Assembly: GCF_900176655.1 (NCBI RefSeq) | Contig: NZ_LT838843.1 | Coordinates: 241,400 to 305,399 of the forward strand | Reading direction: 5' to 3' | From: Collinsella vaginalis | Lineage (GTDB): Bacteria; Actinomycetota; Coriobacteriia; Coriobacteriales; Coriobacteriaceae | Length of the DNA stretch: 64,000 bases | In this document: positions 1 through 64,000 of the stretch, in pieces | Numbering within the stretch: the stretch's first letter is position 1 | How the letters are laid out: each line of letters begins with the position of its first letter | The notes under the pieces: generated by a model | What the model saw: only the letters and a program-made list of their open reading frames with translations | What the model was told of the DNA's origin: nothing | Database searches by the model: none | Made by a program: the position numbers and the translations under genes

Positions 1-1136
1 CCGCCGCCCCGCGTCGCACGCGCATCGTGGCCGCTCGAAGCGTGGTGCTCGCCGCAGGTGGCTCATCCGAGCGCGTGTGCGCGCTGTTCGACATCCCCCA
101 TGTCCCCGAGACCCCGGTTCTTTGCCCGATTGCCTGCGAGGTGCCAGGCCTGCCGTCCGGCTCCCTCAGCCGGGTGGACGGCCTGCGCGTGGACGGCGCC
201 CTCACGCTGGAGCGCGATGGCGAGAAACCCTTCCGTGAGGAGGGGGAGGTGCTTTTCCGTTCCTATGGCATATCGGGGATCGTCTCCTTCGACATCTCGC
301 GACGGGCGCGTGCGGGCGACCTTCTCGAGGTCGATCTGCTGCCGATTATCTCTCCGGAGGAGCTGCGAGAGCACCTGAGCCGCCGTGAGGGACTGCGTGG
401 CCCGTATGCAGCCGCCGATGCGACGTGGTTCGATGGGCTGCTCGCGCGTCCTCTGGCCGGACTCATCAACGAGCTCGCAGGAGGATCGCTCGAAGCGACC
501 GCGCGGTTCTGCCACGCGTTTCCGCTCACGGTGGCCGGCCTCACGGAGACCGGCCAGGCCCAGGTTCGGCGCGGTGGGATCCCGCTCGAGGCCGTGGAGC
601 CCGGTACGCTTGCGGTTGCCCGCAGCGTGACGTTCGGCGCGCCCACGGCTCCCTGCGATACATCTTCTGGGACGCCTACGGTTTCCCGCGACACGTCGCC
701 CAGTGCGTCTGCGGCTTCCCACGGAGCATCGTCCGACACGTCTGTAGCTCCCGGTAGGGCTGCGTCGCCCTGCGGCACGTCTGTAGCTCTCAGTAAAGCT
801 GAGTCCCCCTGCGGCGCGCCCTCTGGGACGCTCGCAGCTTCCTGCAACGCGCCGTCCGGTACCCCTATAACTTCCGAGCCGTCTGAGCTTATCCGCAATG
901 CGTCTTATATCGCACCGACAGGCTCCAAGATGCCCGCGCCTTCCCGCAATATACCTTCTATTGAGACGACCGCTTCTTATGGCGAGCACGATGAAGGACC
1001 GGGACTCTTCGCCTGCGGGGAGGCCCTGAACATGGACGCCGACTGCGGCGGCTACAACCTCGCCTGGGCCTGGCTCACCGGTCTGTGTGCCGGTTTCTCC
1101 GCCGCCAGAGCTGCCGGCAACACAGCCATCGTCTAA
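1..1136 (+). CDS. HI0933/BaiN-type FAD-dependent oxidoreductase, C-terminal part (5' truncated by window edge)
   Basis: The reading frame is open to base 3, so the N-terminal Rossmann FAD-binding part lies outside the window. The visible protein matches the HI0933-like (aminoacetone oxidase/BaiN) flavoprotein family. A typical C-terminal block, GGIPLEAVEPGTLAVA, is followed near the end by GLFACGEALNMD and CGGYNLAWAWLTG, the FAD-contacting finale of the family. Between these blocks, where family members normally have only a few residues, sits an insert of about 115 residues rich in Ser, Thr, Ala and Pro. The insert is built from degenerate 11-residue repeats (DNA 647-868). The substrate is unknown. 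The next gene is another flavin dehydrogenase on the same strand, but the 382-bp gap argues against tight coupling. The family call is firm; the function is not. Confidence 0.85.
   Translation, partial: AAPRRTRIVAARSVVLAAGGSSERVCALFDIPHVPETPVLCPIACEVPGLPSGSLSRVDGLRVDGALTLERDGEKPFREEGEVLFRSYGISGIVSFDISRRARAGDLLEVDLLPIISPEELREHLSRREGLRGPYAAADATWFDGLLARPLAGLINELAGGSLEATARFCHAFPLTVAGLTETGQAQVRRGGIPLEAVEPGTLAVARSVTFGAPTAPCDTSSGTPTVSRDTSPSASAASHGASSDTSVAPGRAASPCGTSVALSKAESPCGAPSGTLAASCNAPSGTPITSEPSELIRNASYIAPTGSKMPAPSRNIPSIETTASYGEHDEGPGLFACGEALNMDADCGGYNLAWAWLTGLCAGFSAARAAGNTAIV
647..868 (+). repeat. Degenerate 33-bp (11-codon) tandem repeats inside the oxidoreductase gene
   Basis: Units of exactly 33 bp start at 647, 680 and 713. 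They are followed by expanded units at 746 (39 bp) and 785 (51 bp) and another 33-bp unit at 836. Each begins with a ggcttccc-like motif and ends around acgtctgt. All lengths are multiples of three, so the frame is kept and the units encode SRDTSPSASAA-like peptides. This suggests repeat expansion under selection to stay in frame. Confidence 0.7.
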
Positions 1137-1155
1137 CCATCTTGATGTGGGACCC

Positions 1156-1214
1156 TTCCCGTTTTCCGTCAAAAACAGGGGGTTAATTTCAATGAAAATG
1201 ACGGAAACCGGGAA
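1156..1214. repeat. Long imperfect inverted repeat (hairpin) after the oxidoreductase gene
   Basis: The arm at 1156-1171 (ttcccg, one mismatched base, tttccgtca) pairs with 1199-1214 (tgacggaaa, one mismatched base, cgggaa). This gives a 16-position stem with a single mismatch and a 27-nt AT-rich loop. No U-run follows directly, so it is not a clear terminator. It leads straight into the 71-bp direct repeat, which makes a dispersed intergenic element possible. Confidence 0.6.
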
Positions 1215-1370
1215 GTTTGTAGTTTGAGACGGATGCATGGGGAAAGGCGGCAACATGGGCAACGTGGCGAAGGCTTACGGCGGAAGTTTGTAGTTTGAGA
1301 CGGCCACATGAGGAAAGGTAGCTGCATGGGGAAAGACGGCCGGATGGGAAATGTGGCGAAGGTGCGCGGC
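1211..1370. repeat. Direct repeat, period 71 bp, in the gap before the FAD dehydrogenase
   Basis: A 22-bp sequence starting ggaagtttgtagtttgagac is identical at 1211-1232 and 1282-1303. Weaker similarity continues downstream in both copies (atggggaaag, gtggcgaagg). No gene is supported in 1137-1518; apart from this repeat and the hairpin I see nothing there. Confidence 0.75.
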
Positions 1371-1518
1371 GTGAAAAGGTACGCTCAAGTGGTGGCGCAG
1401 ACCCTGGCAGCGGAACCGGGCATAGGAGCCTGGCATACCATGTGAAGACCGGGCGTACCGTATGGTGCCTAAGATGGAGATACGGGCGCCGGTTTGAAGG
1501 CGTGGAAAGGCGGCGTAG

Positions 1519-3168
1519 ATGATCGAGGTTTCGAATATACGGGTCCCCCTGGGGCGCGGCGGCTCCGAGGAGTCCCTGCTCGCCGCCGCGCGCGATGACG
1601 CCCTGCGCACGTTGGGCCTTCCCGCCTCATCGCTCTCACAGATCGAGCTGCACCGGGTGTCCGTCGACGCCCGCAGGAAGTCCGACGTCCACTTCACCGT
1701 GAGCGTCCACCTCGCGCTCACGGATCCACGGGCTGAGCAGATCGCAGTCGCCGCACTGCCCGACCGCGATGCGCGCCGCGTCCGCCTCGCGGAGAAGAAC
1801 GCGCCCACCTGGCCAAGACCCGCTGCAACCACGGCGCTGCCCACCACCGCCCATCTCCGGCCCGTCGTCGTCGGAGCGGGCTGCGCGGGGCTCTTCGCGG
1901 CCCTTACCCTCGCCGAAGCCGGCCTTGAGCCCTTGCTCATCGAGCGCGGTGACGACGCCGAGCGCCGCACGGGGGCTGTTGAGCGCTTCAACGCCGTCGG
2001 CGATCTCGATCCGGAGAGCAACATCCAGTTCGGTCTCGGCGGTGCGGGCACGTTCTCAGATGGGAAGCTCACCACGGGCACCAAGAACCCGGCCCACCGC
2101 CTCATCCTCGAGACCCTGGTGGACGGCGGGGCCCCGCGCGAGATCCTCTGGGAGGCCAAGCCCCATGTGGGCTCAGACATCCTGCCGTCCGTCGTCACGC
2201 ACATCGTCGCCCGCATCCGCGCGCGTGGCGGAGAGGTCAGGTTCCGCTGTCGGCTCGTCGACATCGAGCGGGATCGCGGGGGTGCGATCGCTGGCATCCG
2301 GTTGCAGACGGCCTCCGGTGAGGAGCGCGTCGCCTGCCGCGACCTCGTGCTCGCCTGCGGCCACTCGGCCCGCGACGTCTTCGAGCTCCTGCGCGACCGC
2401 GGTGTCACGCTCGCCCGAAAGACCTTCGCCATGGGCGCCCGCGTCGAGCACCTCCAGGCCGATATCGACCGCTCGCAATATGGGAGCGCGGCTGGCCATC
2501 CGGCGCTCGGTACGGCCCCCTACAAGCTCGTGGCGCACACGGACACCGGTCGCTCCCTGTTCACCTTCTGCATGTGCCCGGGCGGCGAGGTCGTCGCCGC
2601 GGCGAGCGAGCCGGGCGGCGTGGTCACCAACGGCGCGAGCCTGCACGCCCGCGCGGGGAGGAACGCCAACGCGGCCCTGCTGGTGAACGTGAACCCCCAG
2701 GACCTCCCGGGGGATGACCCGCTGGCCGGCGTCGAGCTCCAACGCGCCTGCGAGCGCCGTGCCTTCGAACTCGGCGGCGGTGTCTTCCGCGCGCCCGCCC
2801 AGCTGGTCGGCGGCTTCCTCGCAGGCGTGCCGAGCACCGGGGCCGGGGCCGTTGAGCCCACCTATCCGCGCGGGGTCGCGTGGGGGAGCGTCGAGGAGGC
2901 GCTGCCTGTCTACATCGTCGACGCCATGCGCCATGGCCTGCCTGAGCTCGCGCGCCGCCTGCGCGCCTTCGGGGCGCCGGACGCGGTACTCACCGGTGTC
3001 GAATCGCGGTCGAGCTCCCCGATCTCGGTGCCGCGCGGTGCCGACTGCGCCTCGGTGAGCACGCCGGGCCTGTTCCCCTGTGGGGAGGGTGCGGGCTATG
3101 CAGGCGGGATCATGTCAGCCGCCACCGACGGCATCCGCGTCGCGACGGCGATCATCGAACGGCGGTAG
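1519..3168 (+). CDS. FAD-dependent dehydrogenase of the COG2509 type
   Basis: This 549-residue protein has a Rossmann FAD-binding motif GAGCAGLFAALTLAEAG at about residues 119-135. An acidic/basic pair follows (LLIERGDD), then the characteristic FGLGGAGTFSDGKLTTGTKN segment. The C-terminal GLFPCGEGAGYAGGIMSA block closes the FAD site. The first 110 residues form a separate N-terminal region typical of these uncharacterised flavoproteins. The enzyme should be cytosolic; its electron donor and substrate are unknown. The start at 1519 (ATG) lacks a strong Shine-Dalgarno but fits the family length. It is followed convergently by the LtaS-like gene, 20 bp away. Confidence 0.85.
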   Translation: MIEVSNIRVPLGRGGSEESLLAAARDDALRTLGLPASSLSQIELHRVSVDARRKSDVHFTVSVHLALTDPRAEQIAVAALPDRDARRVRLAEKNAPTWPRPAATTALPTTAHLRPVVVGAGCAGLFAALTLAEAGLEPLLIERGDDAERRTGAVERFNAVGDLDPESNIQFGLGGAGTFSDGKLTTGTKNPAHRLILETLVDGGAPREILWEAKPHVGSDILPSVVTHIVARIRARGGEVRFRCRLVDIERDRGGAIAGIRLQTASGEERVACRDLVLACGHSARDVFELLRDRGVTLARKTFAMGARVEHLQADIDRSQYGSAAGHPALGTAPYKLVAHTDTGRSLFTFCMCPGGEVVAAASEPGGVVTNGASLHARAGRNANAALLVNVNPQDLPGDDPLAGVELQRACERRAFELGGGVFRAPAQLVGGFLAGVPSTGAGAVEPTYPRGVAWGSVEEALPVYIVDAMRHGLPELARRLRAFGAPDAVLTGVESRSSSPISVPRGADCASVSTPGLFPCGEGAGYAGGIMSAATDGIRVATAIIERR

Positions 3169-3188
3169 GGGGAGCCGGTCCTTGAGTC

Positions 3189-5414
3189 CTACCGCAGCTT
3201 GCGTGCGAACTCGAGGTACTGGATCCGCTGCTGGGCGTCGACCATCGCGGCATACGGGCTGTTCGGGTCGTCGATGGCGTAGCGCAGCCCGTCGGCTCCG
3301 AGGTAGCCGTTCGCGTTGGTGGAGACGACCTCGCTGCGGGCGGCGAGGGTTGCCTTCTGGCGGTCCGTCAGCGGGGCGCCGATGAGGTCGAGCGTGAGCG
3401 CGCCGAGGGCGTTGCCCCCGACCTCGTCATACCCGCTCTCCTGCGTCCGGCTTGCGACGTCGTAGTTCGCCCAGATGAGGAACGGCGTCTGGTAGATGCG
3501 CTGCTCGTGGGTTACCTGGTCTTCGCCGAGGTGCGTCGCATCGTTGATGTCCCTGCTGAAGGTGGGCTGGTGGTCGCCGAAGAACACGAGGACGACCGGC
3601 CTCCCGATCGACCGGAGCTCCTCGATGAAGTAGGCGAGGTCGGCTTCGGAGCGGTTGATGCAGGCAAGATAGGTGTTGAGCTGACTCACGATGTCATCCG
3701 AGAGCCCCTCCGGCGTGATCCCGGGGAGGTCCTCCTCAGGTACGGAGCCGGGCCAGTAGCCGCCGTGGTTCTGGATCGTGACGTCGAGGATGAACTGGGG
3801 GTCGGCGTCGTCGCGGAGGATCTGGAGGATCCGGTCGTAGGTGACGCGGTCTGTCGCTCCCGCGTGGTAACCGGGCGCCCCCTCAAAATCCGTCGCATCC
3901 AGGAAGGTGTCAAAACCGAGGGTATGGTAGGCACCTCTGCGGTTCCAGTTGCTGGCGAGCATGGGGTGGATTGCCGTCGTCTCATACCCGATCTGGGAGA
4001 GCTGACGGGGCAGGCTGTCTACCGTCGTGAAATCGTAGAGCTGGTAGGGGTATTTGCCGCCTCCGATGAAGGCCATCGAATTGCCGGTCAGGAACTCGAA
4101 CTCCGAGTTCGCGGTGCCCCCGCCGTGAACGGGAGCCATGAAGGTGCCCTTGACCAGGCCGTCTGAGATGCTGTTGAAATACGTTGGTCCCTCGTAGCCT
4201 GCGGCCCGGACGGAATCGTAGATCGAGAGATCCGAGAAGGTCTCGTTCATGACGGCGATGACGGCCGGCCGCTCGACGCCGAATTGGACCGAGGCCTCAG
4301 CACGCTCGGGACTCGTGCCCTCGCCGGCATCGTAGGCGGCGGAGAGCCCCTCCTCAAGCTCCTGAGCCTGCGCGTCGCTGTATGCATCGGGTCGGGGGAT
4401 CTCGAGATCCTGGAGGACGGTGATGAAGGCGGGGATGAACCCGATGCTGCGGTAGGTCTCGATGGGCTGCCAGCGGTTATATGAGATCCCAAGATCGCGT
4501 TCGAGGCTGGTGGCGTTGAAGTAGCCGAAGAAGCAGGCGGTGACAGCGCCCGCCAGAGCCAGGTTGGCCCCGGCGTTCACGGCGATGCCCCGCAGCCCCA
4601 CGCGTTTGACCGGGCGAATGAACGAAAGGAGGCCGAGCCCCGCAGCGGTGAGCGTGATCGCGTCAAGAATGGGGATGGTGAGCAGGTAGGAGTAGCCAGC
4701 CCCCACGTCGGCCGCCGTTCCGATGGCGAGCAGGTCGCTCGGCAGGATGGCCGCGGCCTTGAACTCGACGACGAAGTGCTGGGCGACGCCGAATCCAAGG
4801 CAGGCGATGAGCACCAGGCAGCAGAGGATGCCCGTACGCTGTCCAAGGAAGTAGGCGATCGCAAGCAGGGCGAGGACCACGATGTGCGAGAAGACGTAGT
4901 AGAAGATGCCGATCTCCCTGATCTCCTCGGCATTCCAACTCGAGTCGAGCACGAAGACCCCGATCAGGGCGACGATGATGAGGATCGTGATGTCGCGAAC
5001 GGCCACAAGGGCCACCCGGGGCCTTGGTGCGAGCGACGCGATCCGGTCATCCGCGGTGCCGCACAGGAGCGTGACTCCCCCGAAGAGCGCGATCAGCGCC
5101 GAGCGGCCGGCGATATCGAGCCAGCCCGCATCGGCTTCGACGGAGCCTTGGGAGATCATGATCGCGAGCAAGACGAGGAAGCCGGCGAAGGGGAGGGGCC
5201 AGAGAAACAGGCCGGCACGTAGGCCCCGCCGCGGTTGCCTGCTGGGTGGAGCAGGCTGCGCGGCCGCATGAGCTCCACGCGTTCGATCGAGCCTGGGGAG
5301 CCCCGCCCCGCGCACGCCAAGGCCCCGCGCAACGGCGAACCCCACCATCGCGATCAAGACGGCGAGCGCGATGAGAGGGATGGCGGTGTAGGCGGTCGAG
5401 GTTGTCTCGGGCAT
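3189..5414 (-). CDS. LTA synthase-like sulfatase-family membrane protein
   Basis: Several N-terminal membrane segments are followed by a large extracellular alkaline-phosphatase/sulfatase-fold domain, as in LtaS phosphoglycerol transferases. Visible landmarks are VMNETFSDL (metal-site Glu), GGGTANSEFEFLTGNSM with the likely catalytic Thr, a NHGGYWPG loop and FFGDHQPTFS (metal ligands). It probably transfers glycerol-phosphate or a related group to a cell-surface polymer. The frame stays open upstream to TTG 5498, but I prefer ATG 5414, directly before the first hydrophobic segment. A TTG at 5456 preceded by gaggagg is an alternative. It is transcribed divergently from uvrA. Which polymer is made cannot be told from sequence. 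Confidence 0.85.
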   Translation of the reverse strand: MPETTSTAYTAIPLIALAVLIAMVGFAVARGLGVRGAGLPRLDRTRGAHAAAQPAPPSRQPRRGLRAGLFLWPLPFAGFLVLLAIMISQGSVEADAGWLDIAGRSALIALFGGVTLLCGTADDRIASLAPRPRVALVAVRDITILIIVALIGVFVLDSSWNAEEIREIGIFYYVFSHIVVLALLAIAYFLGQRTGILCCLVLIACLGFGVAQHFVVEFKAAAILPSDLLAIGTAADVGAGYSYLLTIPILDAITLTAAGLGLLSFIRPVKRVGLRGIAVNAGANLALAGAVTACFFGYFNATSLERDLGISYNRWQPIETYRSIGFIPAFITVLQDLEIPRPDAYSDAQAQELEEGLSAAYDAGEGTSPERAEASVQFGVERPAVIAVMNETFSDLSIYDSVRAAGYEGPTYFNSISDGLVKGTFMAPVHGGGTANSEFEFLTGNSMAFIGGGKYPYQLYDFTTVDSLPRQLSQIGYETTAIHPMLASNWNRRGAYHTLGFDTFLDATDFEGAPGYHAGATDRVTYDRILQILRDDADPQFILDVTIQNHGGYWPGSVPEEDLPGITPEGLSDDIVSQLNTYLACINRSEADLAYFIEELRSIGRPVVLVFFGDHQPTFSRDINDATHLGEDQVTHEQRIYQTPFLIWANYDVASRTQESGYDEVGGNALGALTLDLIGAPLTDRQKATLAARSEVVSTNANGYLGADGLRYAIDDPNSPYAAMVDAQQRIQYLEFARKLR

Positions 5415-5586
5415 GCGGCGTCCAGTTCGTAGGGCCCTAGGGGCGTGGTCACACAATTGCTCAATATCCTCCTCGAGTACGGTGTCACTTGTCAACAAAA
5501 GGGCCTGGCGATTCGGCGAGGTGCTCCAAGGCGTAGGCCAGTGGGGCGAACATCCCTTGCACTTCCCGTGAGCACCGGCCTCCTAC

Positions 5587-5615
5587 GAACATATGTCCGC
5601 ACGATGGGGTAGACT
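5587..5615 (+). promoter_or_regulatory. Candidate LexA (SOS) box and promoter of uvrA
   Basis: GAACatatGTCC at 5587-5598 matches the actinobacterial/Gram-positive SOS box GAAC-N4-GTTC at seven of eight positions. It would overlap the -35 region of a possible promoter whose -10 is TAGACT at 5610-5615 (17-nt spacing). Control of uvrA by LexA is established in many bacteria; here it is inferred from this site only. Confidence 0.5.
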
Positions 5616-5669
5616 GGTTCAACGATAGGAAAACGCTGATATCTAGCTCTTTTTTGGGGGAGCACGCAC

Positions 5670-8549
<2,880 letters not shown>

Positions 8550-8805
8550 GGACCGTGAGGGATGGCGGCGTCAGCAGACACAGGCGCCGCCGCCGTCTCT
8601 CCAGATGACGCGGCTCCGGGCTCACAGAGGGCCAGGGCGTCTTGGAGCCAGGTGGACGGGAAACCTGGTTGTTGGACCGGGCGTGCGTGGGATCGAGTTG
8701 GGTATGGGCCGGTCGCATGGCGGTCCGGCCTATCTCATCGGTCTGTATCGCGCCCGCGGGTTCCGGAGCCTGGAGGCTATCGGTACCTGGGGTAGGATGG
8801 ACGGC

Positions 8806-9183
8806 ATGGATAACGAGGCGTTCACATACCGAGACTACGCTGTCTGGGCGGCCCTCCCGATGGAGGAGCTCGCCCGGGACTGCGACCTGCAAGTGTTCCG
8901 AGCGACGGGCCCCGGTGGCCAGGGAGTCAACACCACGGATTCAGCGGTGCGACTCACCCATCGGCCGTCGGGGATCTCCGTCATGGCGCGTGAGTCGCGC
9001 AGCCAGTGGCAGAACCGCCAACGAGCCCTGCGAAAGCTGCGCGAGATCCTCGAGCGTCGCGCCGTCCCGCCAACGCCGCGTCGCGCCACCAAACCCAGCC
9101 GCGGGTCCCAAGAGCGCCGTCTCGCTGGCAAACACCGCCGATCAGAGGTGAAGCGCTTACGGCGTAGGCCCCTGGATGAATGA
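8806..9183 (+). CDS. Small RF-1 domain (GGQ) peptide-release-factor-like protein
   Basis: This protein of about 125 residues carries [18 protein letters not shown] near residue 33, the peptidyl-tRNA hydrolysis motif of class-I release factors. [16 protein letters not shown] follows, and then a basic tail ending [15 protein letters not shown]. This matches the ArfB/YaeJ-like and stand-alone RF-1 domain proteins that can release nascent chains from stalled ribosomes. No stop-codon recognition domains are present. I chose ATG 8806, preceded by aggatgg at good spacing; ATG 8797 in the same frame is possible. Whether it acts on stalled ribosomes in this organism is inference. Confidence 0.8.
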
Positions 9184-9386
9184 CGTGCGGAGTGTTTCAG
9201 CCTCAGATCATCGGCGCCCGCCTGGCCTCTGTCGCGTGATGGGTTCGAGCTCTTCATCGACCCACAACGCTCACGGTGCGCGATCCGCTTCGATTGGCCA
9301 GCACCATGCGTGGGGGTAACCCCCGCCTCCGCCATGAGCGGGGCAGCACGTTCCGCACCTCGTCTCGCACTACGTAAGGAGCCCGT

Positions 9387-10256
9387 ATGCTCACCATCGG
9401 ATGCCATCTCTCCTCAGCGAAGGGCTATGCGGCCATGGGCGACGCCGCCCTTTCGATCAAGGCCAGCACCTTCGCCTTCTTCACGCGCAACCCGCGTGGC
9501 GGCAGCATTCGCGCTCTGGACCCCGATGACGTGGCCGCCCTCTCCGCGACGCTCAGAGAGCAGGGGTTCGGACCGCTTGTCGCTCATGCTCCGTACGCGT
9601 ATAACGCCTGTTCAGCCAAGGACCGTGCCTGCGAGTTCGCCCGCGAGGCCATGGCCGAGGACCTGCGTCGCCTTGAGTCCTTGCCGGGGAATTACTACAA
9701 CTTCCATCCGGGTGCCCACACCGGGCAGGGTCGCGAGCGCGGTATCGAGCTCATCGCCGAGGCACTGTGCGAGGTCATGTTCGAGGGCCAGCGCACGACC
9801 GTCCTCCTTGAGACCATGGCGGGGAAAGGGACTGAGGTCGGTGGGCGGTTCGAGGACCTCGCGGCCATCATCGCGCGGGTGGGGGCGGTTGCACCGTCCC
9901 TTGCGGACAAGCTCGGCGTCTGCCTTGACACCTGTCATGTACACGATGCCGGATACGATATCGTGCACGACCTTGACGGCGTGCTCGCGGAGTTTGACCG
10001 CGTCATCGGCCTCGATCGCCTCCGCGCCATTCATATTAACGACTCGAAGAATCCGTGCGGCGCGGCGAAGGACCGGCATGCACGGATCGGTGAGGGCTAC
10101 CTGGGATCCCCTGAATTGGGCGGCGGCCTCGATGTGTTTGAGCGCATCGTGACCCACCCCGCCCTTCGCGACCTGCCCTTCATCTTGGAGACGCCCCATG
10201 ATGAGCTGGCGGGGTACGCTTGTGAGATCGAGCTCCTACGAGGTCTCGCGGGATAA
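9387..10256 (+). CDS. nfo: Deoxyribonuclease IV (AP endonuclease family 2)
   Basis: This 289-residue TIM-barrel protein has all the zinc-ligand motifs of endonuclease IV: LVAHAPY, NFHPGAHTG, LLETMAGKGTE, CLDTCHVHDAGYD, HINDSKN, KDRHARIGEG and FILETPHDE. It cleaves DNA 5' of abasic sites in base-excision repair. The ATG at 9387 follows taaggag at ideal spacing. It lies downstream of uvrA and the GGQ protein, but gaps of about 200 bp on either side suggest its own promoter. Confidence 0.96.
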   Translation: MLTIGCHLSSAKGYAAMGDAALSIKASTFAFFTRNPRGGSIRALDPDDVAALSATLREQGFGPLVAHAPYAYNACSAKDRACEFAREAMAEDLRRLESLPGNYYNFHPGAHTGQGRERGIELIAEALCEVMFEGQRTTVLLETMAGKGTEVGGRFEDLAAIIARVGAVAPSLADKLGVCLDTCHVHDAGYDIVHDLDGVLAEFDRVIGLDRLRAIHINDSKNPCGAAKDRHARIGEGYLGSPELGGGLDVFERIVTHPALRDLPFILETPHDELAGYACEIELLRGLAG

Positions 10257-10322
10257 GGCGCGCGATCCGGCGCGGAAGCAGCTCCGTCGGCCTGTTGGCA
10301 GCCCGGCAGGCTTTGGGTGGCT

Positions 10323-10617
10323 CTGTTGATCCGTGTTCGGCCCAATCGGCCAGGTGCGGCGCCGTTGGCCCTCGGGCGATTCAACCGGCCAGTGCGGATC
10401 CGTTGATCTGCAGACGACTCAACCGGCCGCGTGGGGCTTAATTGATCCGCTGGCAGTCCAACCGGCCAAAGGCGCTGTCATTGATCTGCGGACAACTCAA
10501 CTGGTCACATGCTCGGCTCCATTGATCCGCAGGCAGCTCGACCGGTCCTGGACGCTCCGTTGGCGGCTCGACTAGTTTTGGGTGCGTTGTTGGTCCGCTG
10601 GCATCTCAAGAGGCCTT
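10323..10617. repeat. Degenerate tandem repeat, period about 40 bp, intergenic
   Basis: Units begin at about 10323, 10363, 10401, 10441, 10480, 10521, 10558 (short) and 10588. They share the pattern attgatccgc..ggcagctcaaccggcc followed by a variable GC-rich tail. Unit length drifts (37-41 bp), so a reading frame is not conserved. It follows nfo directly. Confidence 0.75.
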
Positions 10618-11390
10618 GGACTTCGCCGTCGGTCATGGACCCGCTTGTCTCCAAGATTTCGGAAGCGATCGGGCGGGCCCTGTGGGATTCGCGCGTGCTC
10701 GCGAAGTCATATCAGAGGCCAGCGCGGGCGGCAGAATTGCATTTCTTTGAGCTATGCATAGGCATTTGAGGACGGTCTCAGTTGGAAAGAGAAAAGACCA
10801 GGTCAACCATGGTGCAATATCGTGCGTTATGCATAAGAGGGTTCATAACTCGGCCTTTTCCGCCGTGAATCTATTCATATCTCAAGAAAATGCAATTTTT
10901 AGATGTGGAGCGGTTTGCCAATCGACTCCTATGCGGTGCCGCTTCGGCATGACGGACGTGCGCCGACAGACCTGTAAACGAGAGCTGTAAGACAAAAGGA
11001 CGCTAAGCCGATGTAGGCATCCTCAATTGGGCAGGCGGCACATTGCTGTCAGCTTGCATGCGCGGCCGACCACGGGCGGGTTAACGCATCAGTCACGCCC
11101 ATAAGTGAAATGGAGCGGGCGGTGCGGTTGACCATGCGCGTCACCCCTGTATCGGAAATATTCACCATGTTCGGGTGCTCACCGCCTCCTCCACGTTCAT
11201 GCCCGCTCAAGTGAATGCCAGCGATGCAGGGGGGAATCCCTCCCATTTTCGGGAGCCGGGCAACCACGGGCTCGAGCAAATAAAATCCAAATTTTACCGC
11301 TCTAAATCTAATAATATGCGTTTATGCGTACTAAGATCGCTCCATAAACCTCATCATCTGACATACGATCGAAACAATTTGAGATCCCAT
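10618..11390. other. Long gap without a supported gene before the amino-acid transporter
   Basis: No open frame here has a ribosome site plus a recognisable product. GC content falls clearly from about 11280 onward, into the promoter of the transporter operon. A small stem (ctccc/gggag around 11235-11250) and several short palindromes are visible, but I recognise no known riboswitch core. Confidence 0.5.
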
Positions 11391-11419
11391 TTGCCAGTAA
11401 ATCCAAATATAAGCATAAT
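11391..11419 (+). promoter_or_regulatory. Sigma70-type promoter of the amino-acid ABC operon
   Basis: TTGCCA at 11391-11396 and CATAAT at 11414-11419 are separated by exactly 17 bp, each one base from consensus. They lie in an AT-rich stretch 56 bp before the start codon of the binding-protein gene. Confidence 0.7.
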
Positions 11420-11474
11420 CGTTTGCGTTTTAATCGACCTGATCAAGACGCATCAGGAACCAGAAGGAGCAGAC

Positions 11475-12305
11475 ATGGGGAAGCATAAGAAGTTCGGAGC
11501 GTTCGTGGCGGGTGTCGCCGCAGTCGCATCGCTCGCGCTTGTCGGATGCGGTGGCAGCACGACCGCTGCATCCGGTTCGAGCGCGGACACGTCAAGTGCG
11601 AGCGGGTACACGCTGGTGACCGATGGCAAGCTCACCGTGGGCACCTCGGCCGACTACGCGCCCTTCGAGTACATGGAAGACGGCGAATACAAGGGCTTCG
11701 ATCTCGACCTGATCACCAAGATCGCCGAGAAGCTGGGCCTCGAGGTCGAGATCAAGAACGTTGACTTCGACTCCATCGTGCCGGGAGTGGCCTCGGGCGC
11801 GAAGTACGACGTGGGCGTCGCCTCCATCACGGTCACGCCGGACCGCAAGAAGCAGGTCGATTTCACGGACTCCTATTACATGGACGACCAGGCCATCGTC
11901 ACGATGAAGAGCGACACCGCCGTCACGGCCGACAACTACGCCGAGGCTCTCAACTCAGCCGATGTCAAGATCGCCGTCCAGTCCGGCTCCACGGCCGAGG
12001 CGTTCGCCAAGGAGAACTTCCTCAAGGCCACGCTCGTGCCCTTCAAGGACGCCACCGACTGCTACTCGGCGCTCCAGGCCGGCCAGGCGAACGCGATCGT
12101 CTCCAACCGCTCCGTCGCCGGGCAGATGGTTGCGGGCAACTTCGACAACGAGCAGGTGATCAAGCAGATCTCGACCGGCGAGGAGTACTCGATCGCCGTC
12201 GGAAAGGACAACACTGCGCTCAAGGATGCCATCAACGACGCGATCAAGGAGCTCACCGACGACGGCACCATCGATGCCCTGATGGCGCAGTACAACATCA
12301 AGTAA
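11475..12305 (+). CDS. Amino-acid ABC transporter substrate-binding lipoprotein
   Basis: The 276-residue protein starts MGKHKKFGAFVAGVAAV and has a lipobox ending in VGC, so it is exported and anchored to the outer membrane face by a lipid. The mature part matches SBP family 3: LTVGTSADYAPFEYMEDG, GFDLDLITKIAEKLG, and FDSIVPGVASGAKYDVGVA with the ligand-binding loop. This family feeds polar amino acids (Gln, His, Arg, Cys and others) to a membrane permease; the exact ligand is not evident. The open frame extends far upstream, but ATG 11475 with agaaggag is clearly the start. It is the first gene of a three-gene operon with permease and ATPase. Confidence 0.92.
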   Translation: MGKHKKFGAFVAGVAAVASLALVGCGGSTTAASGSSADTSSASGYTLVTDGKLTVGTSADYAPFEYMEDGEYKGFDLDLITKIAEKLGLEVEIKNVDFDSIVPGVASGAKYDVGVASITVTPDRKKQVDFTDSYYMDDQAIVTMKSDTAVTADNYAEALNSADVKIAVQSGSTAEAFAKENFLKATLVPFKDATDCYSALQAGQANAIVSNRSVAGQMVAGNFDNEQVIKQISTGEEYSIAVGKDNTALKDAINDAIKELTDDGTIDALMAQYNIK

Positions 12306-12342
12306 CAGGGGCGCCAAACGAGACCTCACGAGAAGGATCAAG

Positions 12343-12371
12343 GCGGCCCGCACTGCAGCTGTGCGGGCCGC
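12343..12371 (+). other. Intercistronic hairpin between binding protein and permease genes
   Basis: An 11-bp perfect stem (gcggcccgcac at 12343-12353, gtgcgggccgc at 12361-12371) with a 7-nt loop follows the binding-protein gene. No U-run follows, so it looks like an mRNA-stabilising or partly attenuating hairpin. Such hairpins let binding protein be made in excess over permease, as known for other ABC operons. Confidence 0.65.
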
Positions 12372-12399
12372 GCGCATGAACAGGAGTGAAGGAGACATC

Positions 12400-13767
12400 G
12401 TGGACACGACGTACGGGATGACATGGAGCAGATGGACGGCGCCCTCAGGTGGGGGGATCCGACGCCGCCTCGCCGCACTCATCTTCGGCCTCGCGCTCAT
12501 CGGCGCGTTCCTCCTGTGCGCGCCCGCACCGGCAACCGCCCTCGAGGTGGCGAAGCTCAGCGCCCAGCCAAACACCGACGCGGGCAGCGACGTGGTCGGT
12601 GGGGTCGACACGCGGATCACCTGGGAGGTCCAAGCCGATCCAGATGAGTCTCTCACTGGTTTCTTTCTCGCCCTGCCCACCGGCACCGCCTACACCACTG
12701 AGGACGCGCGCGTGACCATCCTCTCCGGCGCCGACCTCATGGACCGCACCTTCGTAAAGGCGACCTACGACGAGGCGGGGGAGACCCTGCACGTCAGCTT
12801 CCCCGAGCCCGCGCCTGCCGGATCCTACATCCGCTTCGAACTCTACGGCGTCAAGTTCCCCGTCTCCGGCGGCGCGATGCAGCTCTCGGGAAGCTATGAG
12901 CTTGAAGATGGCGGCAACAAGGACGTCTCCGGCATGCCGACCCTGCAGGTGCGCGAGACCTCGCTCACCGAGCAGCTCGAGAGCTATCTCGAGGCGCAGC
13001 CCTTGGTCCAGGCATGGAACGCCAACCGGTTCCTGCGTTTGTTCCTGAACCCGCTGCTCATCGTCACGAGCCTGCCGATCATCTTCTCCGGCTTCCTGAT
13101 GGCGCTCGCCATCGTCATCGTTGCCTTCCCGCTCGCGATCCCCTTCGGGTTCCTGCTCTCGCTCATGCGCATCTCAAAGTCCCGGATCCTGCGTCTTGTC
13201 GCCGGCCTCTACGTGAACCTCATCCGCGGCACGCCGGCGTTTCTGCAGATCTACATCGCCTTCTTCGGCCTGCCGCTGGCGGGACTCAACATGGACAACT
13301 ACCCACTCGGCGTCATCGTCATGGCGATGAACTCCGCAGCCTACCTCTGCGAGATCTTCCGCGCCGGCATCCAGGCGGTGCCTGTAGGGCAGGGTGAGGC
13401 GGCCCGTTCGCTTGGTATGACGGGCGCGCAGACCATGATCTCGATCATCATCCCGCAGACCTTCCGGAACGTCATCCCGACCCTCACCAGCGAGTTCATA
13501 CTGCTCTACAAGGACACCTCGCTTCTTGCCGCCGTGGGCGTCATGGAGATCGTGATGTATGCGAAGACCGTCGTTGCCACCACGGGGTCGATCACGCCCT
13601 ATGTGGTTGCAGCCTTGTTCTACCTGGTGGTGACCTTGCCGCTCGCGCACATGGTGGGGCGTCTGGAGATCCGGCTGCGCCGTGGCGGCCCGCGCCCGGG
13701 GAAACTCGCCAAGCAGGCGCCGGCAGTGGCCGTGGGCGCCACGCCCGATCAGATCTCGAGCCTGTAG
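12400..13767 (+). CDS. Amino-acid ABC transporter permease with an N-terminal extracytoplasmic domain
   Basis: The C-terminal half is a HisM/GlnP-type permease with about five membrane helices from residue 220. Its cytoplasmic EAA loop reads EAARSLGMTGAQTMISII near residue 333. Before it come a signal-like hydrophobic segment (LAALIFGLALIGAFLLC) and about 150 residues of beta-rich, soluble-looking sequence (residues 50-205). That sequence does not resemble a family 3 binding protein. I place the start at GTG 12400, which follows gaaggag by five bases; the frame is open to 12361, but that start lies inside the hairpin. It imports amino acids with its neighbours. The N-terminal domain is unusual and its role unknown. 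Confidence 0.87.
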   Translation: MDTTYGMTWSRWTAPSGGGIRRRLAALIFGLALIGAFLLCAPAPATALEVAKLSAQPNTDAGSDVVGGVDTRITWEVQADPDESLTGFFLALPTGTAYTTEDARVTILSGADLMDRTFVKATYDEAGETLHVSFPEPAPAGSYIRFELYGVKFPVSGGAMQLSGSYELEDGGNKDVSGMPTLQVRETSLTEQLESYLEAQPLVQAWNANRFLRLFLNPLLIVTSLPIIFSGFLMALAIVIVAFPLAIPFGFLLSLMRISKSRILRLVAGLYVNLIRGTPAFLQIYIAFFGLPLAGLNMDNYPLGVIVMAMNSAAYLCEIFRAGIQAVPVGQGEAARSLGMTGAQTMISIIIPQTFRNVIPTLTSEFILLYKDTSLLAAVGVMEIVMYAKTVVATTGSITPYVVAALFYLVVTLPLAHMVGRLEIRLRRGGPRPGKLAKQAPAVAVGATPDQISSL

Positions 13768-13776
13768 GAGGATGAG

Positions 13777-14559
13777 ATGAGCCAGATGAGCAGTTTGCAA
13801 TCCACCGTGTCTGCGCCGGGGGAGACCGCCGACCCGATCGTGAGCATCAAGGGGCTCGAGAAGAGCTACGGCGGCAACGTGGTGCTGCGCGGAATCGACC
13901 TCGACGTCCATGCAGGCGAGGTCGTGGTGGTCCTCGGCCCGAGCGGATCGGGGAAGTCGACGATGCTGCGCTGCATCAACCGGCTGGAGGAGCCGACAGC
14001 CGGTCAGATCATCTTCGAGGGGACCGACATCACGGCGAAGGGCACTGACATCAACGCCGTCAGGCGCCGCCTCGGTATGGTCTTCCAGCAGTTCAACCTC
14101 TTTCCCCATCTGAACGTGTGCAAGAACGTCATGATCGCCCAGCAGAAGGTGCTCAAGCGCAGCGCCGAGGAGGCCCGTCGCGTCGCCATCGAGGAGCTCA
14201 CGCGTGTCGGCCTCGCCGACCGCATCGATTTCATGCCGTCCCAGCTCTCCGGCGGCCAGCAGCAGCGCGTCGCCATCGCACGCGCCCTGGCCATGAACCC
14301 GAGCGTGATGCTCTTCGATGAGGCCACCAGCGCGCTCGACCCCGAGCTCGTCCGCGATGTCCTCGCCGTCATGCGCGACCTTGCCCGTCAGGGCATGACC
14401 ATGATCGTGGTGACCCATGAGATGGGGTTCGCCCGTGAGGTGGCTGACCGCGTCATCTTCATGGACGGGGGCGTGATCGTGGAGGAGGGGACCCCGGATC
14501 AGGTCTTCGACCATCCGGCTTCAGAGCGGACCCGTGACTTCATAGGCCATATCGCGTAG
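13777..14559 (+). CDS. Amino-acid ABC transporter ATP-binding protein
   Basis: The 260-residue ATPase is of the GlnQ/HisP type: Walker [10 protein letters not shown] near residue 54, Q-loop [13 protein letters not shown], signature [19 protein letters not shown] near 157, Walker [13 protein letters not shown] near 178 and H-loop VVTHEMGFA. It powers the permease encoded 9 bp upstream. The start ATG 13777 follows taggagga. This completes the operon; the next gene (hemH) has its own ribosome site and is functionally unrelated. Confidence 0.95.
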
Positions 14560-14688
14560 GACAGCTGCGCCCAGTGGGGGTATCATCCTCTTTACCACAT
14601 GAACGAGCGGACTCCAGAGTACGGTGCCCGCGCGGTTTTATGCGCGCACGACGTGCGCGCGGCCCAAAGGGGCAGCGAGGGGGGATAC

Positions 14689-15705
14689 ATGCGCACAGGG
14701 GGACGCGTCGGCGTGCTGCTCGTCAACACGGGCTCGCCGTCGGCCCCGGAGGCAGAGGCGGTCAAGGCCTACCTCGCCGAGTTCCTTATGGACCCCTGCG
14801 TACGCCCCTGCCCGGCGCCCATCTGGTGGCCGATCCTGCATCTCTGCATCCTGCCGACCCGGAAGAGGCGCTCCGCCGCCAAGTACCGGTTGATCTGGCG
14901 GGAGGAAGGCGCCCCGCTGATCGTCGGTGCGCGGAACCTTGCCGCACGCGCCGAGGAGACGCTGGTCTCCGTTGACCTCGCCCCGCAGGACGCCGCTCCG
15001 CTCGTGCGGGCGGCCATGAGCTATGGGGAGCCGAGCATCGCGGATGCCCTCGTGGAGCTTCGTGCGGCGGGCTGCACCCGGCTCGTCGTGATTCCGCTTT
15101 ACCCGCAAAGTGCAACCTCCACCACCGGCGCGGTCTTACGTCGGGTGCGGTCGGCTCTGGAGGCGATCGCCTGGAAACCCTCTGTGCACGAGGTGTCGTC
15201 GTACGGCGACAACCCCATCTACCTTGACGCCCTGGCGGCAAGGATTGAGGAGGTGGGGTTCGATCCCGCGCGCGACCGCCTGATGTTCAGCTTCCATGCC
15301 GTGCCCCAGCCTGATATCAAGGCCGGTGACACCTACCCCGATCAGGTGCGGGAAACCTGCCGGGCCGTGGCGGCGCGCCTCGGTATCGACACCGGTCGCT
15401 GGACCCTCTCCTTTCAATCCCCGTTCGCCGACGGCCGGCTCTGGCACGGTCCGTTCACGACGGAGATCCTGGAGGACGTGGCCGCGCGCTGCGAGGGGCG
15501 GCTGTTCTTCATCTGTCCGGGCTTCTCGATCGATTGCCTGGAGACCCTTTACGACGTTGAGCATGTTTTCAGCGAGCGCGCTCGCGCGGCCTTTCCCAAG
15601 GACGGCGGGGGTCACGGTTTCGTGTACGTGCCCTGCTTGAACGATTCGGATGCCGCCGCTCGGCTGATGGCGGATCTGGCGGCCCGCGCCGCGGGGCTTC
15701 GCTGA
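14689..15705 (+). CDS. hemH: Ferrochelatase (protoporphyrin or coproporphyrin type)
   Basis: This 338-residue protein starts GRVGVLLVNTGSPSAPEAEAV, the family opening. Further family features are VIPLYPQSATSTTG, FSFHAVPQPDIKAGDTY with the metal-insertion His near residue 203, SFQSPFADGRLWHGPFT and FICPGFSIDCLETLYDVE with the second catalytic acidic residue. It inserts Fe2+ into a porphyrin. ATG 14689 follows gaggggggatac; the upstream ATG 14599 has no such site. No other haem-synthesis gene is in the window, so the porphyrin source is unclear. Monoderm actinobacteria generally use the coproporphyrin route, which would make this CpfC-type; that is inference. Confidence 0.93.
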   Translation: MRTGGRVGVLLVNTGSPSAPEAEAVKAYLAEFLMDPCVRPCPAPIWWPILHLCILPTRKRRSAAKYRLIWREEGAPLIVGARNLAARAEETLVSVDLAPQDAAPLVRAAMSYGEPSIADALVELRAAGCTRLVVIPLYPQSATSTTGAVLRRVRSALEAIAWKPSVHEVSSYGDNPIYLDALAARIEEVGFDPARDRLMFSFHAVPQPDIKAGDTYPDQVRETCRAVAARLGIDTGRWTLSFQSPFADGRLWHGPFTTEILEDVAARCEGRLFFICPGFSIDCLETLYDVEHVFSERARAAFPKDGGGHGFVYVPCLNDSDAAARLMADLAARAAGLR

Positions 15706-15763
15706 CCCCGCCCTTCGTCCGTGCTACCATCGGGTTCATACCGACTTCGATGAAGGGGGCACC

Positions 15764-16861
15764 ATGGCGGAGGATCGCAGGCGCAGGCAGGGCAACCGGG
15801 GTCAGGCGAGTGGACGGCGCGATACCCGGGCGCGTGAGGCGGAGCGGCACATCGCCGCGATGGCGTCGCGTTTTGGCCGGGAGATCGAGTCCTCTGTGGC
15901 GGGCATCCGCGCCTACGACGGCATCCCGCGGGGGAAGAACGCGCCGCGGCCCGTGGCCGCGCCGGTCGCGCCCGAAGTCGAGGGCGAACCTGAGGCCGCG
16001 AGCGCGCTCGAGGTGTCGACGCTTGCCGCCGAGGACTCCGTGACCGGGGTCCCCGCTGCAGGGGAGACCCCGACAACCGAGGCAGAGGCAGTGCCCGCCG
16101 AGCCTGCGCTGCCCCTCCCGAAGATCTCCGTCGTTGCTCAGGACAGCGTCACCGCCATCCTGGAGCGCGGCCGCGGCCGCGCCCAATTCTGCGACCTCGC
16201 GGTCCTCGACTTCGCCTCCTTCGTGAGTCCGGGCGGCGGCTACGATCGCGGGGCCTGGGCCCAGGAGGAGGCGCTCTGCGGCGAGTCCTTCCTCTACAAC
16301 GTGCTCACGACCCAGCGGTCCTGGTACGGCGAGAACCGGCGCCGCAACATCAACTGCGAGCTCTACCGCAACCGCGCCCTCGCGGTGCCCGCGGTGCGCT
16401 TCTCCCGCGACAAGGTGCACGCCTATGCCGACGTGATCGTGGCGGCGGCCCCCAACGCCCGTCGCGCCCGCGAGGAGTACCGCGTCGACGACGCGGCCCT
16501 CATCACCGCTCTCAACGAGCGCATCCGTCTCGTGCTCGCCATCGCGGACGATCTCGGTCATGAGAAGCTGATCCTCGGCGCCTTCGGCTGCGGCGTCTTC
16601 GGGTGGGATGCCCAGCTGGTCGCCGAGGCGTTCCGCGCGGAGCTCGCCCGGGGGACCCATGTCGCCACCGAGGTCATCTTCGCGATCCCACGCACCAGCT
16701 ATGAGGAGCACCTCGCTGTCTTCGAGCACGCCTTCGCGACCTTCCCGGAGCGGAACCCCGAGACCTATGCGGACGCGGCCGCCCGCGCGGCATCGGCCCG
16801 CGAGGCCTCAGCAGCCGAAGAAGACGACGAGGATGAGGATGACTGGCGTCGTTACCTCTGA
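15764..16861 (+). CDS. PARG-like macrodomain protein (TIGR02452/DUF2263 type)
   Basis: The 365-residue protein contains VLDFASFVSPGGGYDRGAWA followed by QEEALCGES, at residues about 146-172. This matches the GGG-X6-8-QEE signature of bacterial poly(ADP-ribose) glycohydrolase-type macrodomains. AAPNARR and LGAFGCGVFGWDAQLVAEAF complete the ADP-ribose-binding fold. It probably hydrolyses ADP-ribose conjugates in the cytosol. Between the N-terminal helix (RFGREIESSVAGI) and the catalytic part lies a Pro/Ala/Glu-rich linker of about 65 residues (about 57-122), and the C-terminus is acidic (EEDDEDEDDW). ATG 15764 follows aaggggg. No ADP-ribosyltransferase partner is visible nearby. Confidence 0.85.
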   Translation: MAEDRRRRQGNRGQASGRRDTRAREAERHIAAMASRFGREIESSVAGIRAYDGIPRGKNAPRPVAAPVAPEVEGEPEAASALEVSTLAAEDSVTGVPAAGETPTTEAEAVPAEPALPLPKISVVAQDSVTAILERGRGRAQFCDLAVLDFASFVSPGGGYDRGAWAQEEALCGESFLYNVLTTQRSWYGENRRRNINCELYRNRALAVPAVRFSRDKVHAYADVIVAAAPNARRAREEYRVDDAALITALNERIRLVLAIADDLGHEKLILGAFGCGVFGWDAQLVAEAFRAELARGTHVATEVIFAIPRTSYEEHLAVFEHAFATFPERNPETYADAAARAASAREASAAEEDDEDEDDWRRYL

Positions 16862-16991
16862 GACTCCCTGTGTGAAACCTCGTTCAGGCACCCCTAAAAA
16901 CCGACCGTTCATGAATCTTCTTATGGCGTTATGCACGCGGTCTGTTAGGATGGCAGTCACGTCTGTCGTCGCGGATTCCAAGGAGGCTGGC

Positions 16992-18479
16992 ATGGCATCA
17001 GAAGCGGACACGTCAAACGGGTCTGGCAAACAGCGGGTGATGATCTCCTCATACACCTTGTTGATCATCATCACGGTGGTGATCGGGCTCGCGACCATCG
17101 TCCTTTCCCGGTTCATCCCGGGGATCACGCCGGCCTCCATCTCGGACATCCTCGTCTCGCCGATCTCGGGCTTCCTCGATGGCATCGAGATCTCGCTCTT
17201 CCTGCTCATCATGGGCGGGTGCTTAGGCATCGTGAACCGCCTAGGCGCCCTCGATGCCGGCATCGCGGCCCTCGTGAAATCCCTGCACGGTAGGGAGAAC
17301 CTGCTGATAGCCGCCGTCATGGCGGTGTTCGCCATCCTCGGCTCGACCTACGGATTCTGCGAGGAGACCATCCCGTTTTACGCTCTGCTCTCGGCTGCGC
17401 TCTTTGCGGCGGGCTTCGACACCGTGGTCGCCTCGGCGACGGTGCTGTTCGGCGCCGGTGTCGGCTGCCTCGGCTCAACGGTGAACCCGTTCGCCGTGGG
17501 CGCCGCCATCGATGCACTGGCGAGTGTCGGCATCGAGGCGAACCAGGGCATCGTGATCATCCTGGGTGCGATTCTGACCGTGGTCTCCTACATCATCTCG
17601 CTCGCCTGCATCCTCACCTACGGCAACAAGGTGCGCCGCGACAAGGGCTCGACGATCCTCAGCCTGCAGGAGCAGAAGGAGAGCGAGGAGGCCTACGGCG
17701 AGAGGGCCGGGGACAAGGCCGTGGCCATGCCCGAGTTCACCCGGAAGCGCAAGATCGCCCTCGCGATGTTCGGCATCTCGTTCCTGGTCATGATCTGCGG
17801 GTTCGTTCCGTGGAGCGACTTCGGTGTGAACATCTTCACCGCGGGCGGTGTCTACGACGCGGCGACGGAGACCTGGACGCAGATGCCCTGGAGCGGCCTC
17901 ATCACCGGCCACCCGATCGGGGAGTGGTACTTCAACGACGCCTCGGTCTGGTTCTTCATCATGGCGATCGTCATCGGCGTGTCCGGTGGTCTGCGCGAGA
18001 ACGAGATCGTCGACGGCTTCCTCGACGGCGCCGGCGAGATGATCGGTGTCGCGCTCATGGTGGGCCTCTCCCGCGCCATCTCGATCCTCATGGGCCAGAC
18101 CGGGCTCGACCGCGTGATCCTCGAGAGCGCCTCGCACGCGCTCCAGGGCACGAGTGCGCTCGTCTTCGGCCCCCTGAGCTACCTCGTGTACCTCGGGCTC
18201 TCCGTGGTCATCACCTCCACCTCGGCGCTCGCCAACATCTCGATGCCGATTCTGGGTCCGCTCGCCCACAACCTGGGCTTCTCGCCCGAGGTGATCATCG
18301 CGATCTTCTCCGCTGCCAACGGCCTCGCGAACCTGTTCAGCCCGACGGCGGTCTTCCTGCCGGGTCTTCTGCTCGCACGTGTCACGTATCCCACCTGGCT
18401 GAAGTGGGCGGCCCGTCCCATCATCATGATCGCGGTGGCGAGCGTGGTGGTCACAACCGCCGCATTGCTGATCCTATAG
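16992..18479 (+). CDS. YfcC-family membrane transporter
   Basis: The 495-residue protein is very hydrophobic with about 12 membrane segments. Two similar halves each contain an ion-transporter-like reentrant region (TVLFGAGVGCLGSTVNPFAVG and SAANGLANLFSPTAVFLPG). A polar loop of about 65 residues near the middle (KESEEAYGERAGDKAV) is cytosolic. This fits the YfcC family of putative basic amino-acid or dicarboxylate carriers; the substrate is not established. The frame is open to 16608, inside the previous gene, but ATG 16992 with aaggagg is the clear start. A terminator follows at 18530. Confidence 0.85.
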   Translation: MASEADTSNGSGKQRVMISSYTLLIIITVVIGLATIVLSRFIPGITPASISDILVSPISGFLDGIEISLFLLIMGGCLGIVNRLGALDAGIAALVKSLHGRENLLIAAVMAVFAILGSTYGFCEETIPFYALLSAALFAAGFDTVVASATVLFGAGVGCLGSTVNPFAVGAAIDALASVGIEANQGIVIILGAILTVVSYIISLACILTYGNKVRRDKGSTILSLQEQKESEEAYGERAGDKAVAMPEFTRKRKIALAMFGISFLVMICGFVPWSDFGVNIFTAGGVYDAATETWTQMPWSGLITGHPIGEWYFNDASVWFFIMAIVIGVSGGLRENEIVDGFLDGAGEMIGVALMVGLSRAISILMGQTGLDRVILESASHALQGTSALVFGPLSYLVYLGLSVVITSTSALANISMPILGPLAHNLGFSPEVIIAIFSAANGLANLFSPTAVFLPGLLLARVTYPTWLKWAARPIIMIAVASVVVTTAALLIL

Positions 18480-18529
18480 GCACCCCCTTTGCAGGCCGCT
18501 GCGCTCGGCAGGGGTGAGTTGCTCTACAC

Positions 18530-18563
18530 GACCCCGCTCTCTACTCGGAGGGCGGGGTCTTTT
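18530..18563 (+). terminator. Intrinsic terminator after the YfcC gene
   Basis: gaccccgc (18530-18537) pairs with gcggggtc (18552-18559) and is followed by a T-run (18560-18563). Confidence 0.8.
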
Positions 18564-18919
18564 CCATCTACCTGCCGGCTCCAGCGCCCCGGTGCGCGGG
18601 CAGACGGCAGACACCTCACATGGTCCGTCGAAGTGATGGCCAAAAAAGCTTCGAGGCTGCATTTCAGGCGCGAATGGCAGTGAGCTTCCATGGCATGTGA
18701 AGCCGAAAGGCTCTCCGCGGCAAAGAAATGCATAGGAGAAGTTGGTCAATTTAAGCTCGCAGACGATGCGCCGACCCGATAGATCACATCCTCAGAGCAC
18801 TTTTTGGCCAGTCGGTTTGGTTTTTGTGGCACTGTCGGCTCGCACGTCCTATCATGGTGAATTGATCGGATGCCATACCCTCTTTTCTGCATAACGCCAC
18901 CGAGCGGGAGGAGTGCACC
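18564..18919. other. Gap without a gene, with a weak inverted repeat
   Basis: No coding frame is supported. tggccaaaaa at about 18638 and tttttggcca at about 18801 face each other, with loosely similar flanks. This could be the ends of a small decayed element or chance. Confidence 0.35.
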
Positions 18920-19481
18920 ATGAAGATCGCAACCAGTCGACTGCTGCTTCGTTCTTGGCATGAGTCCGACGCCCCGGAGCTTTTTGCGCTCGCCTGCGAC
19001 CCGGCGATCGGCCCCGCTGCCGGCTGGCCGCCCCATGAAAGCGTTGAGATGAGTCGCCAGGCCATCCGCACCGTGCTCGCCGGCCCCGAATCAATTCGCC
19101 ATCGAGCTCGGATGCCCGGTGGGCGAGATCCCCGCGGGTACCCTGGTGGGAGCCATCGGTCTCAAAGGTCCAGATGTGAGCAGGTTCATCGTGAGTGATT
19201 ATGAGCGGGAGGCCGGGTATTGGATCGGGAAACCGTACTGGGGCCTCGGTCTCGCCTCGGAGGCGCTCTCCGCGCTCATCGAATCGGGTCCCACCAAGTT
19301 GGGCGTCACCAAGATCTGGGCCACCCATGCAACCGATAACGAGCGCTCGCACCGGGTCATGGTGCGCTGCGGTCTCACGCCGATCCGTGTCGATAAGGCG
19401 GTCGAGTTCCCGCTCATCGGGGTTGTCCGCGACGAGGCAGTGCTCGCAATCGACCTCAGGTCAGCTCAGTCGCGCGCATGA
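18920..19481 (+). pseudogene. GNAT acetyltransferase, split by a frameshift near 19091
   Basis: The N-terminal part (MKIATSRLLLRSWHESDAPE, starting at 18920 after gggaggag) reads in one frame up to about 19090. The rest (FAIELGCPVGEIPAGTLVG, GYWIGKPYWGLGLASEAL, VMVRCGLTPI) reads in another. Removing one base near 19091 (gaatcaattc) joins them into a RimJ/RimL-like GNAT enzyme of about 185 residues with the acetyl-CoA loop. So the gene is either inactivated by a one-base insertion or contains a sequencing error. Its 3' end overlaps yaaA on the other strand by 26 bp. Confidence 0.75.
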
Positions 19482-20304
19482 ACACCAGGGTGCTGAAGGC
19501 GCCGCCCCCGCGGTAGTGCGAGAGGGCGGGATCGAAGCGATACCCCACGTCGAAGGCCGTAAGGTCGGCGGCACGCTCAAGACGCCGCTCGGCCATCCAG
19601 CGCACCATGGATCCACGCGCCATCTTGCTCGCGGTGGCGCGCTGCACGGGTCTGCCGTTGCGGATGAACTCCCCGAACAGGCAGGTCACCGCGGGGATGC
19701 CTGAGGGAAGGTGCGGCAGGACGGCCCGCGCGTACTCGGCGCTGGCGAGGTTGATGACCTCGTGGGTCGTGCCATCTCCGTCGGGTGCGCAGACCGCGTC
19801 GGCGATACTCCCACCCCAATACCCGTACAGGTTTCGCCTCCCGTCTACGGCGAGCGGCGCGCACATCTCCAGGCGATAGGGAAGCACGGCGTCAAAGGGG
19901 CGCACGCATCCGTAGAACCCCGAGAGGATGCGCAGATGGCTTTGGAGCCACGCGAGGGAGCTCTCGTCGAGCACGGCAGGCGCCATGCTCTGGTACTGCA
20001 GCCCCACATACGAGAAGAGGGCAGGGGAGATGCGACGGGAGAAGGCGGGGTCCGCGAGCTCGTCCGCTGAGGCGGGTATCCCGGTCTCCTTGAGGAGGTG
20101 CAGGATGTCGAGGCAGGGCTTCAGGAGCCGGTCGCTCACCTGCCAGAGCCGCTGCAATTCATTGTCGGTAAGCTTGGAGAGGGCGGTGAGCAGACGCGCG
20201 CTGCGTTCGGGAAAGGCCGGGATGTCCCGCACCGCGAAGCCGTCGACCCCGTCGAGCATCTTCTTGGCAGGGGAGATGATGACCCTGAGGCCTCCTGCTC
20301 CCAC
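19456..20304 (-). CDS. yaaA: YaaA-family peroxide stress protein
   Basis: The 282-residue protein has the YaaA/UPF0246 opening (VIISPAKKM). Other family blocks are SGFYGCVRPFDAVLPYRLEM, NLYGYWGG, VINLASAEYARAV and a C-terminal MARGSMVRWMAE. In E. coli YaaA lowers free iron and limits damage under peroxide stress; the biochemical activity is DNA-binding-like but poorly defined. The start is GTG 20304, two bases after the TGA of the FMN-binding protein gene, so the two are translationally coupled. The 3' end overlaps the convergent acetyltransferase remnant. Confidence 0.9.
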   Translation of the reverse strand: MGAGGLRVIISPAKKMLDGVDGFAVRDIPAFPERSARLLTALSKLTDNELQRLWQVSDRLLKPCLDILHLLKETGIPASADELADPAFSRRISPALFSYVGLQYQSMAPAVLDESSLAWLQSHLRILSGFYGCVRPFDAVLPYRLEMCAPLAVDGRRNLYGYWGGSIADAVCAPDGDGTTHEVINLASAEYARAVLPHLPSGIPAVTCLFGEFIRNGRPVQRATASKMARGSMVRWMAERRLERAADLTAFDVGYRFDPALSHYRGGGAFSTLVFMRATELT

Positions 20305-20306
20305 CG

Positions 20307-20819
20307 TCAGCGGGCCTTCCGCTGCTTGCCGGTTAGCTCGACCACGTCAATGCGCCAAACCCCCACACGCTCAAGCGCCTGCTCCGTGAAGGTGACCGGT
20401 GCGCCGGGTGCGGCGTGCTCCATGATACGTGCGAGCCCGTGCTCCTTCTCTGCGGGGTCAGTCACCTCGTGCGCGATCCCCAACCCCATGACGCTGCGGA
20501 ACGCCAGGGAATAGGAGCAGGCGTACGCGCCCGCGATGACCCCGTCATCGATGTCCATCTCGACGGCGATGCGCGCCCCGGCGACACTGCTGGCGCGAAG
20601 GGCGTCGGCCTTGCGCCCCTCGCCCGCCGAGTGCAGCCAGAACGCGGGCGCAGGTCGCCCCTCGGCGTCAACCCGCCAGTCGATACCGAAGTTCACCGGT
20701 ACGATGTAGACGCCGTCATCGTCCAGGAGGCCGAGGCGGAGGACCTGGCAGGCCTCGACAACGGACTTCAACTCCTCAGAATCGGTGATCTCACGTTTTG
20801 CCAAACGCATGGCCCGCAT
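20307..20819 (-). CDS. Pyridoxamine 5'-phosphate oxidase-like FMN-binding protein
   Basis: This 170-residue split-barrel protein resembles the NimA/pyridoxamine-oxidase-related family: LRLGLLDDDGVYIVPVNFGID at residues about 27-47, then FWLHSAGEGRKADALR, and a strand VMGLGIAHEVTDPAEK. Members bind FMN or haem and reduce small molecules; the substrate is unknown. The ATG at 20819 follows gggaggttccc. It is the first gene of a two-gene operon with yaaA, which hints at a role in redox stress. Confidence 0.82.
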   Translation of the reverse strand: MRAMRLAKREITDSEELKSVVEACQVLRLGLLDDDGVYIVPVNFGIDWRVDAEGRPAPAFWLHSAGEGRKADALRASSVAGARIAVEMDIDDGVIAGAYACSYSLAFRSVMGLGIAHEVTDPAEKEHGLARIMEHAAPGAPVTFTEQALERVGVWRIDVVELTGKQRKAR

Positions 20820-20912
20820 GGGAACCTCCCTGCGCGCCCGGTGCCGTGCCGGGCGCGGATCGCGATATCTGGTCGACCGGGGCGGTGGGCACCGCCTGCC
20901 GCTGGGATGAGC

Positions 20913-22304
20913 CTAGGCCCGTGCAAGGAAGGCGCGATAGCCGCGGTACGCCTCGTAGATGTCGGCCTTGTCGGCGACCTCCCACAGCGAGTGCATGGAG
21001 AGGACGGGCACACCGGAGTCGATGACATCCATGCCGTACTCCGCGAGGATGTAGGCGATGGTCCCGCCGCCGCCCGCGTTCACGCGCCCGAGCTCGCAGG
21101 TCTGGAACGCGACGCCCGCCTCGTCCATGATGTCGCGTACGAGGGCCATGTACTCGGCGTTCGCGTCGTTGGAACCCGATTTACCGCGGGCACCCGTGTA
21201 CTTGTTGAAGCACAGGCCGTGTCCCAGGTAGGCGCTGTTCTTCTTCTCGAAGCGGTCGGCGTAGAGCGGGTCGAACCCAGCGGAGACGTCGCTTGAGAGC
21301 ATGCGCGAGGCCGCCAGGGCGCGGCGCAGGCGGAGCTGCCCGCCCTCGCCGGCGAGCTCCATGATCTCGGCGACGGTGTTCTCGAAGAAGCGGCTCGTCA
21401 TGCCCGTGGCGCCTACGGATCCAATCTCCTCCTTGTCCACCAGCAGGCAGACGGAGGTGCGCTCGGCCGTATCGGCGTCGAGGATGGCCTTCAGCGAGGG
21501 GAACGAGCAGACGCGGTCATCGTGCCCGTAGCCGAGGATCATCGAGCGGTCGAGACCCATGTCGCGGGCCGGGCCGGCGGGGACGACCTCGATCTCGGCG
21601 GAGAGGAAGTCCTCCTCCTCGACGCCGTAGCGCTCGGAGAGCAGGTTGAGGAAGAGCTGCTTGACCGGGCTCTTCTGCTCCTCGTCTCCTTCGATCACGA
21701 GCGGCCGTCCGCCGACGATGACATCGAGATTCTCGTGCTCGACCGCCTCGCCCGCCGGCTTCTTCATCTGATCGGACGCCAGGTGGATCAGGAGGTCGGA
21801 GACGCAGAAGACCGGATCGTCCGCGTTCTCGCCGAGCGCGACCGAGACCGTGGTGCCGTCCTTCTTGCAGATCACGCCATGCAGGGCGAGCGGGGTCGCG
21901 ACCCAGTGGTACGCCTTGACGCCGCCGTAGTAGTGCGTGTCCAGATACGCGATGCCGGCCTCCTCGTAGAGGGGGTTCTGCTTGAGATCGAGGCGCGGGC
22001 TGTCGATATGCGCTCCGAGGATGTTCATGCCCTGCTCGATCGGGGCGTTGCCGATGTGCGCGAGCATGATGGTCTTGCCGTGCGAGACCGCGTAGACCTT
22101 GTCACCGGCTGCGAGCGGGCGGCCCTCCTCGATGCAGGAGGCGAGGTCGACGTAGCCCGCGGCGCGGGCGAGGGTCACCGCGGCGCTCGCACACTCGCGC
22201 TCCGTCTTGTTCTCGCTGATGAAGGTACGGTACTCGGCAGCGAGGGACTCAACTTCCTCGAGCTGGGATTCGGTCAGGTTCTTCCAGGCGTTCGGGCGCT
22301 CCAT
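20913..22304 (-). CDS. M18 family aminopeptidase
   Basis: This 463-residue zinc aminopeptidase has GAHIDSPRLDLK (metal His/Asp), GYGHDDRVCSF (bridging Asp), KEEIGSVGATGM (catalytic Glu pair), SSDVSAGFDP and PVLSMHSLWE (last metal His). It removes N-terminal, often acidic, residues from peptides in the cytosol. ATG 22304 is preceded by gaggaggcacgcc; the ATG at 22319 overlaps that ribosome site and is not the start. It is monocistronic and divergent from polA. Confidence 0.93.
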   Translation of the reverse strand: MERPNAWKNLTESQLEEVESLAAEYRTFISENKTERECASAAVTLARAAGYVDLASCIEEGRPLAAGDKVYAVSHGKTIMLAHIGNAPIEQGMNILGAHIDSPRLDLKQNPLYEEAGIAYLDTHYYGGVKAYHWVATPLALHGVICKKDGTTVSVALGENADDPVFCVSDLLIHLASDQMKKPAGEAVEHENLDVIVGGRPLVIEGDEEQKSPVKQLFLNLLSERYGVEEEDFLSAEIEVVPAGPARDMGLDRSMILGYGHDDRVCSFPSLKAILDADTAERTSVCLLVDKEEIGSVGATGMTSRFFENTVAEIMELAGEGGQLRLRRALAASRMLSSDVSAGFDPLYADRFEKKNSAYLGHGLCFNKYTGARGKSGSNDANAEYMALVRDIMDEAGVAFQTCELGRVNAGGGGTIAYILAEYGMDVIDSGVPVLSMHSLWEVADKADIYEAYRGYRAFLARA

Positions 22305-22469
22305 GGCGTGCCTCCTCATTGATCATGCGTTACCTGCAGGTCATGGTAGCACGGGGTAGGGCATGTGGCAGACCTAGAGGTTTCGGGCACCCGGTATATG
22401 ACGCACCCTCTGTCCGCGCGGTGTCATAGACTGGTGTGAGAGCGAACCGTCTCACAAAGCGAGGTACCC

Positions 22470-25241
22470 ATGGCCAGCACCCCTGACACCCGCCGCACCG
22501 TCGCCGTCATCGACGGCAACTCACTCATGCACCGCGCCTTCCACGCCGTGCCCCCCACCATGACGGCTCCGGATGGCCGATCCACGAACGCCGTCTTCGG
22601 CTTTCTGAACATGTTCCTGAAGATGGTGGACAGCTTCCACCCGGATGCCGTGGTCTGCGCGTTCGACAAAGGGAAGCCACAGGTCCGTATGGACATGCTG
22701 CCCCAATACAAAGCCCAGCGCCCACCCATGGATGCCGACCTGCACGAGCAGTTCCCCATGATCAAGGACCTCCTGCGCAGCCTCTCAGTACCCATCCTCG
22801 AGGCCCAGGGGTGGGAGGGGGACGACATCCTCGGTACCCTCGCCCGCCTCGGTGAGGAGGCCGACCTCAACGTTCTGCTCATCACCGGCGATCGCGACAT
22901 GTACCAGCTCTCCACCGATCGGGTGAAGATCGTGGGGACCAAGAAGGGCCTGTCGGATGTCCAGGTCATGACCCCCGAGACGGTCCAGGACCTCTATGGC
23001 GGCATCACGCCCGAGCTCGTGCCCGACTTCTACGGCCTGAAGGGGGATTCCTCGGACAACATTCCCGGCGTCCCCGGTATCGGACCCAAGAAGGCCGCGG
23101 CCCTGATCATGCAGTACGGGAACTTGGATGAGGTCATCGCTCATGCTGACGAGGTCAAGGGCAAGATGGGCGAGAACCTGCGCGCCCATATCGACGATGC
23201 GCTGCTCTCGCGCAAGGTGGCGACCATCCTCACCAACGCCCCGGTGGATATCGACCTCGCGGCGGTGAGTTTTCCGGCCTTCAACGCCGATGACGTCACC
23301 CGCTCGCTGGGGGAGCTCGGCATCAACGCCATGCAGAACCGCTTCCTCGCCCTGCTCTCGGGTGAGTCGGTCGCCGCATCCACCGCTGCCCCGGCGCTCG
23401 TCATCCCCGAGCGGCTCATCCTCGCGTATGAGGCGTCTTGGGAGGCTGTGGAAGAGGCGGTGGCCGAGGTCTCCCGCGCCCTTGACGCTGGGGCTTGGGT
23501 CGGTGCCGTCCTGGTGGACAAGGCCGACCCCGCAGCGCTCTTCGGGCCCGCACGCCAGCTCTGGGTCGCTACGGATGAGGCGCTGATCTGCTTCGAGGGG
23601 GCCGTCGAGGGCGCTGCGGCGCCCCGGGAGATCGCAGGCATCGACCTCTCGATCGGACTGGTCGAAGGTGTGCTCGCGTCCCTGTTCGCCTCAGGCCGGA
23701 TCGCCTCGCCGGACACCAAGATCCTCATCCATGCGCTTGCGCCGTATGACTCGGCCACCCCCGCCCACCTCGATCCCCTCGATCTGGACCCCGAGCGGCT
23801 CTTCGACACCGTGATCGCAGCCTACCTGCTTGACTCCGCTCGATCGGATTTCGGGGACGCCTACGTTGCCGACACCTACCTGGGCTCCCCGCTCCCGGTT
23901 GCGAAGGGGGAGGAGGGTGCCGCCGCGGACGCGCTCCCGGCCCCCGCGATCTCGGCCTTCGTGGCCCGTGCCGCACGCGAGCCCCTCGATCGCGCCCTCG
24001 CCGAGGGCGGTTCTGAGCGCGTATTCCGCGAGATCGAGATGCCGCTCGTTCCTGTGCTCGCCCAGATGGAGCGCACGGGCATGTACGTCGATCCGGTCAA
24101 GCTGGGGGATCTCGCGCGGGTCCTCGGCGAGCAGATCGACGCCCTCGCCGTCCGGATCCGCGAGCTCGCCGGCGACCCCACCTTCAACATCTCCAGCCCC
24201 ATGCAGCTCTCGCATATCCTCTTCGATCAGATGGGCCTGCCCACCCGCGGCCTCAAGAAGACGCAGCGCGGATACTACTCCACCAACGCCAAGGTGCTCG
24301 AGGAGCTCGCGCATGAGCACGAGTTCGTTCGCCTGATCCTCGAGTATCGCGAGAAGACCAAGATCAAGTCCACCTACCTGGACACCCTGGGGCCGCTCCG
24401 CGCGGGTGACGGTCGGGTGCACACGACCTACAACCAGACCATCGCCGCCACGGGCCGTCTCTCAAGCTCGAACCCCAACCTGCAGAACATTCCCACTCGC
24501 TCGGAGCTCGGGCATACGGTCAAGACAGCGTTCTCGGCGGGGGAGGGCTCGGTCTTCGTCGCGGTCGACTACAGCCAGATCGAGCTGCGCCTGCTTGCGC
24601 ACCTCTCGGGCGATGAACATCTCGTGGCTGCCTTCAAGGAGGGCGAGGACTTCCACGCCGAGACGGCGGCCCGCGTCTTCGGCGTCCCGGTCAGCGAGGT
24701 GACGCCTGAGCTCAGAAGCCGCGCCAAGGCGGTGAACTTCGGCATCGTATACGGTCAGCAGGCTTACGGCCTCTCCCAGTCGCTCGACATCCCCCAGGCT
24801 GAGGCGCGCGAGATGATCGACCGGTACTTCGAGGCGTATCCCGGTGTGCGCACCTACCTGGACGGCACGGTCGCGTCCGCGAAGGCGACGGGTTATGCGG
24901 AGACGATGTTCGGCCGGCGCCGGCCCATTCCCGAGCTCAAGCAGCGCAACGTCAACCTGCGCCACTTCGGCGAGCGCACGGCCATGAACCACCCCATGCA
25001 GGGGTCTGCGGCGGACATCATCAAGCTCGCGATGATCCAGGTCGCCCGCCGCCTGCGCGAGGAGGGCTTCTCGGCCCGTATGATCCTGCAGGTGCACGAC
25101 GAGCTCGATTTCGAGTGCCCGATTCCCGAGGTCGACCGGCTCTCGGCGATGGTGCGCGAGGTCATGGAGCAGGTCGTCGAGCTCAAGGTGCCCCTGATAG
25201 CCGAGGCCTCCTGCGGTGCCACCTGGGCTGAGGCTAAGTAA
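22470..25241 (+). CDS. polA: DNA polymerase I
   Basis: The 923-residue protein starts with a 5'-3' exonuclease (FDKGKPQVRMDM, GWEGDDILGT, ITGDRDMYQL, GDSSDNIPGVPGIGPKKA within residues 60-210). A middle exonuclease-like domain (about 310-540) follows, and then a complete family A polymerase with motif A DYSQIELRLLAHLSGD near 700, motif B RAKAVNFGIVYGQQAYG near 755 and motif C QVHDELDFE near 874. The middle domain lacks the DxE motif of proofreading enzymes, so proofreading is probably absent, as in many Gram-positives. The ATG at 22470 follows gcgaggt. It fills gaps in repair and removes Okazaki primers. Confidence 0.97.
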   Translation: MASTPDTRRTVAVIDGNSLMHRAFHAVPPTMTAPDGRSTNAVFGFLNMFLKMVDSFHPDAVVCAFDKGKPQVRMDMLPQYKAQRPPMDADLHEQFPMIKDLLRSLSVPILEAQGWEGDDILGTLARLGEEADLNVLLITGDRDMYQLSTDRVKIVGTKKGLSDVQVMTPETVQDLYGGITPELVPDFYGLKGDSSDNIPGVPGIGPKKAAALIMQYGNLDEVIAHADEVKGKMGENLRAHIDDALLSRKVATILTNAPVDIDLAAVSFPAFNADDVTRSLGELGINAMQNRFLALLSGESVAASTAAPALVIPERLILAYEASWEAVEEAVAEVSRALDAGAWVGAVLVDKADPAALFGPARQLWVATDEALICFEGAVEGAAAPREIAGIDLSIGLVEGVLASLFASGRIASPDTKILIHALAPYDSATPAHLDPLDLDPERLFDTVIAAYLLDSARSDFGDAYVADTYLGSPLPVAKGEEGAAADALPAPAISAFVARAAREPLDRALAEGGSERVFREIEMPLVPVLAQMERTGMYVDPVKLGDLARVLGEQIDALAVRIRELAGDPTFNISSPMQLSHILFDQMGLPTRGLKKTQRGYYSTNAKVLEELAHEHEFVRLILEYREKTKIKSTYLDTLGPLRAGDGRVHTTYNQTIAATGRLSSSNPNLQNIPTRSELGHTVKTAFSAGEGSVFVAVDYSQIELRLLAHLSGDEHLVAAFKEGEDFHAETAARVFGVPVSEVTPELRSRAKAVNFGIVYGQQAYGLSQSLDIPQAEAREMIDRYFEAYPGVRTYLDGTVASAKATGYAETMFGRRRPIPELKQRNVNLRHFGERTAMNHPMQGSAADIIKLAMIQVARRLREEGFSARMILQVHDELDFECPIPEVDRLSAMVREVMEQVVELKVPLIAEASCGATWAEAK

Positions 25242-25362
25242 GGGCGCGGTACTCAGGTCCGGGCGCACCGGGCACCGGGCGCCGGGGCGCGGCTGGATTC
25301 GGGTGCGCCGGGGCTCGGCCGAGGCACAGTTGCCTGCGCGACCGCATGCACGGGATGGGTGT

Positions 25363-25565
25363 AAAACGTCATCTGAAGGCGGTTTAGCAGGAGATTTGCC
25401 TGGAAGTGCGGTTGAAAGTACGTTCTCGAGGCCATGTGAACCGGCGGCCGGTGGACTGGATGCCGGGTCGTGATCCCGCGCATGATCGCGTGCGCGGGAT
25501 GAGAGCAAAACGTCATCTGAAGGCGGTTCCGCAGGAGATTTGCCTGAGTGCGCAGTCGAGAGTAC
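25363..25565. repeat. Direct repeat of about 70 bp, spaced 144 bp, downstream of polA
   Basis: The 22 bp from 25363 (aaaacgtcatctgaaggcgg..) recur at 25507. Similarity continues through caggagatttgcctg and agtacgtt.tcgagg, and begins earlier at cgggatg (25351 and 25495). Part of each copy resembles the 40-bp repeat that follows. Confidence 0.75.
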
Positions 25566-25590
25566 GTTTTCGAGGTCTCTTTTGCAGGAC

Positions 25591-25960
25591 GTCCCCTGAA
25601 TGCGCGGCTTGCGGGATTGTTTTACCGAATGCTCTCTGGACGCACGAGCAGCTGCACGCGCCCCTCTGATCACATGGGTTTCTGGAGGGCTGCACTCAAG
25701 TCGTCCCCTGGATGCATGGTTTTTAGGGGGTTGTTTTCAAGATGTCCGCTGGATGCACGGTCATCCAGGGGAGATCCTGCACAATGCCTTGTTCTGTTTT
25801 GCAAACACGCAGGTCAGGACAGGGCGCCACCGGCTGTTTTCCGTTGCCCCCTACTGAAAACCGTGCATCCAGGGGACAACTTGAAACTCAGGTTCGAAAA
25901 CCGCGCATCCAGAGGGCATCTTGCAGTCCGAGGTCGAAAACCATGCATCCGGGGGGCACC
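25591..25960. repeat. Family of ~40-bp repeats in two opposing arrays
   Basis: Forward copies of a core near gtcccctggatgcatggtt start at 25591, 25631, about 25661, 25703 and 25744. Inverted copies (gaaaaccNNgcatccagggg) have their cores at 25861, 25901 and 25941, an exact 40-bp period. Two weaker forward copies lie at 25395 and 25540. The two arrays face each other across about 85 bp and can pair extensively. The region lies between convergent polA and kup. No gene is supported in 25242-26069. Confidence 0.75.
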
Positions 25961-25980
25961 CCGCTCGACCGAAGAACAAA

Positions 25981-26015
25981 ACGCGGGGTATGGCGGCCCT
26001 TGCCATACCCCGCGT
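25981..26015 (-). terminator. Intrinsic terminator of kup
   Basis: A 14-bp perfect stem (acgcggggtatggc at 25981-25994, gccataccccgcgt at 26002-26015) is followed on the minus strand by ttttgttctt. The T-rich side fits kup, not polA. Confidence 0.85.
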
Positions 26016-26069
26016 CCCGTTGAACACGCTCAATGAAACCTTGGAGTCTGAACCCTTGGAGTTCCGGGG

Positions 26070-28295
26070 TCACTTTCCCTCTTCGGCGCTCGGCAGACCC
26101 TCGGAGAAGAGGTCCTCGCCGCTCTCCTCTTCCTCCTCCGTCTCATCCTCGAGATCGACCTCGTCGGCGGCGACCTCGGCAGCCTCAGGCGCGACGGCCG
26201 CAACCGGCATGACCCCGGTGTTGCCCACGGGTCCGAGCATGGGCGCCGCGCAGATGCGCTCCAAGTGCGCCGCCGCGCGCCGCCGCACGAAGAGCGGCAC
26301 GTACTCGATGAGGGTCGAGGAGTTCTCCAGGCCGAACCACTGAGACGGCGAGCCGCAGGCGCGGCGGATCGCGTACTTGGCCGTCATGACGTAATGGTCG
26401 ATATGCAGGAGATCCGACTCGGGCGTCAGGGCCTTCCGCAGCATGCAGAAGCGGAAGTCGCCCACACGCGAGGGCTCGTGGTACACCGAGTACTCATGCT
26501 CCTGGGGCGGCAGCTCCCCTGAGGTCATCAGGTCGCCCACCACCTGCCGGAGGTAGGTGTTCACGCGCTGGTTCTCCTTGAAGCCCAGCTTGAGCGTCAC
26601 ATGGAAGACGAAGTCCGTGCCCACCGAGTTGACGTAGTACAGCCGCGTGTGGGGCTCATCGGTCACGAGCACGTTCACGAACCAGTAGGCTCGCGCCCGC
26701 TTGGGGTACTTGTCGAGGATCGAGTAGAGCACGTCGCGGTCGACGCAGCCCTTTGAGGAGCGATTGAGCAGGAAGACGAGGTTGTCGGCGCAGAGCGGGT
26801 AGTTCTCGTCGTTGCGCAGGCGCGCGAGCTGCCCGACGTAGTCCTTGATGGGCAGCATGACGGTCTGGGTGCGCTCGATCGCGGTGCCGCGGCGCCAGAT
26901 GAGCATCACCGCGAGGAGCGCGGTCGCCATCAGCAGGGTCACGTAGCCGCCGTGCATGAACTTGGTCAGGCTCGAGAGGAAAAAGCCGATCTCGATCAGG
27001 CCAAAGAAAAGCAGGAAGATGACGGCGCGGATGCGGCGGCCGAGCTGATGGGAGAGGTAGAAGCAGAGCAGGATGCTCGTCATCAGCATCGTGAGCGTGA
27101 TCGCGAGCCCGTAGGCCGCCTCCATATGCGAGGAGGTCTGGAACAGCAGGACGACGCCCACGCAGCCGATCCACATAGCCTTGTTGATCAGCGGGATGTA
27201 GAGCTGGCCCTTGGTGTCGCTCGGGTAGTTGATCTTGAGGTGCGGCATGAGGTTCAGACGCGCCGCCTCGGACACGATCGTGAACGAGCCGGTGATGAGG
27301 GCCTGCGAGGCGATGATCGCGGCAATGGTGGAGAGGATCACGGCGAAGGGACGAAGGCCCTCGGGGAGCATCTCGAAGAAGGGGTTGAGGTCGGAGATCC
27401 TCTGGAGCTCGATATTGCTCGAGTTGGCGAGGAGCCAGGCACCCTGGCCGAGGTAGTTGAGGATCAGGCAGGCCTTCACGAAGGGCCAGGAGGCGTAGAT
27501 GTTCGCCTTGCCCACGTGCCCCATGTCGGAATAGAGGGCCTCGGCGCCGGTGGTGGCGAGGAAGACCGAGCCCAGGATCATCGGGCCGGCGTGGTTGGTG
27601 GGGGAGGCGAGGAACATGATCCCGTACATGGGGTTGAGCGCGCGGAGCACCCCGAGGTCGCCCATGAGCATGTTGTAGACGCCGGCCGCGCCGAGGAAGG
27701 TGAACCAGACCGTCATGACCGGGCCGAAGGCGCGCCCGATGTTCGAGGTGCCGGCCCGCTGCGCCAGGAAGAGGACGCAGATGATGACGATGGTGATGAA
27801 GACGACCTTGCCCTGGTCGGCGCCGATGAGGGTCTGTCCGAGCTCGATGGTGCGCAGGCCCTCGATGGCCGTGGTCACGGTCACGGCGGGGGTGAGGATG
27901 CCGTCGGCCAGAAGCGTGGCGCCGCCCACCATCGCGGGCAGGATCAGCCATTTGCTGTAGCGGCGCACGAGGCTGTAGAGGGCGAAGATGCCGCCTTCGC
28001 CGCCGTTGTCGGCACGCATGGCGATGAGGACGTACTTGACCGTGGTGACCAGGGTGAGGGTCCAGATGACCAGCGAGAGGGCGCCGAGCACCATGTTCTC
28101 GTTGACCGTGGCGAGGCCGCCGTTACCCGACACGATGGCCTTCATGACGTACATGGGGCTCGTGCCGATGTCGCCGTAGACGACGCCGAGCGTCACCAGC
28201 ACCATGCCGACGGAGAGCGGGATGGCGCTGTGCGGGGCCTTCCGCCTGATACCGGTGGAATCTGGGGCGACGCCGCGCTCGATCATGTCTTTCAT
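26070..28295 (-). CDS. kup: Kup-type potassium uptake transporter
   Basis: The 741-residue protein opens with the Kup block VTLGVVYGDIGTSPMYVMKA. NGGEGGIFALYSLVRRY and ADGILTPAVTVTTAIEGL follow. About 12 membrane segments extend to residue 450, then a cytosolic C-terminal domain. It imports K+ by proton symport. The last 40 residues are strongly acidic (DLEDETEEEEESGEDLFSEG), more than is usual for Kup. ATG 28295 follows gaggag. A hairpin and a TATAAT -10 lie upstream (28324-28374); a strong terminator follows. Confidence 0.95.
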   Translation of the reverse strand: MKDMIERGVAPDSTGIRRKAPHSAIPLSVGMVLVTLGVVYGDIGTSPMYVMKAIVSGNGGLATVNENMVLGALSLVIWTLTLVTTVKYVLIAMRADNGGEGGIFALYSLVRRYSKWLILPAMVGGATLLADGILTPAVTVTTAIEGLRTIELGQTLIGADQGKVVFITIVIICVLFLAQRAGTSNIGRAFGPVMTVWFTFLGAAGVYNMLMGDLGVLRALNPMYGIMFLASPTNHAGPMILGSVFLATTGAEALYSDMGHVGKANIYASWPFVKACLILNYLGQGAWLLANSSNIELQRISDLNPFFEMLPEGLRPFAVILSTIAAIIASQALITGSFTIVSEAARLNLMPHLKINYPSDTKGQLYIPLINKAMWIGCVGVVLLFQTSSHMEAAYGLAITLTMLMTSILLCFYLSHQLGRRIRAVIFLLFFGLIEIGFFLSSLTKFMHGGYVTLLMATALLAVMLIWRRGTAIERTQTVMLPIKDYVGQLARLRNDENYPLCADNLVFLLNRSSKGCVDRDVLYSILDKYPKRARAYWFVNVLVTDEPHTRLYYVNSVGTDFVFHVTLKLGFKENQRVNTYLRQVVGDLMTSGELPPQEHEYSVYHEPSRVGDFRFCMLRKALTPESDLLHIDHYVMTAKYAIRRACGSPSQWFGLENSSTLIEYVPLFVRRRAAAHLERICAAPMLGPVGNTGVMPVAAVAPEAAEVAADEVDLEDETEEEEESGEDLFSEGLPSAEEGK

Positions 28296-28323
28296 ACGCT
28301 CCTCACAGTCTCAGAACGCAGGT

Positions 28324-28374
28324 GCGCCACACCAACTGAGCCGGCGGGTGTGGCGCGAGGTGCTCAACATTATA
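28324..28374 (-). promoter_or_regulatory. Leader hairpin and -10 element of kup
   Basis: On the minus strand, TATAAT (28369-28374) is followed by a leader containing a 10-bp perfect stem (gcgccacacc at 28324-28333 with ggtgtggcgc at 28347-28356). No good -35 is seen at normal spacing. No known riboswitch core is recognisable. Confidence 0.4.
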
Positions 28375-28379
28375 GCGTG

Positions 28380-28679
28380 GGCATTCTAGGCAAGCTCAGG
28401 GTCTGCGTCTAGTGGGGAAGCTGATTTCCCCGGCACGCCTCTGCGTGCGCGCATGCGGGGCTGCGCCCCGGGAGGCTAGAGGTGGTGGAGGCATCCGAAA
28501 AAGGGCCTTTTACCTGCGTCTAACTGCGCATGCGCTGGCGTGTGCCCCTTTGCCCGCGTGTTGACGCGATCGGATCGTGCGGTCTGCCGTCACGATCCGT
28601 TCACAGTCGGCTCACTTGTCAGGGAACCGTCAGGGATATCTGCTCGCGCGTCAGCGCCCGGTTGCGGTGGGCGCGTGCC
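28380..28679. other. Gap between kup and the HAD gene; nothing recognised
   Basis: A short GC stem (cggggc/gccccg near 28455) is visible. I see no gene, tRNA or clear terminator. Confidence 0.4.
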
Positions 28680-29522
28680 CTAGCGCGACGACGCGACAGC
28701 GGCGAGCACGGCGTCGATCACCTGGGCGACGCCACGGTCGTTGTTGCTCGGTACCAGGTGCGTCCCGTGCGCGTGCATGTGCTCCTCGGCGTTGGCCACC
28801 ACATAACCGTGCCCGGCGGCTTCGAGCATCTGGATATCGTTGTAGGTGTCCCCGATCGCGATCGCATCCGCAGGGTTGATGCCCAGATGCGCACAGAGCC
28901 CGCGCAGGCCCGAGCCCTTGTTCACGCCCTTGTTCATGAAGTCGATCCACTGCTTCCCAGCGTTCGTTACGCTGAAACGATCGCTCCACGTGGGCCCATA
29001 GGCCTCGGCGAAGACTTCTTCAGAGTTGTTGTCGGGGAAGTAGACGGTGTACTTATTCACATCAGCGCTGACCGCGGTCAAATCATCCACATAGATCCGG
29101 CTTGTGTAGAAGATCTTGAAGTATGGTTCAAAGCGCTCGTCCTTACGGCTGAGATAGCAGGTGTCGATGCCGCAGACGCAGGAGCACCCCCGCCCGTCCC
29201 TCGCTGTGAAGCCCACAAGCTCGCGGTAGGCGTCGACGTCGATGAGGCTCTTATCGATGAGCACATCCTTGTCGAAGATGGCTCCGCCGTTGTCGGCAAT
29301 GAGTCCCATCAGATGATGTACCTCTGGAAACATATCGCAAAGCGTATAGCTTGGACGTCCGCTGGCGGCGCAGAAGGTTATGCCGGCAGCGTCGAGCGCT
29401 CGGATACGCTCGGCCATATGGGGAGGCATCGAGCCGTCGTCGGCGAGCAGGGTGAGATCCATGTCGCATGCGATGAGCTTGACCGAGGCAAGATCGGTAT
29501 CGGTTTCGAAGCTTGGGAGCAT
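28680..29522 (-). CDS. Cof-type HAD-superfamily phosphatase
   Basis: The 280-residue protein has motif I ACDMDLTLLADDG (nucleophile and acid/base Asp), motif II CAASGRPS, a cap domain with a Cys cluster (GCSCVCGIDTCYL), a Lys near NKGVNKGSGL and motif IV AIGDTYNDIQML. This is the Cof/YbiV class of sugar-phosphate or nucleotide phosphatases; the substrate is unknown. I chose ATG 29522, which follows ggaaagg by nine bases; earlier in-frame codons lack a usable site. It is divergent from the isomerase gene. Confidence 0.87.
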   Translation of the reverse strand: MLPSFETDTDLASVKLIACDMDLTLLADDGSMPPHMAERIRALDAAGITFCAASGRPSYTLCDMFPEVHHLMGLIADNGGAIFDKDVLIDKSLIDVDAYRELVGFTARDGRGCSCVCGIDTCYLSRKDERFEPYFKIFYTSRIYVDDLTAVSADVNKYTVYFPDNNSEEVFAEAYGPTWSDRFSVTNAGKQWIDFMNKGVNKGSGLRGLCAHLGINPADAIAIGDTYNDIQMLEAAGHGYVVANAEEHMHAHGTHLVPSNNDRGVAQVIDAVLAAVASSR

Positions 29523-29766
29523 CAAATGCATCCTTTCCATTGCGCAGTGCCCGTGTGCGGGCATAGTGTAGAGGATGAGCTTAAACGAGTGCGTTCTGGG
29601 ATTTCCAGAGCGCAAGCTTTGCAAACCCATTCAGATGTCGCTGGTCTCGCTTGCTGGTTCTCAAGCTGTTTCAAGCGGAGACCTCAAAGAAAAACAAGCG
29701 ATATTTCGGTCACTTTCCATTTTCTGTTCGTTAACTGTGCACTTTTATAGTCTTACTCTCCATAAC
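29523..29766. other. AT-rich divergent intergenic region
   Basis: Base composition drops sharply from about 29690, marking the edge of the sugar island. No gene is supported in it. Confidence 0.5.
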
Positions 29767-29794
29767 TTGGTTCAAAAATTTCAAAATATATAAA
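29767..29794 (+). promoter_or_regulatory. Candidate promoter of the isomerase-EIIBC-DeoR group
   Basis: TTGGTT (29767-29772) and TATAAA (29789-29794) are 16 bp apart inside a run of A and T rich sequence, 110 bp before the first gene. Confidence 0.45.
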
Positions 29795-29904
29795 AATATT
29801 TGGAAAAAAATGATATGTTGTGACCACCAAGGAGCAGGACGGTCGCGAACGGACTCCCTTGCAAACACGGTTTTGACGGCAGTACTGGGAGGGCGCTTGC
29901 ACAC

Positions 29905-30843
29905 ATGAAAATCGCAACACGCATCAATTCGTTTTTCAGGGAAGGGGACCGAGATCTCAAGCGGGTGCTTGCCCGTTTCAGCGAAATCGGGCTCACCCAC
30001 GTCGACCTCAACTACCCTGAGCATGTATCGGGCATTGATGCCGAGGCAATGAAAGGGTTGTTGAACGGTTATGGCCTGACCCTAAACGGAGTCGCCCTGC
30101 GTTTCCGTGAGAAGTTCATCAACGGGGAGCTCGGCAACGCCGATACCGAGGTGGCTCGTTCTGCACTCAAGCTCTGCCACGAGGCATGTGATTATTGTCG
30201 CATCGCCGGCGGTGACACCGTTACGATATGGCTTGGGTTCGATGGTTTCGACTATAGTTTCCAGATCGACTACGACCGTGTGTTCAGGCAGCTGGTCCAC
30301 CAATTCCAAGATATCTGTGACTACGCTCCTGATCTGCACATCTCGATCGAATATAAGCCTTTCCAAGAGCGCTCCTATGCGTTTATTGACAGTATGGGAC
30401 TGGTGTCCTGGATCGTGTCGTCGGTCGATCGCAAAAATTTGGGCGTGACACTCGACTACTGCCACATGCTCATGAAACACGAGAACCCGGCAATGGCCGC
30501 CGATCTTTTCGGCGCGCGTGGGAAGCTTTTCGGAATCCATCTGAACGATGGATACGGAACTATGGATGACGGCCTCATGGTCGGAATGTCTACACCGGTC
30601 AAAACGCTCGAGCTGCTGTATTACCTGAAGAAGCACGGTTTCGACCACACACTGTACTTCGACACGTTCCCCGTGATCGAGGATGCCTCGGATGAATGCA
30701 GGCAGAACATCGAGACCCTGCGCCTTCTTCTCAAAGCGCTTGATTCAGTTGGAGAGAAAAAGATACAGCAGGTGATCGACAGCAACGATGCGATTCAATC
30801 GGCGGTTTTGGTGCGCGAGCTGTTTTGCGCGATGGGAAGGTGA
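29905..30843 (+). CDS. Xylose-isomerase-like TIM-barrel sugar isomerase/epimerase
   Basis: The 312-residue protein belongs to the AP-endonuclease-2/xylose-isomerase-like superfamily. Metal ligands are visible in ISIEYKPFQERSY (Glu), GVTLDYCHMLMKHENP (Asp, His), FGIHLNDGYGTMDDG (His) and LYFDTFPV (Asp). The sugar substrate cannot be read from sequence. The start ATG 29905 follows gggaggg, somewhat far. Codon use is less GC-rich than in the housekeeping genes, in line with acquisition of this module. It is followed within five bases by the start of a PTS permease, so both likely act on the same sugar. Confidence 0.82.
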   Translation: MKIATRINSFFREGDRDLKRVLARFSEIGLTHVDLNYPEHVSGIDAEAMKGLLNGYGLTLNGVALRFREKFINGELGNADTEVARSALKLCHEACDYCRIAGGDTVTIWLGFDGFDYSFQIDYDRVFRQLVHQFQDICDYAPDLHISIEYKPFQERSYAFIDSMGLVSWIVSSVDRKNLGVTLDYCHMLMKHENPAMAADLFGARGKLFGIHLNDGYGTMDDGLMVGMSTPVKTLELLYYLKKHGFDHTLYFDTFPVIEDASDECRQNIETLRLLLKALDSVGEKKIQQVIDSNDAIQSAVLVRELFCAMGR

Positions 30844-30848
30844 GTGCG

Positions 30849-32220
30849 GTGAAACGTGATTGGGAAAAGATGGCGGAGGACGTTTTAGCGGCGGTAGGGG
30901 GGGGAGGAGAACATTGCCGGTATGACGCATTGCGCAACCCGCTTGCGCCTGAACCTGCATGATGAATCTGCGGTTGACGATGGCGCTGTGAAAGCGGTCG
31001 ATGGCGTCATAAACACTGTTAGCAAGGCCGGACAGTATCAGATTCTCATCGGGACCGAGGTTCCGAAGCTCTACGAGCGCTTTGAATCCCTCGTGGGAGG
31101 GAAGGGCCGCAACGAGGTGGCAAAGGATAACGGCGGCGGTGCGGTCGCCCGCGTCTTCAGCGCTGTCTCAGGCATCTTCGCCCCGCTTCTTCCGGCGATG
31201 GCGGGATCTGGTATTTTGCGCGGTCTGCTCATCCTCGCTGTACAGCTCGGCCTGGTCGGAGAGGGATCGGGTACCTATGTGATCTGGGACACGTTGTCCA
31301 TGAGCGTGTTCTACTTCCTGCCGGTCTTGCTCGCCTTCTCTGCGGGAAAGCGTTTCGGGGCGAGCCCATACCTTTCGGCGCTCATCGGTGCATGCCTTCT
31401 GTATCCGGACTTCATTCAGTTGATGGGCGATATCGGTAACGGTGCGGTGAGCGAGTTCCTCGGCATACCGGTCATTTTGATGGGTTACAACTCGACTGTC
31501 GTTCCGGCGATCCTCGCCATCTGGGTGTACTCCTTCCTGTACAAGTTCCTTGACGATCGGATTCCCGAGACGCTGAAGCTCGTCCTTTTGCCTGCGATTT
31601 CGCTGTTCGTGATGGTCCCCCTCACCATCATGGTCATTGGTCCTGCAGGAGTTTACGTCGGCGAGGGCATCGCATTCGTGGTGAATTGGCTGATCGAGCG
31701 GAGCGCGATTCTCGCCGGCGTCCTCGTCGGCGGCGGTTGGTCGGTCCTCGTCTCCATGGGGATCCACTGGGCGGTCAACCCCATCATGATCAACAACATT
31801 GCGCAGAACGGGTTCGACTACATCTGCCCATTTACTTTTGCCTGCAATTTTGCGGTGATCGGTGTCGCGCTCGGCGTCTTCCTCAAGGCGAAGAATCGCC
31901 AATATAAGAGCTTTGCGATGAGCGGTGTCGTCACCATTGCGCTCTCGGCGATCATCGAGCCCACCTTGTTCGGCATGCTTGTGAATAACAAGAAGCTGTT
32001 TGCTGCTCAGATTATCGCCGGTGCAGCTGGCGGTGCGTTCCTCGGCCTGACGAAGGTCGTTGCGACGTCGTTCGTGTTCGGGTCCGTCACCACCTTCCCC
32101 GCGTTCGTGAGCGCGGATGCCGCGAACTTTGGGTTTGCGATGATCGGCCTTGCGATCTCACTGGTCGTGGGCGCCGTGCTCGGGTTCATCTTCACGGGCC
32201 GCGAGGATAAGCTCGCGTAG
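30849..32220 (+). CDS. PTS EIIBC permease with frame broken at a G8 tract (putative phase-variable gene)
   Basis: GTG 30849, eight bases after ggaagg, begins an EIIB domain (KRDWEKMAEDVLAAVGG). A run of eight G (30897-30904) then shifts the frame, and translation stops after about 37 codons. With seven G the frame would continue through ENIAGMTHCATRLRLNL, containing the phospho-accepting Cys, into a complete EIIC (about 10 membrane segments to 32220). The intact paralogue at 42195 has VGGKENVASLAHCATRLRF at the same place, which confirms the expected frame. As sequenced, only a product starting at ATG 30922 could be made, lacking about 24 EIIB residues. There is no EIIA domain. The sugar is unknown, of the glucose/sucrose/beta-glucoside class. 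Confidence 0.85.
30897..30904 (+). repeat. Homopolymeric G8 tract at the EIIB start
   Basis: Eight consecutive G between gta and agga. G-runs of this length slip easily during replication or transcription. Loss of one G restores the full EIIBC reading frame. Confidence 0.9.
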
Positions 32221-32245
32221 AGCAGGCTGATGCATGGAGCCGGTT

Positions 32246-32290
32246 GACCGGGGTGAGCGCTCTGATCGGGTGCTCGCCCCGGTCTTGTCA
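32246..32290 (+). terminator. Likely terminator after the EIIBC gene
   Basis: gaccggggtgagc (32246-32258) pairs with gctcgccccggtc (32272-32284) over 13 positions with one G-T pair. ttgtca follows, a weak T-run. Confidence 0.6.
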
Positions 32291-32334
32291 TACACTGTTT
32301 TCGAATAGCGGGGTGAGATGAGCTGGAGGGCCAC

Positions 32335-33072
32335 ATGATTCCCTACGAGCGGCGTAAATTCGTGCTACAGCACTTGAGCAAGGCGGAGTTTCTCCATATT
32401 GACGAGCTGCAGGAGCTGCTGCCCGACGTGTCCGTCTCAACGTTGCGCCGAGATCTGAAGGAGCTGGAGCGCGACGGCAAGATAGAGATGCTCTCGGGTG
32501 GGGGAGTCAAGCTCAATGCGGTCTCACACGAGCGTGGCGTTCAGGTGACCAGCGCGATGCACGCTGCCGAGAAGGAAGCCATCGCAGTGAGGGCTGCCCG
32601 GGAGGTGGAAGATGGGGACACCGTTTACATCGATTCAGGCTCGAGCTGCACCATGCTCCTCGCCCACCTGCTTGATCGAGATGTGACCATCTACACGGGA
32701 AATGGATCCGCGTGCTTGGTGAGCAGCGATGTTCGCGCGCATATCGTGATGATCGGTGGAGATTTCAACCCGCTCACGTCGTCTATGACGGGCCCCATCG
32801 CTGAGACGATCCTTGGCGAGATTTACTTCGATAAGGCGTTTCTCGGCGTGAATGCGGTGAGCTCCGAGCGTGGGATAACCAACCCAAGATATGATGAGGT
32901 CGCAAAGAAGCGCATCGTGAAGCAAAATTCCAGTGAAGTGTACGTGCTCTGCGATAGCAGCAAATTCCATCAGGTTTCAAACGTAAAGGTGTTCGATCTC
33001 AAAGGCCTTACCATCATCTCCGAGAAGGACGACGAGCGTTTGCGCAAATATGCGAGGATCCTAACTCCGTAG
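32335..33072 (+). CDS. DeoR/GlpR-family transcriptional regulator
   Basis: The 245-residue protein has an N-terminal winged helix (MIPYERRKFVLQHLSKAE, with recognition helix VSVSTLRRDLKELERDGK at about 32-49). A C-terminal sugar-phosphate sensor domain follows (DTVYIDSGSSCTMLLAHL, IYTGNG, MIGGDFNP, KAFLGVNAVSSERGITNP). This is the usual DeoR design, in which a phosphorylated sugar releases the repressor. It lies 115 bp after the EIIBC gene and probably controls the isomerase-EIIBC module, though a terminator separates them. The start ATG 32335 has only a weak site (ggagggccac). Confidence 0.88.
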   Translation: MIPYERRKFVLQHLSKAEFLHIDELQELLPDVSVSTLRRDLKELERDGKIEMLSGGGVKLNAVSHERGVQVTSAMHAAEKEAIAVRAAREVEDGDTVYIDSGSSCTMLLAHLLDRDVTIYTGNGSACLVSSDVRAHIVMIGGDFNPLTSSMTGPIAETILGEIYFDKAFLGVNAVSSERGITNPRYDEVAKKRIVKQNSSEVYVLCDSSKFHQVSNVKVFDLKGLTIISEKDDERLRKYARILTP

Positions 33073-33101
33073 TTGAGCTCGCACATGGTCGTTCATGCGG
33101 G

Positions 33102-34121
33102 TCATCGGTCGGCTTTGCCCAGGGTGGTTTCACGCTCGATGACACGATAAGGCACAACAATGCGTCGAGAGTCCGGTTCCCTTCCGGCTACTAAATCAAG
33201 CATGGCTACTGCGCCCAGCCGCGCCATCTCGTCTGTGTCGCGTTCGACGGTTGAGATGCGTGGCGCGGACAGCTGCGAGTACACCGAGTTGTCCAAGCCG
33301 ATGACGAGCACATCCTTCCCCGGGATGAGGCCGCGTTCCTGTAGGGCCTCCACTGCGCCCAATGCTTGGCGGTCTCCCGTTGCCACGATTCCATCGAATT
33401 CGATCCCGCGATCGAGGGCGCCGAGGACAAGCTCCCTTGATTCCACGCGGCTCTTCTTGAGATGCGGGCCGATGATTTCCAGATCTGGATCAAATTCCAG
33501 GCCGTGCGCCTCAAGCCCCGCTCGATACCCTTCATATATTGGGTGCTCAGGCCTGAAGGCTCGAAGAGCGTCGAGCAGGAGCAACATGATTCGGTTGCAT
33601 CCATGGCGGGCAAGCGTGTCGACTTGATCATGGGTTGCTTTCTCCAGATCGGTGCCGATGCTCACGCTGTTTTCAGATGTAGAACTGCTTGTGAAGTCGA
33701 TGAACACATGCGGCAGCGTGGAGTTCGAAGCAATGTCTTTGGGGCCAGATCCGCCCACAATGAAGATGCCGTCGCAGTTGTGCCTCCTCAGTTCGCGAAT
33801 GTACTCCTCGAGCTGTCTTGAGTCATAGAGCGTGTTGCATATGAACGAGGTGTATCCACTCAGCCGCATGAGGCGTTCTATCTCCAACACAATGGACGAG
33901 AAGTACTCGTTGCTCACGTCGGTGGTGATGATGCCGACCGTATGCGAGATGCCACTGTGCAATCCGCGTGCCGCAAGGTTGGTGACATAACCGTGTTCAG
34001 CAGCCGCATCGAGCACCAGCTTGCGCGTTTTTTCGGAGAACCTTCCTCGTCCGTTGAGGACATTTGAGACTGTGGTGGCGCTCACCCCGGTCAGTTTCGC
34101 AAGGTCGTAGATTGAGATCAT
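33102..34121 (-). CDS. LacI-family regulator of the lactose/cellobiose-type PTS operon
   Basis: The 339-residue protein has an N-terminal HTH (ISIYDLAKLTGVSATTVSNV, then hinge-forming LNGRGRFSEKTRKLV) and a periplasmic-binding-protein-like effector domain (VGIITTDVSNEYFSSIVLE, GLDNSVYSQLSAPRISTVERD). ATG 34121 follows aaggag; the ATG at 34166 adds 15 residues before the HTH and is less likely. It is divergent from the PTS operon at 34371, and the shared region holds two perfect TTTATCGATAAA palindromes, the likely binding sites. It converges with the DeoR gene 30 bp away. Confidence 0.9.
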   Translation of the reverse strand: MISIYDLAKLTGVSATTVSNVLNGRGRFSEKTRKLVLDAAAEHGYVTNLAARGLHSGISHTVGIITTDVSNEYFSSIVLEIERLMRLSGYTSFICNTLYDSRQLEEYIRELRRHNCDGIFIVGGSGPKDIASNSTLPHVFIDFTSSSTSENSVSIGTDLEKATHDQVDTLARHGCNRIMLLLLDALRAFRPEHPIYEGYRAGLEAHGLEFDPDLEIIGPHLKKSRVESRELVLGALDRGIEFDGIVATGDRQALGAVEALQERGLIPGKDVLVIGLDNSVYSQLSAPRISTVERDTDEMARLGAVAMLDLVAGREPDSRRIVVPYRVIERETTLGKADR

Positions 34122-34195
34122 GGGGAGGGGCTCCTTGGTGACGAAGTTTCCCCTCATGATAGCCAAAGCGTCGTAACGGAAGTTTCCACAGTTGA

Positions 34196-34207
34196 TTTAT
34201 CGATAAA
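34196..34207. promoter_or_regulatory. Operator palindrome TTTATCGATAAA, LacI-proximal copy
   Basis: A perfect 12-bp palindrome with the central CG typical of LacI operators, 74 bp upstream of the LacI start. It is identical to the copy at 34290. Confidence 0.7.
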
Positions 34208-34242
34208 CCATTTACCGAAGATTTCCTACCGCTCAACTGAAG

Positions 34243-34260
34243 TGAGAAAACGTTTGCTCA
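34243..34260. promoter_or_regulatory. Palindrome centred on AAACGTTT between the two operators
   Basis: tgagaaaacgtttgctca is an 18-bp palindrome with one mismatched pair, and it overlaps a TTGCTC that could serve as a -35. It resembles LacI/CcpA-type sites and may bind a second LacI-family protein. Confidence 0.5.
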
Positions 34261-34289
34261 AATTCTCCAAGAGAAATGAGTATGGTTGC

Positions 34290-34301
34290 TTTATCGATAA
34301 A
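34290..34301. promoter_or_regulatory. Operator palindrome TTTATCGATAAA, PTS-proximal copy
   Basis: Identical to 34196-34207, 94 bp apart, and 69 bp before the EIIB start codon. Confidence 0.7.
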
Positions 34302-34370
34302 TCATGCGGCAGAGAGAAAGGCTGCCGCAAGTGAATGACCACACATGGCCGAATAAAGAAGGGGTGCACT

Positions 34371-34670
34371 ATGAGAAAGATCGTTTTGATTTGCGCTGCG
34401 GGCATGTCCACCAGTCTTCTGGTGACGAAGATGCGCAACGCGGCGGCAGAGGAGGGCTATGAGTGCGAGATCGACGCCTATCCCATGGCTGAGGCTGCAA
34501 CAGCTGTGGAGGGCGCCGATATCGTGCTGCTAGGGCCCCAGGTCCGCTTCAACCTGGAGAAGGTCCGATCCCTGGCGTCCTGCCCCGTTGAGCCCATCGA
34601 GATGAGCGCCTATGGCCGCATGGACGGAGAGGCCATCCTCGAGTTCGTCCAGGAGGTGCTCGATGACTAG
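34371..34670 (+). CDS. PTS lactose/cellobiose-type EIIB
   Basis: The 99-residue protein starts MRKIVLICAAGMSTSLLVTK, the Lac/Cel EIIB phosphate loop with phospho-accepting Cys8. The second half has ADIVLLGPQVRF, typical of ChbB/CelA. It receives phosphate from EIIA and passes it to the incoming sugar at EIIC. ATG 34371 follows aaagaagggg. The stop codon overlaps the start of the EIIA gene. It is the first gene of a likely six-gene operon: EIIB, EIIA, EIIC, two GH1 enzymes and an unknown-family protein. Confidence 0.92.
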   Translation: MRKIVLICAAGMSTSLLVTKMRNAAAEEGYECEIDAYPMAEAATAVEGADIVLLGPQVRFNLEKVRSLASCPVEPIEMSAYGRMDGEAILEFVQEVLDD

Positions 34671-34983
34671 CTTCGAGGAACTCACTTCCACGAGTTTCGA
34701 GATCATCGCAGCTGTGGGCGCTGCGCGCAGCTGCTACATCGAGGCCATTCATCAGGCGAAAAACGGAGACTTCGAAGCGGCGGGCGCATCCATCGCCCAG
34801 GGCAGAGAGTTGTACGCCACCGGACACCATGCCCATCTCGGCCTCATCCAGCAGGAGGCATCAGGTGATCCAACGCCCATGTGCCTCATGTTGACGCATG
34901 CCGAGGATCAGCTCATGAGCGCCGAAGGTTTCGGCATCTTGGCTGAGGAGTTCGTGGATATGTACAAGGCCGTGCGCGGCTGA
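34663..34983 (+). CDS. PTS lactose/cellobiose-type EIIA
   Basis: This 106-residue helical protein carries GHHAHLGLIQQEASGD near residues 47-62 and LTHAEDQLMSAE near 77-88. The second motif includes the conserved His/acidic patch of the LacF/CelC trimer family. It transfers phosphate from HPr to EIIB. ATG 34663 overlaps the EIIB stop by eight bases and follows aggagg at six bases, so translation is coupled. Confidence 0.92.
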   Translation: MTSFEELTSTSFEIIAAVGAARSCYIEAIHQAKNGDFEAAGASIAQGRELYATGHHAHLGLIQQEASGDPTPMCLMLTHAEDQLMSAEGFGILAEEFVDMYKAVRG

Positions 34984-35038
34984 TTTCACCTGACGTCCGA
35001 CAAAGCACTTGTTTCCCCAACGTAAAGGAGGGACCGAC

Positions 35039-36391
35039 ATGGAAGAGCAGACCAAGAAATCTCCCATGGAGGCGTTCACCGACCTCATGATGAAATTCTC
35101 CGGCCCGGTCGCGAAATTCGCCGAGCTCCCAGCGATTCAGGCCGTCCAAAACGGCCTCATCGCCGTCATGCCCCTGATCATCATCGGCTCGCTGTTCCTG
35201 ATCATCGCGCTCCTCGGCACCGATGCCATTGGCGGTGTCGTGCTGCTGCCCTTCATATCGCCTTTCACTGAGAAGCTTCTGGTCATGAACAGCCTGACGA
35301 TGAGTTTCCTGTCCGCTTACTGTGCCGTGGCGATCCCGATGTCCTACGCCGAGAAGCTCGGCGAGAACCAGAAGACCTGCGGCGTGCTCGGTCTGGCGAT
35401 CTTCTTCGTCTTCACCTTGAACGGCGTGGTGGACGGGCAGATCTCAGTGACCGCGTTCTCCGCGACGGGCTTGTTCGCCGTGATCATCTCATCGCTTCTG
35501 GGCGTGCGGTTGTACAAGCTCGTGACTGATCGCAACATCACCATCAAGATGCCCGAGTCTGTGCCGCCGGCGATTGGCAATGCGTTCACCTCCCTCATCC
35601 CGTTCGCCGTCGTCCTCACGGTGTGCTGGTTCATCCGCACGCTGCTTGATTTTGATCTGGTCGCCTTCCTCACCACGGCCCTCACGCCCTTGGTGTCTGC
35701 AGCGGATAATATGGGCGTCTATGTGCTCGATCGCACCGTCTCCGCCCTGCTGTGGAGTGTGGGCCTGCACGGCGACAACATGTGGACCACCCCGATCTTC
35801 CAGCCGTTCACGCTCATGTGGACGGAGGAGAACGCGGCTGCCATGGCCGCCGGCCAGGCTCTGCCGCACATCTGGACCAACTCCGGTATCGACCGCATCT
35901 CCACGTGGCCTGCGCTGGTTTGGCCTCTGATCTTCCTTATGGTGACCTCAAAGGTCAAATACCTCCGCACCCTCGGTTGGGCCTGTCTGCCCGCCGCCGT
36001 GTTCACCATCGTCGAGCCGGTCATCTTCGGCCTTCCCGTGGCGCTGAATCCGTTCCTGATCATCCCGTTCATCATCATCGCCCTGGTCTCCGCCGTATTC
36101 TCGTATGGGTTCTTCGCCCTGGGGCTCTGTGCGAAGTTCTTCGTCACGATGCCTTGGGCGACGCCGCCGTTCATCCTGGGCCCGCTGGGCACCGGTGATT
36201 TCCGCGCGCTCATCGTGACCGCCGGCTGCTTCATCATCGGCCTGCTCATCTACATCCCCTTCTGGCGCATGTTCGAGAAGCATTTGCTTGAGGAAGAGGA
36301 GAAGAAGGCCGCGAAGAAGGCGGCTCGCAAAGCGGCTCGGGAGGCGGCAAAGCTTCAGGGGGACGCCGCATCCGGCATCGAGGCCAAATAG
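35039..36391 (+). CDS. PTS lactose/cellobiose-type EIIC permease
   Basis: This 450-residue membrane protein has about ten helices (LIAVMPLIIIGSLFLIIALL near the start) and the family's sugar-binding region GDNMWTTPIFQPFTLMWTEE and WTNSGIDRISTWPALVW. VIFGLPVALNPFLIIPFII is also a Cel/Lac EIIC hallmark. It translocates and phosphorylates a beta-glucoside-type sugar with EIIA and EIIB. The C-terminus is a 35-residue Lys/Ala/Glu tail (KKAAKKAARKAAREAAK) that looks like a charged helix. ATG 35039 follows aaaggagg. The two GH1 enzymes downstream fit a phospho-beta-glucoside substrate. Confidence 0.93.
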   Translation: MEEQTKKSPMEAFTDLMMKFSGPVAKFAELPAIQAVQNGLIAVMPLIIIGSLFLIIALLGTDAIGGVVLLPFISPFTEKLLVMNSLTMSFLSAYCAVAIPMSYAEKLGENQKTCGVLGLAIFFVFTLNGVVDGQISVTAFSATGLFAVIISSLLGVRLYKLVTDRNITIKMPESVPPAIGNAFTSLIPFAVVLTVCWFIRTLLDFDLVAFLTTALTPLVSAADNMGVYVLDRTVSALLWSVGLHGDNMWTTPIFQPFTLMWTEENAAAMAAGQALPHIWTNSGIDRISTWPALVWPLIFLMVTSKVKYLRTLGWACLPAAVFTIVEPVIFGLPVALNPFLIIPFIIIALVSAVFSYGFFALGLCAKFFVTMPWATPPFILGPLGTGDFRALIVTAGCFIIGLLIYIPFWRMFEKHLLEEEEKKAAKKAARKAAREAAKLQGDAASGIEAK

Positions 36392-36437
36392 AGCGTTCGC
36401 TCGTCAGTGCAACTCATCTAATGAAAGGACGCAACGC

Positions 36438-37925
36438 ATGTCATTCCCAGATGGTTTTCTGTGGGGCGGGGACATCTCCGCCGCGCAGATCGAAGGTGCA
36501 TGGGACGAGGACGGCAAGTCGCCCACCGAGGTCGACTACATGGTGAGCGTGGACCGCAACAGCGCGCTTCGCTATGGGTACTACGAGATGCCCGATGGCA
36601 CCGAGGGAACGATGATGCTCTTCTCCGGTCAGTTGCCCGCGGGAGCCAAGATGATCATCAAGGACGGGGTGAACTACTCCAACCATGTGGCGTCCGACTT
36701 CTACCACCATTGGAGGGAGGATCTCGCCCTGCTCGCCGAGATGGGTTTCAAGGCGTTGAACCTCACCATCTCGTGGGCGCGCATCTTCCCGACCGGTGTG
36801 GCGGGCGGTGTGAACCAAGCGGGCGTCGAGTTCTACCGGAATGTGCTCACGGAGTGCAACCGACTGGGCATGGAGCCCATCATCACGCTGTACAAGTACG
36901 ACATGCCGTTCTTCTACATCTCCGACTGGGGTGGCTGGTCCAACCGCAAACTCATCGATGAGTTCGTCGAGTTCTCCCGTGTGTGCATGACCGAGTACCA
37001 GGGCCTATCGCACCACTGGATCACCTTCAACGAGCTCAATATTCTGAAACTCATGGAGCGGAGCAACCCTGATGTCGATCAGGCCGCACGTCAGCGTCTG
37101 TATGAGGAGGCGCACAACCAGATGGTCGCCGCCGCGCGCGTGGTGCAGCTTGGACATGAGATCGATCACGACAACCAGGTGGGCTGCATGATCGCCGGCA
37201 CGTTCTGCTATCCTCTCACGCCCGACCCGGCAGATGTCGCCGCCGCGCAGAGGTACATGCGTGACACGATGTTCTTCTACGGCGATACGCAAGTGCGCGG
37301 CGCCTATCCCTCTTATGCGAAAAGTCTGCTCGCCTCGAATGGCGTGACGCTCGAGGTCTCCGACGAAGACGCTGCGGACCTCATGGCCGGCAAGGCGGAC
37401 TTCTATGCATTCTCCTATTACAGTTCGAGCTGCGCCACCACGCATGCCGATGAGGGAGAGAGCGGCGCCGGCAATATGACGCAGCACGGCGTGAAGAACC
37501 CCTACGTGAGCGCGACCGACTGGGGCTGGCAGATCGACCCCGAGGGTCTCAAGACCGCGCTGAACATGCTGTCCGATCGCTATCCCGACACGCCGCTGCT
37601 CATTGTTGAGAACGGCATCGGCGCCATCGACACGCTTGAGGACGACGGCACCATCCACGATCCCTATCGCATCGAGTATCTGCGCGACCATATCGCCAAG
37701 ATGGGCGAGGCCGTTGATGAGGGCGTGAACCTCATCGGCTACACCATGTGGAGTTGCATCGACCTGATCTCCGCCGGCACCGGTGAGATGCGCAAACGCT
37801 ACGGTTTCGTGTACGTGGACGCGGCGGATGACGGCACGCCCCAGGGCAGCTTCAAGCGCTACCGCAAAGACAGCTTCCACTGGTATAAGTGCGTATGCGA
37901 GTCCAACGGCGCTGACCTCGGATAG
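36438..37925 (+). CDS. GH1 6-phospho-beta-glucosidase-like enzyme, copy 1
   Basis: This 495-residue glycoside hydrolase family 1 protein has the acid/base Glu in WITFNELNIL near residue 199 and the nucleophile in LLIVENGIGAID near 390. The N-terminus reads FLWGGDISAAQIEGAW. Near the C-terminus, SAGTGEMRKRYGFVYVD contains the Ser-x-x-Lys-x-Tyr phosphate-binding pattern of 6-phospho-glycosidases. It would split the phosphorylated disaccharide delivered by the PTS. An insert after residue 30 (SVDRNSALRYGYYEMPDG) is longer than in BglA-type enzymes. ATG 36438 follows aaagga. The sugar linkage is not determined by sequence. Confidence 0.9.
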   Translation: MSFPDGFLWGGDISAAQIEGAWDEDGKSPTEVDYMVSVDRNSALRYGYYEMPDGTEGTMMLFSGQLPAGAKMIIKDGVNYSNHVASDFYHHWREDLALLAEMGFKALNLTISWARIFPTGVAGGVNQAGVEFYRNVLTECNRLGMEPIITLYKYDMPFFYISDWGGWSNRKLIDEFVEFSRVCMTEYQGLSHHWITFNELNILKLMERSNPDVDQAARQRLYEEAHNQMVAAARVVQLGHEIDHDNQVGCMIAGTFCYPLTPDPADVAAAQRYMRDTMFFYGDTQVRGAYPSYAKSLLASNGVTLEVSDEDAADLMAGKADFYAFSYYSSSCATTHADEGESGAGNMTQHGVKNPYVSATDWGWQIDPEGLKTALNMLSDRYPDTPLLIVENGIGAIDTLEDDGTIHDPYRIEYLRDHIAKMGEAVDEGVNLIGYTMWSCIDLISAGTGEMRKRYGFVYVDAADDGTPQGSFKRYRKDSFHWYKCVCESNGADLG

Positions 37926-37977
37926 CTCGCCAACTCATGTTCGTCAATTCGTTTTCGCTACAGCGAGGTATTTCATC

Positions 37978-39438
37978 ATGTCATTTCCTGAGCATTTCCT
38001 ATGGGGCGGTTCAATCAGCGCCGCCCAGGTTGAGGGCGGTTGGAACGAGGGCGGCAAAAGCCCCGTCCAGATTGATTACGCCGGTCCGGATGCCGGTATC
38101 GGGCACCGTCCGGTGTACTATCGCGCCGCCGACGGCGCCCGAGGGGTCATGCGCCAGTTCGACCGCCTTCCCGAGGGCGCACGCTACGAGCTGTTCGACG
38201 ATGTGAGCTACACCAACCATGATGCCACCGACTTCTACCATCACTGGCGCGAGGATCTCGCCCTGTTCGCCGAGATGGGGCTCACCACGTTCAACACCAC
38301 GGTGTCATGGGCGCGCATCTACCCGCAGGGCGTGGCCGGCGGTGTGAACAGGGAAGGTGTTGAGTTCTATCGACAGGTGTTCACCGAGGCGCGGCGCCTA
38401 GGTATGGACCCGGTCATCACCCTGTACAAGTACGACGAGCCCATCTATTTCGAGGAGACCTACGGCGGATGGGACAACCGCGCCATGATCGATGAGTTCG
38501 TGGCGTTCGCGCGCACCTGCTTCACCGAGTATCGCGGCCTCATCGACAAATGGGTCACCTTCAACGAGATCAACGTGCTCATGATGTTCGACCCTGAGAA
38601 CCCACGGCGCATCGTGGAGACGCACAACCAGATGGTCGCCTCTTCCTTGGCGGTGCAGGCTGCTCACGAAATCGATCCCGAGCTGCGCGTGGGCTGCATG
38701 ATCGCCGGTCAATGCTCCTACCCGTATACCTGCGATCCGGCCGATGCTCTCGCCAACCAGCAGGCCATGCAGGAGCGCTTCTTCTACTGCGCAGACACCA
38801 TGGTGCGCGGGCGCTATCCCAGCTGGGCCAGGCGTGTGCAGGCCAAGCACGGTGCCGCTGACTTCACTTGCTCAGATGAGGATGCTGCTGTTCTCGCTGT
38901 CGGCAAGTCGGATTTCATGGCGTTCTCCTACTACAGCTCGGCTGTAGTGACCACGCACGAGCTCACGGACGATGAGGTGGCCGGCAACCTGTCCACCAGT
39001 GTCAAGAACCCCTACGTCAAGGCGAGCGCCTGGGGCTGGCAGATGGACCCCACGGGCTTCCGTTATTTCCTGAACGTCATGAATGATCGATACGATGTGC
39101 CGTTGTTCGATGTGGAGAACGGTCTCGGCGCAGTTGACGAGCCGGTTATCGAGGACGGCGAGCTGCGGATCCACGACACGTATCGCATCGACTACCTGCG
39201 CGATCACATCGCCAACCTCAAGGCCGCCATCGAGGAGGACGGTATCAACATATTCGGCTACACCACCTGGGGGCCCATTGATCTGGTGGCGTTCACAACG
39301 GGCCAGATCAAGAAGCGCTACGGCTTCATCTACGTGGATCGGCACGATGACGGCACAGGTGACTTCGCCCGGCACCGTAAGGACAGCTTCTTCTGGTACC
39401 AGCGTGTTATAGCCACGAACGGTGAGACCCTGGGGTAG
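37978..39438 (+). CDS. GH1 6-phospho-beta-glucosidase-like enzyme, copy 2
   Basis: The 486-residue protein is a clear paralogue of the preceding gene, with acid/base Glu in WVTFNEINVL near 197 and nucleophile in LFDVENGLGAVD near 380. It shares the same unusual insert after residue 30 (GPDAGIGHRPVYYRAADG). The phosphate-binding loop reads AFTTGQIKKRYGFIYVD, where a Ser normally present is replaced by Phe-Thr, so its phospho-sugar preference may differ. ATG 37978 follows gcgaggt. Two neighbouring non-identical copies suggest cleavage of two linkages or two related sugars taken up by the same PTS. Confidence 0.88.
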   Translation: MSFPEHFLWGGSISAAQVEGGWNEGGKSPVQIDYAGPDAGIGHRPVYYRAADGARGVMRQFDRLPEGARYELFDDVSYTNHDATDFYHHWREDLALFAEMGLTTFNTTVSWARIYPQGVAGGVNREGVEFYRQVFTEARRLGMDPVITLYKYDEPIYFEETYGGWDNRAMIDEFVAFARTCFTEYRGLIDKWVTFNEINVLMMFDPENPRRIVETHNQMVASSLAVQAAHEIDPELRVGCMIAGQCSYPYTCDPADALANQQAMQERFFYCADTMVRGRYPSWARRVQAKHGAADFTCSDEDAAVLAVGKSDFMAFSYYSSAVVTTHELTDDEVAGNLSTSVKNPYVKASAWGWQMDPTGFRYFLNVMNDRYDVPLFDVENGLGAVDEPVIEDGELRIHDTYRIDYLRDHIANLKAAIEEDGINIFGYTTWGPIDLVAFTTGQIKKRYGFIYVDRHDDGTGDFARHRKDSFFWYQRVIATNGETLG

Positions 39439-39609
39439 GAAGTTCCGGCGTGGCGTTTCAGGCCACATGGTCCGGAGGCCACTGCTCGATAGGGAGGCTC
39501 GTTGCGTACGGGCCTCCTGTTTTCGGGTGCGGTGCAACGGTTGAGAGCTATCGTGCCCCAGCTCGCTTTCATGCAACTGTTAATCGTTTTGTACGTGAAA
39601 GGAGAGAGC

Positions 39610-40557
39610 ATGTCACACGACATGATTCGTCTCATCTCGGCTTCAAAGCGTGATTTTGTGCATATGACCCCGGCAGATCTCAAGCTCTCCATTCAAAAGT
39701 CGGAAGGTCGTGCTGTCATGGGACAGCACTGTCTCATCAATGCGATGGGGGAGGGTCTTGTACAGCATGTGACCAACTCAGAGCTCATGTTCGCCTTCGG
39801 TGCGGATATGGTGCTCTTGAACGCCTTCGACTTCGATGACCCGTCCATGAATCTTGGCCTGCATGGCTTGAGCTACGCCGAGCTCAAGGAGCGCTGCGGT
39901 TACCGACCTATCGGCATCTATCTAGGTTGCTCGCCATATGTCGTGCCCAGTGCGCAAGATGAGGGGCGATATAACCCCATGGGCATGCACGCATCTCCCG
40001 AACACGTGGCGCAAGCTGTTGCGTGGGGCGTCGACTTCATCGTGCTCGGCGGTGATCCCGGAACGGGTACCAAGCTCGAGGACATCATCGAGACCACGCG
40101 CTGGATAAAGGAGCGGTATGGGGACGAGGTGCTCGTGTTCGCCGGCAAGTGGGAGGACGGTGTGACCGAGAAGGTCCTGGGTGACCCTACGGCTTCGTTC
40201 GACTCACGTGAGATGGTCAAGCGTCTGATCGATGCCGGTGCCGATGTGATCGACCTGCCGTGCCCTGGAACCAGGAGCGGCATCACCGTTTCGGACATCC
40301 GGGACCTCGTGACCCTCACGCACACGTATAAGCCCGGCACGCTCGCCATGGTGTTCCTCAACAGTTCAGTTGAAGGTGCCGATGTGGATACGATCCGTCA
40401 GATCGCACTGCTCATGAAGCAGACGGGCGCCGATATCAATGCGATTGGCGACGGCGGCTTCACCGGTATCTCGATGCCTAAAAACATCCACCAGCTCTCC
40501 GTGTCACTCAAAGGTGAGCAATACACCTATTTCCGTATGGCAAGCGCCAACCGATAG
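39610..40557 (+). CDS. Unknown-family TIM-barrel-like protein, copy 1
   Basis: I do not recognise a function. The 315-residue protein has alternating beta/alpha character with motifs RAVMGQHCL, NSELMFAFGADMVLLNAFDF, RPIGIYLGC, FIVLGGDPGTGT, LVFAGKWEDGV, LIDAGADVIDLPCPGTRSG and INAIGDGGFTGIS. The repeated strand-end glycine/aspartate pattern suggests a phosphate-binding (beta/alpha)8 barrel. Family members of this kind may be filed as DUF7916 and have been labelled HAD-like, but the DxD motif of HAD enzymes is missing. ATG 39610 follows aaaggaga. It is the last gene after two GH1 enzymes; a second copy sits after the EIIBC gene at 42195. A role in phospho-sugar conversion is inferred from context. 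Confidence 0.75.
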   Translation: MSHDMIRLISASKRDFVHMTPADLKLSIQKSEGRAVMGQHCLINAMGEGLVQHVTNSELMFAFGADMVLLNAFDFDDPSMNLGLHGLSYAELKERCGYRPIGIYLGCSPYVVPSAQDEGRYNPMGMHASPEHVAQAVAWGVDFIVLGGDPGTGTKLEDIIETTRWIKERYGDEVLVFAGKWEDGVTEKVLGDPTASFDSREMVKRLIDAGADVIDLPCPGTRSGITVSDIRDLVTLTHTYKPGTLAMVFLNSSVEGADVDTIRQIALLMKQTGADINAIGDGGFTGISMPKNIHQLSVSLKGEQYTYFRMASANR

Positions 40558-40633
40558 GGGTTGCAGCTGCCGGGCGCCCTCTTGGGTCGGATCAGGTGAA
40601 ACGACCTGTTCGGTAAATTTGCGGTCTGTTTGA

Positions 40634-40681
40634 GTATACGTTTTCTCATCTCGTGGTATCATCAATTGCGTAAACGATTAC
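40634..40681 (+). promoter_or_regulatory. Paired operators and -10 of the epimerase/isomerase operon
   Basis: GTATACGTTTTC (40634-40645) and GTAAACGATTAC (40670-40681) are two CG-centred LacI-type sites exactly 36 bp apart. A TATCAT -10 lies between them (40657-40662). The same arrangement and spacing recurs at 42090-42137. Confidence 0.75.
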
Positions 40682-40768
40682 CTACGTATTGTTCTGGCAA
40701 TCGAACAGCGGTGGAGGCAAGACGCCATCGCCTGTCAACAGGTCATTCAACAGAAGGGAAGCACTGCC

Positions 40769-41422
40769 ATGCTATTGTGTTCGAGCATGATGTGCGCAGA
40801 CTTCGGCGCGCTGCGTGATGAGGTCCAGGTGCTTGACACCGCGGGCGTCGACATCTTCCATTGCGACATCATGGACGGCACCTTCGTGCCCAACATCACC
40901 ATGGGGCTCATGGACGTGAAGGCGATCCGCGCCGCCACGGACAAGCCCATCGACTGCCACCTCATGGTCGAGAACCCGAGCGCCAAGGTGGATCTCTTCC
41001 TCGACGCCGGCGTCGACATCATCTACATCCACCCTGAGTCTGAGCGCTATGTGGTGAAGACGCTCGCGCACATCAAAGAGCGAGGTGCGTCCACTGGGTT
41101 GGTCATCAACCCCGATACCTCGATCGAGACCGTCTCAGAGATGCTCAACCTTGCGGATTACGTCATGGTGATGACCGTGAATCCAGGGTTCGCCGGTCAG
41201 AAGTTCATTGACTTCACCGCAAAGAAAATCGATCGCTTAGCGGCGCTCAAGGATGAGTATGGATTCAAGCTCATGATCGACGGCGCCTGCAGCCCAGCGC
41301 GCGTGCGCGAGTTTTCCGCACGGGGCGTGGACGGATTCGTCCTCGGCACCAGCGCGCTGTTCGGTAAGGGTAAACCGTATGCGGAGTGCCTCGAGGACCT
41401 TCGCCAGGGAAAGGATTATTGA
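40769..41422 (+). CDS. Rpe/AlsE-family phospho-ketose 3-epimerase
   Basis: The 217-residue TIM barrel has FHCDIMDGTFVPNITMG (metal His/Asp), DCHLMVENP, IYIHPESERY, VMTVNPGFAGQKFI and LMIDGACSPARVREF. Several details (MCADF opening, HPE, MTVNPGFAGQ, DG.C in place of VDGGI) look closer to D-allulose-6-phosphate 3-epimerase (AlsE) than to housekeeping ribulose-phosphate epimerase. It would interconvert allulose-6-phosphate and fructose-6-phosphate, or ribulose-5-P and xylulose-5-P. ATG 40769 follows agaaggga. It is co-transcribed with an RpiB-like isomerase just downstream, as in alsE/rpiB pairs. The exact sugar is inference. Confidence 0.85.
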   Translation: MLLCSSMMCADFGALRDEVQVLDTAGVDIFHCDIMDGTFVPNITMGLMDVKAIRAATDKPIDCHLMVENPSAKVDLFLDAGVDIIYIHPESERYVVKTLAHIKERGASTGLVINPDTSIETVSEMLNLADYVMVMTVNPGFAGQKFIDFTAKKIDRLAALKDEYGFKLMIDGACSPARVREFSARGVDGFVLGTSALFGKGKPYAECLEDLRQGKDY

Positions 41423-41423
41423 T

Positions 41424-41891
41424 ATGAAGATCGGAATCGGCAACGACCATACGGCCGTCGAGCTCAAGAACATCATCTCCGAGCACCTGAAGGAGCGCGG
41501 CATTGAGGTCGTGAACTTCGGCACCGACAGCACGGAGCGCTTCAACTACCCCGTGTCCGGGTACCGCGTGGGGAAGGCCGTGTCGTCCGGCGAGGTCGAC
41601 CTGGGGATCCTCATTTGCGGCACGGGCGTCGGCATCAGCCTCGCCGCCAACAAAATCCAGGGCGTGCGCGCGGTGGTGTGCTCGGAGCCGTACACGGCCA
41701 AGCTCTCGCGCGAGCACAACAACACGAACATTCTCGCATTTGGCGCCCGCGTGGTCGGCTCCGAGCTCGCGAAGATGATCGTCGATGAGTGGCTGGATGC
41801 GGAATTTGAGGGCGGCCGCCATCAGACCCGCATCGACATGATCGCCGAGATAGGGGAGACCCAGCATCTTGAGGCCGTAGACAAGGCGTAG
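41424..41891 (+). CDS. rpiB: RpiB/LacAB-family phospho-aldose isomerase
   Basis: The 155-residue protein has the RpiB features: KIGIGNDHTAVELK at the start, ILICGTGVGISLAANK with the catalytic Cys near residue 65, and a His-containing segment SREHNNTNILAFGARVVG. RpiB enzymes isomerise ribose-5-phosphate and often allose-6-phosphate. The ATG 41424 starts two bases after the epimerase stop, so the pair is coupled. Together they could turn allose-6-P into allulose-6-P and then fructose-6-P. A terminator follows at 41916. Confidence 0.9.
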   Translation: MKIGIGNDHTAVELKNIISEHLKERGIEVVNFGTDSTERFNYPVSGYRVGKAVSSGEVDLGILICGTGVGISLAANKIQGVRAVVCSEPYTAKLSREHNNTNILAFGARVVGSELAKMIVDEWLDAEFEGGRHQTRIDMIAEIGETQHLEAVDKA

Positions 41892-41915
41892 TGCCCCCGC
41901 ACATCATGTATTTCG

Positions 41916-41947
41916 GCGCCCCTGCCATGGTGTGGCGGGGGCGCTTT
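41916..41947 (+). terminator. Intrinsic terminator after rpiB
   Basis: gcgcccctgcca (41916-41927) pairs with tggcgggggcgc (41933-41944) with one G-T pair, followed by ttt. Confidence 0.75.
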
Positions 41948-42089
41948 CGTGCGGGCCGCTTGCACGGTGCCGCGTTTGGTGGTGTCTGAATGCGGCTGTC
42001 GGAGGTGTGGGTAACGCAGGCGGGTAACCGTCTTCCCATCCGGTTACTCGGCGGAATATAGCCGTTCACCTGACGCCCCCATTGATTGA

Positions 42090-42137
42090 GTATACGTTTA
42101 CCCAACATGTCGTATCCTTTGTTGTGTAAACGGTTAC
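42090..42137 (+). promoter_or_regulatory. Paired operators and -10 of the EIIBC operon
   Basis: GTATACGTTTAC (42090-42101) and GTAAACGGTTAC (42126-42137) are 36 bp apart with TATCCT (42113-42118) between. This is the same design and spacing as at 40634-40681. The second site would cover the transcription start. Confidence 0.75.
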
Positions 42138-42194
42138 CCATTCAATCTGCGGAGTGGGCGCACGTTGGATGGGAGCCCTTGAAGGAGGTACACC

Positions 42195-43562
42195 ATGAGT
42201 TCATACGACCAGCTCGCCTCCGACGTCCTCAAGGGCGTTGGCGGCAAGGAGAACGTGGCGTCGCTGGCGCACTGCGCCACACGTCTGCGCTTCAAGCTCA
42301 AAGACAGCGCGAAGGCGGACAAGGCCGCTGTCGAGAAGACCAAGGGCGTCGTTGCCGTGGTGGAGCAGGGCGGCCAGTTCCAGGTTGTCATCGGTAACAC
42401 GGTCGGCGACGTGTATGACGCGATCGGGGCCCAGGGGGTCACGCTGGGCGGTTCGGTTGACGATGATGTGGTGAGCAAAGACGATCTCAAGGTGAAGGGC
42501 AAGGCCATCGACCGTGTGGTCGATCTCGTGACGAGCATCTTCACGCCGGTGCTTCCCGCCCTCATCGGCGGCGGTATGCTGAAGGCGCTCCTGATGGTTG
42601 CGACGACGTTCTTCGGCCTGTCGAATACGAGCGGCGAGTACATCATGCTCAACACGGTGGGGGATGCCATCTACTCCTCGCTTCCCATCGCGCTCGCGTT
42701 CACCTCGGCGCGCCGCTTCAAGGCGAACCCGATCATCGCCGTTATGCTCGGCATCGCCATGTGCTCAAAGGCCGTCGTTGGTGCTGACCCGCAGCTGGCC
42801 TTCTTCGGATTCCCCGTGGTCGGCCCCGCGCAGGGCTACGGCTCGACGGTGATCCCCATCATCGTGACGATCTGGTTCATGAGCGTCGTGGAGCATTTCC
42901 TCAACAAGGTGCTGCACCCGTATGTGAAGAACATCCTGAACCCCCTGTTCACCCTGCTCCTGGTGGGGCCGGCCATGTTCATGGTTATCGGTCCCGTCAT
43001 GTCGCTGCTGCAGAACGGCCTCACGGACGCGTACACCTGGATCTACAATCTTTCCCCCATCCTCTGCGGCGCCGTCCTCGGTGGCCTCTGGCAGGTGCTC
43101 GTGGTCGTTGGCCTGCACTGGGGCATCATTCCCATCGGGCAGATGAACCTTTCGGCCTACGGGCGCAACACCATCAACGCGGTGACCGGCCCCTCGAACT
43201 GGGCGCAGGCCGGGGCCGCGCTGGGAGGGGCCCTGCGCTCCAAGAATCCTGACATCAAGGAGACGGCGTTCTCGGCTTTCGTGACCGGCTTCTTCTCCAT
43301 CACCGAGCCCGCCATCTACGGCGTGAACCTAAAGTATAAGAAGCCGTTCTACATCGCAGTGGGCATGGGCGCGATTGCGGGCGCCATCGCGGGCTTCTCG
43401 AATGCCGCCGCGACGGCGGGCGGCCCTGTGGGTATCCTCTCCTTCCCGCTTTTCCTTGGTGAGGGCTTCGTCGGTTTCTGCATCGCCATGGTCGTGGCGC
43501 TCCTTGGAACCGCCATCCTCACGTACCTGTTCGGCTATGACGCCGTCAACGACCAAGGCTGA
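42195..43562 (+). CDS. PTS EIIBC permease, glucose/sucrose/beta-glucoside class
   Basis: The 455-residue protein opens with an EIIB domain (SSYDQLASDVLKGVGGKENV, phospho-Cys27 in HCATRLRFKL, then VAVVEQGGQFQVVIG). An EIIC of about ten helices follows (FTPVLPALIGGGMLKALLMV, VVVGLHWGIIPIGQMNLSAY, FFSITEPAIYGVNLKYKKPF). No EIIA domain is attached, so a separate EIIA must serve it. It is a homologue of the frame-broken EIIBC at 30849. ATG 42195 follows gaaggagg. Paired operators upstream tie it to the epimerase/isomerase operon; the substrate may be allose, allulose or a related sugar (inference). Confidence 0.92.
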   Translation: MSSYDQLASDVLKGVGGKENVASLAHCATRLRFKLKDSAKADKAAVEKTKGVVAVVEQGGQFQVVIGNTVGDVYDAIGAQGVTLGGSVDDDVVSKDDLKVKGKAIDRVVDLVTSIFTPVLPALIGGGMLKALLMVATTFFGLSNTSGEYIMLNTVGDAIYSSLPIALAFTSARRFKANPIIAVMLGIAMCSKAVVGADPQLAFFGFPVVGPAQGYGSTVIPIIVTIWFMSVVEHFLNKVLHPYVKNILNPLFTLLLVGPAMFMVIGPVMSLLQNGLTDAYTWIYNLSPILCGAVLGGLWQVLVVVGLHWGIIPIGQMNLSAYGRNTINAVTGPSNWAQAGAALGGALRSKNPDIKETAFSAFVTGFFSITEPAIYGVNLKYKKPFYIAVGMGAIAGAIAGFSNAAATAGGPVGILSFPLFLGEGFVGFCIAMVVALLGTAILTYLFGYDAVNDQG

Positions 43563-43651
43563 GCCTGCTTCCGACCGCTGCGGGCGCCGTTCGGGTGGGC
43601 CGCAGCGGCATTTGATAGTTGTGCCCCCTGGAACCTTCGAAAGGAATAATC

Positions 43652-44581
43652 ATGTCCGATCGTGTTCGCCTGATATCCGCATCCGCCTCAGACTTTGAAG
43701 GCTGGGATGCCATGACGTTGAAGGAGTCGATCCGCATGAGCGAGGGGCGCGTGGTCATGGGCCAGCACCTGCTTTTCGCCAGCCAGGGCCTGGTGCGCGG
43801 CGTGACCAACTCCGAGCTTCTGTTTGCCTTCGGTGCTGACATGGTGATGCTCAACACGTTCAACTTCAACAACGAGGAGGATAACCCAGGACTCCAGGGC
43901 CTCACGTTTGCTGAGCTCAAGGCCCGTTGCCGACGTCCGATCGGCGTGTACCTGGGCTGCCCGGGGAAGAACGCGCCTGATCAGCGGAAGCTCTATGACC
44001 CTGAGGGCATGTTGGCGACGCTGGAGCACGTCGACCGTGCTGTCGAGATGGGTGCGAGCTTCATCGTGCTCGGCGGCAATCCTGGGTCGGGGACAAGCAT
44101 TGAGGACGTGATCGCCACCACGGCATGGATCAAGGAGGGGTATGGCGACCGCGTCCTGCTTTTCGCGGGGAAGTGGGAGGACGGCGTGAACGAGCGCGTG
44201 CTCGGCGATCCGCTGGCAGACTACGATGCCAAAGATGTGATCCGTCGGCTCATCGACGCCGGTGCAGATGTGATAGACCTGCCGGCGCCCGGCTCCCGCA
44301 ACGGCATCTCGACCCACATGATTCAGGAGCTCGTACAGTACGTGCATACCTATAAGCCCGGTACGCTGGCGATGACGTTCCTGAACAGCTCGGTTGAGGG
44401 CGCGGACCCCGATACCGTGCGGCTGATCGCGCTGAAGATGAAGGAGACTGGCGCGGACATCCACGCGATCGGAGATGGCGGCTTCGCGGGGTGCACGAGT
44501 CCTGAGAACGTGCAGCAGCTTTCGATCTCGCTCAAGGGCAAGCCGTACACCTATTTCCGTATGGCGAGCGTCAACCGGTAG
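43652..44581 (+). CDS. Unknown-family TIM-barrel-like protein, copy 2
   Basis: The 309-residue protein is a close paralogue of the one at 39610, with the same motif order: RVVMGQHLLF, NSELLFAFGADMVMLNTF, RPIGVYLGCPG, FIVLGGNPGSGT, LLFAGKWEDGV, LIDAGADVIDLPAPGSRNG and IHAIGDGGFAG. The shared C-terminus reads SLKGKPYTYFRMASVNR. I cannot assign a reaction. ATG 43652 follows aaaggaa, 90 bp after EIIBC, in the same operon. Each copy stays next to a PTS module, so a step in sugar-phosphate metabolism is likely. Confidence 0.75.
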   Translation: MSDRVRLISASASDFEGWDAMTLKESIRMSEGRVVMGQHLLFASQGLVRGVTNSELLFAFGADMVMLNTFNFNNEEDNPGLQGLTFAELKARCRRPIGVYLGCPGKNAPDQRKLYDPEGMLATLEHVDRAVEMGASFIVLGGNPGSGTSIEDVIATTAWIKEGYGDRVLLFAGKWEDGVNERVLGDPLADYDAKDVIRRLIDAGADVIDLPAPGSRNGISTHMIQELVQYVHTYKPGTLAMTFLNSSVEGADPDTVRLIALKMKETGADIHAIGDGGFAGCTSPENVQQLSISLKGKPYTYFRMASVNR

Positions 44582-44683
44582 CGGTTGCCGTCTGAGCGAG
44601 GGGCGGATGCGGGCGGAGTCCGATGGGTTTACCCGCGGGGCTTCGCCCGCTCTTCATATGCAGCGGGGCCGCTCGGGAAACGA

Positions 44684-44712
44684 GTAATCGTTTCCTCAAA
44701 ACCGTTTATACT
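44684..44712 (+). promoter_or_regulatory. Operator and -10 before the LacI gene (autoregulation candidate)
   Basis: GTAATCGTTTCC (44684-44695) fits the operator pattern GTAWWCGWTTWC seen at 40634 and 42090, with one deviation. It lies within a larger inverted repeat (ggaaacga/tcgtttcc, 44676-44695). A TATACT -10 follows at 44707-44712. Confidence 0.55.
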
Positions 44713-44768
44713 ATGATTCCAAGAGGTGACCGGGGCTATGGCCGGTCTAGATCGATCGGGAGGCAGCG

Positions 44769-45779
44769 ATGGCATCGGGCAGGCCGTCTATACGCGATAT
44801 CGCACAGCTGGCAGGTGTCTCGGTTGCAACCGTTTCCCGCGTCATAAACGATAATGGCAGGTTCTCCGAGGAGACCAGGAAGCGGGTCCTGAAGGTCATC
44901 GACGAGAGCGGCTACGTCGCCAACATGGCGGCGCGCAGCCTGCGCAGCTCGAAGTCAGGCAATATCGGCATGATCGTGCCGGACATCTCAAACGACTTCT
45001 TCTCGAGTGTCGCACTTCATGTGGAGCGCGAGCTGGCAGGGCAGGGCTATTCCGTATTCGTGTGCAACAGCGGCAATGACGCGGAGCGCGAGAAGAACTA
45101 CTTCCGCACCCTCACGAGCAAGCTCGTGGACGGCATCATCTGCATCAGCGGCTTGAATTCGCTGAACGCCGATCTGCTGACCTCCCGCATCCCTGTGGTC
45201 TGCGTGGACCGGTATCCCGATAGCGCGCGGTTTGTCCCGCGCGTATCCTCTGACGATGTCAAGGCCTCGCGGATGGCGACCGAGCATCTGATCGACCGTG
45301 GCTGCAGGCACATCCTGTTCATGTCGAGTTTCACCGTCGACTACGGTCGCCGTGACCGCGAGGCCGGGTACCGTGAGGCCCATGCAGCCCATGGCCGGGC
45401 GCCGAAGGAAAGCGATCTCATCTATATCACCGGTGCGAAACCGAGCATGGTGGAGGCCGAAGAGCTCATCACGCGCTACCTCGACGAACATGGCTGCGAT
45501 TTCGACGGCATCTTCGCCTCGAGCGACCATGCGGCCGTGGGGTGCCTGAACGCCCTCCGCACAGCCGGCATCGATGTTCCGGGGCAGGTTCGCCTCGTGG
45601 GGTACGACGACTCCGTGTACTCACGCCTTACTTCCCCGCAGATCACGAGTGTGCAGCGCCACACTGACCAACTCGCCGCGCGCGGTTGCGAGGCGCTGCT
45701 CACCCTCCTGTCCGGCGAGGTTCCCCCGCTCGAGACGTTCGTTCCGACGGAGCTCGTTGAGCGCGAATCCTCGCGCTAG
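44769..45779 (+). CDS. LacI-family regulator, probably of the AlsE/RpiB/EIIBC regulon
   Basis: The 336-residue protein has HTH PSIRDIAQLAGVSVATVSRV, hinge INDNGRFSEETRKRVLKV and effector domain IGMIVPDISNDFFSSVAL, VCVDRYPD, LVGYDDSVYSRLTSPQITSV. It is similar in length and layout to the LacI protein at 33102. ATG 44769 follows gggaggcagc. The gene lies downstream of the EIIBC operon, with an operator-like site in its own promoter. That site and the paired operators at 40634 and 42090 make this the natural regulator of all three transcription units (inference). Confidence 0.9.
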   Translation: MASGRPSIRDIAQLAGVSVATVSRVINDNGRFSEETRKRVLKVIDESGYVANMAARSLRSSKSGNIGMIVPDISNDFFSSVALHVERELAGQGYSVFVCNSGNDAEREKNYFRTLTSKLVDGIICISGLNSLNADLLTSRIPVVCVDRYPDSARFVPRVSSDDVKASRMATEHLIDRGCRHILFMSSFTVDYGRRDREAGYREAHAAHGRAPKESDLIYITGAKPSMVEAEELITRYLDEHGCDFDGIFASSDHAAVGCLNALRTAGIDVPGQVRLVGYDDSVYSRLTSPQITSVQRHTDQLAARGCEALLTLLSGEVPPLETFVPTELVERESSR

Positions 45780-45790
45780 AAGCCGACTGT

Positions 45791-45964
45791 GGCCAAAACC
45801 CACAACTTCTTGGGCAAAAGAGGGCCTATATCTCAGCTCCTGGCCTCGCTTCTTAAGCTTGGTGCATAACTGAAATTATGCTTCACCGTCGAGAGAATAC
45901 ATATAGTTAGTCGTGTTCAGGCTCCTGTTGCCTGTGAATGCCCAAGAAGTTGAGGTTTTTGACC
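45791..45964. repeat. Inverted-repeat-bounded 174-bp element (MITE-like)
   Basis: The end ggccaaaacccacaacttct plus tgggc (45791-45815) matches the reverse complement of 45940-45964 at 22 of 25 positions. The inside is AT-rich and non-coding. It holds a smaller palindrome, gcataa/ttatgc at 45864-45881, that resembles an ArgR box, though weakly. No target-site duplication is obvious. It lies between the LacI gene and the argG leader. Confidence 0.6.
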
Positions 45965-46262
45965 ATCTTGTCGGAAAAGCATGAAAGACGACACGCACAT
46001 CTAGAAAGGAGACTCTCGTGCGGGCATGGGCCTGCCGATGATGGAGCGCATGTCGCGACCTGCAAGAACACGTGCGGAACCGCTGCAAGAAACGGGAAGC
46101 CGCCAACGAGCGTTCCGCCAATTCGCATCCACGCCTTGTAATCCACGCGAAACATTTCAAGATTCCCAACCGCATCCGCGCGCCGTTCACGTATCATGCC
46201 TTCCAACGCGTACGCATCCCGCGTCGCGTCCCGCACGGGCGGGCATTCGGTTTGGAGTCGCT
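45965..46262. other. 5' part of the argG leader; no supported gene
   Basis: A mini-ORF at 46018-46041 (GTG after aaagga at seven bases) reads VRAWACR and stops. A longer open frame through the region lacks a ribosome site and a recognisable product. No T-box consensus is visible. Confidence 0.4.
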
Positions 46263-46376
46263 TTGCAGAACGAGCTGGCAACATATGAGAGCATGATGGT
46301 CCAGGCCATCCTTCTCAGCCAGAACGCTGCCGATAGCGCCGACCGACGCCGCCGCGCGATTTCTCGACGACGATAA
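46263..46376 (+). CDS. Putative arginine leader peptide upstream of argG
   Basis: A short frame ends ADSADRRRRAISRRR-stop. Its last 11 codons hold seven arginines (cga cgc cgc cgc, then cga cga cga directly before taa at 46374). Start candidates are TTG 46263 (ggag five bases upstream, 37 residues) or ATG 46293/46296 (27 or 26 residues). Such a cluster of control codons just before an intrinsic terminator (46424-46456) and a biosynthetic gene for the same amino acid is the classic layout of ribosome-mediated attenuation. Ribosomes short of charged Arg-tRNA would stall here and change the downstream RNA fold. No known domain is present, and the peptide itself need not have a function. The mechanism is inference. 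Confidence 0.65.
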   Translation: MQNELATYESMMVQAILLSQNAADSADRRRRAISRRR

Positions 46377-46434
46377 CGTCGCCCAGCTTCGCGAAGGCAT
46401 CGGCCTTCACCGGGTCCACGTTTGGTTCGTCGAG
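46363..46434 (+). promoter_or_regulatory. Alternative RNA pairings in the argG leader
   Basis: The Arg-codon segment ctcgacga (46363-46370) can pair with tcgtcgag (46427-46434), the left side of the terminator. Alternatively, cgacg (46368-46372) can pair locally with cgtcg (46377-46381). A small perfect hairpin gaaggc/gccttc sits at 46393-46408. ggtcc at 46413-46417 is complementary to ggacc in the terminator's right arm. Competing folds are therefore possible. Confidence 0.5.
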
Positions 46435-46456
46435 GATTTCCGACGGACCATTTTTT
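46424..46456 (+). terminator. Intrinsic terminator (attenuator) in the argG leader
   Basis: ggttcgtcg (46424-46432) pairs with cgacggacc (46441-46449), nine pairs with one G-T and an 8-nt loop. Six T follow at 46451-46456. It ends 99 nt before the argG start codon and no gene ends just upstream, so it looks like a conditional terminator. Confidence 0.75.
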
Positions 46457-46555
46457 ATGGGCGTCGGGCCTTTCCCACAACGAAATCTTCCGATCGCGCA
46501 TCGCGCGCCTTCGTGGCTCATCCGGGTACCCATCATGAATCGAAAGGACATCCCC

Positions 46556-47881
46556 ATGAGCAACGCAACCGCACCCCAGACCGTATCCGACAAGCAGAAG
46601 GTCGTGCTCGCCTACTCCGGCGGCCTCGATACCTCCGTCTGCATCAAGTGGCTCCAGGAGGAGAAGGGCCTCGACGTCATCGCCGTCCTTGGCAACGTGG
46701 GCCAGGAGCACGACGGCCTTGAAAAGATCAAGGAGAAGGCCTTCTCGCTCGGTGTCGTCGCCTGCGAGGTCGTGGACATGGAGCAGGAGTTTTGCGAGGA
46801 CTACCTCACCTGCGCCATAGCCGCCAACGCCATGTACGAGAACAAGTACCCGCTGCTCTCGGCCCTCTCCCGGCCGCTGATCTCGGCGCATCTCGTCGCG
46901 GCCGCCCACAAGCACGGTGCCACCTGCGTGGCCCACGGCTGCACGGGCAAGGGCAACGACCAGGTCCGGTTTGAGACCTCCATCCTCGCGCTCGATCCCT
47001 CGCTCACGGTGATCGCACCGGTCCGCGAGTGGGATCTCGGCATGCGGCCCGATGAGATCGCCTATGCGAAAGCACATGGCGTGCCGGTGGGGGCGAGCAT
47101 CGAGAAGCCGTACTCCATCGACGACAACCTTTGGGGCCGCGCCATCGAGGCTGGCGTGCTTGAGGATCCCTGGGCCGAGCCCCCGGCGGACATCTGGACG
47201 ATGACCGCCGCGCCCGAGGACGCGCCTGACACCCCCACCTATGTGGAGATCGGCTTTAAGGGGGGCGTTCCGGTCAGCCTGAACGGGGAGCACCTGCCCC
47301 TGCCTGAGCTCATCGGAACCCTGAACGGGATCGCCGGCGAGAACGGCTACGGCCGCATCGACATGATCGAGAACCGCTACGTGGGCCTCAAGTCCCGCGA
47401 ATGCTATGAGGTGCCGGCCGGTCTCGCGCTCATCAATGCCCACAAGGCCCTCGAGGACCTGACGCTTGAGCGCTCCGTCCTCCACTACAAGCTCGAGCTC
47501 GAGCAGGCATGGGCCGACCTCGTCTACAACGGCCAGTGGTTCAGCCCGCTCAAGCAGGCCTTCGATGCCTTCATGGCTTCGACCCAGACGCACGTGACCG
47601 GTGAGGTCAAGCTCAAGTTCTACAAGGGCTCCTGCGTGGTGGTCGGCCGCAAGAGCGCCTGGTCGCTCTACGACCTGAACCTCGCCACCTACGACAACGA
47701 CGACGCCTTCAACCAGACGGATGCCAAGGGCTTCATCAACATCCAGGCGCTCTCCATCAAGACCTGGGCGCTCAAGCAGGCGTCTGCGGCATCGGTGTCC
47801 GCGGCGCCTCATGCTTCGGCTGCGGCAACGATGCCCCTCACGATGGGCTCCGCCGGCCCCCTTCACGCCGCAGCGCGCTAA
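46556..47881 (+). CDS. argG: Argininosuccinate synthase
   Basis: The 441-residue protein has the ATP pyrophosphatase P-loop VVLAYSGGLDTSVCIKWL near residue 15. Citrulline/aspartate-site blocks follow: ALSRPLISAHLV, GCTGKGNDQVRFE, APVREW and IDNLWGRAIE-like DDNLWGRAIEAGVLED. It joins citrulline and aspartate using ATP in arginine synthesis. It is about 40 residues longer than usual because of an Ala/Ser-rich C-terminal tail (AASAASVSAAPHASAAA). ATG 46556 follows gaaagga; the ATG at 46535 lacks a site. Upstream lies a candidate arginine attenuator; argH follows after one small ORF. Confidence 0.97.
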   Translation: MSNATAPQTVSDKQKVVLAYSGGLDTSVCIKWLQEEKGLDVIAVLGNVGQEHDGLEKIKEKAFSLGVVACEVVDMEQEFCEDYLTCAIAANAMYENKYPLLSALSRPLISAHLVAAAHKHGATCVAHGCTGKGNDQVRFETSILALDPSLTVIAPVREWDLGMRPDEIAYAKAHGVPVGASIEKPYSIDDNLWGRAIEAGVLEDPWAEPPADIWTMTAAPEDAPDTPTYVEIGFKGGVPVSLNGEHLPLPELIGTLNGIAGENGYGRIDMIENRYVGLKSRECYEVPAGLALINAHKALEDLTLERSVLHYKLELEQAWADLVYNGQWFSPLKQAFDAFMASTQTHVTGEVKLKFYKGSCVVVGRKSAWSLYDLNLATYDNDDAFNQTDAKGFINIQALSIKTWALKQASAASVSAAPHASAAATMPLTMGSAGPLHAAAR

Positions 47882-47925
47882 GCCACCCTGTTGCCAGCTG
47901 CGAAGAACTCGAAAGGAACGGAAGC

Positions 47926-48123
47926 ATGTTCAAGACATACATTGATGTGAAAAAGGCTGAGCAGATCCCCTCAACGTTGAAGGGATGGTGCGACCAGGGG
48001 CATAAGGGCCCGCACGCCCTGGTCGCCGATCTGTGCGTCCCACCGGTGCCGGAGGTTGATATGGGGTGTTCCCTGAAGGAGTACCGGCACGCGCTGGGCA
48101 CGGCGGCGTACGCCATCTCCTGA
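47926..48123 (+). CDS. Small unknown protein between argG and argH
   Basis: A 65-residue frame starts at ATG 47926 after gaaagga at eight bases, the same ribosome site style as argG and argH. It has three cysteines (GWCDQG, ADLCVPP, DMGCSL) and no membrane segment or signal. I do not recognise it. It lies 44 bp after argG and 70 bp before argH on the same strand, so it would be co-transcribed with the arginine genes. It could be a real small protein or a decayed gene. Confidence 0.5.
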   Translation: MFKTYIDVKKAEQIPSTLKGWCDQGHKGPHALVADLCVPPVPEVDMGCSLKEYRHALGTAAYAIS

Positions 48124-48193
48124 GCCCTGCCGTTTTCGTAGGTGTAGGCCGCCGGCGATGCAGCCGCCGCGTGACTGAGAAAGGACTGCGCAC

Positions 48194-49591
48194 ATGGCAC
48201 TATGGGGAGGACGGTTCGAGGCGGGCGTCGCCGAGGGGACCCAGGAGTTCGGGGCGTCGCTGCCGGTCGACCGCCATCTGTACCGCGAGGACATCGCCGG
48301 CTCGAAGGCGCATGCCTCGATGCTCGCGGCCCAGGGAATCCTGAGCGAGGAGGATCGCGACGAGATCTGCGATGGCCTCGACGCCATCCAAGCGGATATC
48401 GAAGCGGGGGAGTTCACCTTCGACATCCGCGATGAGGACATTCACATGGCGATCGAGAGCGAGCTCACGCGCCGCATCGGCGAGGCGGGCAAGCGCCTGC
48501 ACACGGGGCGCTCCCGGAACGATCAGGTGGCAACCGACACCAGGCTCGCGGCAAAGCGACTCAGCCGTGAGATGATGGAGGCCACGCTCGAGCTCCGCCG
48601 GGCCCTCGTGAGCGCAGCCGAGGCCCATGCCACGGCGATCCTGCCGGGCTACACCCATCTGCAGCACGCCCAGCCGGTGCTCCTCTCTCACCACCTGCTT
48701 GCGTACGCGTGGATGTTCCACCGCGACTTCCACCGCCTGCACGAGGCCTACCGCGCCGCCGATGTCTCGCCACTCGGCGCCGCGGCGCTCGCCGGCACGA
48801 GCTACCCGCTCGACCGCCGCATGGCCTCCCTCTCGCTCGGGTTCTCCGACGTGGTGCCCAACTCGCTCGACGCCGTATCCGACCGCGACTTCCTGCTCGA
48901 CCTGCAGTATGCCGGTTCGGTTACGGCCATGCACCTCTCGCGTCTCGCCGAGGAGATCGTGCTCTGGAGCAGCTCGGAGTTCGGCTTCGTGACCCTCTCG
49001 GACGCGTTCTCCACGGGTTCGAGCATCATGCCACAGAAGAAGAACCCGGACTTCGCCGAGCTCATCCGTGGCAAGACCGGGCGCGTGTACGGCAACCTCG
49101 TCCAGCTGCTCGTGACCATGAAGGGACTGCCCCTCGCCTACAACAAGGACCTCCAGGAGGACAAGGAGGGGATGCTCGACACCGCGGACACCATCATCAA
49201 GAGCCTAGGGGTGATGGCGGGCATGGTGGGCACGGCGACCTTCAATGAAGACGTGATGCTCAAGGCGTGCGAGACCGGCCACCTTGCCGCCACCGACGTG
49301 GCAGATTACCTCGCCAAGCGCGGGATGCCCTTCCGTGAGGCCCATGCGGTCGTGGGGCATCTGGTCCTCACCTGCGAGAAGCGCGGATGCGGCCTCGCCG
49401 ACCTCACCATCGACGACTTCAAGGCGGCAAGCGACCTGTTCTCGGACGACATCGTGGGAGCGCTCGACATCCCGAGCATCGTGGCGGCCCGGGTGACCGA
49501 GGGCGGCACCGCCCCGCATGCCGTCGAGCAGCAGGCGAAGCTCGTGCGCCACTCGCTCATCACCGAAGAGGCCGTGCTCGCGGGGCTGTAG
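48194..49591 (+). CDS. argH: Argininosuccinate lyase
   Basis: The 465-residue protein has the family sequence MALWGGRFEAGVAE at the start, then DEDIHMAIESELTRRIGE, TGRSRNDQVATDTRL, GYTHLQHAQPVLLSHHLLAY with a catalytic His, and the fumarase/aspartase signature GSSIMPQKKNPD near residue 280. It splits argininosuccinate into arginine and fumarate, the last step of the pathway. ATG 48194 follows gagaaagga. It shares the transcript with argG if the small ORF is bridged, so both would fall under the upstream attenuator. Confidence 0.97.
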   Translation: MALWGGRFEAGVAEGTQEFGASLPVDRHLYREDIAGSKAHASMLAAQGILSEEDRDEICDGLDAIQADIEAGEFTFDIRDEDIHMAIESELTRRIGEAGKRLHTGRSRNDQVATDTRLAAKRLSREMMEATLELRRALVSAAEAHATAILPGYTHLQHAQPVLLSHHLLAYAWMFHRDFHRLHEAYRAADVSPLGAAALAGTSYPLDRRMASLSLGFSDVVPNSLDAVSDRDFLLDLQYAGSVTAMHLSRLAEEIVLWSSSEFGFVTLSDAFSTGSSIMPQKKNPDFAELIRGKTGRVYGNLVQLLVTMKGLPLAYNKDLQEDKEGMLDTADTIIKSLGVMAGMVGTATFNEDVMLKACETGHLAATDVADYLAKRGMPFREAHAVVGHLVLTCEKRGCGLADLTIDDFKAASDLFSDDIVGALDIPSIVAARVTEGGTAPHAVEQQAKLVRHSLITEEAVLAGL

Positions 49592-49754
49592 GGCAACGGG
49601 TTGGTGACGGAGCCTCGGCGAGGGCTCGTTCGAGCCTGCCTGCTCGTCATAGGGCGGCCATGATGTTGCCCCATGCGTACGATCCATCGGTTTCAGGCGT
49701 CCGGATGTTCGCTTTGCTAAACTATGGGGAACGCCGACAACCGAAAGGAGCGTC

Positions 49755-50162
49755 ATGGCAGCAATTGAACGCACTTACTCCATGATCAAACCGGATGCCG
49801 TTCGCGACCGCCACATGGGCGAGATCATCACGCGCATCGAGCGCAGCGGTCTGGTCATCGAGCGCATGGAGCTTGCGCAGGTGACCCCCGAGCAGGCCGC
49901 CGAGAACTACCGCCACCTCGCGGACAAGCCGTTCTACCAGGATCTGATCGATTTCATCACCAGCGGCCCCGTTGTGAAGATAGTGGTCGCGGGTCCTGCG
50001 GCGGTGCGCAAGATGCGCTCGCTCATGGGGGCAACCGATCCCCTCGAGGCGGCTCCCGGCACGATTCGCGGCGACTTCGCACTGGATGTCAACTCCAACG
50101 TCATCCACGGCTCCGACAGCCCCGAGAACGCCGAGCGCGAGATCAAGCTGTTCTTCGACTAA
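49755..50162 (+). CDS. ndk: Nucleoside diphosphate kinase
   Basis: This 135-residue protein has RTYSMIKPDAVRDRHMGEII at the start and the active-site His in NVIHGSDSPENAEREI near residue 117. It transfers the gamma phosphate of ATP to other nucleoside diphosphates. ATG 49755 follows gaaaggag. Length and motifs are standard. A strong terminator follows directly; no operon partner is evident. Confidence 0.97.
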   Translation: MAAIERTYSMIKPDAVRDRHMGEIITRIERSGLVIERMELAQVTPEQAAENYRHLADKPFYQDLIDFITSGPVVKIVVAGPAAVRKMRSLMGATDPLEAAPGTIRGDFALDVNSNVIHGSDSPENAEREIKLFFD

Positions 50163-50190
50163 AACGCGTCGCCCCGGCGGCGCGTTTTTC
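50161..50190 (+). terminator. Intrinsic terminator of ndk
   Basis: aaaacgcgtcgc pairs with gcggcgcgtttt around a small loop, followed by ttttt ending at 50189. The stem starts at the ndk stop codon. Confidence 0.9.
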
Positions 50191-50332
50191 TTTGTCCCCC
50201 TATATATATGTGAAGTGAACCGAGGGTGGGCCGGCGCGCGCCCGACTCGGGCGCAATCGCGAAAAACCTGAGCTTGCGGCGCGCGGGGCTCACTCTCGGG
50301 CCCGGTTGGGCGGGGCCACGGTAGGGCGCACC

Positions 50333-51067
50333 TCAACTGGCTGATTCGAACCCCTCGGCCACCTCATCGAAGCTCTCAGCAAACTCCGCCATGGTCCCCG
50401 TCCAGATCGCCCGCTCGGGCGCCCCCTTGCCCACGTAGGCGGTCCTCAGCCCGCATTCCGGCTCGGGGAAATCTCGCTTGGGATCGTTGCCCACCATCAG
50501 GACCTCAGCAGGGGAGAGGCCGAGTGCCTCCAGGCTCTCATGGTAGTACGCGGCATCCGGCTTGCAGTGCCGGCTGTTCTCCATGGTGGTGACAAGCTCG
50601 AACGGCATCTCATCGAGGCCGCCCCAGCGCATGCGGCAGGCGATGCAGGTCTCGGAGAAGCTCGGGTTCGTGAGGAGGGCAACACGGAGGCCGCGGGCGA
50701 GCACGGCGTCCACCGCCACGGCGGCCCCTGGCATCTGGCGGGCGCGGATGATTCGGTCATTCCTCGTCGGCAGGACCTCGCGCTCATAGTACTCGATCAT
50801 GTCGCGAATCACGGGATCGGCAAGTACCACGCCGGTGTTCCGTTCGATTGCCTCGTCGAAGACCTCGCGATTGGTGCGGGCGCCGTCCCGGCCCGCCTGG
50901 TTGAGCTCCATCAGGGCGCGGGCGTAGCCGGCGAGCACGGGCCAGGTGCGACGACGGCCCGCATCGGCGAGGAGCGACGCCTCGTCACGGGCGAGCATGA
51001 CGACGAATGCGTTTAAGTTGATGTCCAACAGCGTGTCGTCCATATCGAACGTGACGGCCTTCAGCAT
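50333..51067 (-). CDS. HAD-superfamily phosphatase
   Basis: The 244-residue protein has motif I VTFDMDDTLLDINLN, motif II VALLTNPS, the Lys in HCKPDAAYY and motif IV MVGNDPKRDFPEPE, with a helical cap between residues 15 and 115. It resembles YjjG/phosphoglycolate-type phosphatases; the substrate is unknown. ATG 51067 follows gagggga; the earlier ATG at 51121 adds an unrelated stretch. It stands alone on the minus strand between ndk and rpsA. Confidence 0.85.
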   Translation of the reverse strand: MLKAVTFDMDDTLLDINLNAFVVMLARDEASLLADAGRRRTWPVLAGYARALMELNQAGRDGARTNREVFDEAIERNTGVVLADPVIRDMIEYYEREVLPTRNDRIIRARQMPGAAVAVDAVLARGLRVALLTNPSFSETCIACRMRWGGLDEMPFELVTTMENSRHCKPDAAYYHESLEALGLSPAEVLMVGNDPKRDFPEPECGLRTAYVGKGAPERAIWTGTMAEFAESFDEVAEGFESAS

Positions 51068-51237
51068 GGATTCGCTCCCCTCGGGTACACCCGTCAACCC
51101 GTTGCGGGCCAACGAGCCCATCGTACCCGTTCCAGCGGGGAGGTCCTCTCGGGCTCCCCGACCCGGACGGCGCGAGAGGGGGTTGTACGCTTTTCAAAAA
51201 ACACTTGACCGCCCACGTAAAATATGAAAGTTTTCCC

Positions 51238-51266
51238 TTGAATTCGGGGGCGTTTCAACGTAATCT
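51238..51266 (+). promoter_or_regulatory. Candidate promoter of rpsA
   Basis: TTGAAT (51238-51243) and TAATCT (51261-51266) are 17 bp apart, about 95 bp before the start codon. A second TTGACC at 51205 may serve another start. A small hairpin (ggcccc/cggggcc, 51308-51335) lies in the leader close to the ribosome site. Confidence 0.45.
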
Positions 51267-51359
51267 AACAAGACGTGACTGTGGACGCAGTCGCTACCGT
51301 ATCTGTCGGCCCCCGAGAGTATCGCAATCGGGGCCCCGTAGTTCGAAAGGGGTCCACCT

Positions 51360-52526
51360 TTGAGTGAGATTCAGAACTCGTCCATCTTCTCCCTTGATGA
51401 CGTCAACGAAGAGGAGATGAACAACCTGATCGACGGCACCATCACGGATTTCGATGAGGGTGATCTGGTCAATGGAACCGTCGTCAAGATCGAGCGCGAT
51501 GAGGTCCTCGTCGACATCGGGTTCAAGTCCGAGGGTGTCATCCCCGTTCGCGAGCTCTCCATCCGCAAGGATGCCGATCCGTCCGACCTGGTGAGCCTGG
51601 GCGATCCCATCGAGGCCCTGGTCCTTCAGAAGGAGGACAAGGACGGCCGCCTCGTGCTTTCCAAGAAGCGTGCTGAGTACGAGCGCGCCTGGAACCGCAT
51701 CGAGGAGAAGTTCAACGCCGGCGAGAACGTCGAGGGCGAGGTCATCGAGGTCGTCAAGGGCGGTCTCATCCTCGACATCGGCCTGCGCGGCTTCCTGCCC
51801 GCCTCCCTGGTCGATCTTCGCCGCGTGAAGGATCTCACCTCCTACCTCGGCACCTCCATCGAGGCCCGCGTTATCGAGATGGATCGCAACCGCAACAACG
51901 TCGTGCTCTCCCGTCGCGTGGTGCTCGAGGAGTCCCGCAAGGCCGAGCGCTCCGAGATCCTCTCCAAGCTCAAGAGCGGCATGCGCCTCAAGGGCACCGT
52001 CTCCTCCATCGTTGACTTCGGCGCCTTCGTGGATCTGGGCGGCATCGACGGCCTCATCCACATCTCCGAGCTCTCCTGGAACCACGTCAACCACCCCTCC
52101 GAGGTCGTCAAGGTCGGCCAGGAGGTCGAGGTCGAGGTGCTCGACGTCGATCTCAACCGCGAGCGCATCTCGCTGGGCCTCAAGCAGACCACCGAGGATC
52201 CGTGGCGCGCGCTGGTGAAGAAGTATCCGGTCGGCGCCATCGTCGAGGGCACGGTCACCAAGCTCGTTCCGTTCGGTGCGTTCGTTGATCTGGGCGAGGG
52301 CATCGAGGGCCTGGTCCACATCTCCGAGATGGCCTCCAAGCACGTTGACCAGCCCAGCCAGGTCACCCACGTCGGTGAGAAGGTCCAGGTCAAGGTCATG
52401 GAGATCGACCTCGATCGCCGCCGCATCTCTCTGTCCATGAAGTCCGCTGCTGAGACCCTGGGCATCGAGATCGACGTCACGCCGCTTCCCTCTGAGGAGC
52501 AGGAGGGCGAGGAGGCCGCCGAGTAG
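51360..52526 (+). CDS. rpsA: 30S ribosomal protein S1
   Basis: The 388-residue protein has four S1 (OB-fold) domains at about residues 35-100, 121-185, 206-277 and 291-361. The last two have the strongest RNA-binding pattern (GTVSSIVDFGAFVDLGG, GLIHISELSWNHV; GAFVDLGEGIEGLVHIS). S1 brings mRNA to the ribosome. The start is TTG 51360, preceded by gaaagggg; no ATG is available near the N-terminus (SEIQNSSIFSLDDVNEEE). Four domains is the Gram-positive form, against six in E. coli. A terminator follows. Confidence 0.95.
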   Translation: MSEIQNSSIFSLDDVNEEEMNNLIDGTITDFDEGDLVNGTVVKIERDEVLVDIGFKSEGVIPVRELSIRKDADPSDLVSLGDPIEALVLQKEDKDGRLVLSKKRAEYERAWNRIEEKFNAGENVEGEVIEVVKGGLILDIGLRGFLPASLVDLRRVKDLTSYLGTSIEARVIEMDRNRNNVVLSRRVVLEESRKAERSEILSKLKSGMRLKGTVSSIVDFGAFVDLGGIDGLIHISELSWNHVNHPSEVVKVGQEVEVEVLDVDLNRERISLGLKQTTEDPWRALVKKYPVGAIVEGTVTKLVPFGAFVDLGEGIEGLVHISEMASKHVDQPSQVTHVGEKVQVKVMEIDLDRRRISLSMKSAAETLGIEIDVTPLPSEEQEGEEAAE

Positions 52527-52558
52527 GCTGCTCCCGCTCTTTCGGTATGACGCATCAG

Positions 52559-52589
52559 GCCCCGTCCCCTTCGGGAGGCGGGGCTTTTT
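52559..52589 (+). terminator. Intrinsic terminator of rpsA
   Basis: gccccg (52559-52564) pairs with cggggc (52579-52584), with further pairing around a ttcg loop, then ttttt. Confidence 0.85.
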
Positions 52590-52650
52590 CATTTCACATC
52601 GCCCCCGTGACTATCTCCTATTCTTCACATCCTTGAAACGAAGGAGCCGC

Positions 52651-53310
52651 ATGATCGAGAAGCTCAGGGACCGTCCCGTCGTCATCTTCGATTTCGACGG
52701 TACCGTGGTCGATACGCAGTCCGCCATTCTCTCAACCGCCGCTCGGACCCTGGTGGAGCACGGGTATCCAGAGCCCGCGGCCGCCGACTTGCTTCCCATG
52801 GTGGGGCCGCCGCTTGAGGAGGGCTTCATGCTCGTGGCGGGCGTGGAGTACGAGGAAGCCTGCGAGCTCATGGCCGCGTATCGGGCTATCTTTGAAGCCA
52901 CGGTGAAGCCGGCGGACTGCCCGCCTCTGCCCGGGATGCGCGAGCTGCTTGATGGTCTCAAGGCTTCGGGCCGTCGCCTCGCCGTCGCGACCTCCCGGAT
53001 GGAGGAGACAGCCAAGGTGATGGCCCGTGCGCAGGGGCTCGACCAGTTCTCCGCGATCCGCGGCCGCGTGCCCGGTCTGCGGAGCACCAAGGCCGAGTCC
53101 ATCGCCGCCGCCCTCGAGGCCCTTGGTGCGCATGCAGAGGATGCCCTGATGGTGGGGGACCGCCGCCATGACGTCGAGGGTGCCGCCGAGCTTGGCATGC
53201 CCTGCATCGGCATCTACGGCGGCGCGGCAGCCCCGGGGGAGCATGAGCGGGCAGGGGCCGCTGCCATCGCACATGGAACCGCCGAGCTCGCAGCCCTGCT
53301 CGGGGTATAA
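52651..53310 (+). CDS. HAD-superfamily phosphatase, phosphoglycolate phosphatase-like
   Basis: This 219-residue protein has motif I VVIFDFDGTVVDTQSAIL, a small helical cap, motif II AVATSRMEE and motif IV ALMVGDRRHDVEGAAELG, the usual Gph/PPase-like set. The C-terminal GIYGGAAAPGEHERAGA loop is typical of this branch. The substrate is not known. ATG 52651 follows gaaggag; the frame is open to TTG 52633 without a site. It is followed by the peptidase gene after 42 bp, probably in one transcript. Confidence 0.87.
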   Translation: MIEKLRDRPVVIFDFDGTVVDTQSAILSTAARTLVEHGYPEPAAADLLPMVGPPLEEGFMLVAGVEYEEACELMAAYRAIFEATVKPADCPPLPGMRELLDGLKASGRRLAVATSRMEETAKVMARAQGLDQFSAIRGRVPGLRSTKAESIAAALEALGAHAEDALMVGDRRHDVEGAAELGMPCIGIYGGAAAPGEHERAGAAAIAHGTAELAALLGV

Positions 53311-53352
53311 GCTTGGCACACAACGTCGTCCGGACAGCGTGAAGGAGAACCT

Positions 53353-54786
53353 ATGAAGAACCAAGATCTGAACGCCGATGTCGAGGCGTATATCGACGAG
53401 GTCTGGGATGACGTCCTCGCGGACATCGCCGAGCTCGTGAGCCATCCCTCGGTTGCGGACGCCGACGCTGCCGCGCCCGGGGCCCCATTTGGACCCGCCG
53501 CCCGCGCTGCCCTCGACCCGGGGCTCGGCATCGCCGCGCGTTTGGGGTACCGCACCTCTGATGATGAGGGCTTCATGGGGATCGCCGACATCCCCGGCGA
53601 CAGCGACCGACAGATCGCCACGATCGCCCATGTCGACGTCGTGCCCGCCGGCCCCGGTTGGGATGCCGACCCCTTCACCATGCGGCGTCGGGAGGGCTGG
53701 CTCCTTGGGCGTGGTGTCATCGACGACAAGGGTCCCGCGGTCCTTTCCCTCTACGCCGGGGCGTATATGCTGCGGCGCGGGATCACGCCGCGCCACACCT
53801 TCCGCGCCCTGCTGGGGAGCGATGAGGAGGTCGGCATGACAGATGTCCACCACTACCTCGAGGGGCATCCGCAGCCTGCGTTCCTGTTCACCCCGGATGC
53901 CGAGTTCCCCGTCTGCAACGCTGAGAAGGGCCTGTTCGGTGCAACCTTCGTCAGCGACGCGATCAAGGACGGGCGGATCCTCTCTTGGAGCGGCGCCGCG
54001 GCGACGAACGCCATCCCCGGGGAGTCGGTGGTGGAACTCGTCGTCGACGCCGCCGAGCTCCCAGCGCCCATCGCCCACGCCGACCGCCTCGTCATAGAGT
54101 CGGCGGGGGAGGGCCGCTCCCGCGTCACCGCGCGCGGCATCGGCGGCCACGCCTCGCTTCCCGAGGGGACGCTGAACGCGATCGGGCTCGTCGTCGGCTA
54201 TCTACGGGAGGTTGAGACGGGGAGGCCGGGGTTCCTGGCCGCCGGCGAGCGCGCCTTCCTCGAGCTCCTGTCCGTGCTGCATGCGGACACCGACGGTGCC
54301 GCCGCCGGCATCGCGACCGCAAGCGATGCGTTCGGGCCCCTCACACTCAACGCCGGGACGATCGCTGTGCGCGACGACGGTCGCATCGAGCAGACGATCG
54401 ATATCCGCTTCCCCGACAGCACGACGGCAGATCTCCTTGCCGCAGCGCTGTCCGAGCGGGCTGCGGCGCACGGCGTTGCCTTTGAGGTGACGCGCACGAA
54501 GGTCCCGTTCTCGGTTTCCGCACAGAGCCCCGCCGTACGCGTCCTCCTCGACACGTATCACGAGGTCACAGGGGAGGCTGCTGAGCCGTTCAGCATCGGC
54601 GGCGGCACGTACGCGCGAAACTTCAAGCAGGCCGTCTCATTTGGCCCCGAGGAGCGCGAGCTCGCACTGCCGAGCTTCGGCGGTCCCATGCATGGGCCGA
54701 ACGAGTGCGCCTCCGAGGCCCTGCTGCGGCAGGCGCTGAAGATCTACATCCTGGCGATCCTCCGCCTCGACGCACTCGATCTCTAG
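53353..54786 (+). CDS. M20-family (PepV/Sapep-type) dipeptidase
   Basis: The 477-residue metallopeptidase has metal-site motifs IATIAHVDVVPAG (His, Asp), LGRGVIDDKGPAVLSLYAG (bridging Asp), GSDEEVGMTDVHHYLE (catalytic Glu pair), FTPDAEFPVCNAEKG and a final His in PMHGPNECASE. A lid domain spans about residues 195-380. It cleaves dipeptides in the cytosol with Mn2+ or Zn2+. ATG 53353 follows gaaggag. The length fits the family. Confidence 0.92.
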   Translation: MKNQDLNADVEAYIDEVWDDVLADIAELVSHPSVADADAAAPGAPFGPAARAALDPGLGIAARLGYRTSDDEGFMGIADIPGDSDRQIATIAHVDVVPAGPGWDADPFTMRRREGWLLGRGVIDDKGPAVLSLYAGAYMLRRGITPRHTFRALLGSDEEVGMTDVHHYLEGHPQPAFLFTPDAEFPVCNAEKGLFGATFVSDAIKDGRILSWSGAAATNAIPGESVVELVVDAAELPAPIAHADRLVIESAGEGRSRVTARGIGGHASLPEGTLNAIGLVVGYLREVETGRPGFLAAGERAFLELLSVLHADTDGAAAGIATASDAFGPLTLNAGTIAVRDDGRIEQTIDIRFPDSTTADLLAAALSERAAAHGVAFEVTRTKVPFSVSAQSPAVRVLLDTYHEVTGEAAEPFSIGGGTYARNFKQAVSFGPEERELALPSFGGPMHGPNECASEALLRQALKIYILAILRLDALDL

Positions 54787-55010
54787 GAGCGTCTCAAGCG
54801 CTCGCTTCGGCGTTTGGGGGATGCTGACAAGATCTCCAATATCTCCGAACAGGACGATGGAAATGTAAGCTGACTATAAAGTTGTCGTTTGATAACGGTA
54901 ATCAATGGTCAATCCTCGGTAATAGGTGGCCGGCTGGTCTCGCCTCTCGTCGGCCACCCCCTATGCTCTCAAGAAGAAGCGCATAGTGCGCTGTCCTCGA
55001 AAGGAGCATC

Positions 55011-55952
55011 ATGTCTCAGTCTGTTTTCTCTCGTCGTCAGTTCCTCGGTCTGGCTGGTGGCCTTGCCGCCGTCGCCGGTCTCGGGCTTGCGGGTTGCGGC
55101 AACAGCGCCTCGACCAGCACCACCACTTCCGACGAGGGCTCCTCTGCCGCTTCGACCGTCTCCGGTGAGGTGACCTACGACGGCGCCTCCTCCTTCGTCG
55201 GTCTCGTTGAGGCTGCCGCCGAGCAGTTCATGGAGAAGAACCCCGACGTCTCCATCACCGGCTCCGGCAACGGTTCGGGCAAGGGTCTGACCGCCGTCTC
55301 CGAGGGCACCGTCACCATCGGCAACTCCGACGTCTTCGCTGAGACCAAGCTTGACGCCGACAAGGCCGCCAACCTCGTCGACCACGAGGTCGCCGTCGTC
55401 GGCATGGGCCCGGTCGTCTCCAAGAACGTCACCGTTGACGACCTCACCCTCGAGCAGCTCAAGGGCATCTTCTCCGGTACGATCACCAACTGGAGCGAGG
55501 TCGGCGGCGACGACGCCACCATCGTGGTCCTGAACCGCAAGGCCGGCTCCGGCACCCGCGCCACCTTCGAGGCCGCCGTCTTCGGCACCGAGGCCAACGA
55601 GTTCAAGGGCGACGCCGAGCTCGACAAGTCCGGTGACGTCCAGACTCAGATGGGCAGCACCGACAACGCAATCTCCTACCTGGACTTCTCGCACTTCGAC
55701 GACACGAAGTTCACCGCCATCAAGGTCGGCGGCGTGGCCCCCGAGAGCAAGAACGTCCTCGACGACTCCTTCAAGATCTGGGCCACCGAGCACATGTACT
55801 GCGCGAAGGACGCCGACGAGGCCACCACGGCCTTCCTCGAGTACATGCTCTCCGACGAGGTCCAGGGCTCGCTCGTTGAGAAGCAGGGCTTCATCCCGGT
55901 GTCCGAGATGAAGGTCACCAAGGACGCTTCCGGTAAGGTCACGGAGAAATAA
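55011..55952 (+). CDS. pstS: Phosphate-binding protein of the Pst transporter
   Basis: The 313-residue protein has a signal peptide with a twin-arginine-like start (SRRQFLGLAGG) and a lipobox LAGC near residue 28, so it is a surface lipoprotein. The mature part has phosphate-binding landmarks: TYDGASSF, GSGNGSGKGLTAVSEGTVTIGNSD and RKAGSGTRATFE. It captures inorganic phosphate for PstCA. ATG 55011 follows gaaaggag. It is the first gene of pstSCAB; no clear Pho box was seen in the 224 bp upstream. Confidence 0.95.
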   Translation: MSQSVFSRRQFLGLAGGLAAVAGLGLAGCGNSASTSTTTSDEGSSAASTVSGEVTYDGASSFVGLVEAAAEQFMEKNPDVSITGSGNGSGKGLTAVSEGTVTIGNSDVFAETKLDADKAANLVDHEVAVVGMGPVVSKNVTVDDLTLEQLKGIFSGTITNWSEVGGDDATIVVLNRKAGSGTRATFEAAVFGTEANEFKGDAELDKSGDVQTQMGSTDNAISYLDFSHFDDTKFTAIKVGGVAPESKNVLDDSFKIWATEHMYCAKDADEATTAFLEYMLSDEVQGSLVEKQGFIPVSEMKVTKDASGKVTEK

Positions 55953-55953
55953 T

Positions 55954-56862
55954 ATGGCGCAGACGATGCCAAAGCGTCGTCTTGAGAAGATCGGTCTGAG
56001 CGTCACAGGCGCGTGTGTTGCGCTTGTGACGCTCGTGGTCGTTGCCTTGATCCTCATGGTGGCAGGCAAAGGACTCTCGGCGTTCTTCAAAGATGGCGTC
56101 AATCCACTCGAGTTTTTCGCGGGCACCAAATGGGATCTGCAGAACACGAATGAGAACGGCATGCCCTATGTGGGCGCCCTGCCGCTGATCGTGACCTCGT
56201 CCGCCGTCATGGTGCTCTCGACGCTCCTCGCCCTGCCGATCGCCGTCGGCTCGGCAATCTTTGCGGTCGAGATCAAACCCGAGTTCGGCCGACGCGTCTT
56301 CCAGCCGATGGTCGAGCTCCTCGTGGGCATCCCGTCGGTCGTCTTCGGTTTGATCGGCTTCCATGTGGTCGTCGGTTTCATGAAGACGGTTCTCGGATCT
56401 CCCACGGGCTTGGGCATCCTGCCCGGCTCCATCGTCCTCGCCGTGATGATTCTGCCAACCATCACCACCTTCTCCATCGATGCCCTGCGCGCGGTTCCCG
56501 CAAGCTACCGCCAGGGCTCGCTCGCGCTCGGGTGCACGCGGTGGCAGACGATCTGGCACGTGGTGCTCCATGCCGCCAAGTCCTCGCTCATCACCGCAAC
56601 CATCCTCGGTATGACCCGCGCTTTCGGCGAGACCCTCGCCGTGCGCATGGTCATCGGCGGTATCGAGGTCATGCCCACGGGCCTGCTCGACTCGGCCTCC
56701 ACGATCACTACCACGCTGACGACGAGCATGGCGGTGTACGCCGACGGCTCGCCCCAGTCCGACATCCTGTGGTCGCTTGGCCTGCTGCTCATGGGCATGT
56801 CCCTCGTCTTCATCCTGATCATTCACTTCGTAGGCAGAAAGGGGGCGACGGAACGTGGCTGA
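55954..56862 (+). CDS. pstC: Phosphate ABC transporter permease PstC
   Basis: This 302-residue protein has six membrane helices. Its cytoplasmic EAA-type loop has DALRAVPASYRQGSLALGCT near residue 175. GIPSVVFGLIGFHVVVGF and TRAFGETLAVRMVIGG are Pst permease hallmarks. It forms the channel with PstA. ATG 55954 starts one base after the pstS stop codon, with ggagaaa as the ribosome site. Its end overlaps pstA by eight bases. Confidence 0.95.
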   Translation: MAQTMPKRRLEKIGLSVTGACVALVTLVVVALILMVAGKGLSAFFKDGVNPLEFFAGTKWDLQNTNENGMPYVGALPLIVTSSAVMVLSTLLALPIAVGSAIFAVEIKPEFGRRVFQPMVELLVGIPSVVFGLIGFHVVVGFMKTVLGSPTGLGILPGSIVLAVMILPTITTFSIDALRAVPASYRQGSLALGCTRWQTIWHVVLHAAKSSLITATILGMTRAFGETLAVRMVIGGIEVMPTGLLDSASTITTTLTTSMAVYADGSPQSDILWSLGLLLMGMSLVFILIIHFVGRKGATERG

Positions 56863-57862
56863 GACCACTGAGACCCCGGCGGTGGGCGGACCTGACATCG
56901 ACCCGTCGATCACCTCCGCGAGCCCATCCGTCGTCGACCCCCGCGCCGACGCGGCCGAGCGCGAGCGGCTCCGCCGTCGCGCCGTCAACCAGGATAAGTT
57001 CGCGACCGGCGTGCTCACAGCCATCATCGGCCTCGTGCTGCTGATCGTCGTCGCCATGGTCGCCTACATCCTCATCGAGGGTGCCTACACCCTCGTGCAG
57101 CCGGGCTTCCTCACCGAGCGCTCCCGCGCCAACGGCACGGCCGGCGGTGTAGCCTACCAGCTCTTCGACTCCTTCTACCTGCTGTTCCTGACGCTGATCA
57201 TCTCGGTGCCCATCTCCCTCGGCGGAGCCATCTTCATGGTCGAGTACGCGCCGAACGGTCCGGTGAAGCGCATCGCCTCAACCGCCGTCGAAACCCTCTC
57301 GAGCCTGCCCTCCATCGTGGTCGGCATGTTCGGCTTCCTGGTGTTCAGCGTCGGCTTCGGGTGGAAGTACTCGATCATCTCGGGTGCGGTGGCGCTCACG
57401 ATGTTCAACATCCCCATCCTGGTCCGCGCGATCCAGCAGGCCCTTGAAGACGTCCCCCAGGCTCAGCGTGACGCGTGCCTGGCCATGGGGCTCACGCGCT
57501 GGGAGGCCACGGTCCACGTGCTCGTCCCCTCGGCTATGTCGGCCATCGTGACGGGCGTCGTGCTCTCCGCCGGCCGCGTGTTCGGTGAGGCCGCTGCCCT
57601 GCTTTTCACCTCCGGTATGTCGAGCCCGGTGAGTCTCAACTTCCTGAGCTTCGGCTTCACGAGCCCGTCCTCCGCGTGGAACATCTTCCGCCCCGGTGAG
57701 TCCCTCGCTGTGCACATCTACAAGATCTACGGCGAAGGGTCGCCTGAGGCCCAGCAGATCGTGTGGGGCACCGCTGCCCTGCTCATGATCTGCGTCCTGA
57801 TCTTCAACGTGGTGGCGCGCCTCGCCGGCCGCGCCCTCTCCAGAAAGGTGACAGGCGTATGA
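56855..57862 (+). CDS. pstA: Phosphate ABC transporter permease PstA
   Basis: The 335-residue protein has six membrane helices after a hydrophilic N-terminus of about 50 residues, longer than usual. Family blocks are SLPSIVVGMFGFLVFSVGFG, EDVPQAQRDACLAMGLTRWE and SAGRVFGEAAALLFTSGM. It pairs with PstC. The start is GTG 56855, overlapping the pstC end. The stop codon overlaps the pstB start by four bases, so the four genes are tightly coupled. Confidence 0.94.
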   Translation: MAETTETPAVGGPDIDPSITSASPSVVDPRADAAERERLRRRAVNQDKFATGVLTAIIGLVLLIVVAMVAYILIEGAYTLVQPGFLTERSRANGTAGGVAYQLFDSFYLLFLTLIISVPISLGGAIFMVEYAPNGPVKRIASTAVETLSSLPSIVVGMFGFLVFSVGFGWKYSIISGAVALTMFNIPILVRAIQQALEDVPQAQRDACLAMGLTRWEATVHVLVPSAMSAIVTGVVLSAGRVFGEAAALLFTSGMSSPVSLNFLSFGFTSPSSAWNIFRPGESLAVHIYKIYGEGSPEAQQIVWGTAALLMICVLIFNVVARLAGRALSRKVTGV

Positions 57863-58665
57863 TCGAGACCTTGGAACAGTCCGTTGCCTCCCCGGCACTT
57901 GAGGAGCTTAAGGCACCGGTCCTCTACACGAAGGACGTGAACGTCTGGTATGGCGATCATCACGCGCTCCAGGACACGTCGCTTGATTTCCACAAGGGCG
58001 AGATCACGGCGCTGATTGGTCCGTCCGGCTGCGGTAAGTCCACGTATCTGCGCTGCTTGAACCTCATGAACCGTGAGATCCAGGGCTGCCAGATCACCGG
58101 GGAGATCTTTTACCGCGAGCATGACATCAACACGCCCGAGGAGGACCTCTACGAGCTCCGGAAGTCCATCGGCATGGTCTTCCAGCAGCCCAACCCCTTC
58201 CCGAAGACGATCTACGAGAACATCGCCTTCGCCCCGCGCTGCCATGGCCAGCGCAACAAGGCCACCCTCGACGAGCTGGTTGAGGAGAGCCTGCGCGGCG
58301 CGGCGCTCTGGGATGAGGTCAAGGACAAGCTGAACAAGAGCGCTCAGGCGCTCTCGGGCGGCCAGCAGCAGCGTCTCTGCATCGCCCGCGCGCTCGCCCT
58401 CAAGCCCGATGTCATCCTGCTCGACGAGCCGTGCTCGGCGCTCGACCCCATCTCGACGCTGGCGATCGAGGAGCTGATGCACAGCATCGCCGCCGGTCGC
58501 GCCATCATCATCGTGACCCACAACATGGAGCAGGCGACCCGCGTCTCAAACCGCACCGCCTTCTTCTACATGGGCGAGATGGTCGAGACGGGGGAGACCG
58601 AGCAGATCTTCAACGCCCCGAAGAGCCAGCGCCTGAACGACTACCTGAGCGGCCGGTTCTCCTAA
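57859..58665 (+). CDS. pstB: Phosphate ABC transporter ATP-binding protein
   Basis: The 268-residue ATPase has Walker A IGPSGCGKSTYLRCLN near residue 54, the PstB-specific segment MVFQQPNPFPKTIYENIAF, signature [19 protein letters not shown] near 165, Walker B VILLDEPCSALDP and H-loop IIVTHNMEQA. It drives phosphate import. ATG 57859 overlaps the pstA stop; gaaagg is the ribosome site. No phoU follows, and a terminator ends the operon. Confidence 0.97.
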   Translation: MIETLEQSVASPALEELKAPVLYTKDVNVWYGDHHALQDTSLDFHKGEITALIGPSGCGKSTYLRCLNLMNREIQGCQITGEIFYREHDINTPEEDLYELRKSIGMVFQQPNPFPKTIYENIAFAPRCHGQRNKATLDELVEESLRGAALWDEVKDKLNKSAQALSGGQQQRLCIARALALKPDVILLDEPCSALDPISTLAIEELMHSIAAGRAIIIVTHNMEQATRVSNRTAFFYMGEMVETGETEQIFNAPKSQRLNDYLSGRFS

Positions 58666-58755
58666 GGAGTGGGCAGGCGGGCAAACTGCCTGCATGTTCC
58701 GCATGGGTCCGCAGGTTCGTCTGTGTTGACGAGAGCCTGTCTTGCGCAGAGGAGC

Positions 58756-58800
58756 AAGCCCCTCATCGAATCCAAGCATATTGGACTCGATGAGGGGCTT
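58756..58800 (+). terminator. Terminator of the pst operon
   Basis: A 14-bp perfect stem (aagcccctcatcga, tcgatgaggggctt) is extended by tcca/tgga after one mismatch. Only a short T-run follows. Confidence 0.75.
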
Positions 58801-58828
58801 TGTCATGGCGTGCCAGCGCTGCTATACA
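58800..58828 (+). promoter_or_regulatory. Candidate promoter of the MGMT gene
   Basis: TTGTCA (58800-58805) and TATACA (58823-58828) are 17 bp apart; TACAAT at 58825 is an alternative -10. The -35 overlaps the end of the pst terminator. Confidence 0.5.
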
Positions 58829-58892
58829 ATTTAGGTGAACATGGTACCGGCGTGCTTCTGTAAGCGGCCGGGCGAGGATCTCGGAGGCGCGC

Positions 58893-59225
58893 ATGGATAA
58901 GATCGAGCGCGAGGGCTTTTTCAACCGCGTGTACGAGGCGGTGGGACAGATCCCCTCCGGCATGGTGGCGACCTACGGTCAGGTGGCGCGCCTTGTGGGT
59001 GCACCGCACCGTGCCCGGTACGTGGGTTTCGCCCTTCATTCAAATCCGCTACCCGGTGAGATACCGTGCCATCGCGTGGTGTTCGCCGACGGACGCCTCG
59101 CCCCCGGTTTCGCATTCGGCGGGGAGGCGGCCCAGCGCGAGCTGCTCGAGTCGGAGGGCGTGCACTTTCTCGCCGACGGCCGCGTTGATCTCGACATCAG
59201 CCGGTGGCCCGCTGGTTTGGAATAG
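58893..59225 (+). CDS. MGMT-family O6-alkylguanine-DNA alkyltransferase, short form
   Basis: The 110-residue protein consists only of the DNA-binding/active domain. It has IPSGMVATYGQVARLVGAPHRAR and the reactive site IPCHRVVFADGRL with Cys59. The N-terminal domain of Ogt/Ada is missing, as in alkyltransferase-like proteins, but those lack the Cys, which is kept here. It would repair O6-alkylguanine or flag it for excision repair. ATG 58893 follows ggagg. Confidence 0.88.
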   Translation: MDKIEREGFFNRVYEAVGQIPSGMVATYGQVARLVGAPHRARYVGFALHSNPLPGEIPCHRVVFADGRLAPGFAFGGEAAQRELLESEGVHFLADGRVDLDISRWPAGLE

Positions 59226-59529
59226 CCTCTCGAGATGGGCGCACTTCCCTGCGTTTGAAGGGATTGACGCCGCGGCCCCTTTCGGGGGGCGCCGTGCACA
59301 CGTGATACCCGGCTGTACGGTTTGAGCATGGCAAAGGCGTCCGCCCTCACTTGCCATGGGCTGCTAAATCAGGCAGGGACCTGATACGATGCCGTGTGCC
59401 TCAGGGACTGGATTTCCCGTTTCGCCCACCGCGTCGCATCGCCCTCTGCTTGGGAGCCCGCCACCCCGTCCTCTGCGACCGCGTGCCCAACCTGCTAGGA
59501 TGAGACGGCGGCAATGAAAGGGTGACTCC
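59226..59529. other. Gap between the MGMT and ABC-F genes; nothing firm
   Basis: A GC-rich imperfect stem (around 59270-59300) could be a weak terminator. TAGGAT at about 59498 could be a -10 for the ABC-F gene. No gene is supported. Confidence 0.35.
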
Positions 59530-61347
59530 ATGGCAATCTTACTCGGAAGCGACCGGGTTCATTTGGAATTTCCGACCAAGCTCGTCCTCGATGACGTGAC
59601 GCTCGGCGTGGCGGAGGGGGACCGCATCGGCATCGTCGGTGTAAACGGTGACGGCAAATCCACCCTGCTCTCCGTGCTCGCCGGAGTCCTTCAGCCGGAC
59701 GATGGGCGCGTCACTCACCGACGCGACCTGCATGTGGGCGTGCTCGGCCAGCGCGATGCGTTGGAGGACGACTCCACGGTGCAGCACGCTGTCGTCGGCG
59801 ATCTGCCTGGATATGAGTGGGCGGCCAATCCCACAATCCGCGAGATCTTAGACGGCCTCATCGCCGATGTCCCCTGGGAGGCCCGGGTTGGGGAGCTCTC
59901 GGGCGGCCAGCGCCGCCGCGTTGACCTCGCCCGCCTGCTGATCGGCACGTGGGACGTCCTCATGCTCGACGAGCCCACGAACCATCTGGATATGCGGGCG
60001 ATCAACTGGCTCGCCCGGCACCTGAAGACCCGCTGGCAGTCAGGGTCCGGGGCCCTGCTGGTGGTCACGCACGACCGTTGGTTCCTCGATGAGGTCTGCA
60101 CTTCCATGTGGGAGGTGCACGACGGCCGGGTCGATCCGTTCGAGGGCGGGTACTCGGCCTACATCCTGCAGCGCGTCGAACGCGACCGGCAGGCGCGGGT
60201 CACTGAGGAGCGCCGCCGCAACATGGCGCGCAAGGAGCTCGCGTGGCTCTCCCGCGGCGCCCAGGCTCGCTCCACCAAGCCGAAATTCCGCGTCGACGCC
60301 GCCCGGGACCTGATCGCCGACGTCCCCCCGCTTCGCGACGAGCTCGAGCTCAAGCGCCTGGCTGTGGCCCGCTTGGGCAAGAAGGTCATCGACTTGCTGG
60401 ATGTGACCGCCGGATACGGGGCCTCGGACGGAGCTGAGAGCGCTCCTGTGCTCACCGACGTGACCTGGCTCATCGGGCCGGGGGACCGCTTCGGCCTGCT
60501 GGGCGCCAACGGAACGGGCAAGACGACGCTGCTCCAGGTTATTCAGGGCAAGCTGGAGCCTCGCGCAGGACGGGTGAAGATCGGTTCGACCGTTCATTTC
60601 GGCATCTTGTCCCAGCAGCTCGACGAGCTGGCCCCGCACGAGGGGGAGACGATTCGCGAGGTGCTCGGCGGTTTCAAGCGCGTGTACGTGGTCGACGGCA
60701 AGGAGACGAGCCCGGAGAAGCTCTGCGAGCGCCTCGGCTTCACAACACAGCAGCTCATGAGCCGTATCGGCGACCTCTCTGGCGGTCAGAAGCGTCGCCT
60801 CTCGCTGCTGTTGACCATCCTCGCCGAACCCAACGTCCTCATCCTCGACGAGCCCGGCAACGACCTGGATACGGACATGCTCGCGGTCGTCGAGGATCTG
60901 CTGGACGGATGGCCGGGCACGCTCATCCTGGTCACGCACGACCGCTTCCTCATGGAGCGCGTGACCGACCATCAGTACGCCCTGATCGACGGGCACCTCC
61001 GGCACATGCCGGGCGGTGTGGATGAGTACCTGCACATGGTGGGGGACGGGGTCGGAGCTGCTCGGGCTTCGGCTGCACACAGTCGTGCTGATGCCGAGAC
61101 GAGTCCAGCGACGTCGGGGCTCACAAACGCCGATCGTCAGCGCCTGAAACGTGAGGCGGCCTCCTTGGAGCGCAAGATGCAGACGCGACGCGAGGCTGTG
61201 GAGTCGCTCCGTGAGGGGATGGTGCAGATCGACCCCACCGACTACCAGGCTCTCGAGGAGCAGCAGGCCAAGATCGACGAGGCGCTTGGCGTCATCGATG
61301 AGCTCGAGACTGCCTGGCTTGAGGTGAGCGAGCAGCTGGAGGGATAG
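59530..61347 (+). CDS. ABC-F family ATPase (Uup-like)
   Basis: The 605-residue protein has two ABC cassettes on one chain and no membrane segments. The first has Walker A GVNGDGKST near residue 37, signature LSGGQRRR near 123 and DEPTNHLD. The second has GANGTGKTT near 326, signature LSGGQKRR near 416 and LDEPGNDLD, an altered form of DEPTNHLD. A linker with basic residues follows the first cassette, and a coiled coil ends the protein (about 545-605), as in Uup. ABC-F proteins act on ribosomes or branched DNA; which applies here is unknown. ATG 59530 has only a weak site (gaaaggg). It converges with trpS. Confidence 0.92.
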   Translation: MAILLGSDRVHLEFPTKLVLDDVTLGVAEGDRIGIVGVNGDGKSTLLSVLAGVLQPDDGRVTHRRDLHVGVLGQRDALEDDSTVQHAVVGDLPGYEWAANPTIREILDGLIADVPWEARVGELSGGQRRRVDLARLLIGTWDVLMLDEPTNHLDMRAINWLARHLKTRWQSGSGALLVVTHDRWFLDEVCTSMWEVHDGRVDPFEGGYSAYILQRVERDRQARVTEERRRNMARKELAWLSRGAQARSTKPKFRVDAARDLIADVPPLRDELELKRLAVARLGKKVIDLLDVTAGYGASDGAESAPVLTDVTWLIGPGDRFGLLGANGTGKTTLLQVIQGKLEPRAGRVKIGSTVHFGILSQQLDELAPHEGETIREVLGGFKRVYVVDGKETSPEKLCERLGFTTQQLMSRIGDLSGGQKRRLSLLLTILAEPNVLILDEPGNDLDTDMLAVVEDLLDGWPGTLILVTHDRFLMERVTDHQYALIDGHLRHMPGGVDEYLHMVGDGVGAARASAAHSRADAETSPATSGLTNADRQRLKREAASLERKMQTRREAVESLREGMVQIDPTDYQALEEQQAKIDEALGVIDELETAWLEVSEQLEG

Positions 61348-61541
61348 GGGAGCACACTCTGTTGTGATCATAAGTAAGCTAATGGTAACTTATGGATAGC
61401 TTGTGAAGTGGCACCATGACATGGACAGGGCATGACAAGTTACCTATAGTGAACTCAACAACGGACGAGGAAACGGCGACATTTTATCCTCTTCGTTGAG
61501 TTTGTATCGCATCCCTCCCCTCTGTGCGATCAACGGTGTAC
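61348..61541. other. Convergent intergenic region, AT-rich
   Basis: It holds an imperfect hairpin (aactcaac at 61452-61459 with gttgagtt at 61495-61502). No gene is supported. Confidence 0.4.
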
Positions 61542-61580
61542 AAGGAGCGGGCCCGGTCAGTTCGATCGGGCCCGCTCCTT
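61542..61580. terminator. Strong hairpin between the ABC-F and trpS genes
   Basis: aaggagcgggcccg pairs perfectly with cgggcccgctcctt, extended by three more pairs. The position fits termination of the ABC-F transcript, but there is no long T-run. Confidence 0.6.
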
Positions 61581-61611
61581 GCGTATGGGGAGTGCACGGC
61601 AAGCAAGGATA

Positions 61612-61646
61612 AGGACCGGCAGGTGCCCATGGCATCTGCCGGTCCT
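61612..61646 (-). terminator. Hairpin terminator of trpS
   Basis: aggaccggcaggtgcc (61612-61627) pairs with ggcatctgccggtcct (61631-61646) over 16 positions with one G-T pair. On the minus strand it is followed by ttatcctt, 34 bp after the trpS stop. Confidence 0.65.
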
Positions 61647-61679
61647 GAAGTCAGCGCGCAGGGTGTTTTACAGAGCGGC

Positions 61680-62729
61680 CTAGTACACCATGCCCATGGC
61701 CTCGCGGATCTCGCCGAGCGTCGCCTCCGCGATCTCATTCGCACGGCGGTTGCCCTCGTGGAGCACGTCCTTCACGAAATCCATGTTCTGCTCGATCTCT
61801 CGACGGCGTGCGCGGATGGGCTCGAGGTACGTGTTGACGGCCTCGGTGACCAGGGCCTTGAGCTGACCGGATCCCCCCATGCCGATCTCGTCGGCGATCT
61901 CGGCCTCGCTGCGTCCGGTGCAGATCGCCGCCGTCGAGAGGAGCCCGGAGACACCGGGGCGGTTCTCGGGGTCGAAGGTGATCAGGCGCTCGCCGTCCGT
62001 TTGGCTCTTCTTGATGCGCTTCGCGGTCTCCTCCGGCGTCGTCGAGAGGCTGATGGCGTTGCCGTAGCTCTTGGACATCTTGCGGCCATCCAGGCCCGGC
62101 AGCAGCGGGGTGTCGGAGAGCAGGGCGTCCACCTCGGGGAAGACGGTCCCGTAGCGGTTGTTGAATCGGCGTGCGATGAGACGGGTGAGCTCGATGTGGG
62201 GGAGTTGGTCACGGCCGACGGGGACCACGTTGCCCTTGCAGAAGAGGATGTCGCAGGCCTGATGGACCGGGTAGGTGAGCAGGAGCCCGGTGAGCTCGTG
62301 GCCGCTCGCCTCCATCTCCGCCTTGACCGTCGGGTTGCGCTGCAGCTCGGCCTCGGAGACCAGGCTCAGGAAGGGGAGCATGAGCTGGTTGGCGGCAGGG
62401 ACCGCGGAGTGAGCGTAGATCATGGTCCGATCGGGGTCGATACCGCAGGCGAGGTAGTCGATCACCAGGTTGTAGACGTTTTCCTGGATGTGCTCGGTGG
62501 TGTCGCGATCGGTGATCACCTGGTAGTCGGCAATGAGCACACTCGTCTTCACGCCGAGGTTCTGGAGCTCGACCCGGCCCTTGAGGGTGCCGAAGTAATG
62601 CCCCAGATGCAGGCGGCCCGTGGGGCGGTCGCCCGTGAGCATGGTGTAGCTTCCGGGATGTTTGGCCAGGTCGGCGCGGATTTCGTCGCTGCGCCTCTGG
62701 GCGACCTCGTAGCTGTTCTCGTTCGGCAT
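61680..62729 (-). CDS. trpS: Tryptophan-tRNA ligase
   Basis: The 349-residue class I synthetase has the HIGH-type motif in TGRLHLGHYFG at residues 37-47 and the KMSKS loop in GRKMSKSYGN at 217-221. PVHQACDILFCKGNVVPVGRDQLPHIE matches the TrpRS tryptophan-site region. It charges tRNA-Trp. ATG 62729 follows aaaggag. The next gene upstream on this strand (glycosyltransferase) ends 63 bp away, so they may share a transcript. Confidence 0.96.
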   Translation of the reverse strand: MPNENSYEVAQRRSDEIRADLAKHPGSYTMLTGDRPTGRLHLGHYFGTLKGRVELQNLGVKTSVLIADYQVITDRDTTEHIQENVYNLVIDYLACGIDPDRTMIYAHSAVPAANQLMLPFLSLVSEAELQRNPTVKAEMEASGHELTGLLLTYPVHQACDILFCKGNVVPVGRDQLPHIELTRLIARRFNNRYGTVFPEVDALLSDTPLLPGLDGRKMSKSYGNAISLSTTPEETAKRIKKSQTDGERLITFDPENRPGVSGLLSTAAICTGRSEAEIADEIGMGGSGQLKALVTEAVNTYLEPIRARRREIEQNMDFVKDVLHEGNRRANEIAEATLGEIREAMGMVY

Positions 62730-62792
62730 GGTGGTGCTCCTTTGATAGGTCTGTGCGATGCGTCTTGTTTCTACGAGCGGAGGTTGGGTGCG

Positions 62793-64000
62793 CTACGGCG
62801 TACCCTTGCCATGGCGGTGCGTCCCGCGCTCCTCCCGACGCCGTCGGCGCTCCTCCACGATCCGCTCCTGCTCTTCTGCGAACGCGGGGCTGTCGGGGCT
62901 GATGATCTCGTCCTCGTCCTCCTGAGCGTTGTAATGGTGCAGGAGGACAGGCTCAAACAGGTGGAGGCGCAGGGCGAAGGCGATCGAGGACGCCAGGAGG
63001 ATCAGGAAGATCACCACGCGGAACTCGACCCTCACCTGGTTGATGGTTGCGGCTCCGATGGAGAGAAGGATAGTCCACGCGTAGATGAACAGGACCGCCT
63101 GCCGCTGGTCGAATCCCTCTTGGATGAGGCGGTGGTGGATGTGGCCCTTGTCCGCCTGGCCGATGCTCACGTGGGCGCGCTTGCGGCGGATGATGGCGGA
63201 GAGGGTGTCGAGAATGGGGACGCCGGCGACGATGAGCGGCATGATCATCGAGGTCAGGGCCGCCACGCGCGAGACGTTCATCAGCGAGATCGTGCCCAGG
63301 GCGAATCCGAGGAGGAGCGACCCGGAGTCACCCAGGAAGATGCTCGCGGGGTGGAAGTTGTAGCGCAGGAAGGCGAGGCAGGCGCCGATCAGGGCGATGG
63401 AGAGCGAGGCGGCATCCCCCCGGCCGGCGAGGATCGCGAATGAGAACATGGAGCCGGCTGCGATGGCGGCGAGGCCCGAGGCGAGCCCGTCGAGCCCGTC
63501 GATGAGGTTGATGATGTTCGTGTACGCCACCAGGTAGATGATCGTGACCGGGTACGAGAGCCAGCCGAGGTCGAGCTCGCCCGCGCCGAAGGGGTTCACG
63601 ACCGCGTGGATGAGCAGGCCGCTCGCTGCGGCGATGATGGCGGAGGCAATCTGGCCTGCGAGTTTGAGGCGCGGTGAGAGCTGGATGACGTCATCTAGGG
63701 CACCGGTGACGACGATCATGAGGAACGAGACCGCGAGCATAGGATAGTTGATTGCCATGCTCGGATGCGGCACGAGCGCCGAGGGCCAGCCCCAGTTCAA
63801 GGTGCCGACGATCTGCAGGATGCAGGCGACGGAGAGCCCGGCGAAGACCGCGAGGCCGCCGAGGCGCGGGATGGGCTTTGTGTTGATGCGCCGTTTGGAC
63901 GGGTAATCCACGGCGTCGAGCTTCACGGCGAGGCGATGCGCCAATGGCGTGCAGGCGAACGTGGTGAGGAAGGCCGCGGCGGCCAGACATATGTAGGGGA
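62793..64000 (-). CDS. WecA/TagO/MraY-family phospho-sugar transferase (5' truncated by window edge)
   Basis: About 400 residues are visible, and the frame stays open through base 64000, so the start is outside. Landmarks are AVDYPSKRRINTKPIPRLGG, NIINLIDGLDGLASG (catalytic Asp pair), FLRYNFHPASIFLGDSGSLL and RKRAHVSIGQADKGHIHHRL with the polyprenyl-phosphate/His loop. About ten membrane helices are present. It transfers a UDP-sugar phosphate, usually GlcNAc-1-P, to undecaprenyl phosphate at the start of wall-polymer synthesis. The His-rich loop favours WecA/TagO over MraY. The C-terminus is charged (ERRRRREERGTHRHGKG). Confidence 0.9.
   Translation of the reverse strand, partial: PYICLAAAAFLTTFACTPLAHRLAVKLDAVDYPSKRRINTKPIPRLGGLAVFAGLSVACILQIVGTLNWGWPSALVPHPSMAINYPMLAVSFLMIVVTGALDDVIQLSPRLKLAGQIASAIIAAASGLLIHAVVNPFGAGELDLGWLSYPVTIIYLVAYTNIINLIDGLDGLASGLAAIAAGSMFSFAILAGRGDAASLSIALIGACLAFLRYNFHPASIFLGDSGSLLLGFALGTISLMNVSRVAALTSMIMPLIVAGVPILDTLSAIIRRKRAHVSIGQADKGHIHHRLIQEGFDQRQAVLFIYAWTILLSIGAATINQVRVEFRVVIFLILLASSIAFALRLHLFEPVLLHHYNAQEDEDEIISPDSPAFAEEQERIVEERRRRREERGTHRHGKGTP

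Follow-up and report, generated by a model that had tools for sequence, protein, structure and literature searches.

A dispersed family of opposed repeat arrays in Collinsella vaginalis as a candidate mobile foldback element

The gap between polA and kup in Collinsella vaginalis carries a copy of F1, a dispersed repeat family in which tandem units on one strand oppose tandem units on the other around an off-centre palindrome. The dispersal of F1, its fixed layout, its intergenic placement, its absence from the polA-kup gap of the closest relative and its apparent homology to a sister family there are supported directly by the comparisons described below. A fuller account is that F1 constitutes a non-coding, non-autonomous foldback family akin to MITEs and REPINs, that it is mobilised by a Y1 transposase, that its units have multiplied, and that unit and recogniser change together. 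We hold this composite account to be evenly poised between right and wrong.

Layout of F1 at the polA-kup site

In the window, a stretch of 64,000 nucleotides, polA (22470-25241) and kup (26070-28295, on the opposite strand, and named on a score below its cut-off) are separated by 828 bp that contain two repeat families. F1 occupies 25581-25967. Three minus-strand units come first, followed by a head-to-head palindrome and, at a 104-bp offset, by three plus-strand units. From 29 copies we derived the unit consensus AAAACCGTGCATCCAGGGGACATCnTGCA, with a mean column identity of 76 %, and the sequence-only unit model (R1) matches these 29 source copies by construction. On the left arm, R1 detects minus-strand units at 25581-25610 (25.8 bits; contig C2:266980-267009), the outermost one found, at 25690-25724 (28.6 bits; C2:267089-267123), which pairs with 25854-25884, and at 25731-25764 (28.9 bits), where the unit doubles as the left half of the palindrome at the centre. 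An AGGGGG spacer and the palindrome itself (25738-25779) together cover 25725-25779 on the plus strand, as seen in alignments and with a hairpin model (R2; 68.4 bits, E 1.5e-10), a score that for own copies is a match by construction. The right half of the palindrome is a plus-strand half-unit (25762-25784; 13.3 bits), and the next plus-strand unit follows 104 bp on. The interior is 76 nt long and holds the motif GCAAACACGCAGGTCA (25801-25816, plus strand). The right arm is made of plus-strand units at 25856-25890 (34.7 bits), 25896-25930 (33.3 bits) and 25936-25967 (26.0 bits), whose starts are spaced by exactly 40 bp.

This spacing bears out the exact 40-bp period that an earlier sequence-only reading of the region had reported. 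The same reading had counted at least eight units, five in one orientation and three in the other. Both orientations are indeed present between the two genes, but R1 finds three minus-strand units, three full plus-strand units and the one plus-strand half-unit that belongs to the palindrome, and five units on one strand are reached only if very degenerate copies are counted. Moreover, the span then assigned to the arrays mixes two families, as the part from 25363 to about 25575 does not belong to F1. It is taken up by F2, a separate dispersed family with two tandem plus-strand copies of 92 nt each (25340-25431 and 25484-25575, together 25340-25575) that are 83 % alike and 144 bp apart. F2 units measure about 95 nt and occur as tandem direct copies with the core AAAACGTCATCTC..GATTTGCCTGA..GAAAGTAGGTTTTCG (in the window and at loci L069-L075). 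F2 has 60 matches in the own genome at E<=1 and none in 42 other members of the genus at E<=0.001, and it adjoins F1 at three loci (the window, C2:131 kb and C3:288 kb).

The proposal that the two sets of units can form a long paired structure also holds, with minus- and plus-strand units complementary over 31 nt at 90 % and over 27 nt at 93 %, and with stable predicted folds. As RNA, 25690-25885 is predicted to fold at -111.4 kcal/mol (z -9.6; none of 200 shuffles as good) and its other strand at -101.1 kcal/mol (z -9.0), while 25580-25975 folds as DNA at -88.7 (z -5.1; none of 100 shuffles as good). It is conceivable, then, that the loci act as RNA, in the form of long gene-end hairpins that terminate mRNA, protect it or expose it to RNase III. 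The very stable folds on both strands speak for such a role, as does the avoidance of divergent promoters in 15 of 16 determined loci across the genome. However, covariation among own copies does not rise above shuffles (161/500), that among copies of the closest relative is weak (26/500 on cells, 61/500 on pairs), and a single terminator-like site is predicted in 25000-26300, the same as in shuffles. Rfam gives no match either: none at E<=1 in 25200-26100, and at gathering scores in 14 loci only one tRNA. The fold may be a by-product of a mobile hairpin. We consider a function as RNA quite unlikely and, because covariation within species is weak or absent, we do not claim an RNA structure.

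Dispersal of F1 and rearrangements at its sites

The own genome amounts to 2.16 Mb on 23 contigs, in which R1 yields 88 matches at E<=1. Apart from a single weak one that stands alone, they group into 17 clusters, in agreement with the earlier suggestion of a genome-wide repeat family. A search of the same 2.16 Mb for the unit core gave 14 matches with at most one mismatch and none for a reversed-pattern control. A core found nowhere else, together with unrelated sequence in relatives, had been named as the outcome that would speak against the suggestion; the core does recur and the suggestion stands, although relatives lack shared sequence. The order minus, centre, plus is kept in all 15 clusters that have units on both strands, the other two of the 17 having minus units only. 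All 17 loci lie between predicted genes, as delimited by a simple purpose-made gene caller, and the neighbouring genes are convergent at seven, codirectional at eight, divergent at one and undetermined at one. The idea of a structural boundary between convergent genes is set aside as unsupported by this count, with only 7 of 17 loci in that arrangement.

Degenerate CRISPR arrays had already been dismissed in the sequence-only reading, rightly so as the units are opposed in orientation and degenerate. While short units and variable spacers might recall such arrays, the layout refutes them: the units oppose each other, have a mean column identity of 76 %, are set apart by spacers of about 10 bp and recur at 17 loci, and one-way, near-identical repeats with repeat-length spacers are not what is found. 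We put the probability of this interpretation at practically nil.

Many F1 copies have in common a AGGGGGTT-like spacer next to the centre when read in one orientation. Of 11 interiors, seven, that of the window copy among them, match GCAAACACGCAGGTCA at an offset of 20-21 with at most six mismatches; of 1000 shuffled interiors, 125 contain such a match at any position. Apart from this motif, dispersed copies have nearly random interiors, with a mean similarity of 0.59 (52 pairs) versus 0.55 for shuffled ones. Three copies within 9 kb on contig C1 have interiors that are alike (0.91, 0.80 and 0.76), which indicates that F1 copies also multiply locally. Do the arrays then need to be mobile at all? 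They could have arisen by mutation in place, through slippage and template switching at a palindrome, a scenario in keeping with the tandem units on both arms and with the local look-alikes. Yet the F1 unit, the AGGGGG spacer and the interior motif recur at distant loci, a recurrence that calls for dispersal, and copies with a common spacer and interior motif point to common descent rather than independent growth. Origin purely in place is thus distinctly improbable in our judgement.

No transposase was found beside F1 among the ORFs at three wide loci. As a separate observation, a tandem run of the six-base word ccctgg (locus L014, about 592-646; C3:143.7 kb) adjoins an F1 unit, and the gene just before this run is one that we take to be recR-like.

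Rearrangements were seen at several element sites. A block of about 4.3 kb (L056 6600-11130; own C1:309-313 kb), which encodes a dimethylargininase-like protein, a basic amino acid antiporter and a GntR-type regulator, has an F1 copy on either side, and the two copies are similar in their interiors. In the closest relative (G001), the sequences that border the block lie within 509 bp of each other, and the genes of the block are on another contig. Furthermore, 1.8 kb downstream of the element after livF are inverted between the own genome and G001, and one G001 element sits where two stretches meet that the window separates by 16.6 kb. Breakpoints coincide with 3 of the 6 own F1 loci compared with G001, a small sample from which we draw no further claim.

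A sister family and opposed arrays elsewhere in the genus

When 42 other species of the genus were searched with R1, one weak and unconvincing match in one genome was obtained. G001, whose polA is 82 % identical, is the closest relative. Its polA and kup stop codons are 86 bp apart with no element between them, compared with the 828 bp in the own genome. After livF (a name whose score falls short of its cut-off), at a site that holds an F1 copy in the own genome, G001 has an element of different sequence. Its ends are GGGGTCGGTCTGACAGAAGTCCCCGCTGTGAACG and, at a distance of 102 nt, the exact reverse complement, with a palindrome inside the left of the two. Elements of this kind are about 172 bp long and occupy about 12 loci in G001. 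Their inverted ends, about 34 bp with GGGG tips, enclose an interior that keeps its length while its sequence is free: of 11 spacings measured from centre to end, ten are 104 bp and one is 102, a further copy being without a centre. The inverted ends, at 34 nt, are 100 % complementary in G001, whereas own copies have imperfect opposed arms. Allowing up to three mismatches, the G001 end repeat matches 18 times in G001 and nowhere in the 394 further genomes of the order that were searched. No target duplication was evident by eye at the candidate borders of the G001 ends, an absence that fits Y1 elements and is not positive proof of them.

The centres of own and G001 elements can be aligned; 8 of 18 pairs have changed on both sides, and 89 % of cells still pair. 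Such two-sided change with pairing kept points to homology and to a preserved palindrome, and the combined covariation of own and G001 copies is strong, though it rests on two clades only. From these alignments, own F1 and the G001 element appear to be homologous families with different sequence. Beyond the genus, the own unit gave one lone, chance-like match (a Prevotella MAG) and no viral match in sequence collections, and the G001 unit gave no match among viruses, plasmids or phages. R2, searched family-wide, reached E<=0.01 in 20 of 65 genomes, and the 10 loci inspected outside G000 and G001 looked like single terminator-like hairpins. A different long hairpin, GCAAGAAGCCCTCGC..GCGAGGGCTTCTTGC, is kept, its flanks included, across many species of the genus (L215-L217, L219, L229, L233, L234).

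Opposed arrays of other units were sought in stretches of about 400 kb per relative, with a scan that recovers 7 of 11 own loci (two of 13 wide loci excluded) and that finds one cluster in all shuffles together. G016 has them at two loci (L157 7053-7350 and L155 14419-14614), as 16-nt units in exact 20-bp steps, with AACTCTGTACTGACAG against TGTCAGTACAGAGTT at one; their neighbours are presumably ffh-like and adhE-like genes. G028 has them at three loci (L274 10860-11254, L263 5646-5994 and L267 2826-3082), from two families within one genome, one with 19-bp and one with 17- and 26-bp steps. These are the clusters kept, 2 of 4 in G016 and 3 of 7 in G028, after those that were self-complementary, of low complexity or terminator-like were dropped. 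Nothing convincing came from G030 or G005, scanned over 400 kb apiece, the five clusters of the former being of low complexity or terminator-like and the latter having none. In G058, inverted TCTCGATCTGTAACA units alternate with a 40-bp period at one locus within the stretch scanned (L190 3657-3883); their neighbours, on one side or both, are terminator-like hairpins that contain a word of the GGGGACAGGCACC type (L190; L212, L213). A strict structural scan found nothing in 378 kb of G016 or 400 kb of G058, and its sensitivity is low, as it recovers 8 clusters in 11 G001 loci and only 2 in 13 own loci. The arrays of G016, G028 and G058 match F1 in design and not in sequence, and we do not claim a common origin.

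Regular steps of this kind raise the possibility that the units serve as iterons for a DNA-binding protein of the host, which would act on the chromosome or in regulation, and that opposed arrays assemble a symmetric nucleoprotein complex. Steps of exactly 40 and 104 bp in the own genome and G001 and of exactly 20 bp in G016 suit this idea, and so does an interior that keeps its length without keeping its sequence. However, sites are mostly not common to sister species, unit sequence varies between species, and the periods of G028 (17, 19 and 26 bp) break general helical phasing. General phasing itself, with steps of 20, 40, 80 and 104 bp each taken to span a whole number of helical turns, is rejected because of the same misfit. 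Host-protein iterons therefore seem rather unlikely to us.

Possible transposition by a Y1 enzyme and known systems

Returning to mobility, F1 is probably moved by a Y1 transposase of the IS200/IS605 type (TIRYT). The basic form of the element would be the one that appears clean in G001, namely GGGG-tipped inverted ends of about 34 bp, a palindrome inside one of them and an interior constrained in length. In C. vaginalis the recognition unit, some 30 bp long, would have been multiplied in tandem on both arms, by slippage or unequal exchange, to give opposed arrays. Copies may spread as hairpin-forming single strands that are cut by a Y1 transposase acting in trans, an enzyme that would recognise the GRGGAC-bearing unit. 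Each lineage would have its own variant of the unit because unit and recogniser change together. The wholly different units of G016 and G028 imply that one recogniser cannot serve all. The TIRYT subclass is reported to have extra C-terminal DNA-binding domains (PMC6006769), which could read tandem units.

A Y1 transposase gene is present in G016 (L164 14200-15136; Pfam Y1_Tnp, E 7.3e-15), scoring 62.6 bits with NCBIfam REP_Tyr_transpos, below the cut-off of 80. Inverted GGGAAAATRGGGACWGTCCC repeats, whose core resembles that of F1, flank this gene and recur elsewhere in the stretch. Such systems thus exist in the genus, which is no demonstration that one of them moves F1. A seven-sequence HMM gave this one clear match and three more at E above 1, and an E. 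coli RayT query matched none of 20170 ORFs in 2.77 Mb; in the part of the own genome covered, no Y1 match held.

A more ambitious scenario, possible and in our eyes doubtful, is that F1 represents a genus-wide class of bacterial foldback elements in which iteron arrays oppose each other, in many cases about an off-centre palindrome. Unit sequence would be replaced wholesale between species while the architecture is kept, as the array changes together with a Y1 recogniser that has an extra DNA-binding domain, and such elements may border moved or inverted gene blocks. A family with opposed tandem arrays, with kin in a sister species whose units differ and with look-alikes built of other units elsewhere in the genus, would make it possible to study the joint evolution of recognition sequence and recogniser.

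Among small mobile palindromes in the literature, single hairpins, doublets and one-way arrays prevail, whereas the arrays of F1 are opposed, and no title found in the open-access library searched describes this family. F1 has several features of a MITE, being small (within 50-1000 bp), non-coding, dispersed and bounded by terminal inverted repeats, and the G001 element shares with REPINs the inverted doublet with an interior kept in length. In REPINs, too, the length and pairing of the interior are kept rather than its sequence, and F1 and the G001 element share with them the conserved inverted ends, extragenic placement, clusters and dispersal within a genome; however, as far as the REPIN account considered here goes, REP ends measure about 16-20 nt and bear a tag, compared with 30-34 bp here, REPINs number about a hundred and not 17 loci, they have neither the off-centre palindrome nor the opposed tandem arrays, and they go with RAYT transposases, a transposase not found in the part of the own genome covered (PMC3116915). 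REPINs bear GTAG or a similar tag at the base of a palindrome of 20-40 nt, and GTAG is absent from the F1 unit consensus and from the G001 ends.

TIRYT ends carry a GGGGWSAS motif (PMC3733652), which agrees at 7 of 8 positions with own GGGGACAT copies and at 7 of 8 with G001 GGGGACTT. TIRYT repeats and TIRtrons resemble F1 in their long inverted ends with such a core and in occurring as single, dimeric or grouped copies, but a Y1 gene with flanks of this kind is seen in G016 and none beside F1, and opposed multi-unit arrays, a feature of F1, are not among the TIRtron traits described in the sections considered (PMC3733652; PMC6006769). We file F1 neither as a REPIN, for want of the tag, nor as a proven TIRYT repeat; most likely it works like them.

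Modular elements from other bacteria offer further parallels. The BrickBuilt MITE of Porphyromonas gingivalis, with about 19 intergenic, species-restricted copies, is likewise a small element with inverted ends and tandem units inside, but its 23-nt tandem array runs one way between a leader and a tail, whereas F1 has two opposed arrays around a palindrome (PMC4596501). BOX elements of Streptococcus pneumoniae are also modular and intergenic, vary in the number of tandem modules and adopt a folded form, but these modules sit between different end modules, while in F1 the repeated unit is the inverted end itself (PMC3049150). A likeness in layout is also seen in eukaryotes: Galileo and Foldback elements have long inverted ends made of tandem subrepeats, which serve as transposase binding sites, and inversions occur at their copies (PMC3688188). 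They belong to the P superfamily, unlike F1, and are likened to it by layout, with no sequence relation expected. A family such as F1 would be a bacterial counterpart of these eukaryotic foldback elements.

Follow-up and report, generated by a model that had tools for sequence, protein, structure and literature searches.

An eight-guanine tract at the frame break of a PTS EIIBC gene in Collinsella vaginalis, a possible recent slippage null allele

Introduction

Among actinobacteria, two described systems resemble the locus analysed here, in which a change in the length of a guanine tract decides whether a gene is read through. In Mycobacterium tuberculosis, a one-base expansion of a GGGGGGG tract in glpK creates a reversible glycerol catabolism variant that was found in 45 of 1,031 Peruvian isolates (PMC6667613). 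In the gut actinobacterium Bifidobacterium breve, the sortase-pilus switch (bbr_0113, bbr_1889) relies on intragenic G tracts that split the gene into two frames (PMC9187656). The lineage of the present genome belongs to a class in which all analysed members, the Coriobacteriia, are devoid of both NucS and MutS-MutL (PMC5290159). We found no report of phase variation in Collinsella in the literature.

Here, we analysed a 64,000-nt stretch of the C. vaginalis genome, referred to as the window, for which a preliminary description had proposed a sugar PTS permease that is phase-variable through a tract of eight G.

Results

The EIIBC gene is the second gene of a conserved unit that lies within a sugar-utilisation island:

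29542 to 46147, no strand assigned: sugar-utilisation island of 16.6 kb including the operon; the close relative G025 has about 0.5 kb in its place, between flanks of conserved synteny
29905 to 30843, plus strand: epimerase/isomerase with a xylose-isomerase-like TIM barrel, encoded first in the operon
32335 to 33072, plus strand: intact gene for a DeoR-family regulator, in third place in the conserved unit
42195 to 43562, plus strand: paralogous EIIBC, intact, 455 aa, used as comparison gene

G025 served as the close relative for comparison, and a 20-kb query was used for the island. The stop codon of the epimerase/isomerase gene and the EIIBC start are separated by 5 nt, and the order TIM-barrel epimerase, EIIBC, DeoR regulator is common to Coriobacteriaceae and lactobacilli (L037, L038, L040, L041). 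In two of these loci, the unit is followed by an EIIA gene (L040, by Pfam; L037, by sequence); unlike there, no IIA gene adjoining the DeoR gene was seen in the window. Besides the operon, the island carries a lactose/cellobiose-type PTS, two GH1 glycosidases, a ribulose-phosphate epimerase, RpiB, a second EIIBC, two LacI regulators and two DUF7916 proteins. The DUF7916 paralogues (39502-40557 and 43619-44581) flank the Rpe-RpiB-EIIBC set. EIIBC is a patchy accessory gene: it occurs in 6 of 67 genomes of the family and, within the genus, in the present genome only, as searches of the 44 other genomes at both the DNA and the protein level returned no close homologue of the operon.

The EIIBC gene itself falls into the following parts:

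30849 to 30962, plus strand: gene start in the upstream frame (GTG, 37-codon peptide, TGA), aligning with ATGAAGCGGGATTGG of the orthologues L038 and L044
30897 to 30904, plus strand: G8 homopolymer encoding the invariant Gly-Gly of EIIB, according to the tract-length reading and the alignment
30922 to 32220, plus strand: remainder of EIIBC, read in the other frame (432 aa counted from the first ATG), with the phospho-cysteine and the whole EIIC

The GTG start and the remainder of this glucose-superfamily PTS EIIBC gene are in different frames, split at the G8 tract, exactly as the preliminary description had stated. The tract covers codons 17-19, is flanked by A on either side and is the only G/C run of at least 7 within the window. 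The upstream frame runs from the GTG at 30849 over 37 codons (VKRDWEKMAEDVLAAVGGGGEHCRYDALRNPLAPEPA*) to the TGA at 30960-30962, in agreement with the earlier view that the allele reads OFF. A TAG at 30895-30897 closes the EIIC frame, which is therefore open only from 30898; the first ATG in this frame is located at 30922, and the frame ends with the TAG at 32220. Trying tract lengths of 5 to 12, we obtained one joined frame with 7 or 10 G only, giving 456 or 457 aa. The reading frame of EIIBC is set by the length of a homopolymeric tract, as in a contingency locus.

With 7 G, the read-through contains a complete Pfam EIIB domain (profile 2-34, E 6e-15) and an EIIC domain, both exceeding the Pfam cut-offs as in a glucose-superfamily EIIBC, whereas the open frame alone retains half of EIIB (profile 17-34, E 1e-6). 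The 7-G reading aligns column for column with the orthologues and paralogues, including the invariant residues G17, G18, N21, H27 and C28; two of these, the tract-encoded glycines, are invariant in an alignment of 26 sequences. The earlier expectation that seven G would yield a full-length EIIBC was thereby borne out for every orthologue and paralogue compared, and the intact 455-aa paralogue to which it had referred is real. In alignments across the 1.37 kb of the gene, we found no second lesion, and the phospho-cysteine motif MTHCATRL is retained in the open EIIC frame; the gene is otherwise intact. The protein resembles the beta-glucoside-type EIIBC of TIGR01995 (glucose superfamily PTS) in the EIIB-EIIC order, the HCxTRL phospho-site and its full-length alignment; it scores under the curated cut-off of this IIABC model, as expected for a protein without a fused EIIA domain. 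A function as sugar transporter and phosphorylator is predicted from these similarities. When the read-through protein was modelled with AlphaFold (mean pLDDT 82), helix 1 comprised residues 5-15 and strand 1 residues 22-27, and a fold search matched EIIB structures as well as the MalT-like fold of EIIC. According to this model, a product restarted at ATG 30922, which is residue 25, would lack the helix and half of the strand and would keep Cys28.

A search of genome contigs identified orthologues with 64-80% identity in Enorma massiliensis (recorded as Collinsella massiliensis), E. burkinafasonensis, uncultured Coriobacteriaceae and lactobacilli, and Bacillus relatives near 40% identity. The EIIBC remainder shares 76-81% identity with the orthologues of the Coriobacteriaceae. 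Comparison with the orthologues gave a dN of 0.14-0.18 and a dS of 1.1-1.6, corresponding to a dN/dS of about 0.1-0.14 with dS near saturation. At the Gly-Gly site, none of the orthologues and genus paralogues (about 40 loci of other species) carries a G run; they use GGC, GGT, GGA or a single GGG, and among these relatives the G8 tract is, judged by the sequences compared, private to the present genome. The E. massiliensis orthologue has a TAG (L037, around 3154-3156) where its sisters have AAG, between EIIB and EIIC, which is either an independent loss or an error in the E. massiliensis draft.

A run of at least 8 G is no rare chance event across the genome (about 32 in 2.16 Mb). Such runs were nearly all located between genes in the 31 stretches that were sampled, and we rejected the idea that they form a set of in-gene switches. 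Elsewhere in these stretches, in-gene G/C runs of at least 8 were seen in a PLP enzyme gene (L106, near an N), trpA (L117) and whiA (L118). Coding G/C runs of 6-7 are depleted, lying well under a synonymous-codon shuffle; for coding runs of at least 8, none was observed against a shuffle mean of 2, a non-significant difference that covers called genes only and leaves out the disputed 30849-30921. Because runs of at least 8 are mostly intergenic and coding runs of 6-7 are depleted, chance does not suffice to explain a G8 that lies within a gene and precisely where the frame breaks. We also rejected the present genome as a G-run outlier, as its density is like that of G025 (58 against 64 matches), with several hundred or more in three other genomes; in a comparison of run lengths with G025, one run, of 6, was shared. 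Two repeat copies (G10 in L094, G9 in L095) were set aside as evidence for slippage, both being located beside scaffold gaps.

Some further runs are recorded here in their own right. Close to its 3' end, trpA (L117 1354-2076) has a G8 (G000:C14:2851-2858), about 150 bases away from the terminus of a 3-kb contig; beyond this G8, the reading frame gives LLDPVRKTLDR, which is similar to the C-terminus of a relative (FLTPIREELDR), and by this comparison trpA appears to be frameshifted at a G8 as well. In whiA (L118 1295-2248), a C14 run (G000:C19:8823-8836) by an N and between inverted-repeat arms is out of frame, a break that looks like an assembly fault. A G8 (L092 2039-2046) and a G10 (L110 2023-2032) are positioned just upstream of the start codons of an O6-methylguanine methyltransferase and an extracellular solute-binding protein, respectively, where tract length could affect translation.

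Mismatch repair appears to be missing in the lineage. Searches of the present genome and 20 relatives yielded neither MutS1 nor a MutL over the curated cut-off, whereas of 14 control genomes 11 passed each of the two cut-offs. The only MutL signals were N-terminal matches under the cut-off, probably from other GHKL ATPases. With both proteins missing from the searches, slippage should therefore be frequent and reversible.

Discussion

Our data are best explained, with a probability of roughly 0.5, by a recent +1 slippage null allele of an otherwise intact EIIBC that is revertible in principle. A recent slipped-strand replication error would have turned G7 into G8 at codons 17-19 of the conserved gene. 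The G8 allele would be OFF, with the product from GTG 30849 stopping at 37 codons and a product restarted at ATG 30922 lacking helix 1 and part of strand 1 of EIIB, and sugar uptake would presumably be lost. Since the tract is uninterrupted, a second lesion was not found and mismatch repair is apparently missing, losses of a single G should restore the frame, and they may do so at an appreciable rate. Such reversibility would be a by-product of hypermutability and not an evolved device. From this one assembly we infer the direction of change, its rate, its reversibility and the effect on sugar uptake; the ancestral tract length (7 or 10) would follow from the protein alignment alone, because the tract is present in no other genome. 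Against the recent-slippage reading, it has to be mentioned that a tract of eight G is short if switching is to be fast.

If the true tract had 7 G, the gene would be intact and G8 a sequencing or assembly error. G tracts are hard to size (PMC9187656), and the assembly is an imperfect scaffolded draft: single Ns are positioned exactly at broken or displaced gene alignments, which in the surrounding contig region (G000 C2 161401-365399, L178-L184 plus the window) suggests misjoined contigs, the core gene whiA is broken by the C14 run beside an N, and trpA by the G8 close to a contig end. However, the window is free of N and the nearest one is more than 29 kb away from the tract. Moreover, 73 genes (88 kb) orthologous with G025 showed no frameshift, including ten G/C6 runs that were all in frame, in a scan with a power of 75% (54 of 72 planted one-base insertions recovered) whose controls were runs of 6 and none of 7 or 8. 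We therefore regard an error as possible but not favoured. A real and fixed frameshift could also mark an early pseudogene, a dispensable accessory transporter that starts to decay. The patchy operon and the lack of the island in G025 point in this direction, as do the independent AAG-to-TAG nonsense codon of E. massiliensis, the second EIIBC and the lactose/cellobiose-type PTS on the same island and the missing IIA gene after the DeoR gene. Yet, the 1.37 kb show no further lesion and the gene has diverged under strong purifying selection until now, which makes this explanation unlikely, although a very recent loss would look alike.

An evolved contingency locus would imply that selection keeps the G tract as an on/off switch of sugar uptake and that cells with 7, 8 and 10 G coexist. 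The tract is close to the 5' end, a position at which a homopolymeric switch is effective (PMC2831843), and it encodes Gly-Gly as GGG GGG before GAG, which is unusual in the EIIBC family, in a genome that otherwise depletes long G runs within genes. The B. breve pilus tracts provide a precedent from a gut actinobacterium (PMC9187656). In contrast, the tract occurs at none of the roughly 40 orthologue and paralogue loci of related species, 44 other genomes of the genus lack a close homologue, a second allele was not observed and our literature search retrieved no report of PTS genes switched by slippage. The frame break, the lack of a second lesion and a slippage-favouring background remain from the phase-variable switch proposed earlier, but the switch as such is rather improbable; ordinary recent slippage accounts at least as well for one private G8 within an accessory gene. 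The more far-reaching scenario, in which a gut Coriobacteriaceae species without known mismatch repair uses the G tract of a PTS permease for bet-hedging of sugar uptake, possibly among several G-tract loci such as the trpA G8, would be a long shot. Finally, the G8 allele might still be expressed, either by a restart at ATG 30922, 12 nt behind an AGGAG (30905-30909) and with the MTHCATRL motif kept, or by transcriptional or ribosomal slippage. We consider this highly improbable: the restart would delete the modelled elements of EIIB described above, the internal Met also occurs in orthologues that are intact and have no tract (L036, L038, L044), so that nothing marks it as a start, and no frameshift-stimulating element was noted. 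The earlier suggestion that transcriptional slippage might leave low expression has no counterpart in the sequence.

In case of an error or a pseudogene, the locus matters for annotation only. If the recent slippage allele is real, a further actinobacterial carbon-metabolism gene besides the mycobacterial glpK would be silenced by a G7-to-G8 slip, and homopolymer slippage would contribute measurably to metabolic variation among gut Coriobacteriia, a class reportedly without MutSL and NucS. Like the B. breve pilus switch (bbr_0113, bbr_1889), the locus combines an intragenic G tract with a gene split into two frames in a gut actinobacterium; the pilus tracts differ by their length (G10-G12), by equivalents in several species and by measured length mixtures, compared to 8 G in one genome here. 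The glpK variant is known from many isolates and lineages and is tied to drug tolerance, in contrast to our single assembly and a different gene (PMC6667613). What it has in common with the EIIBC allele is the one-base expansion of a G7 tract in an otherwise intact carbon-utilisation gene of an actinobacterium without MutSL.
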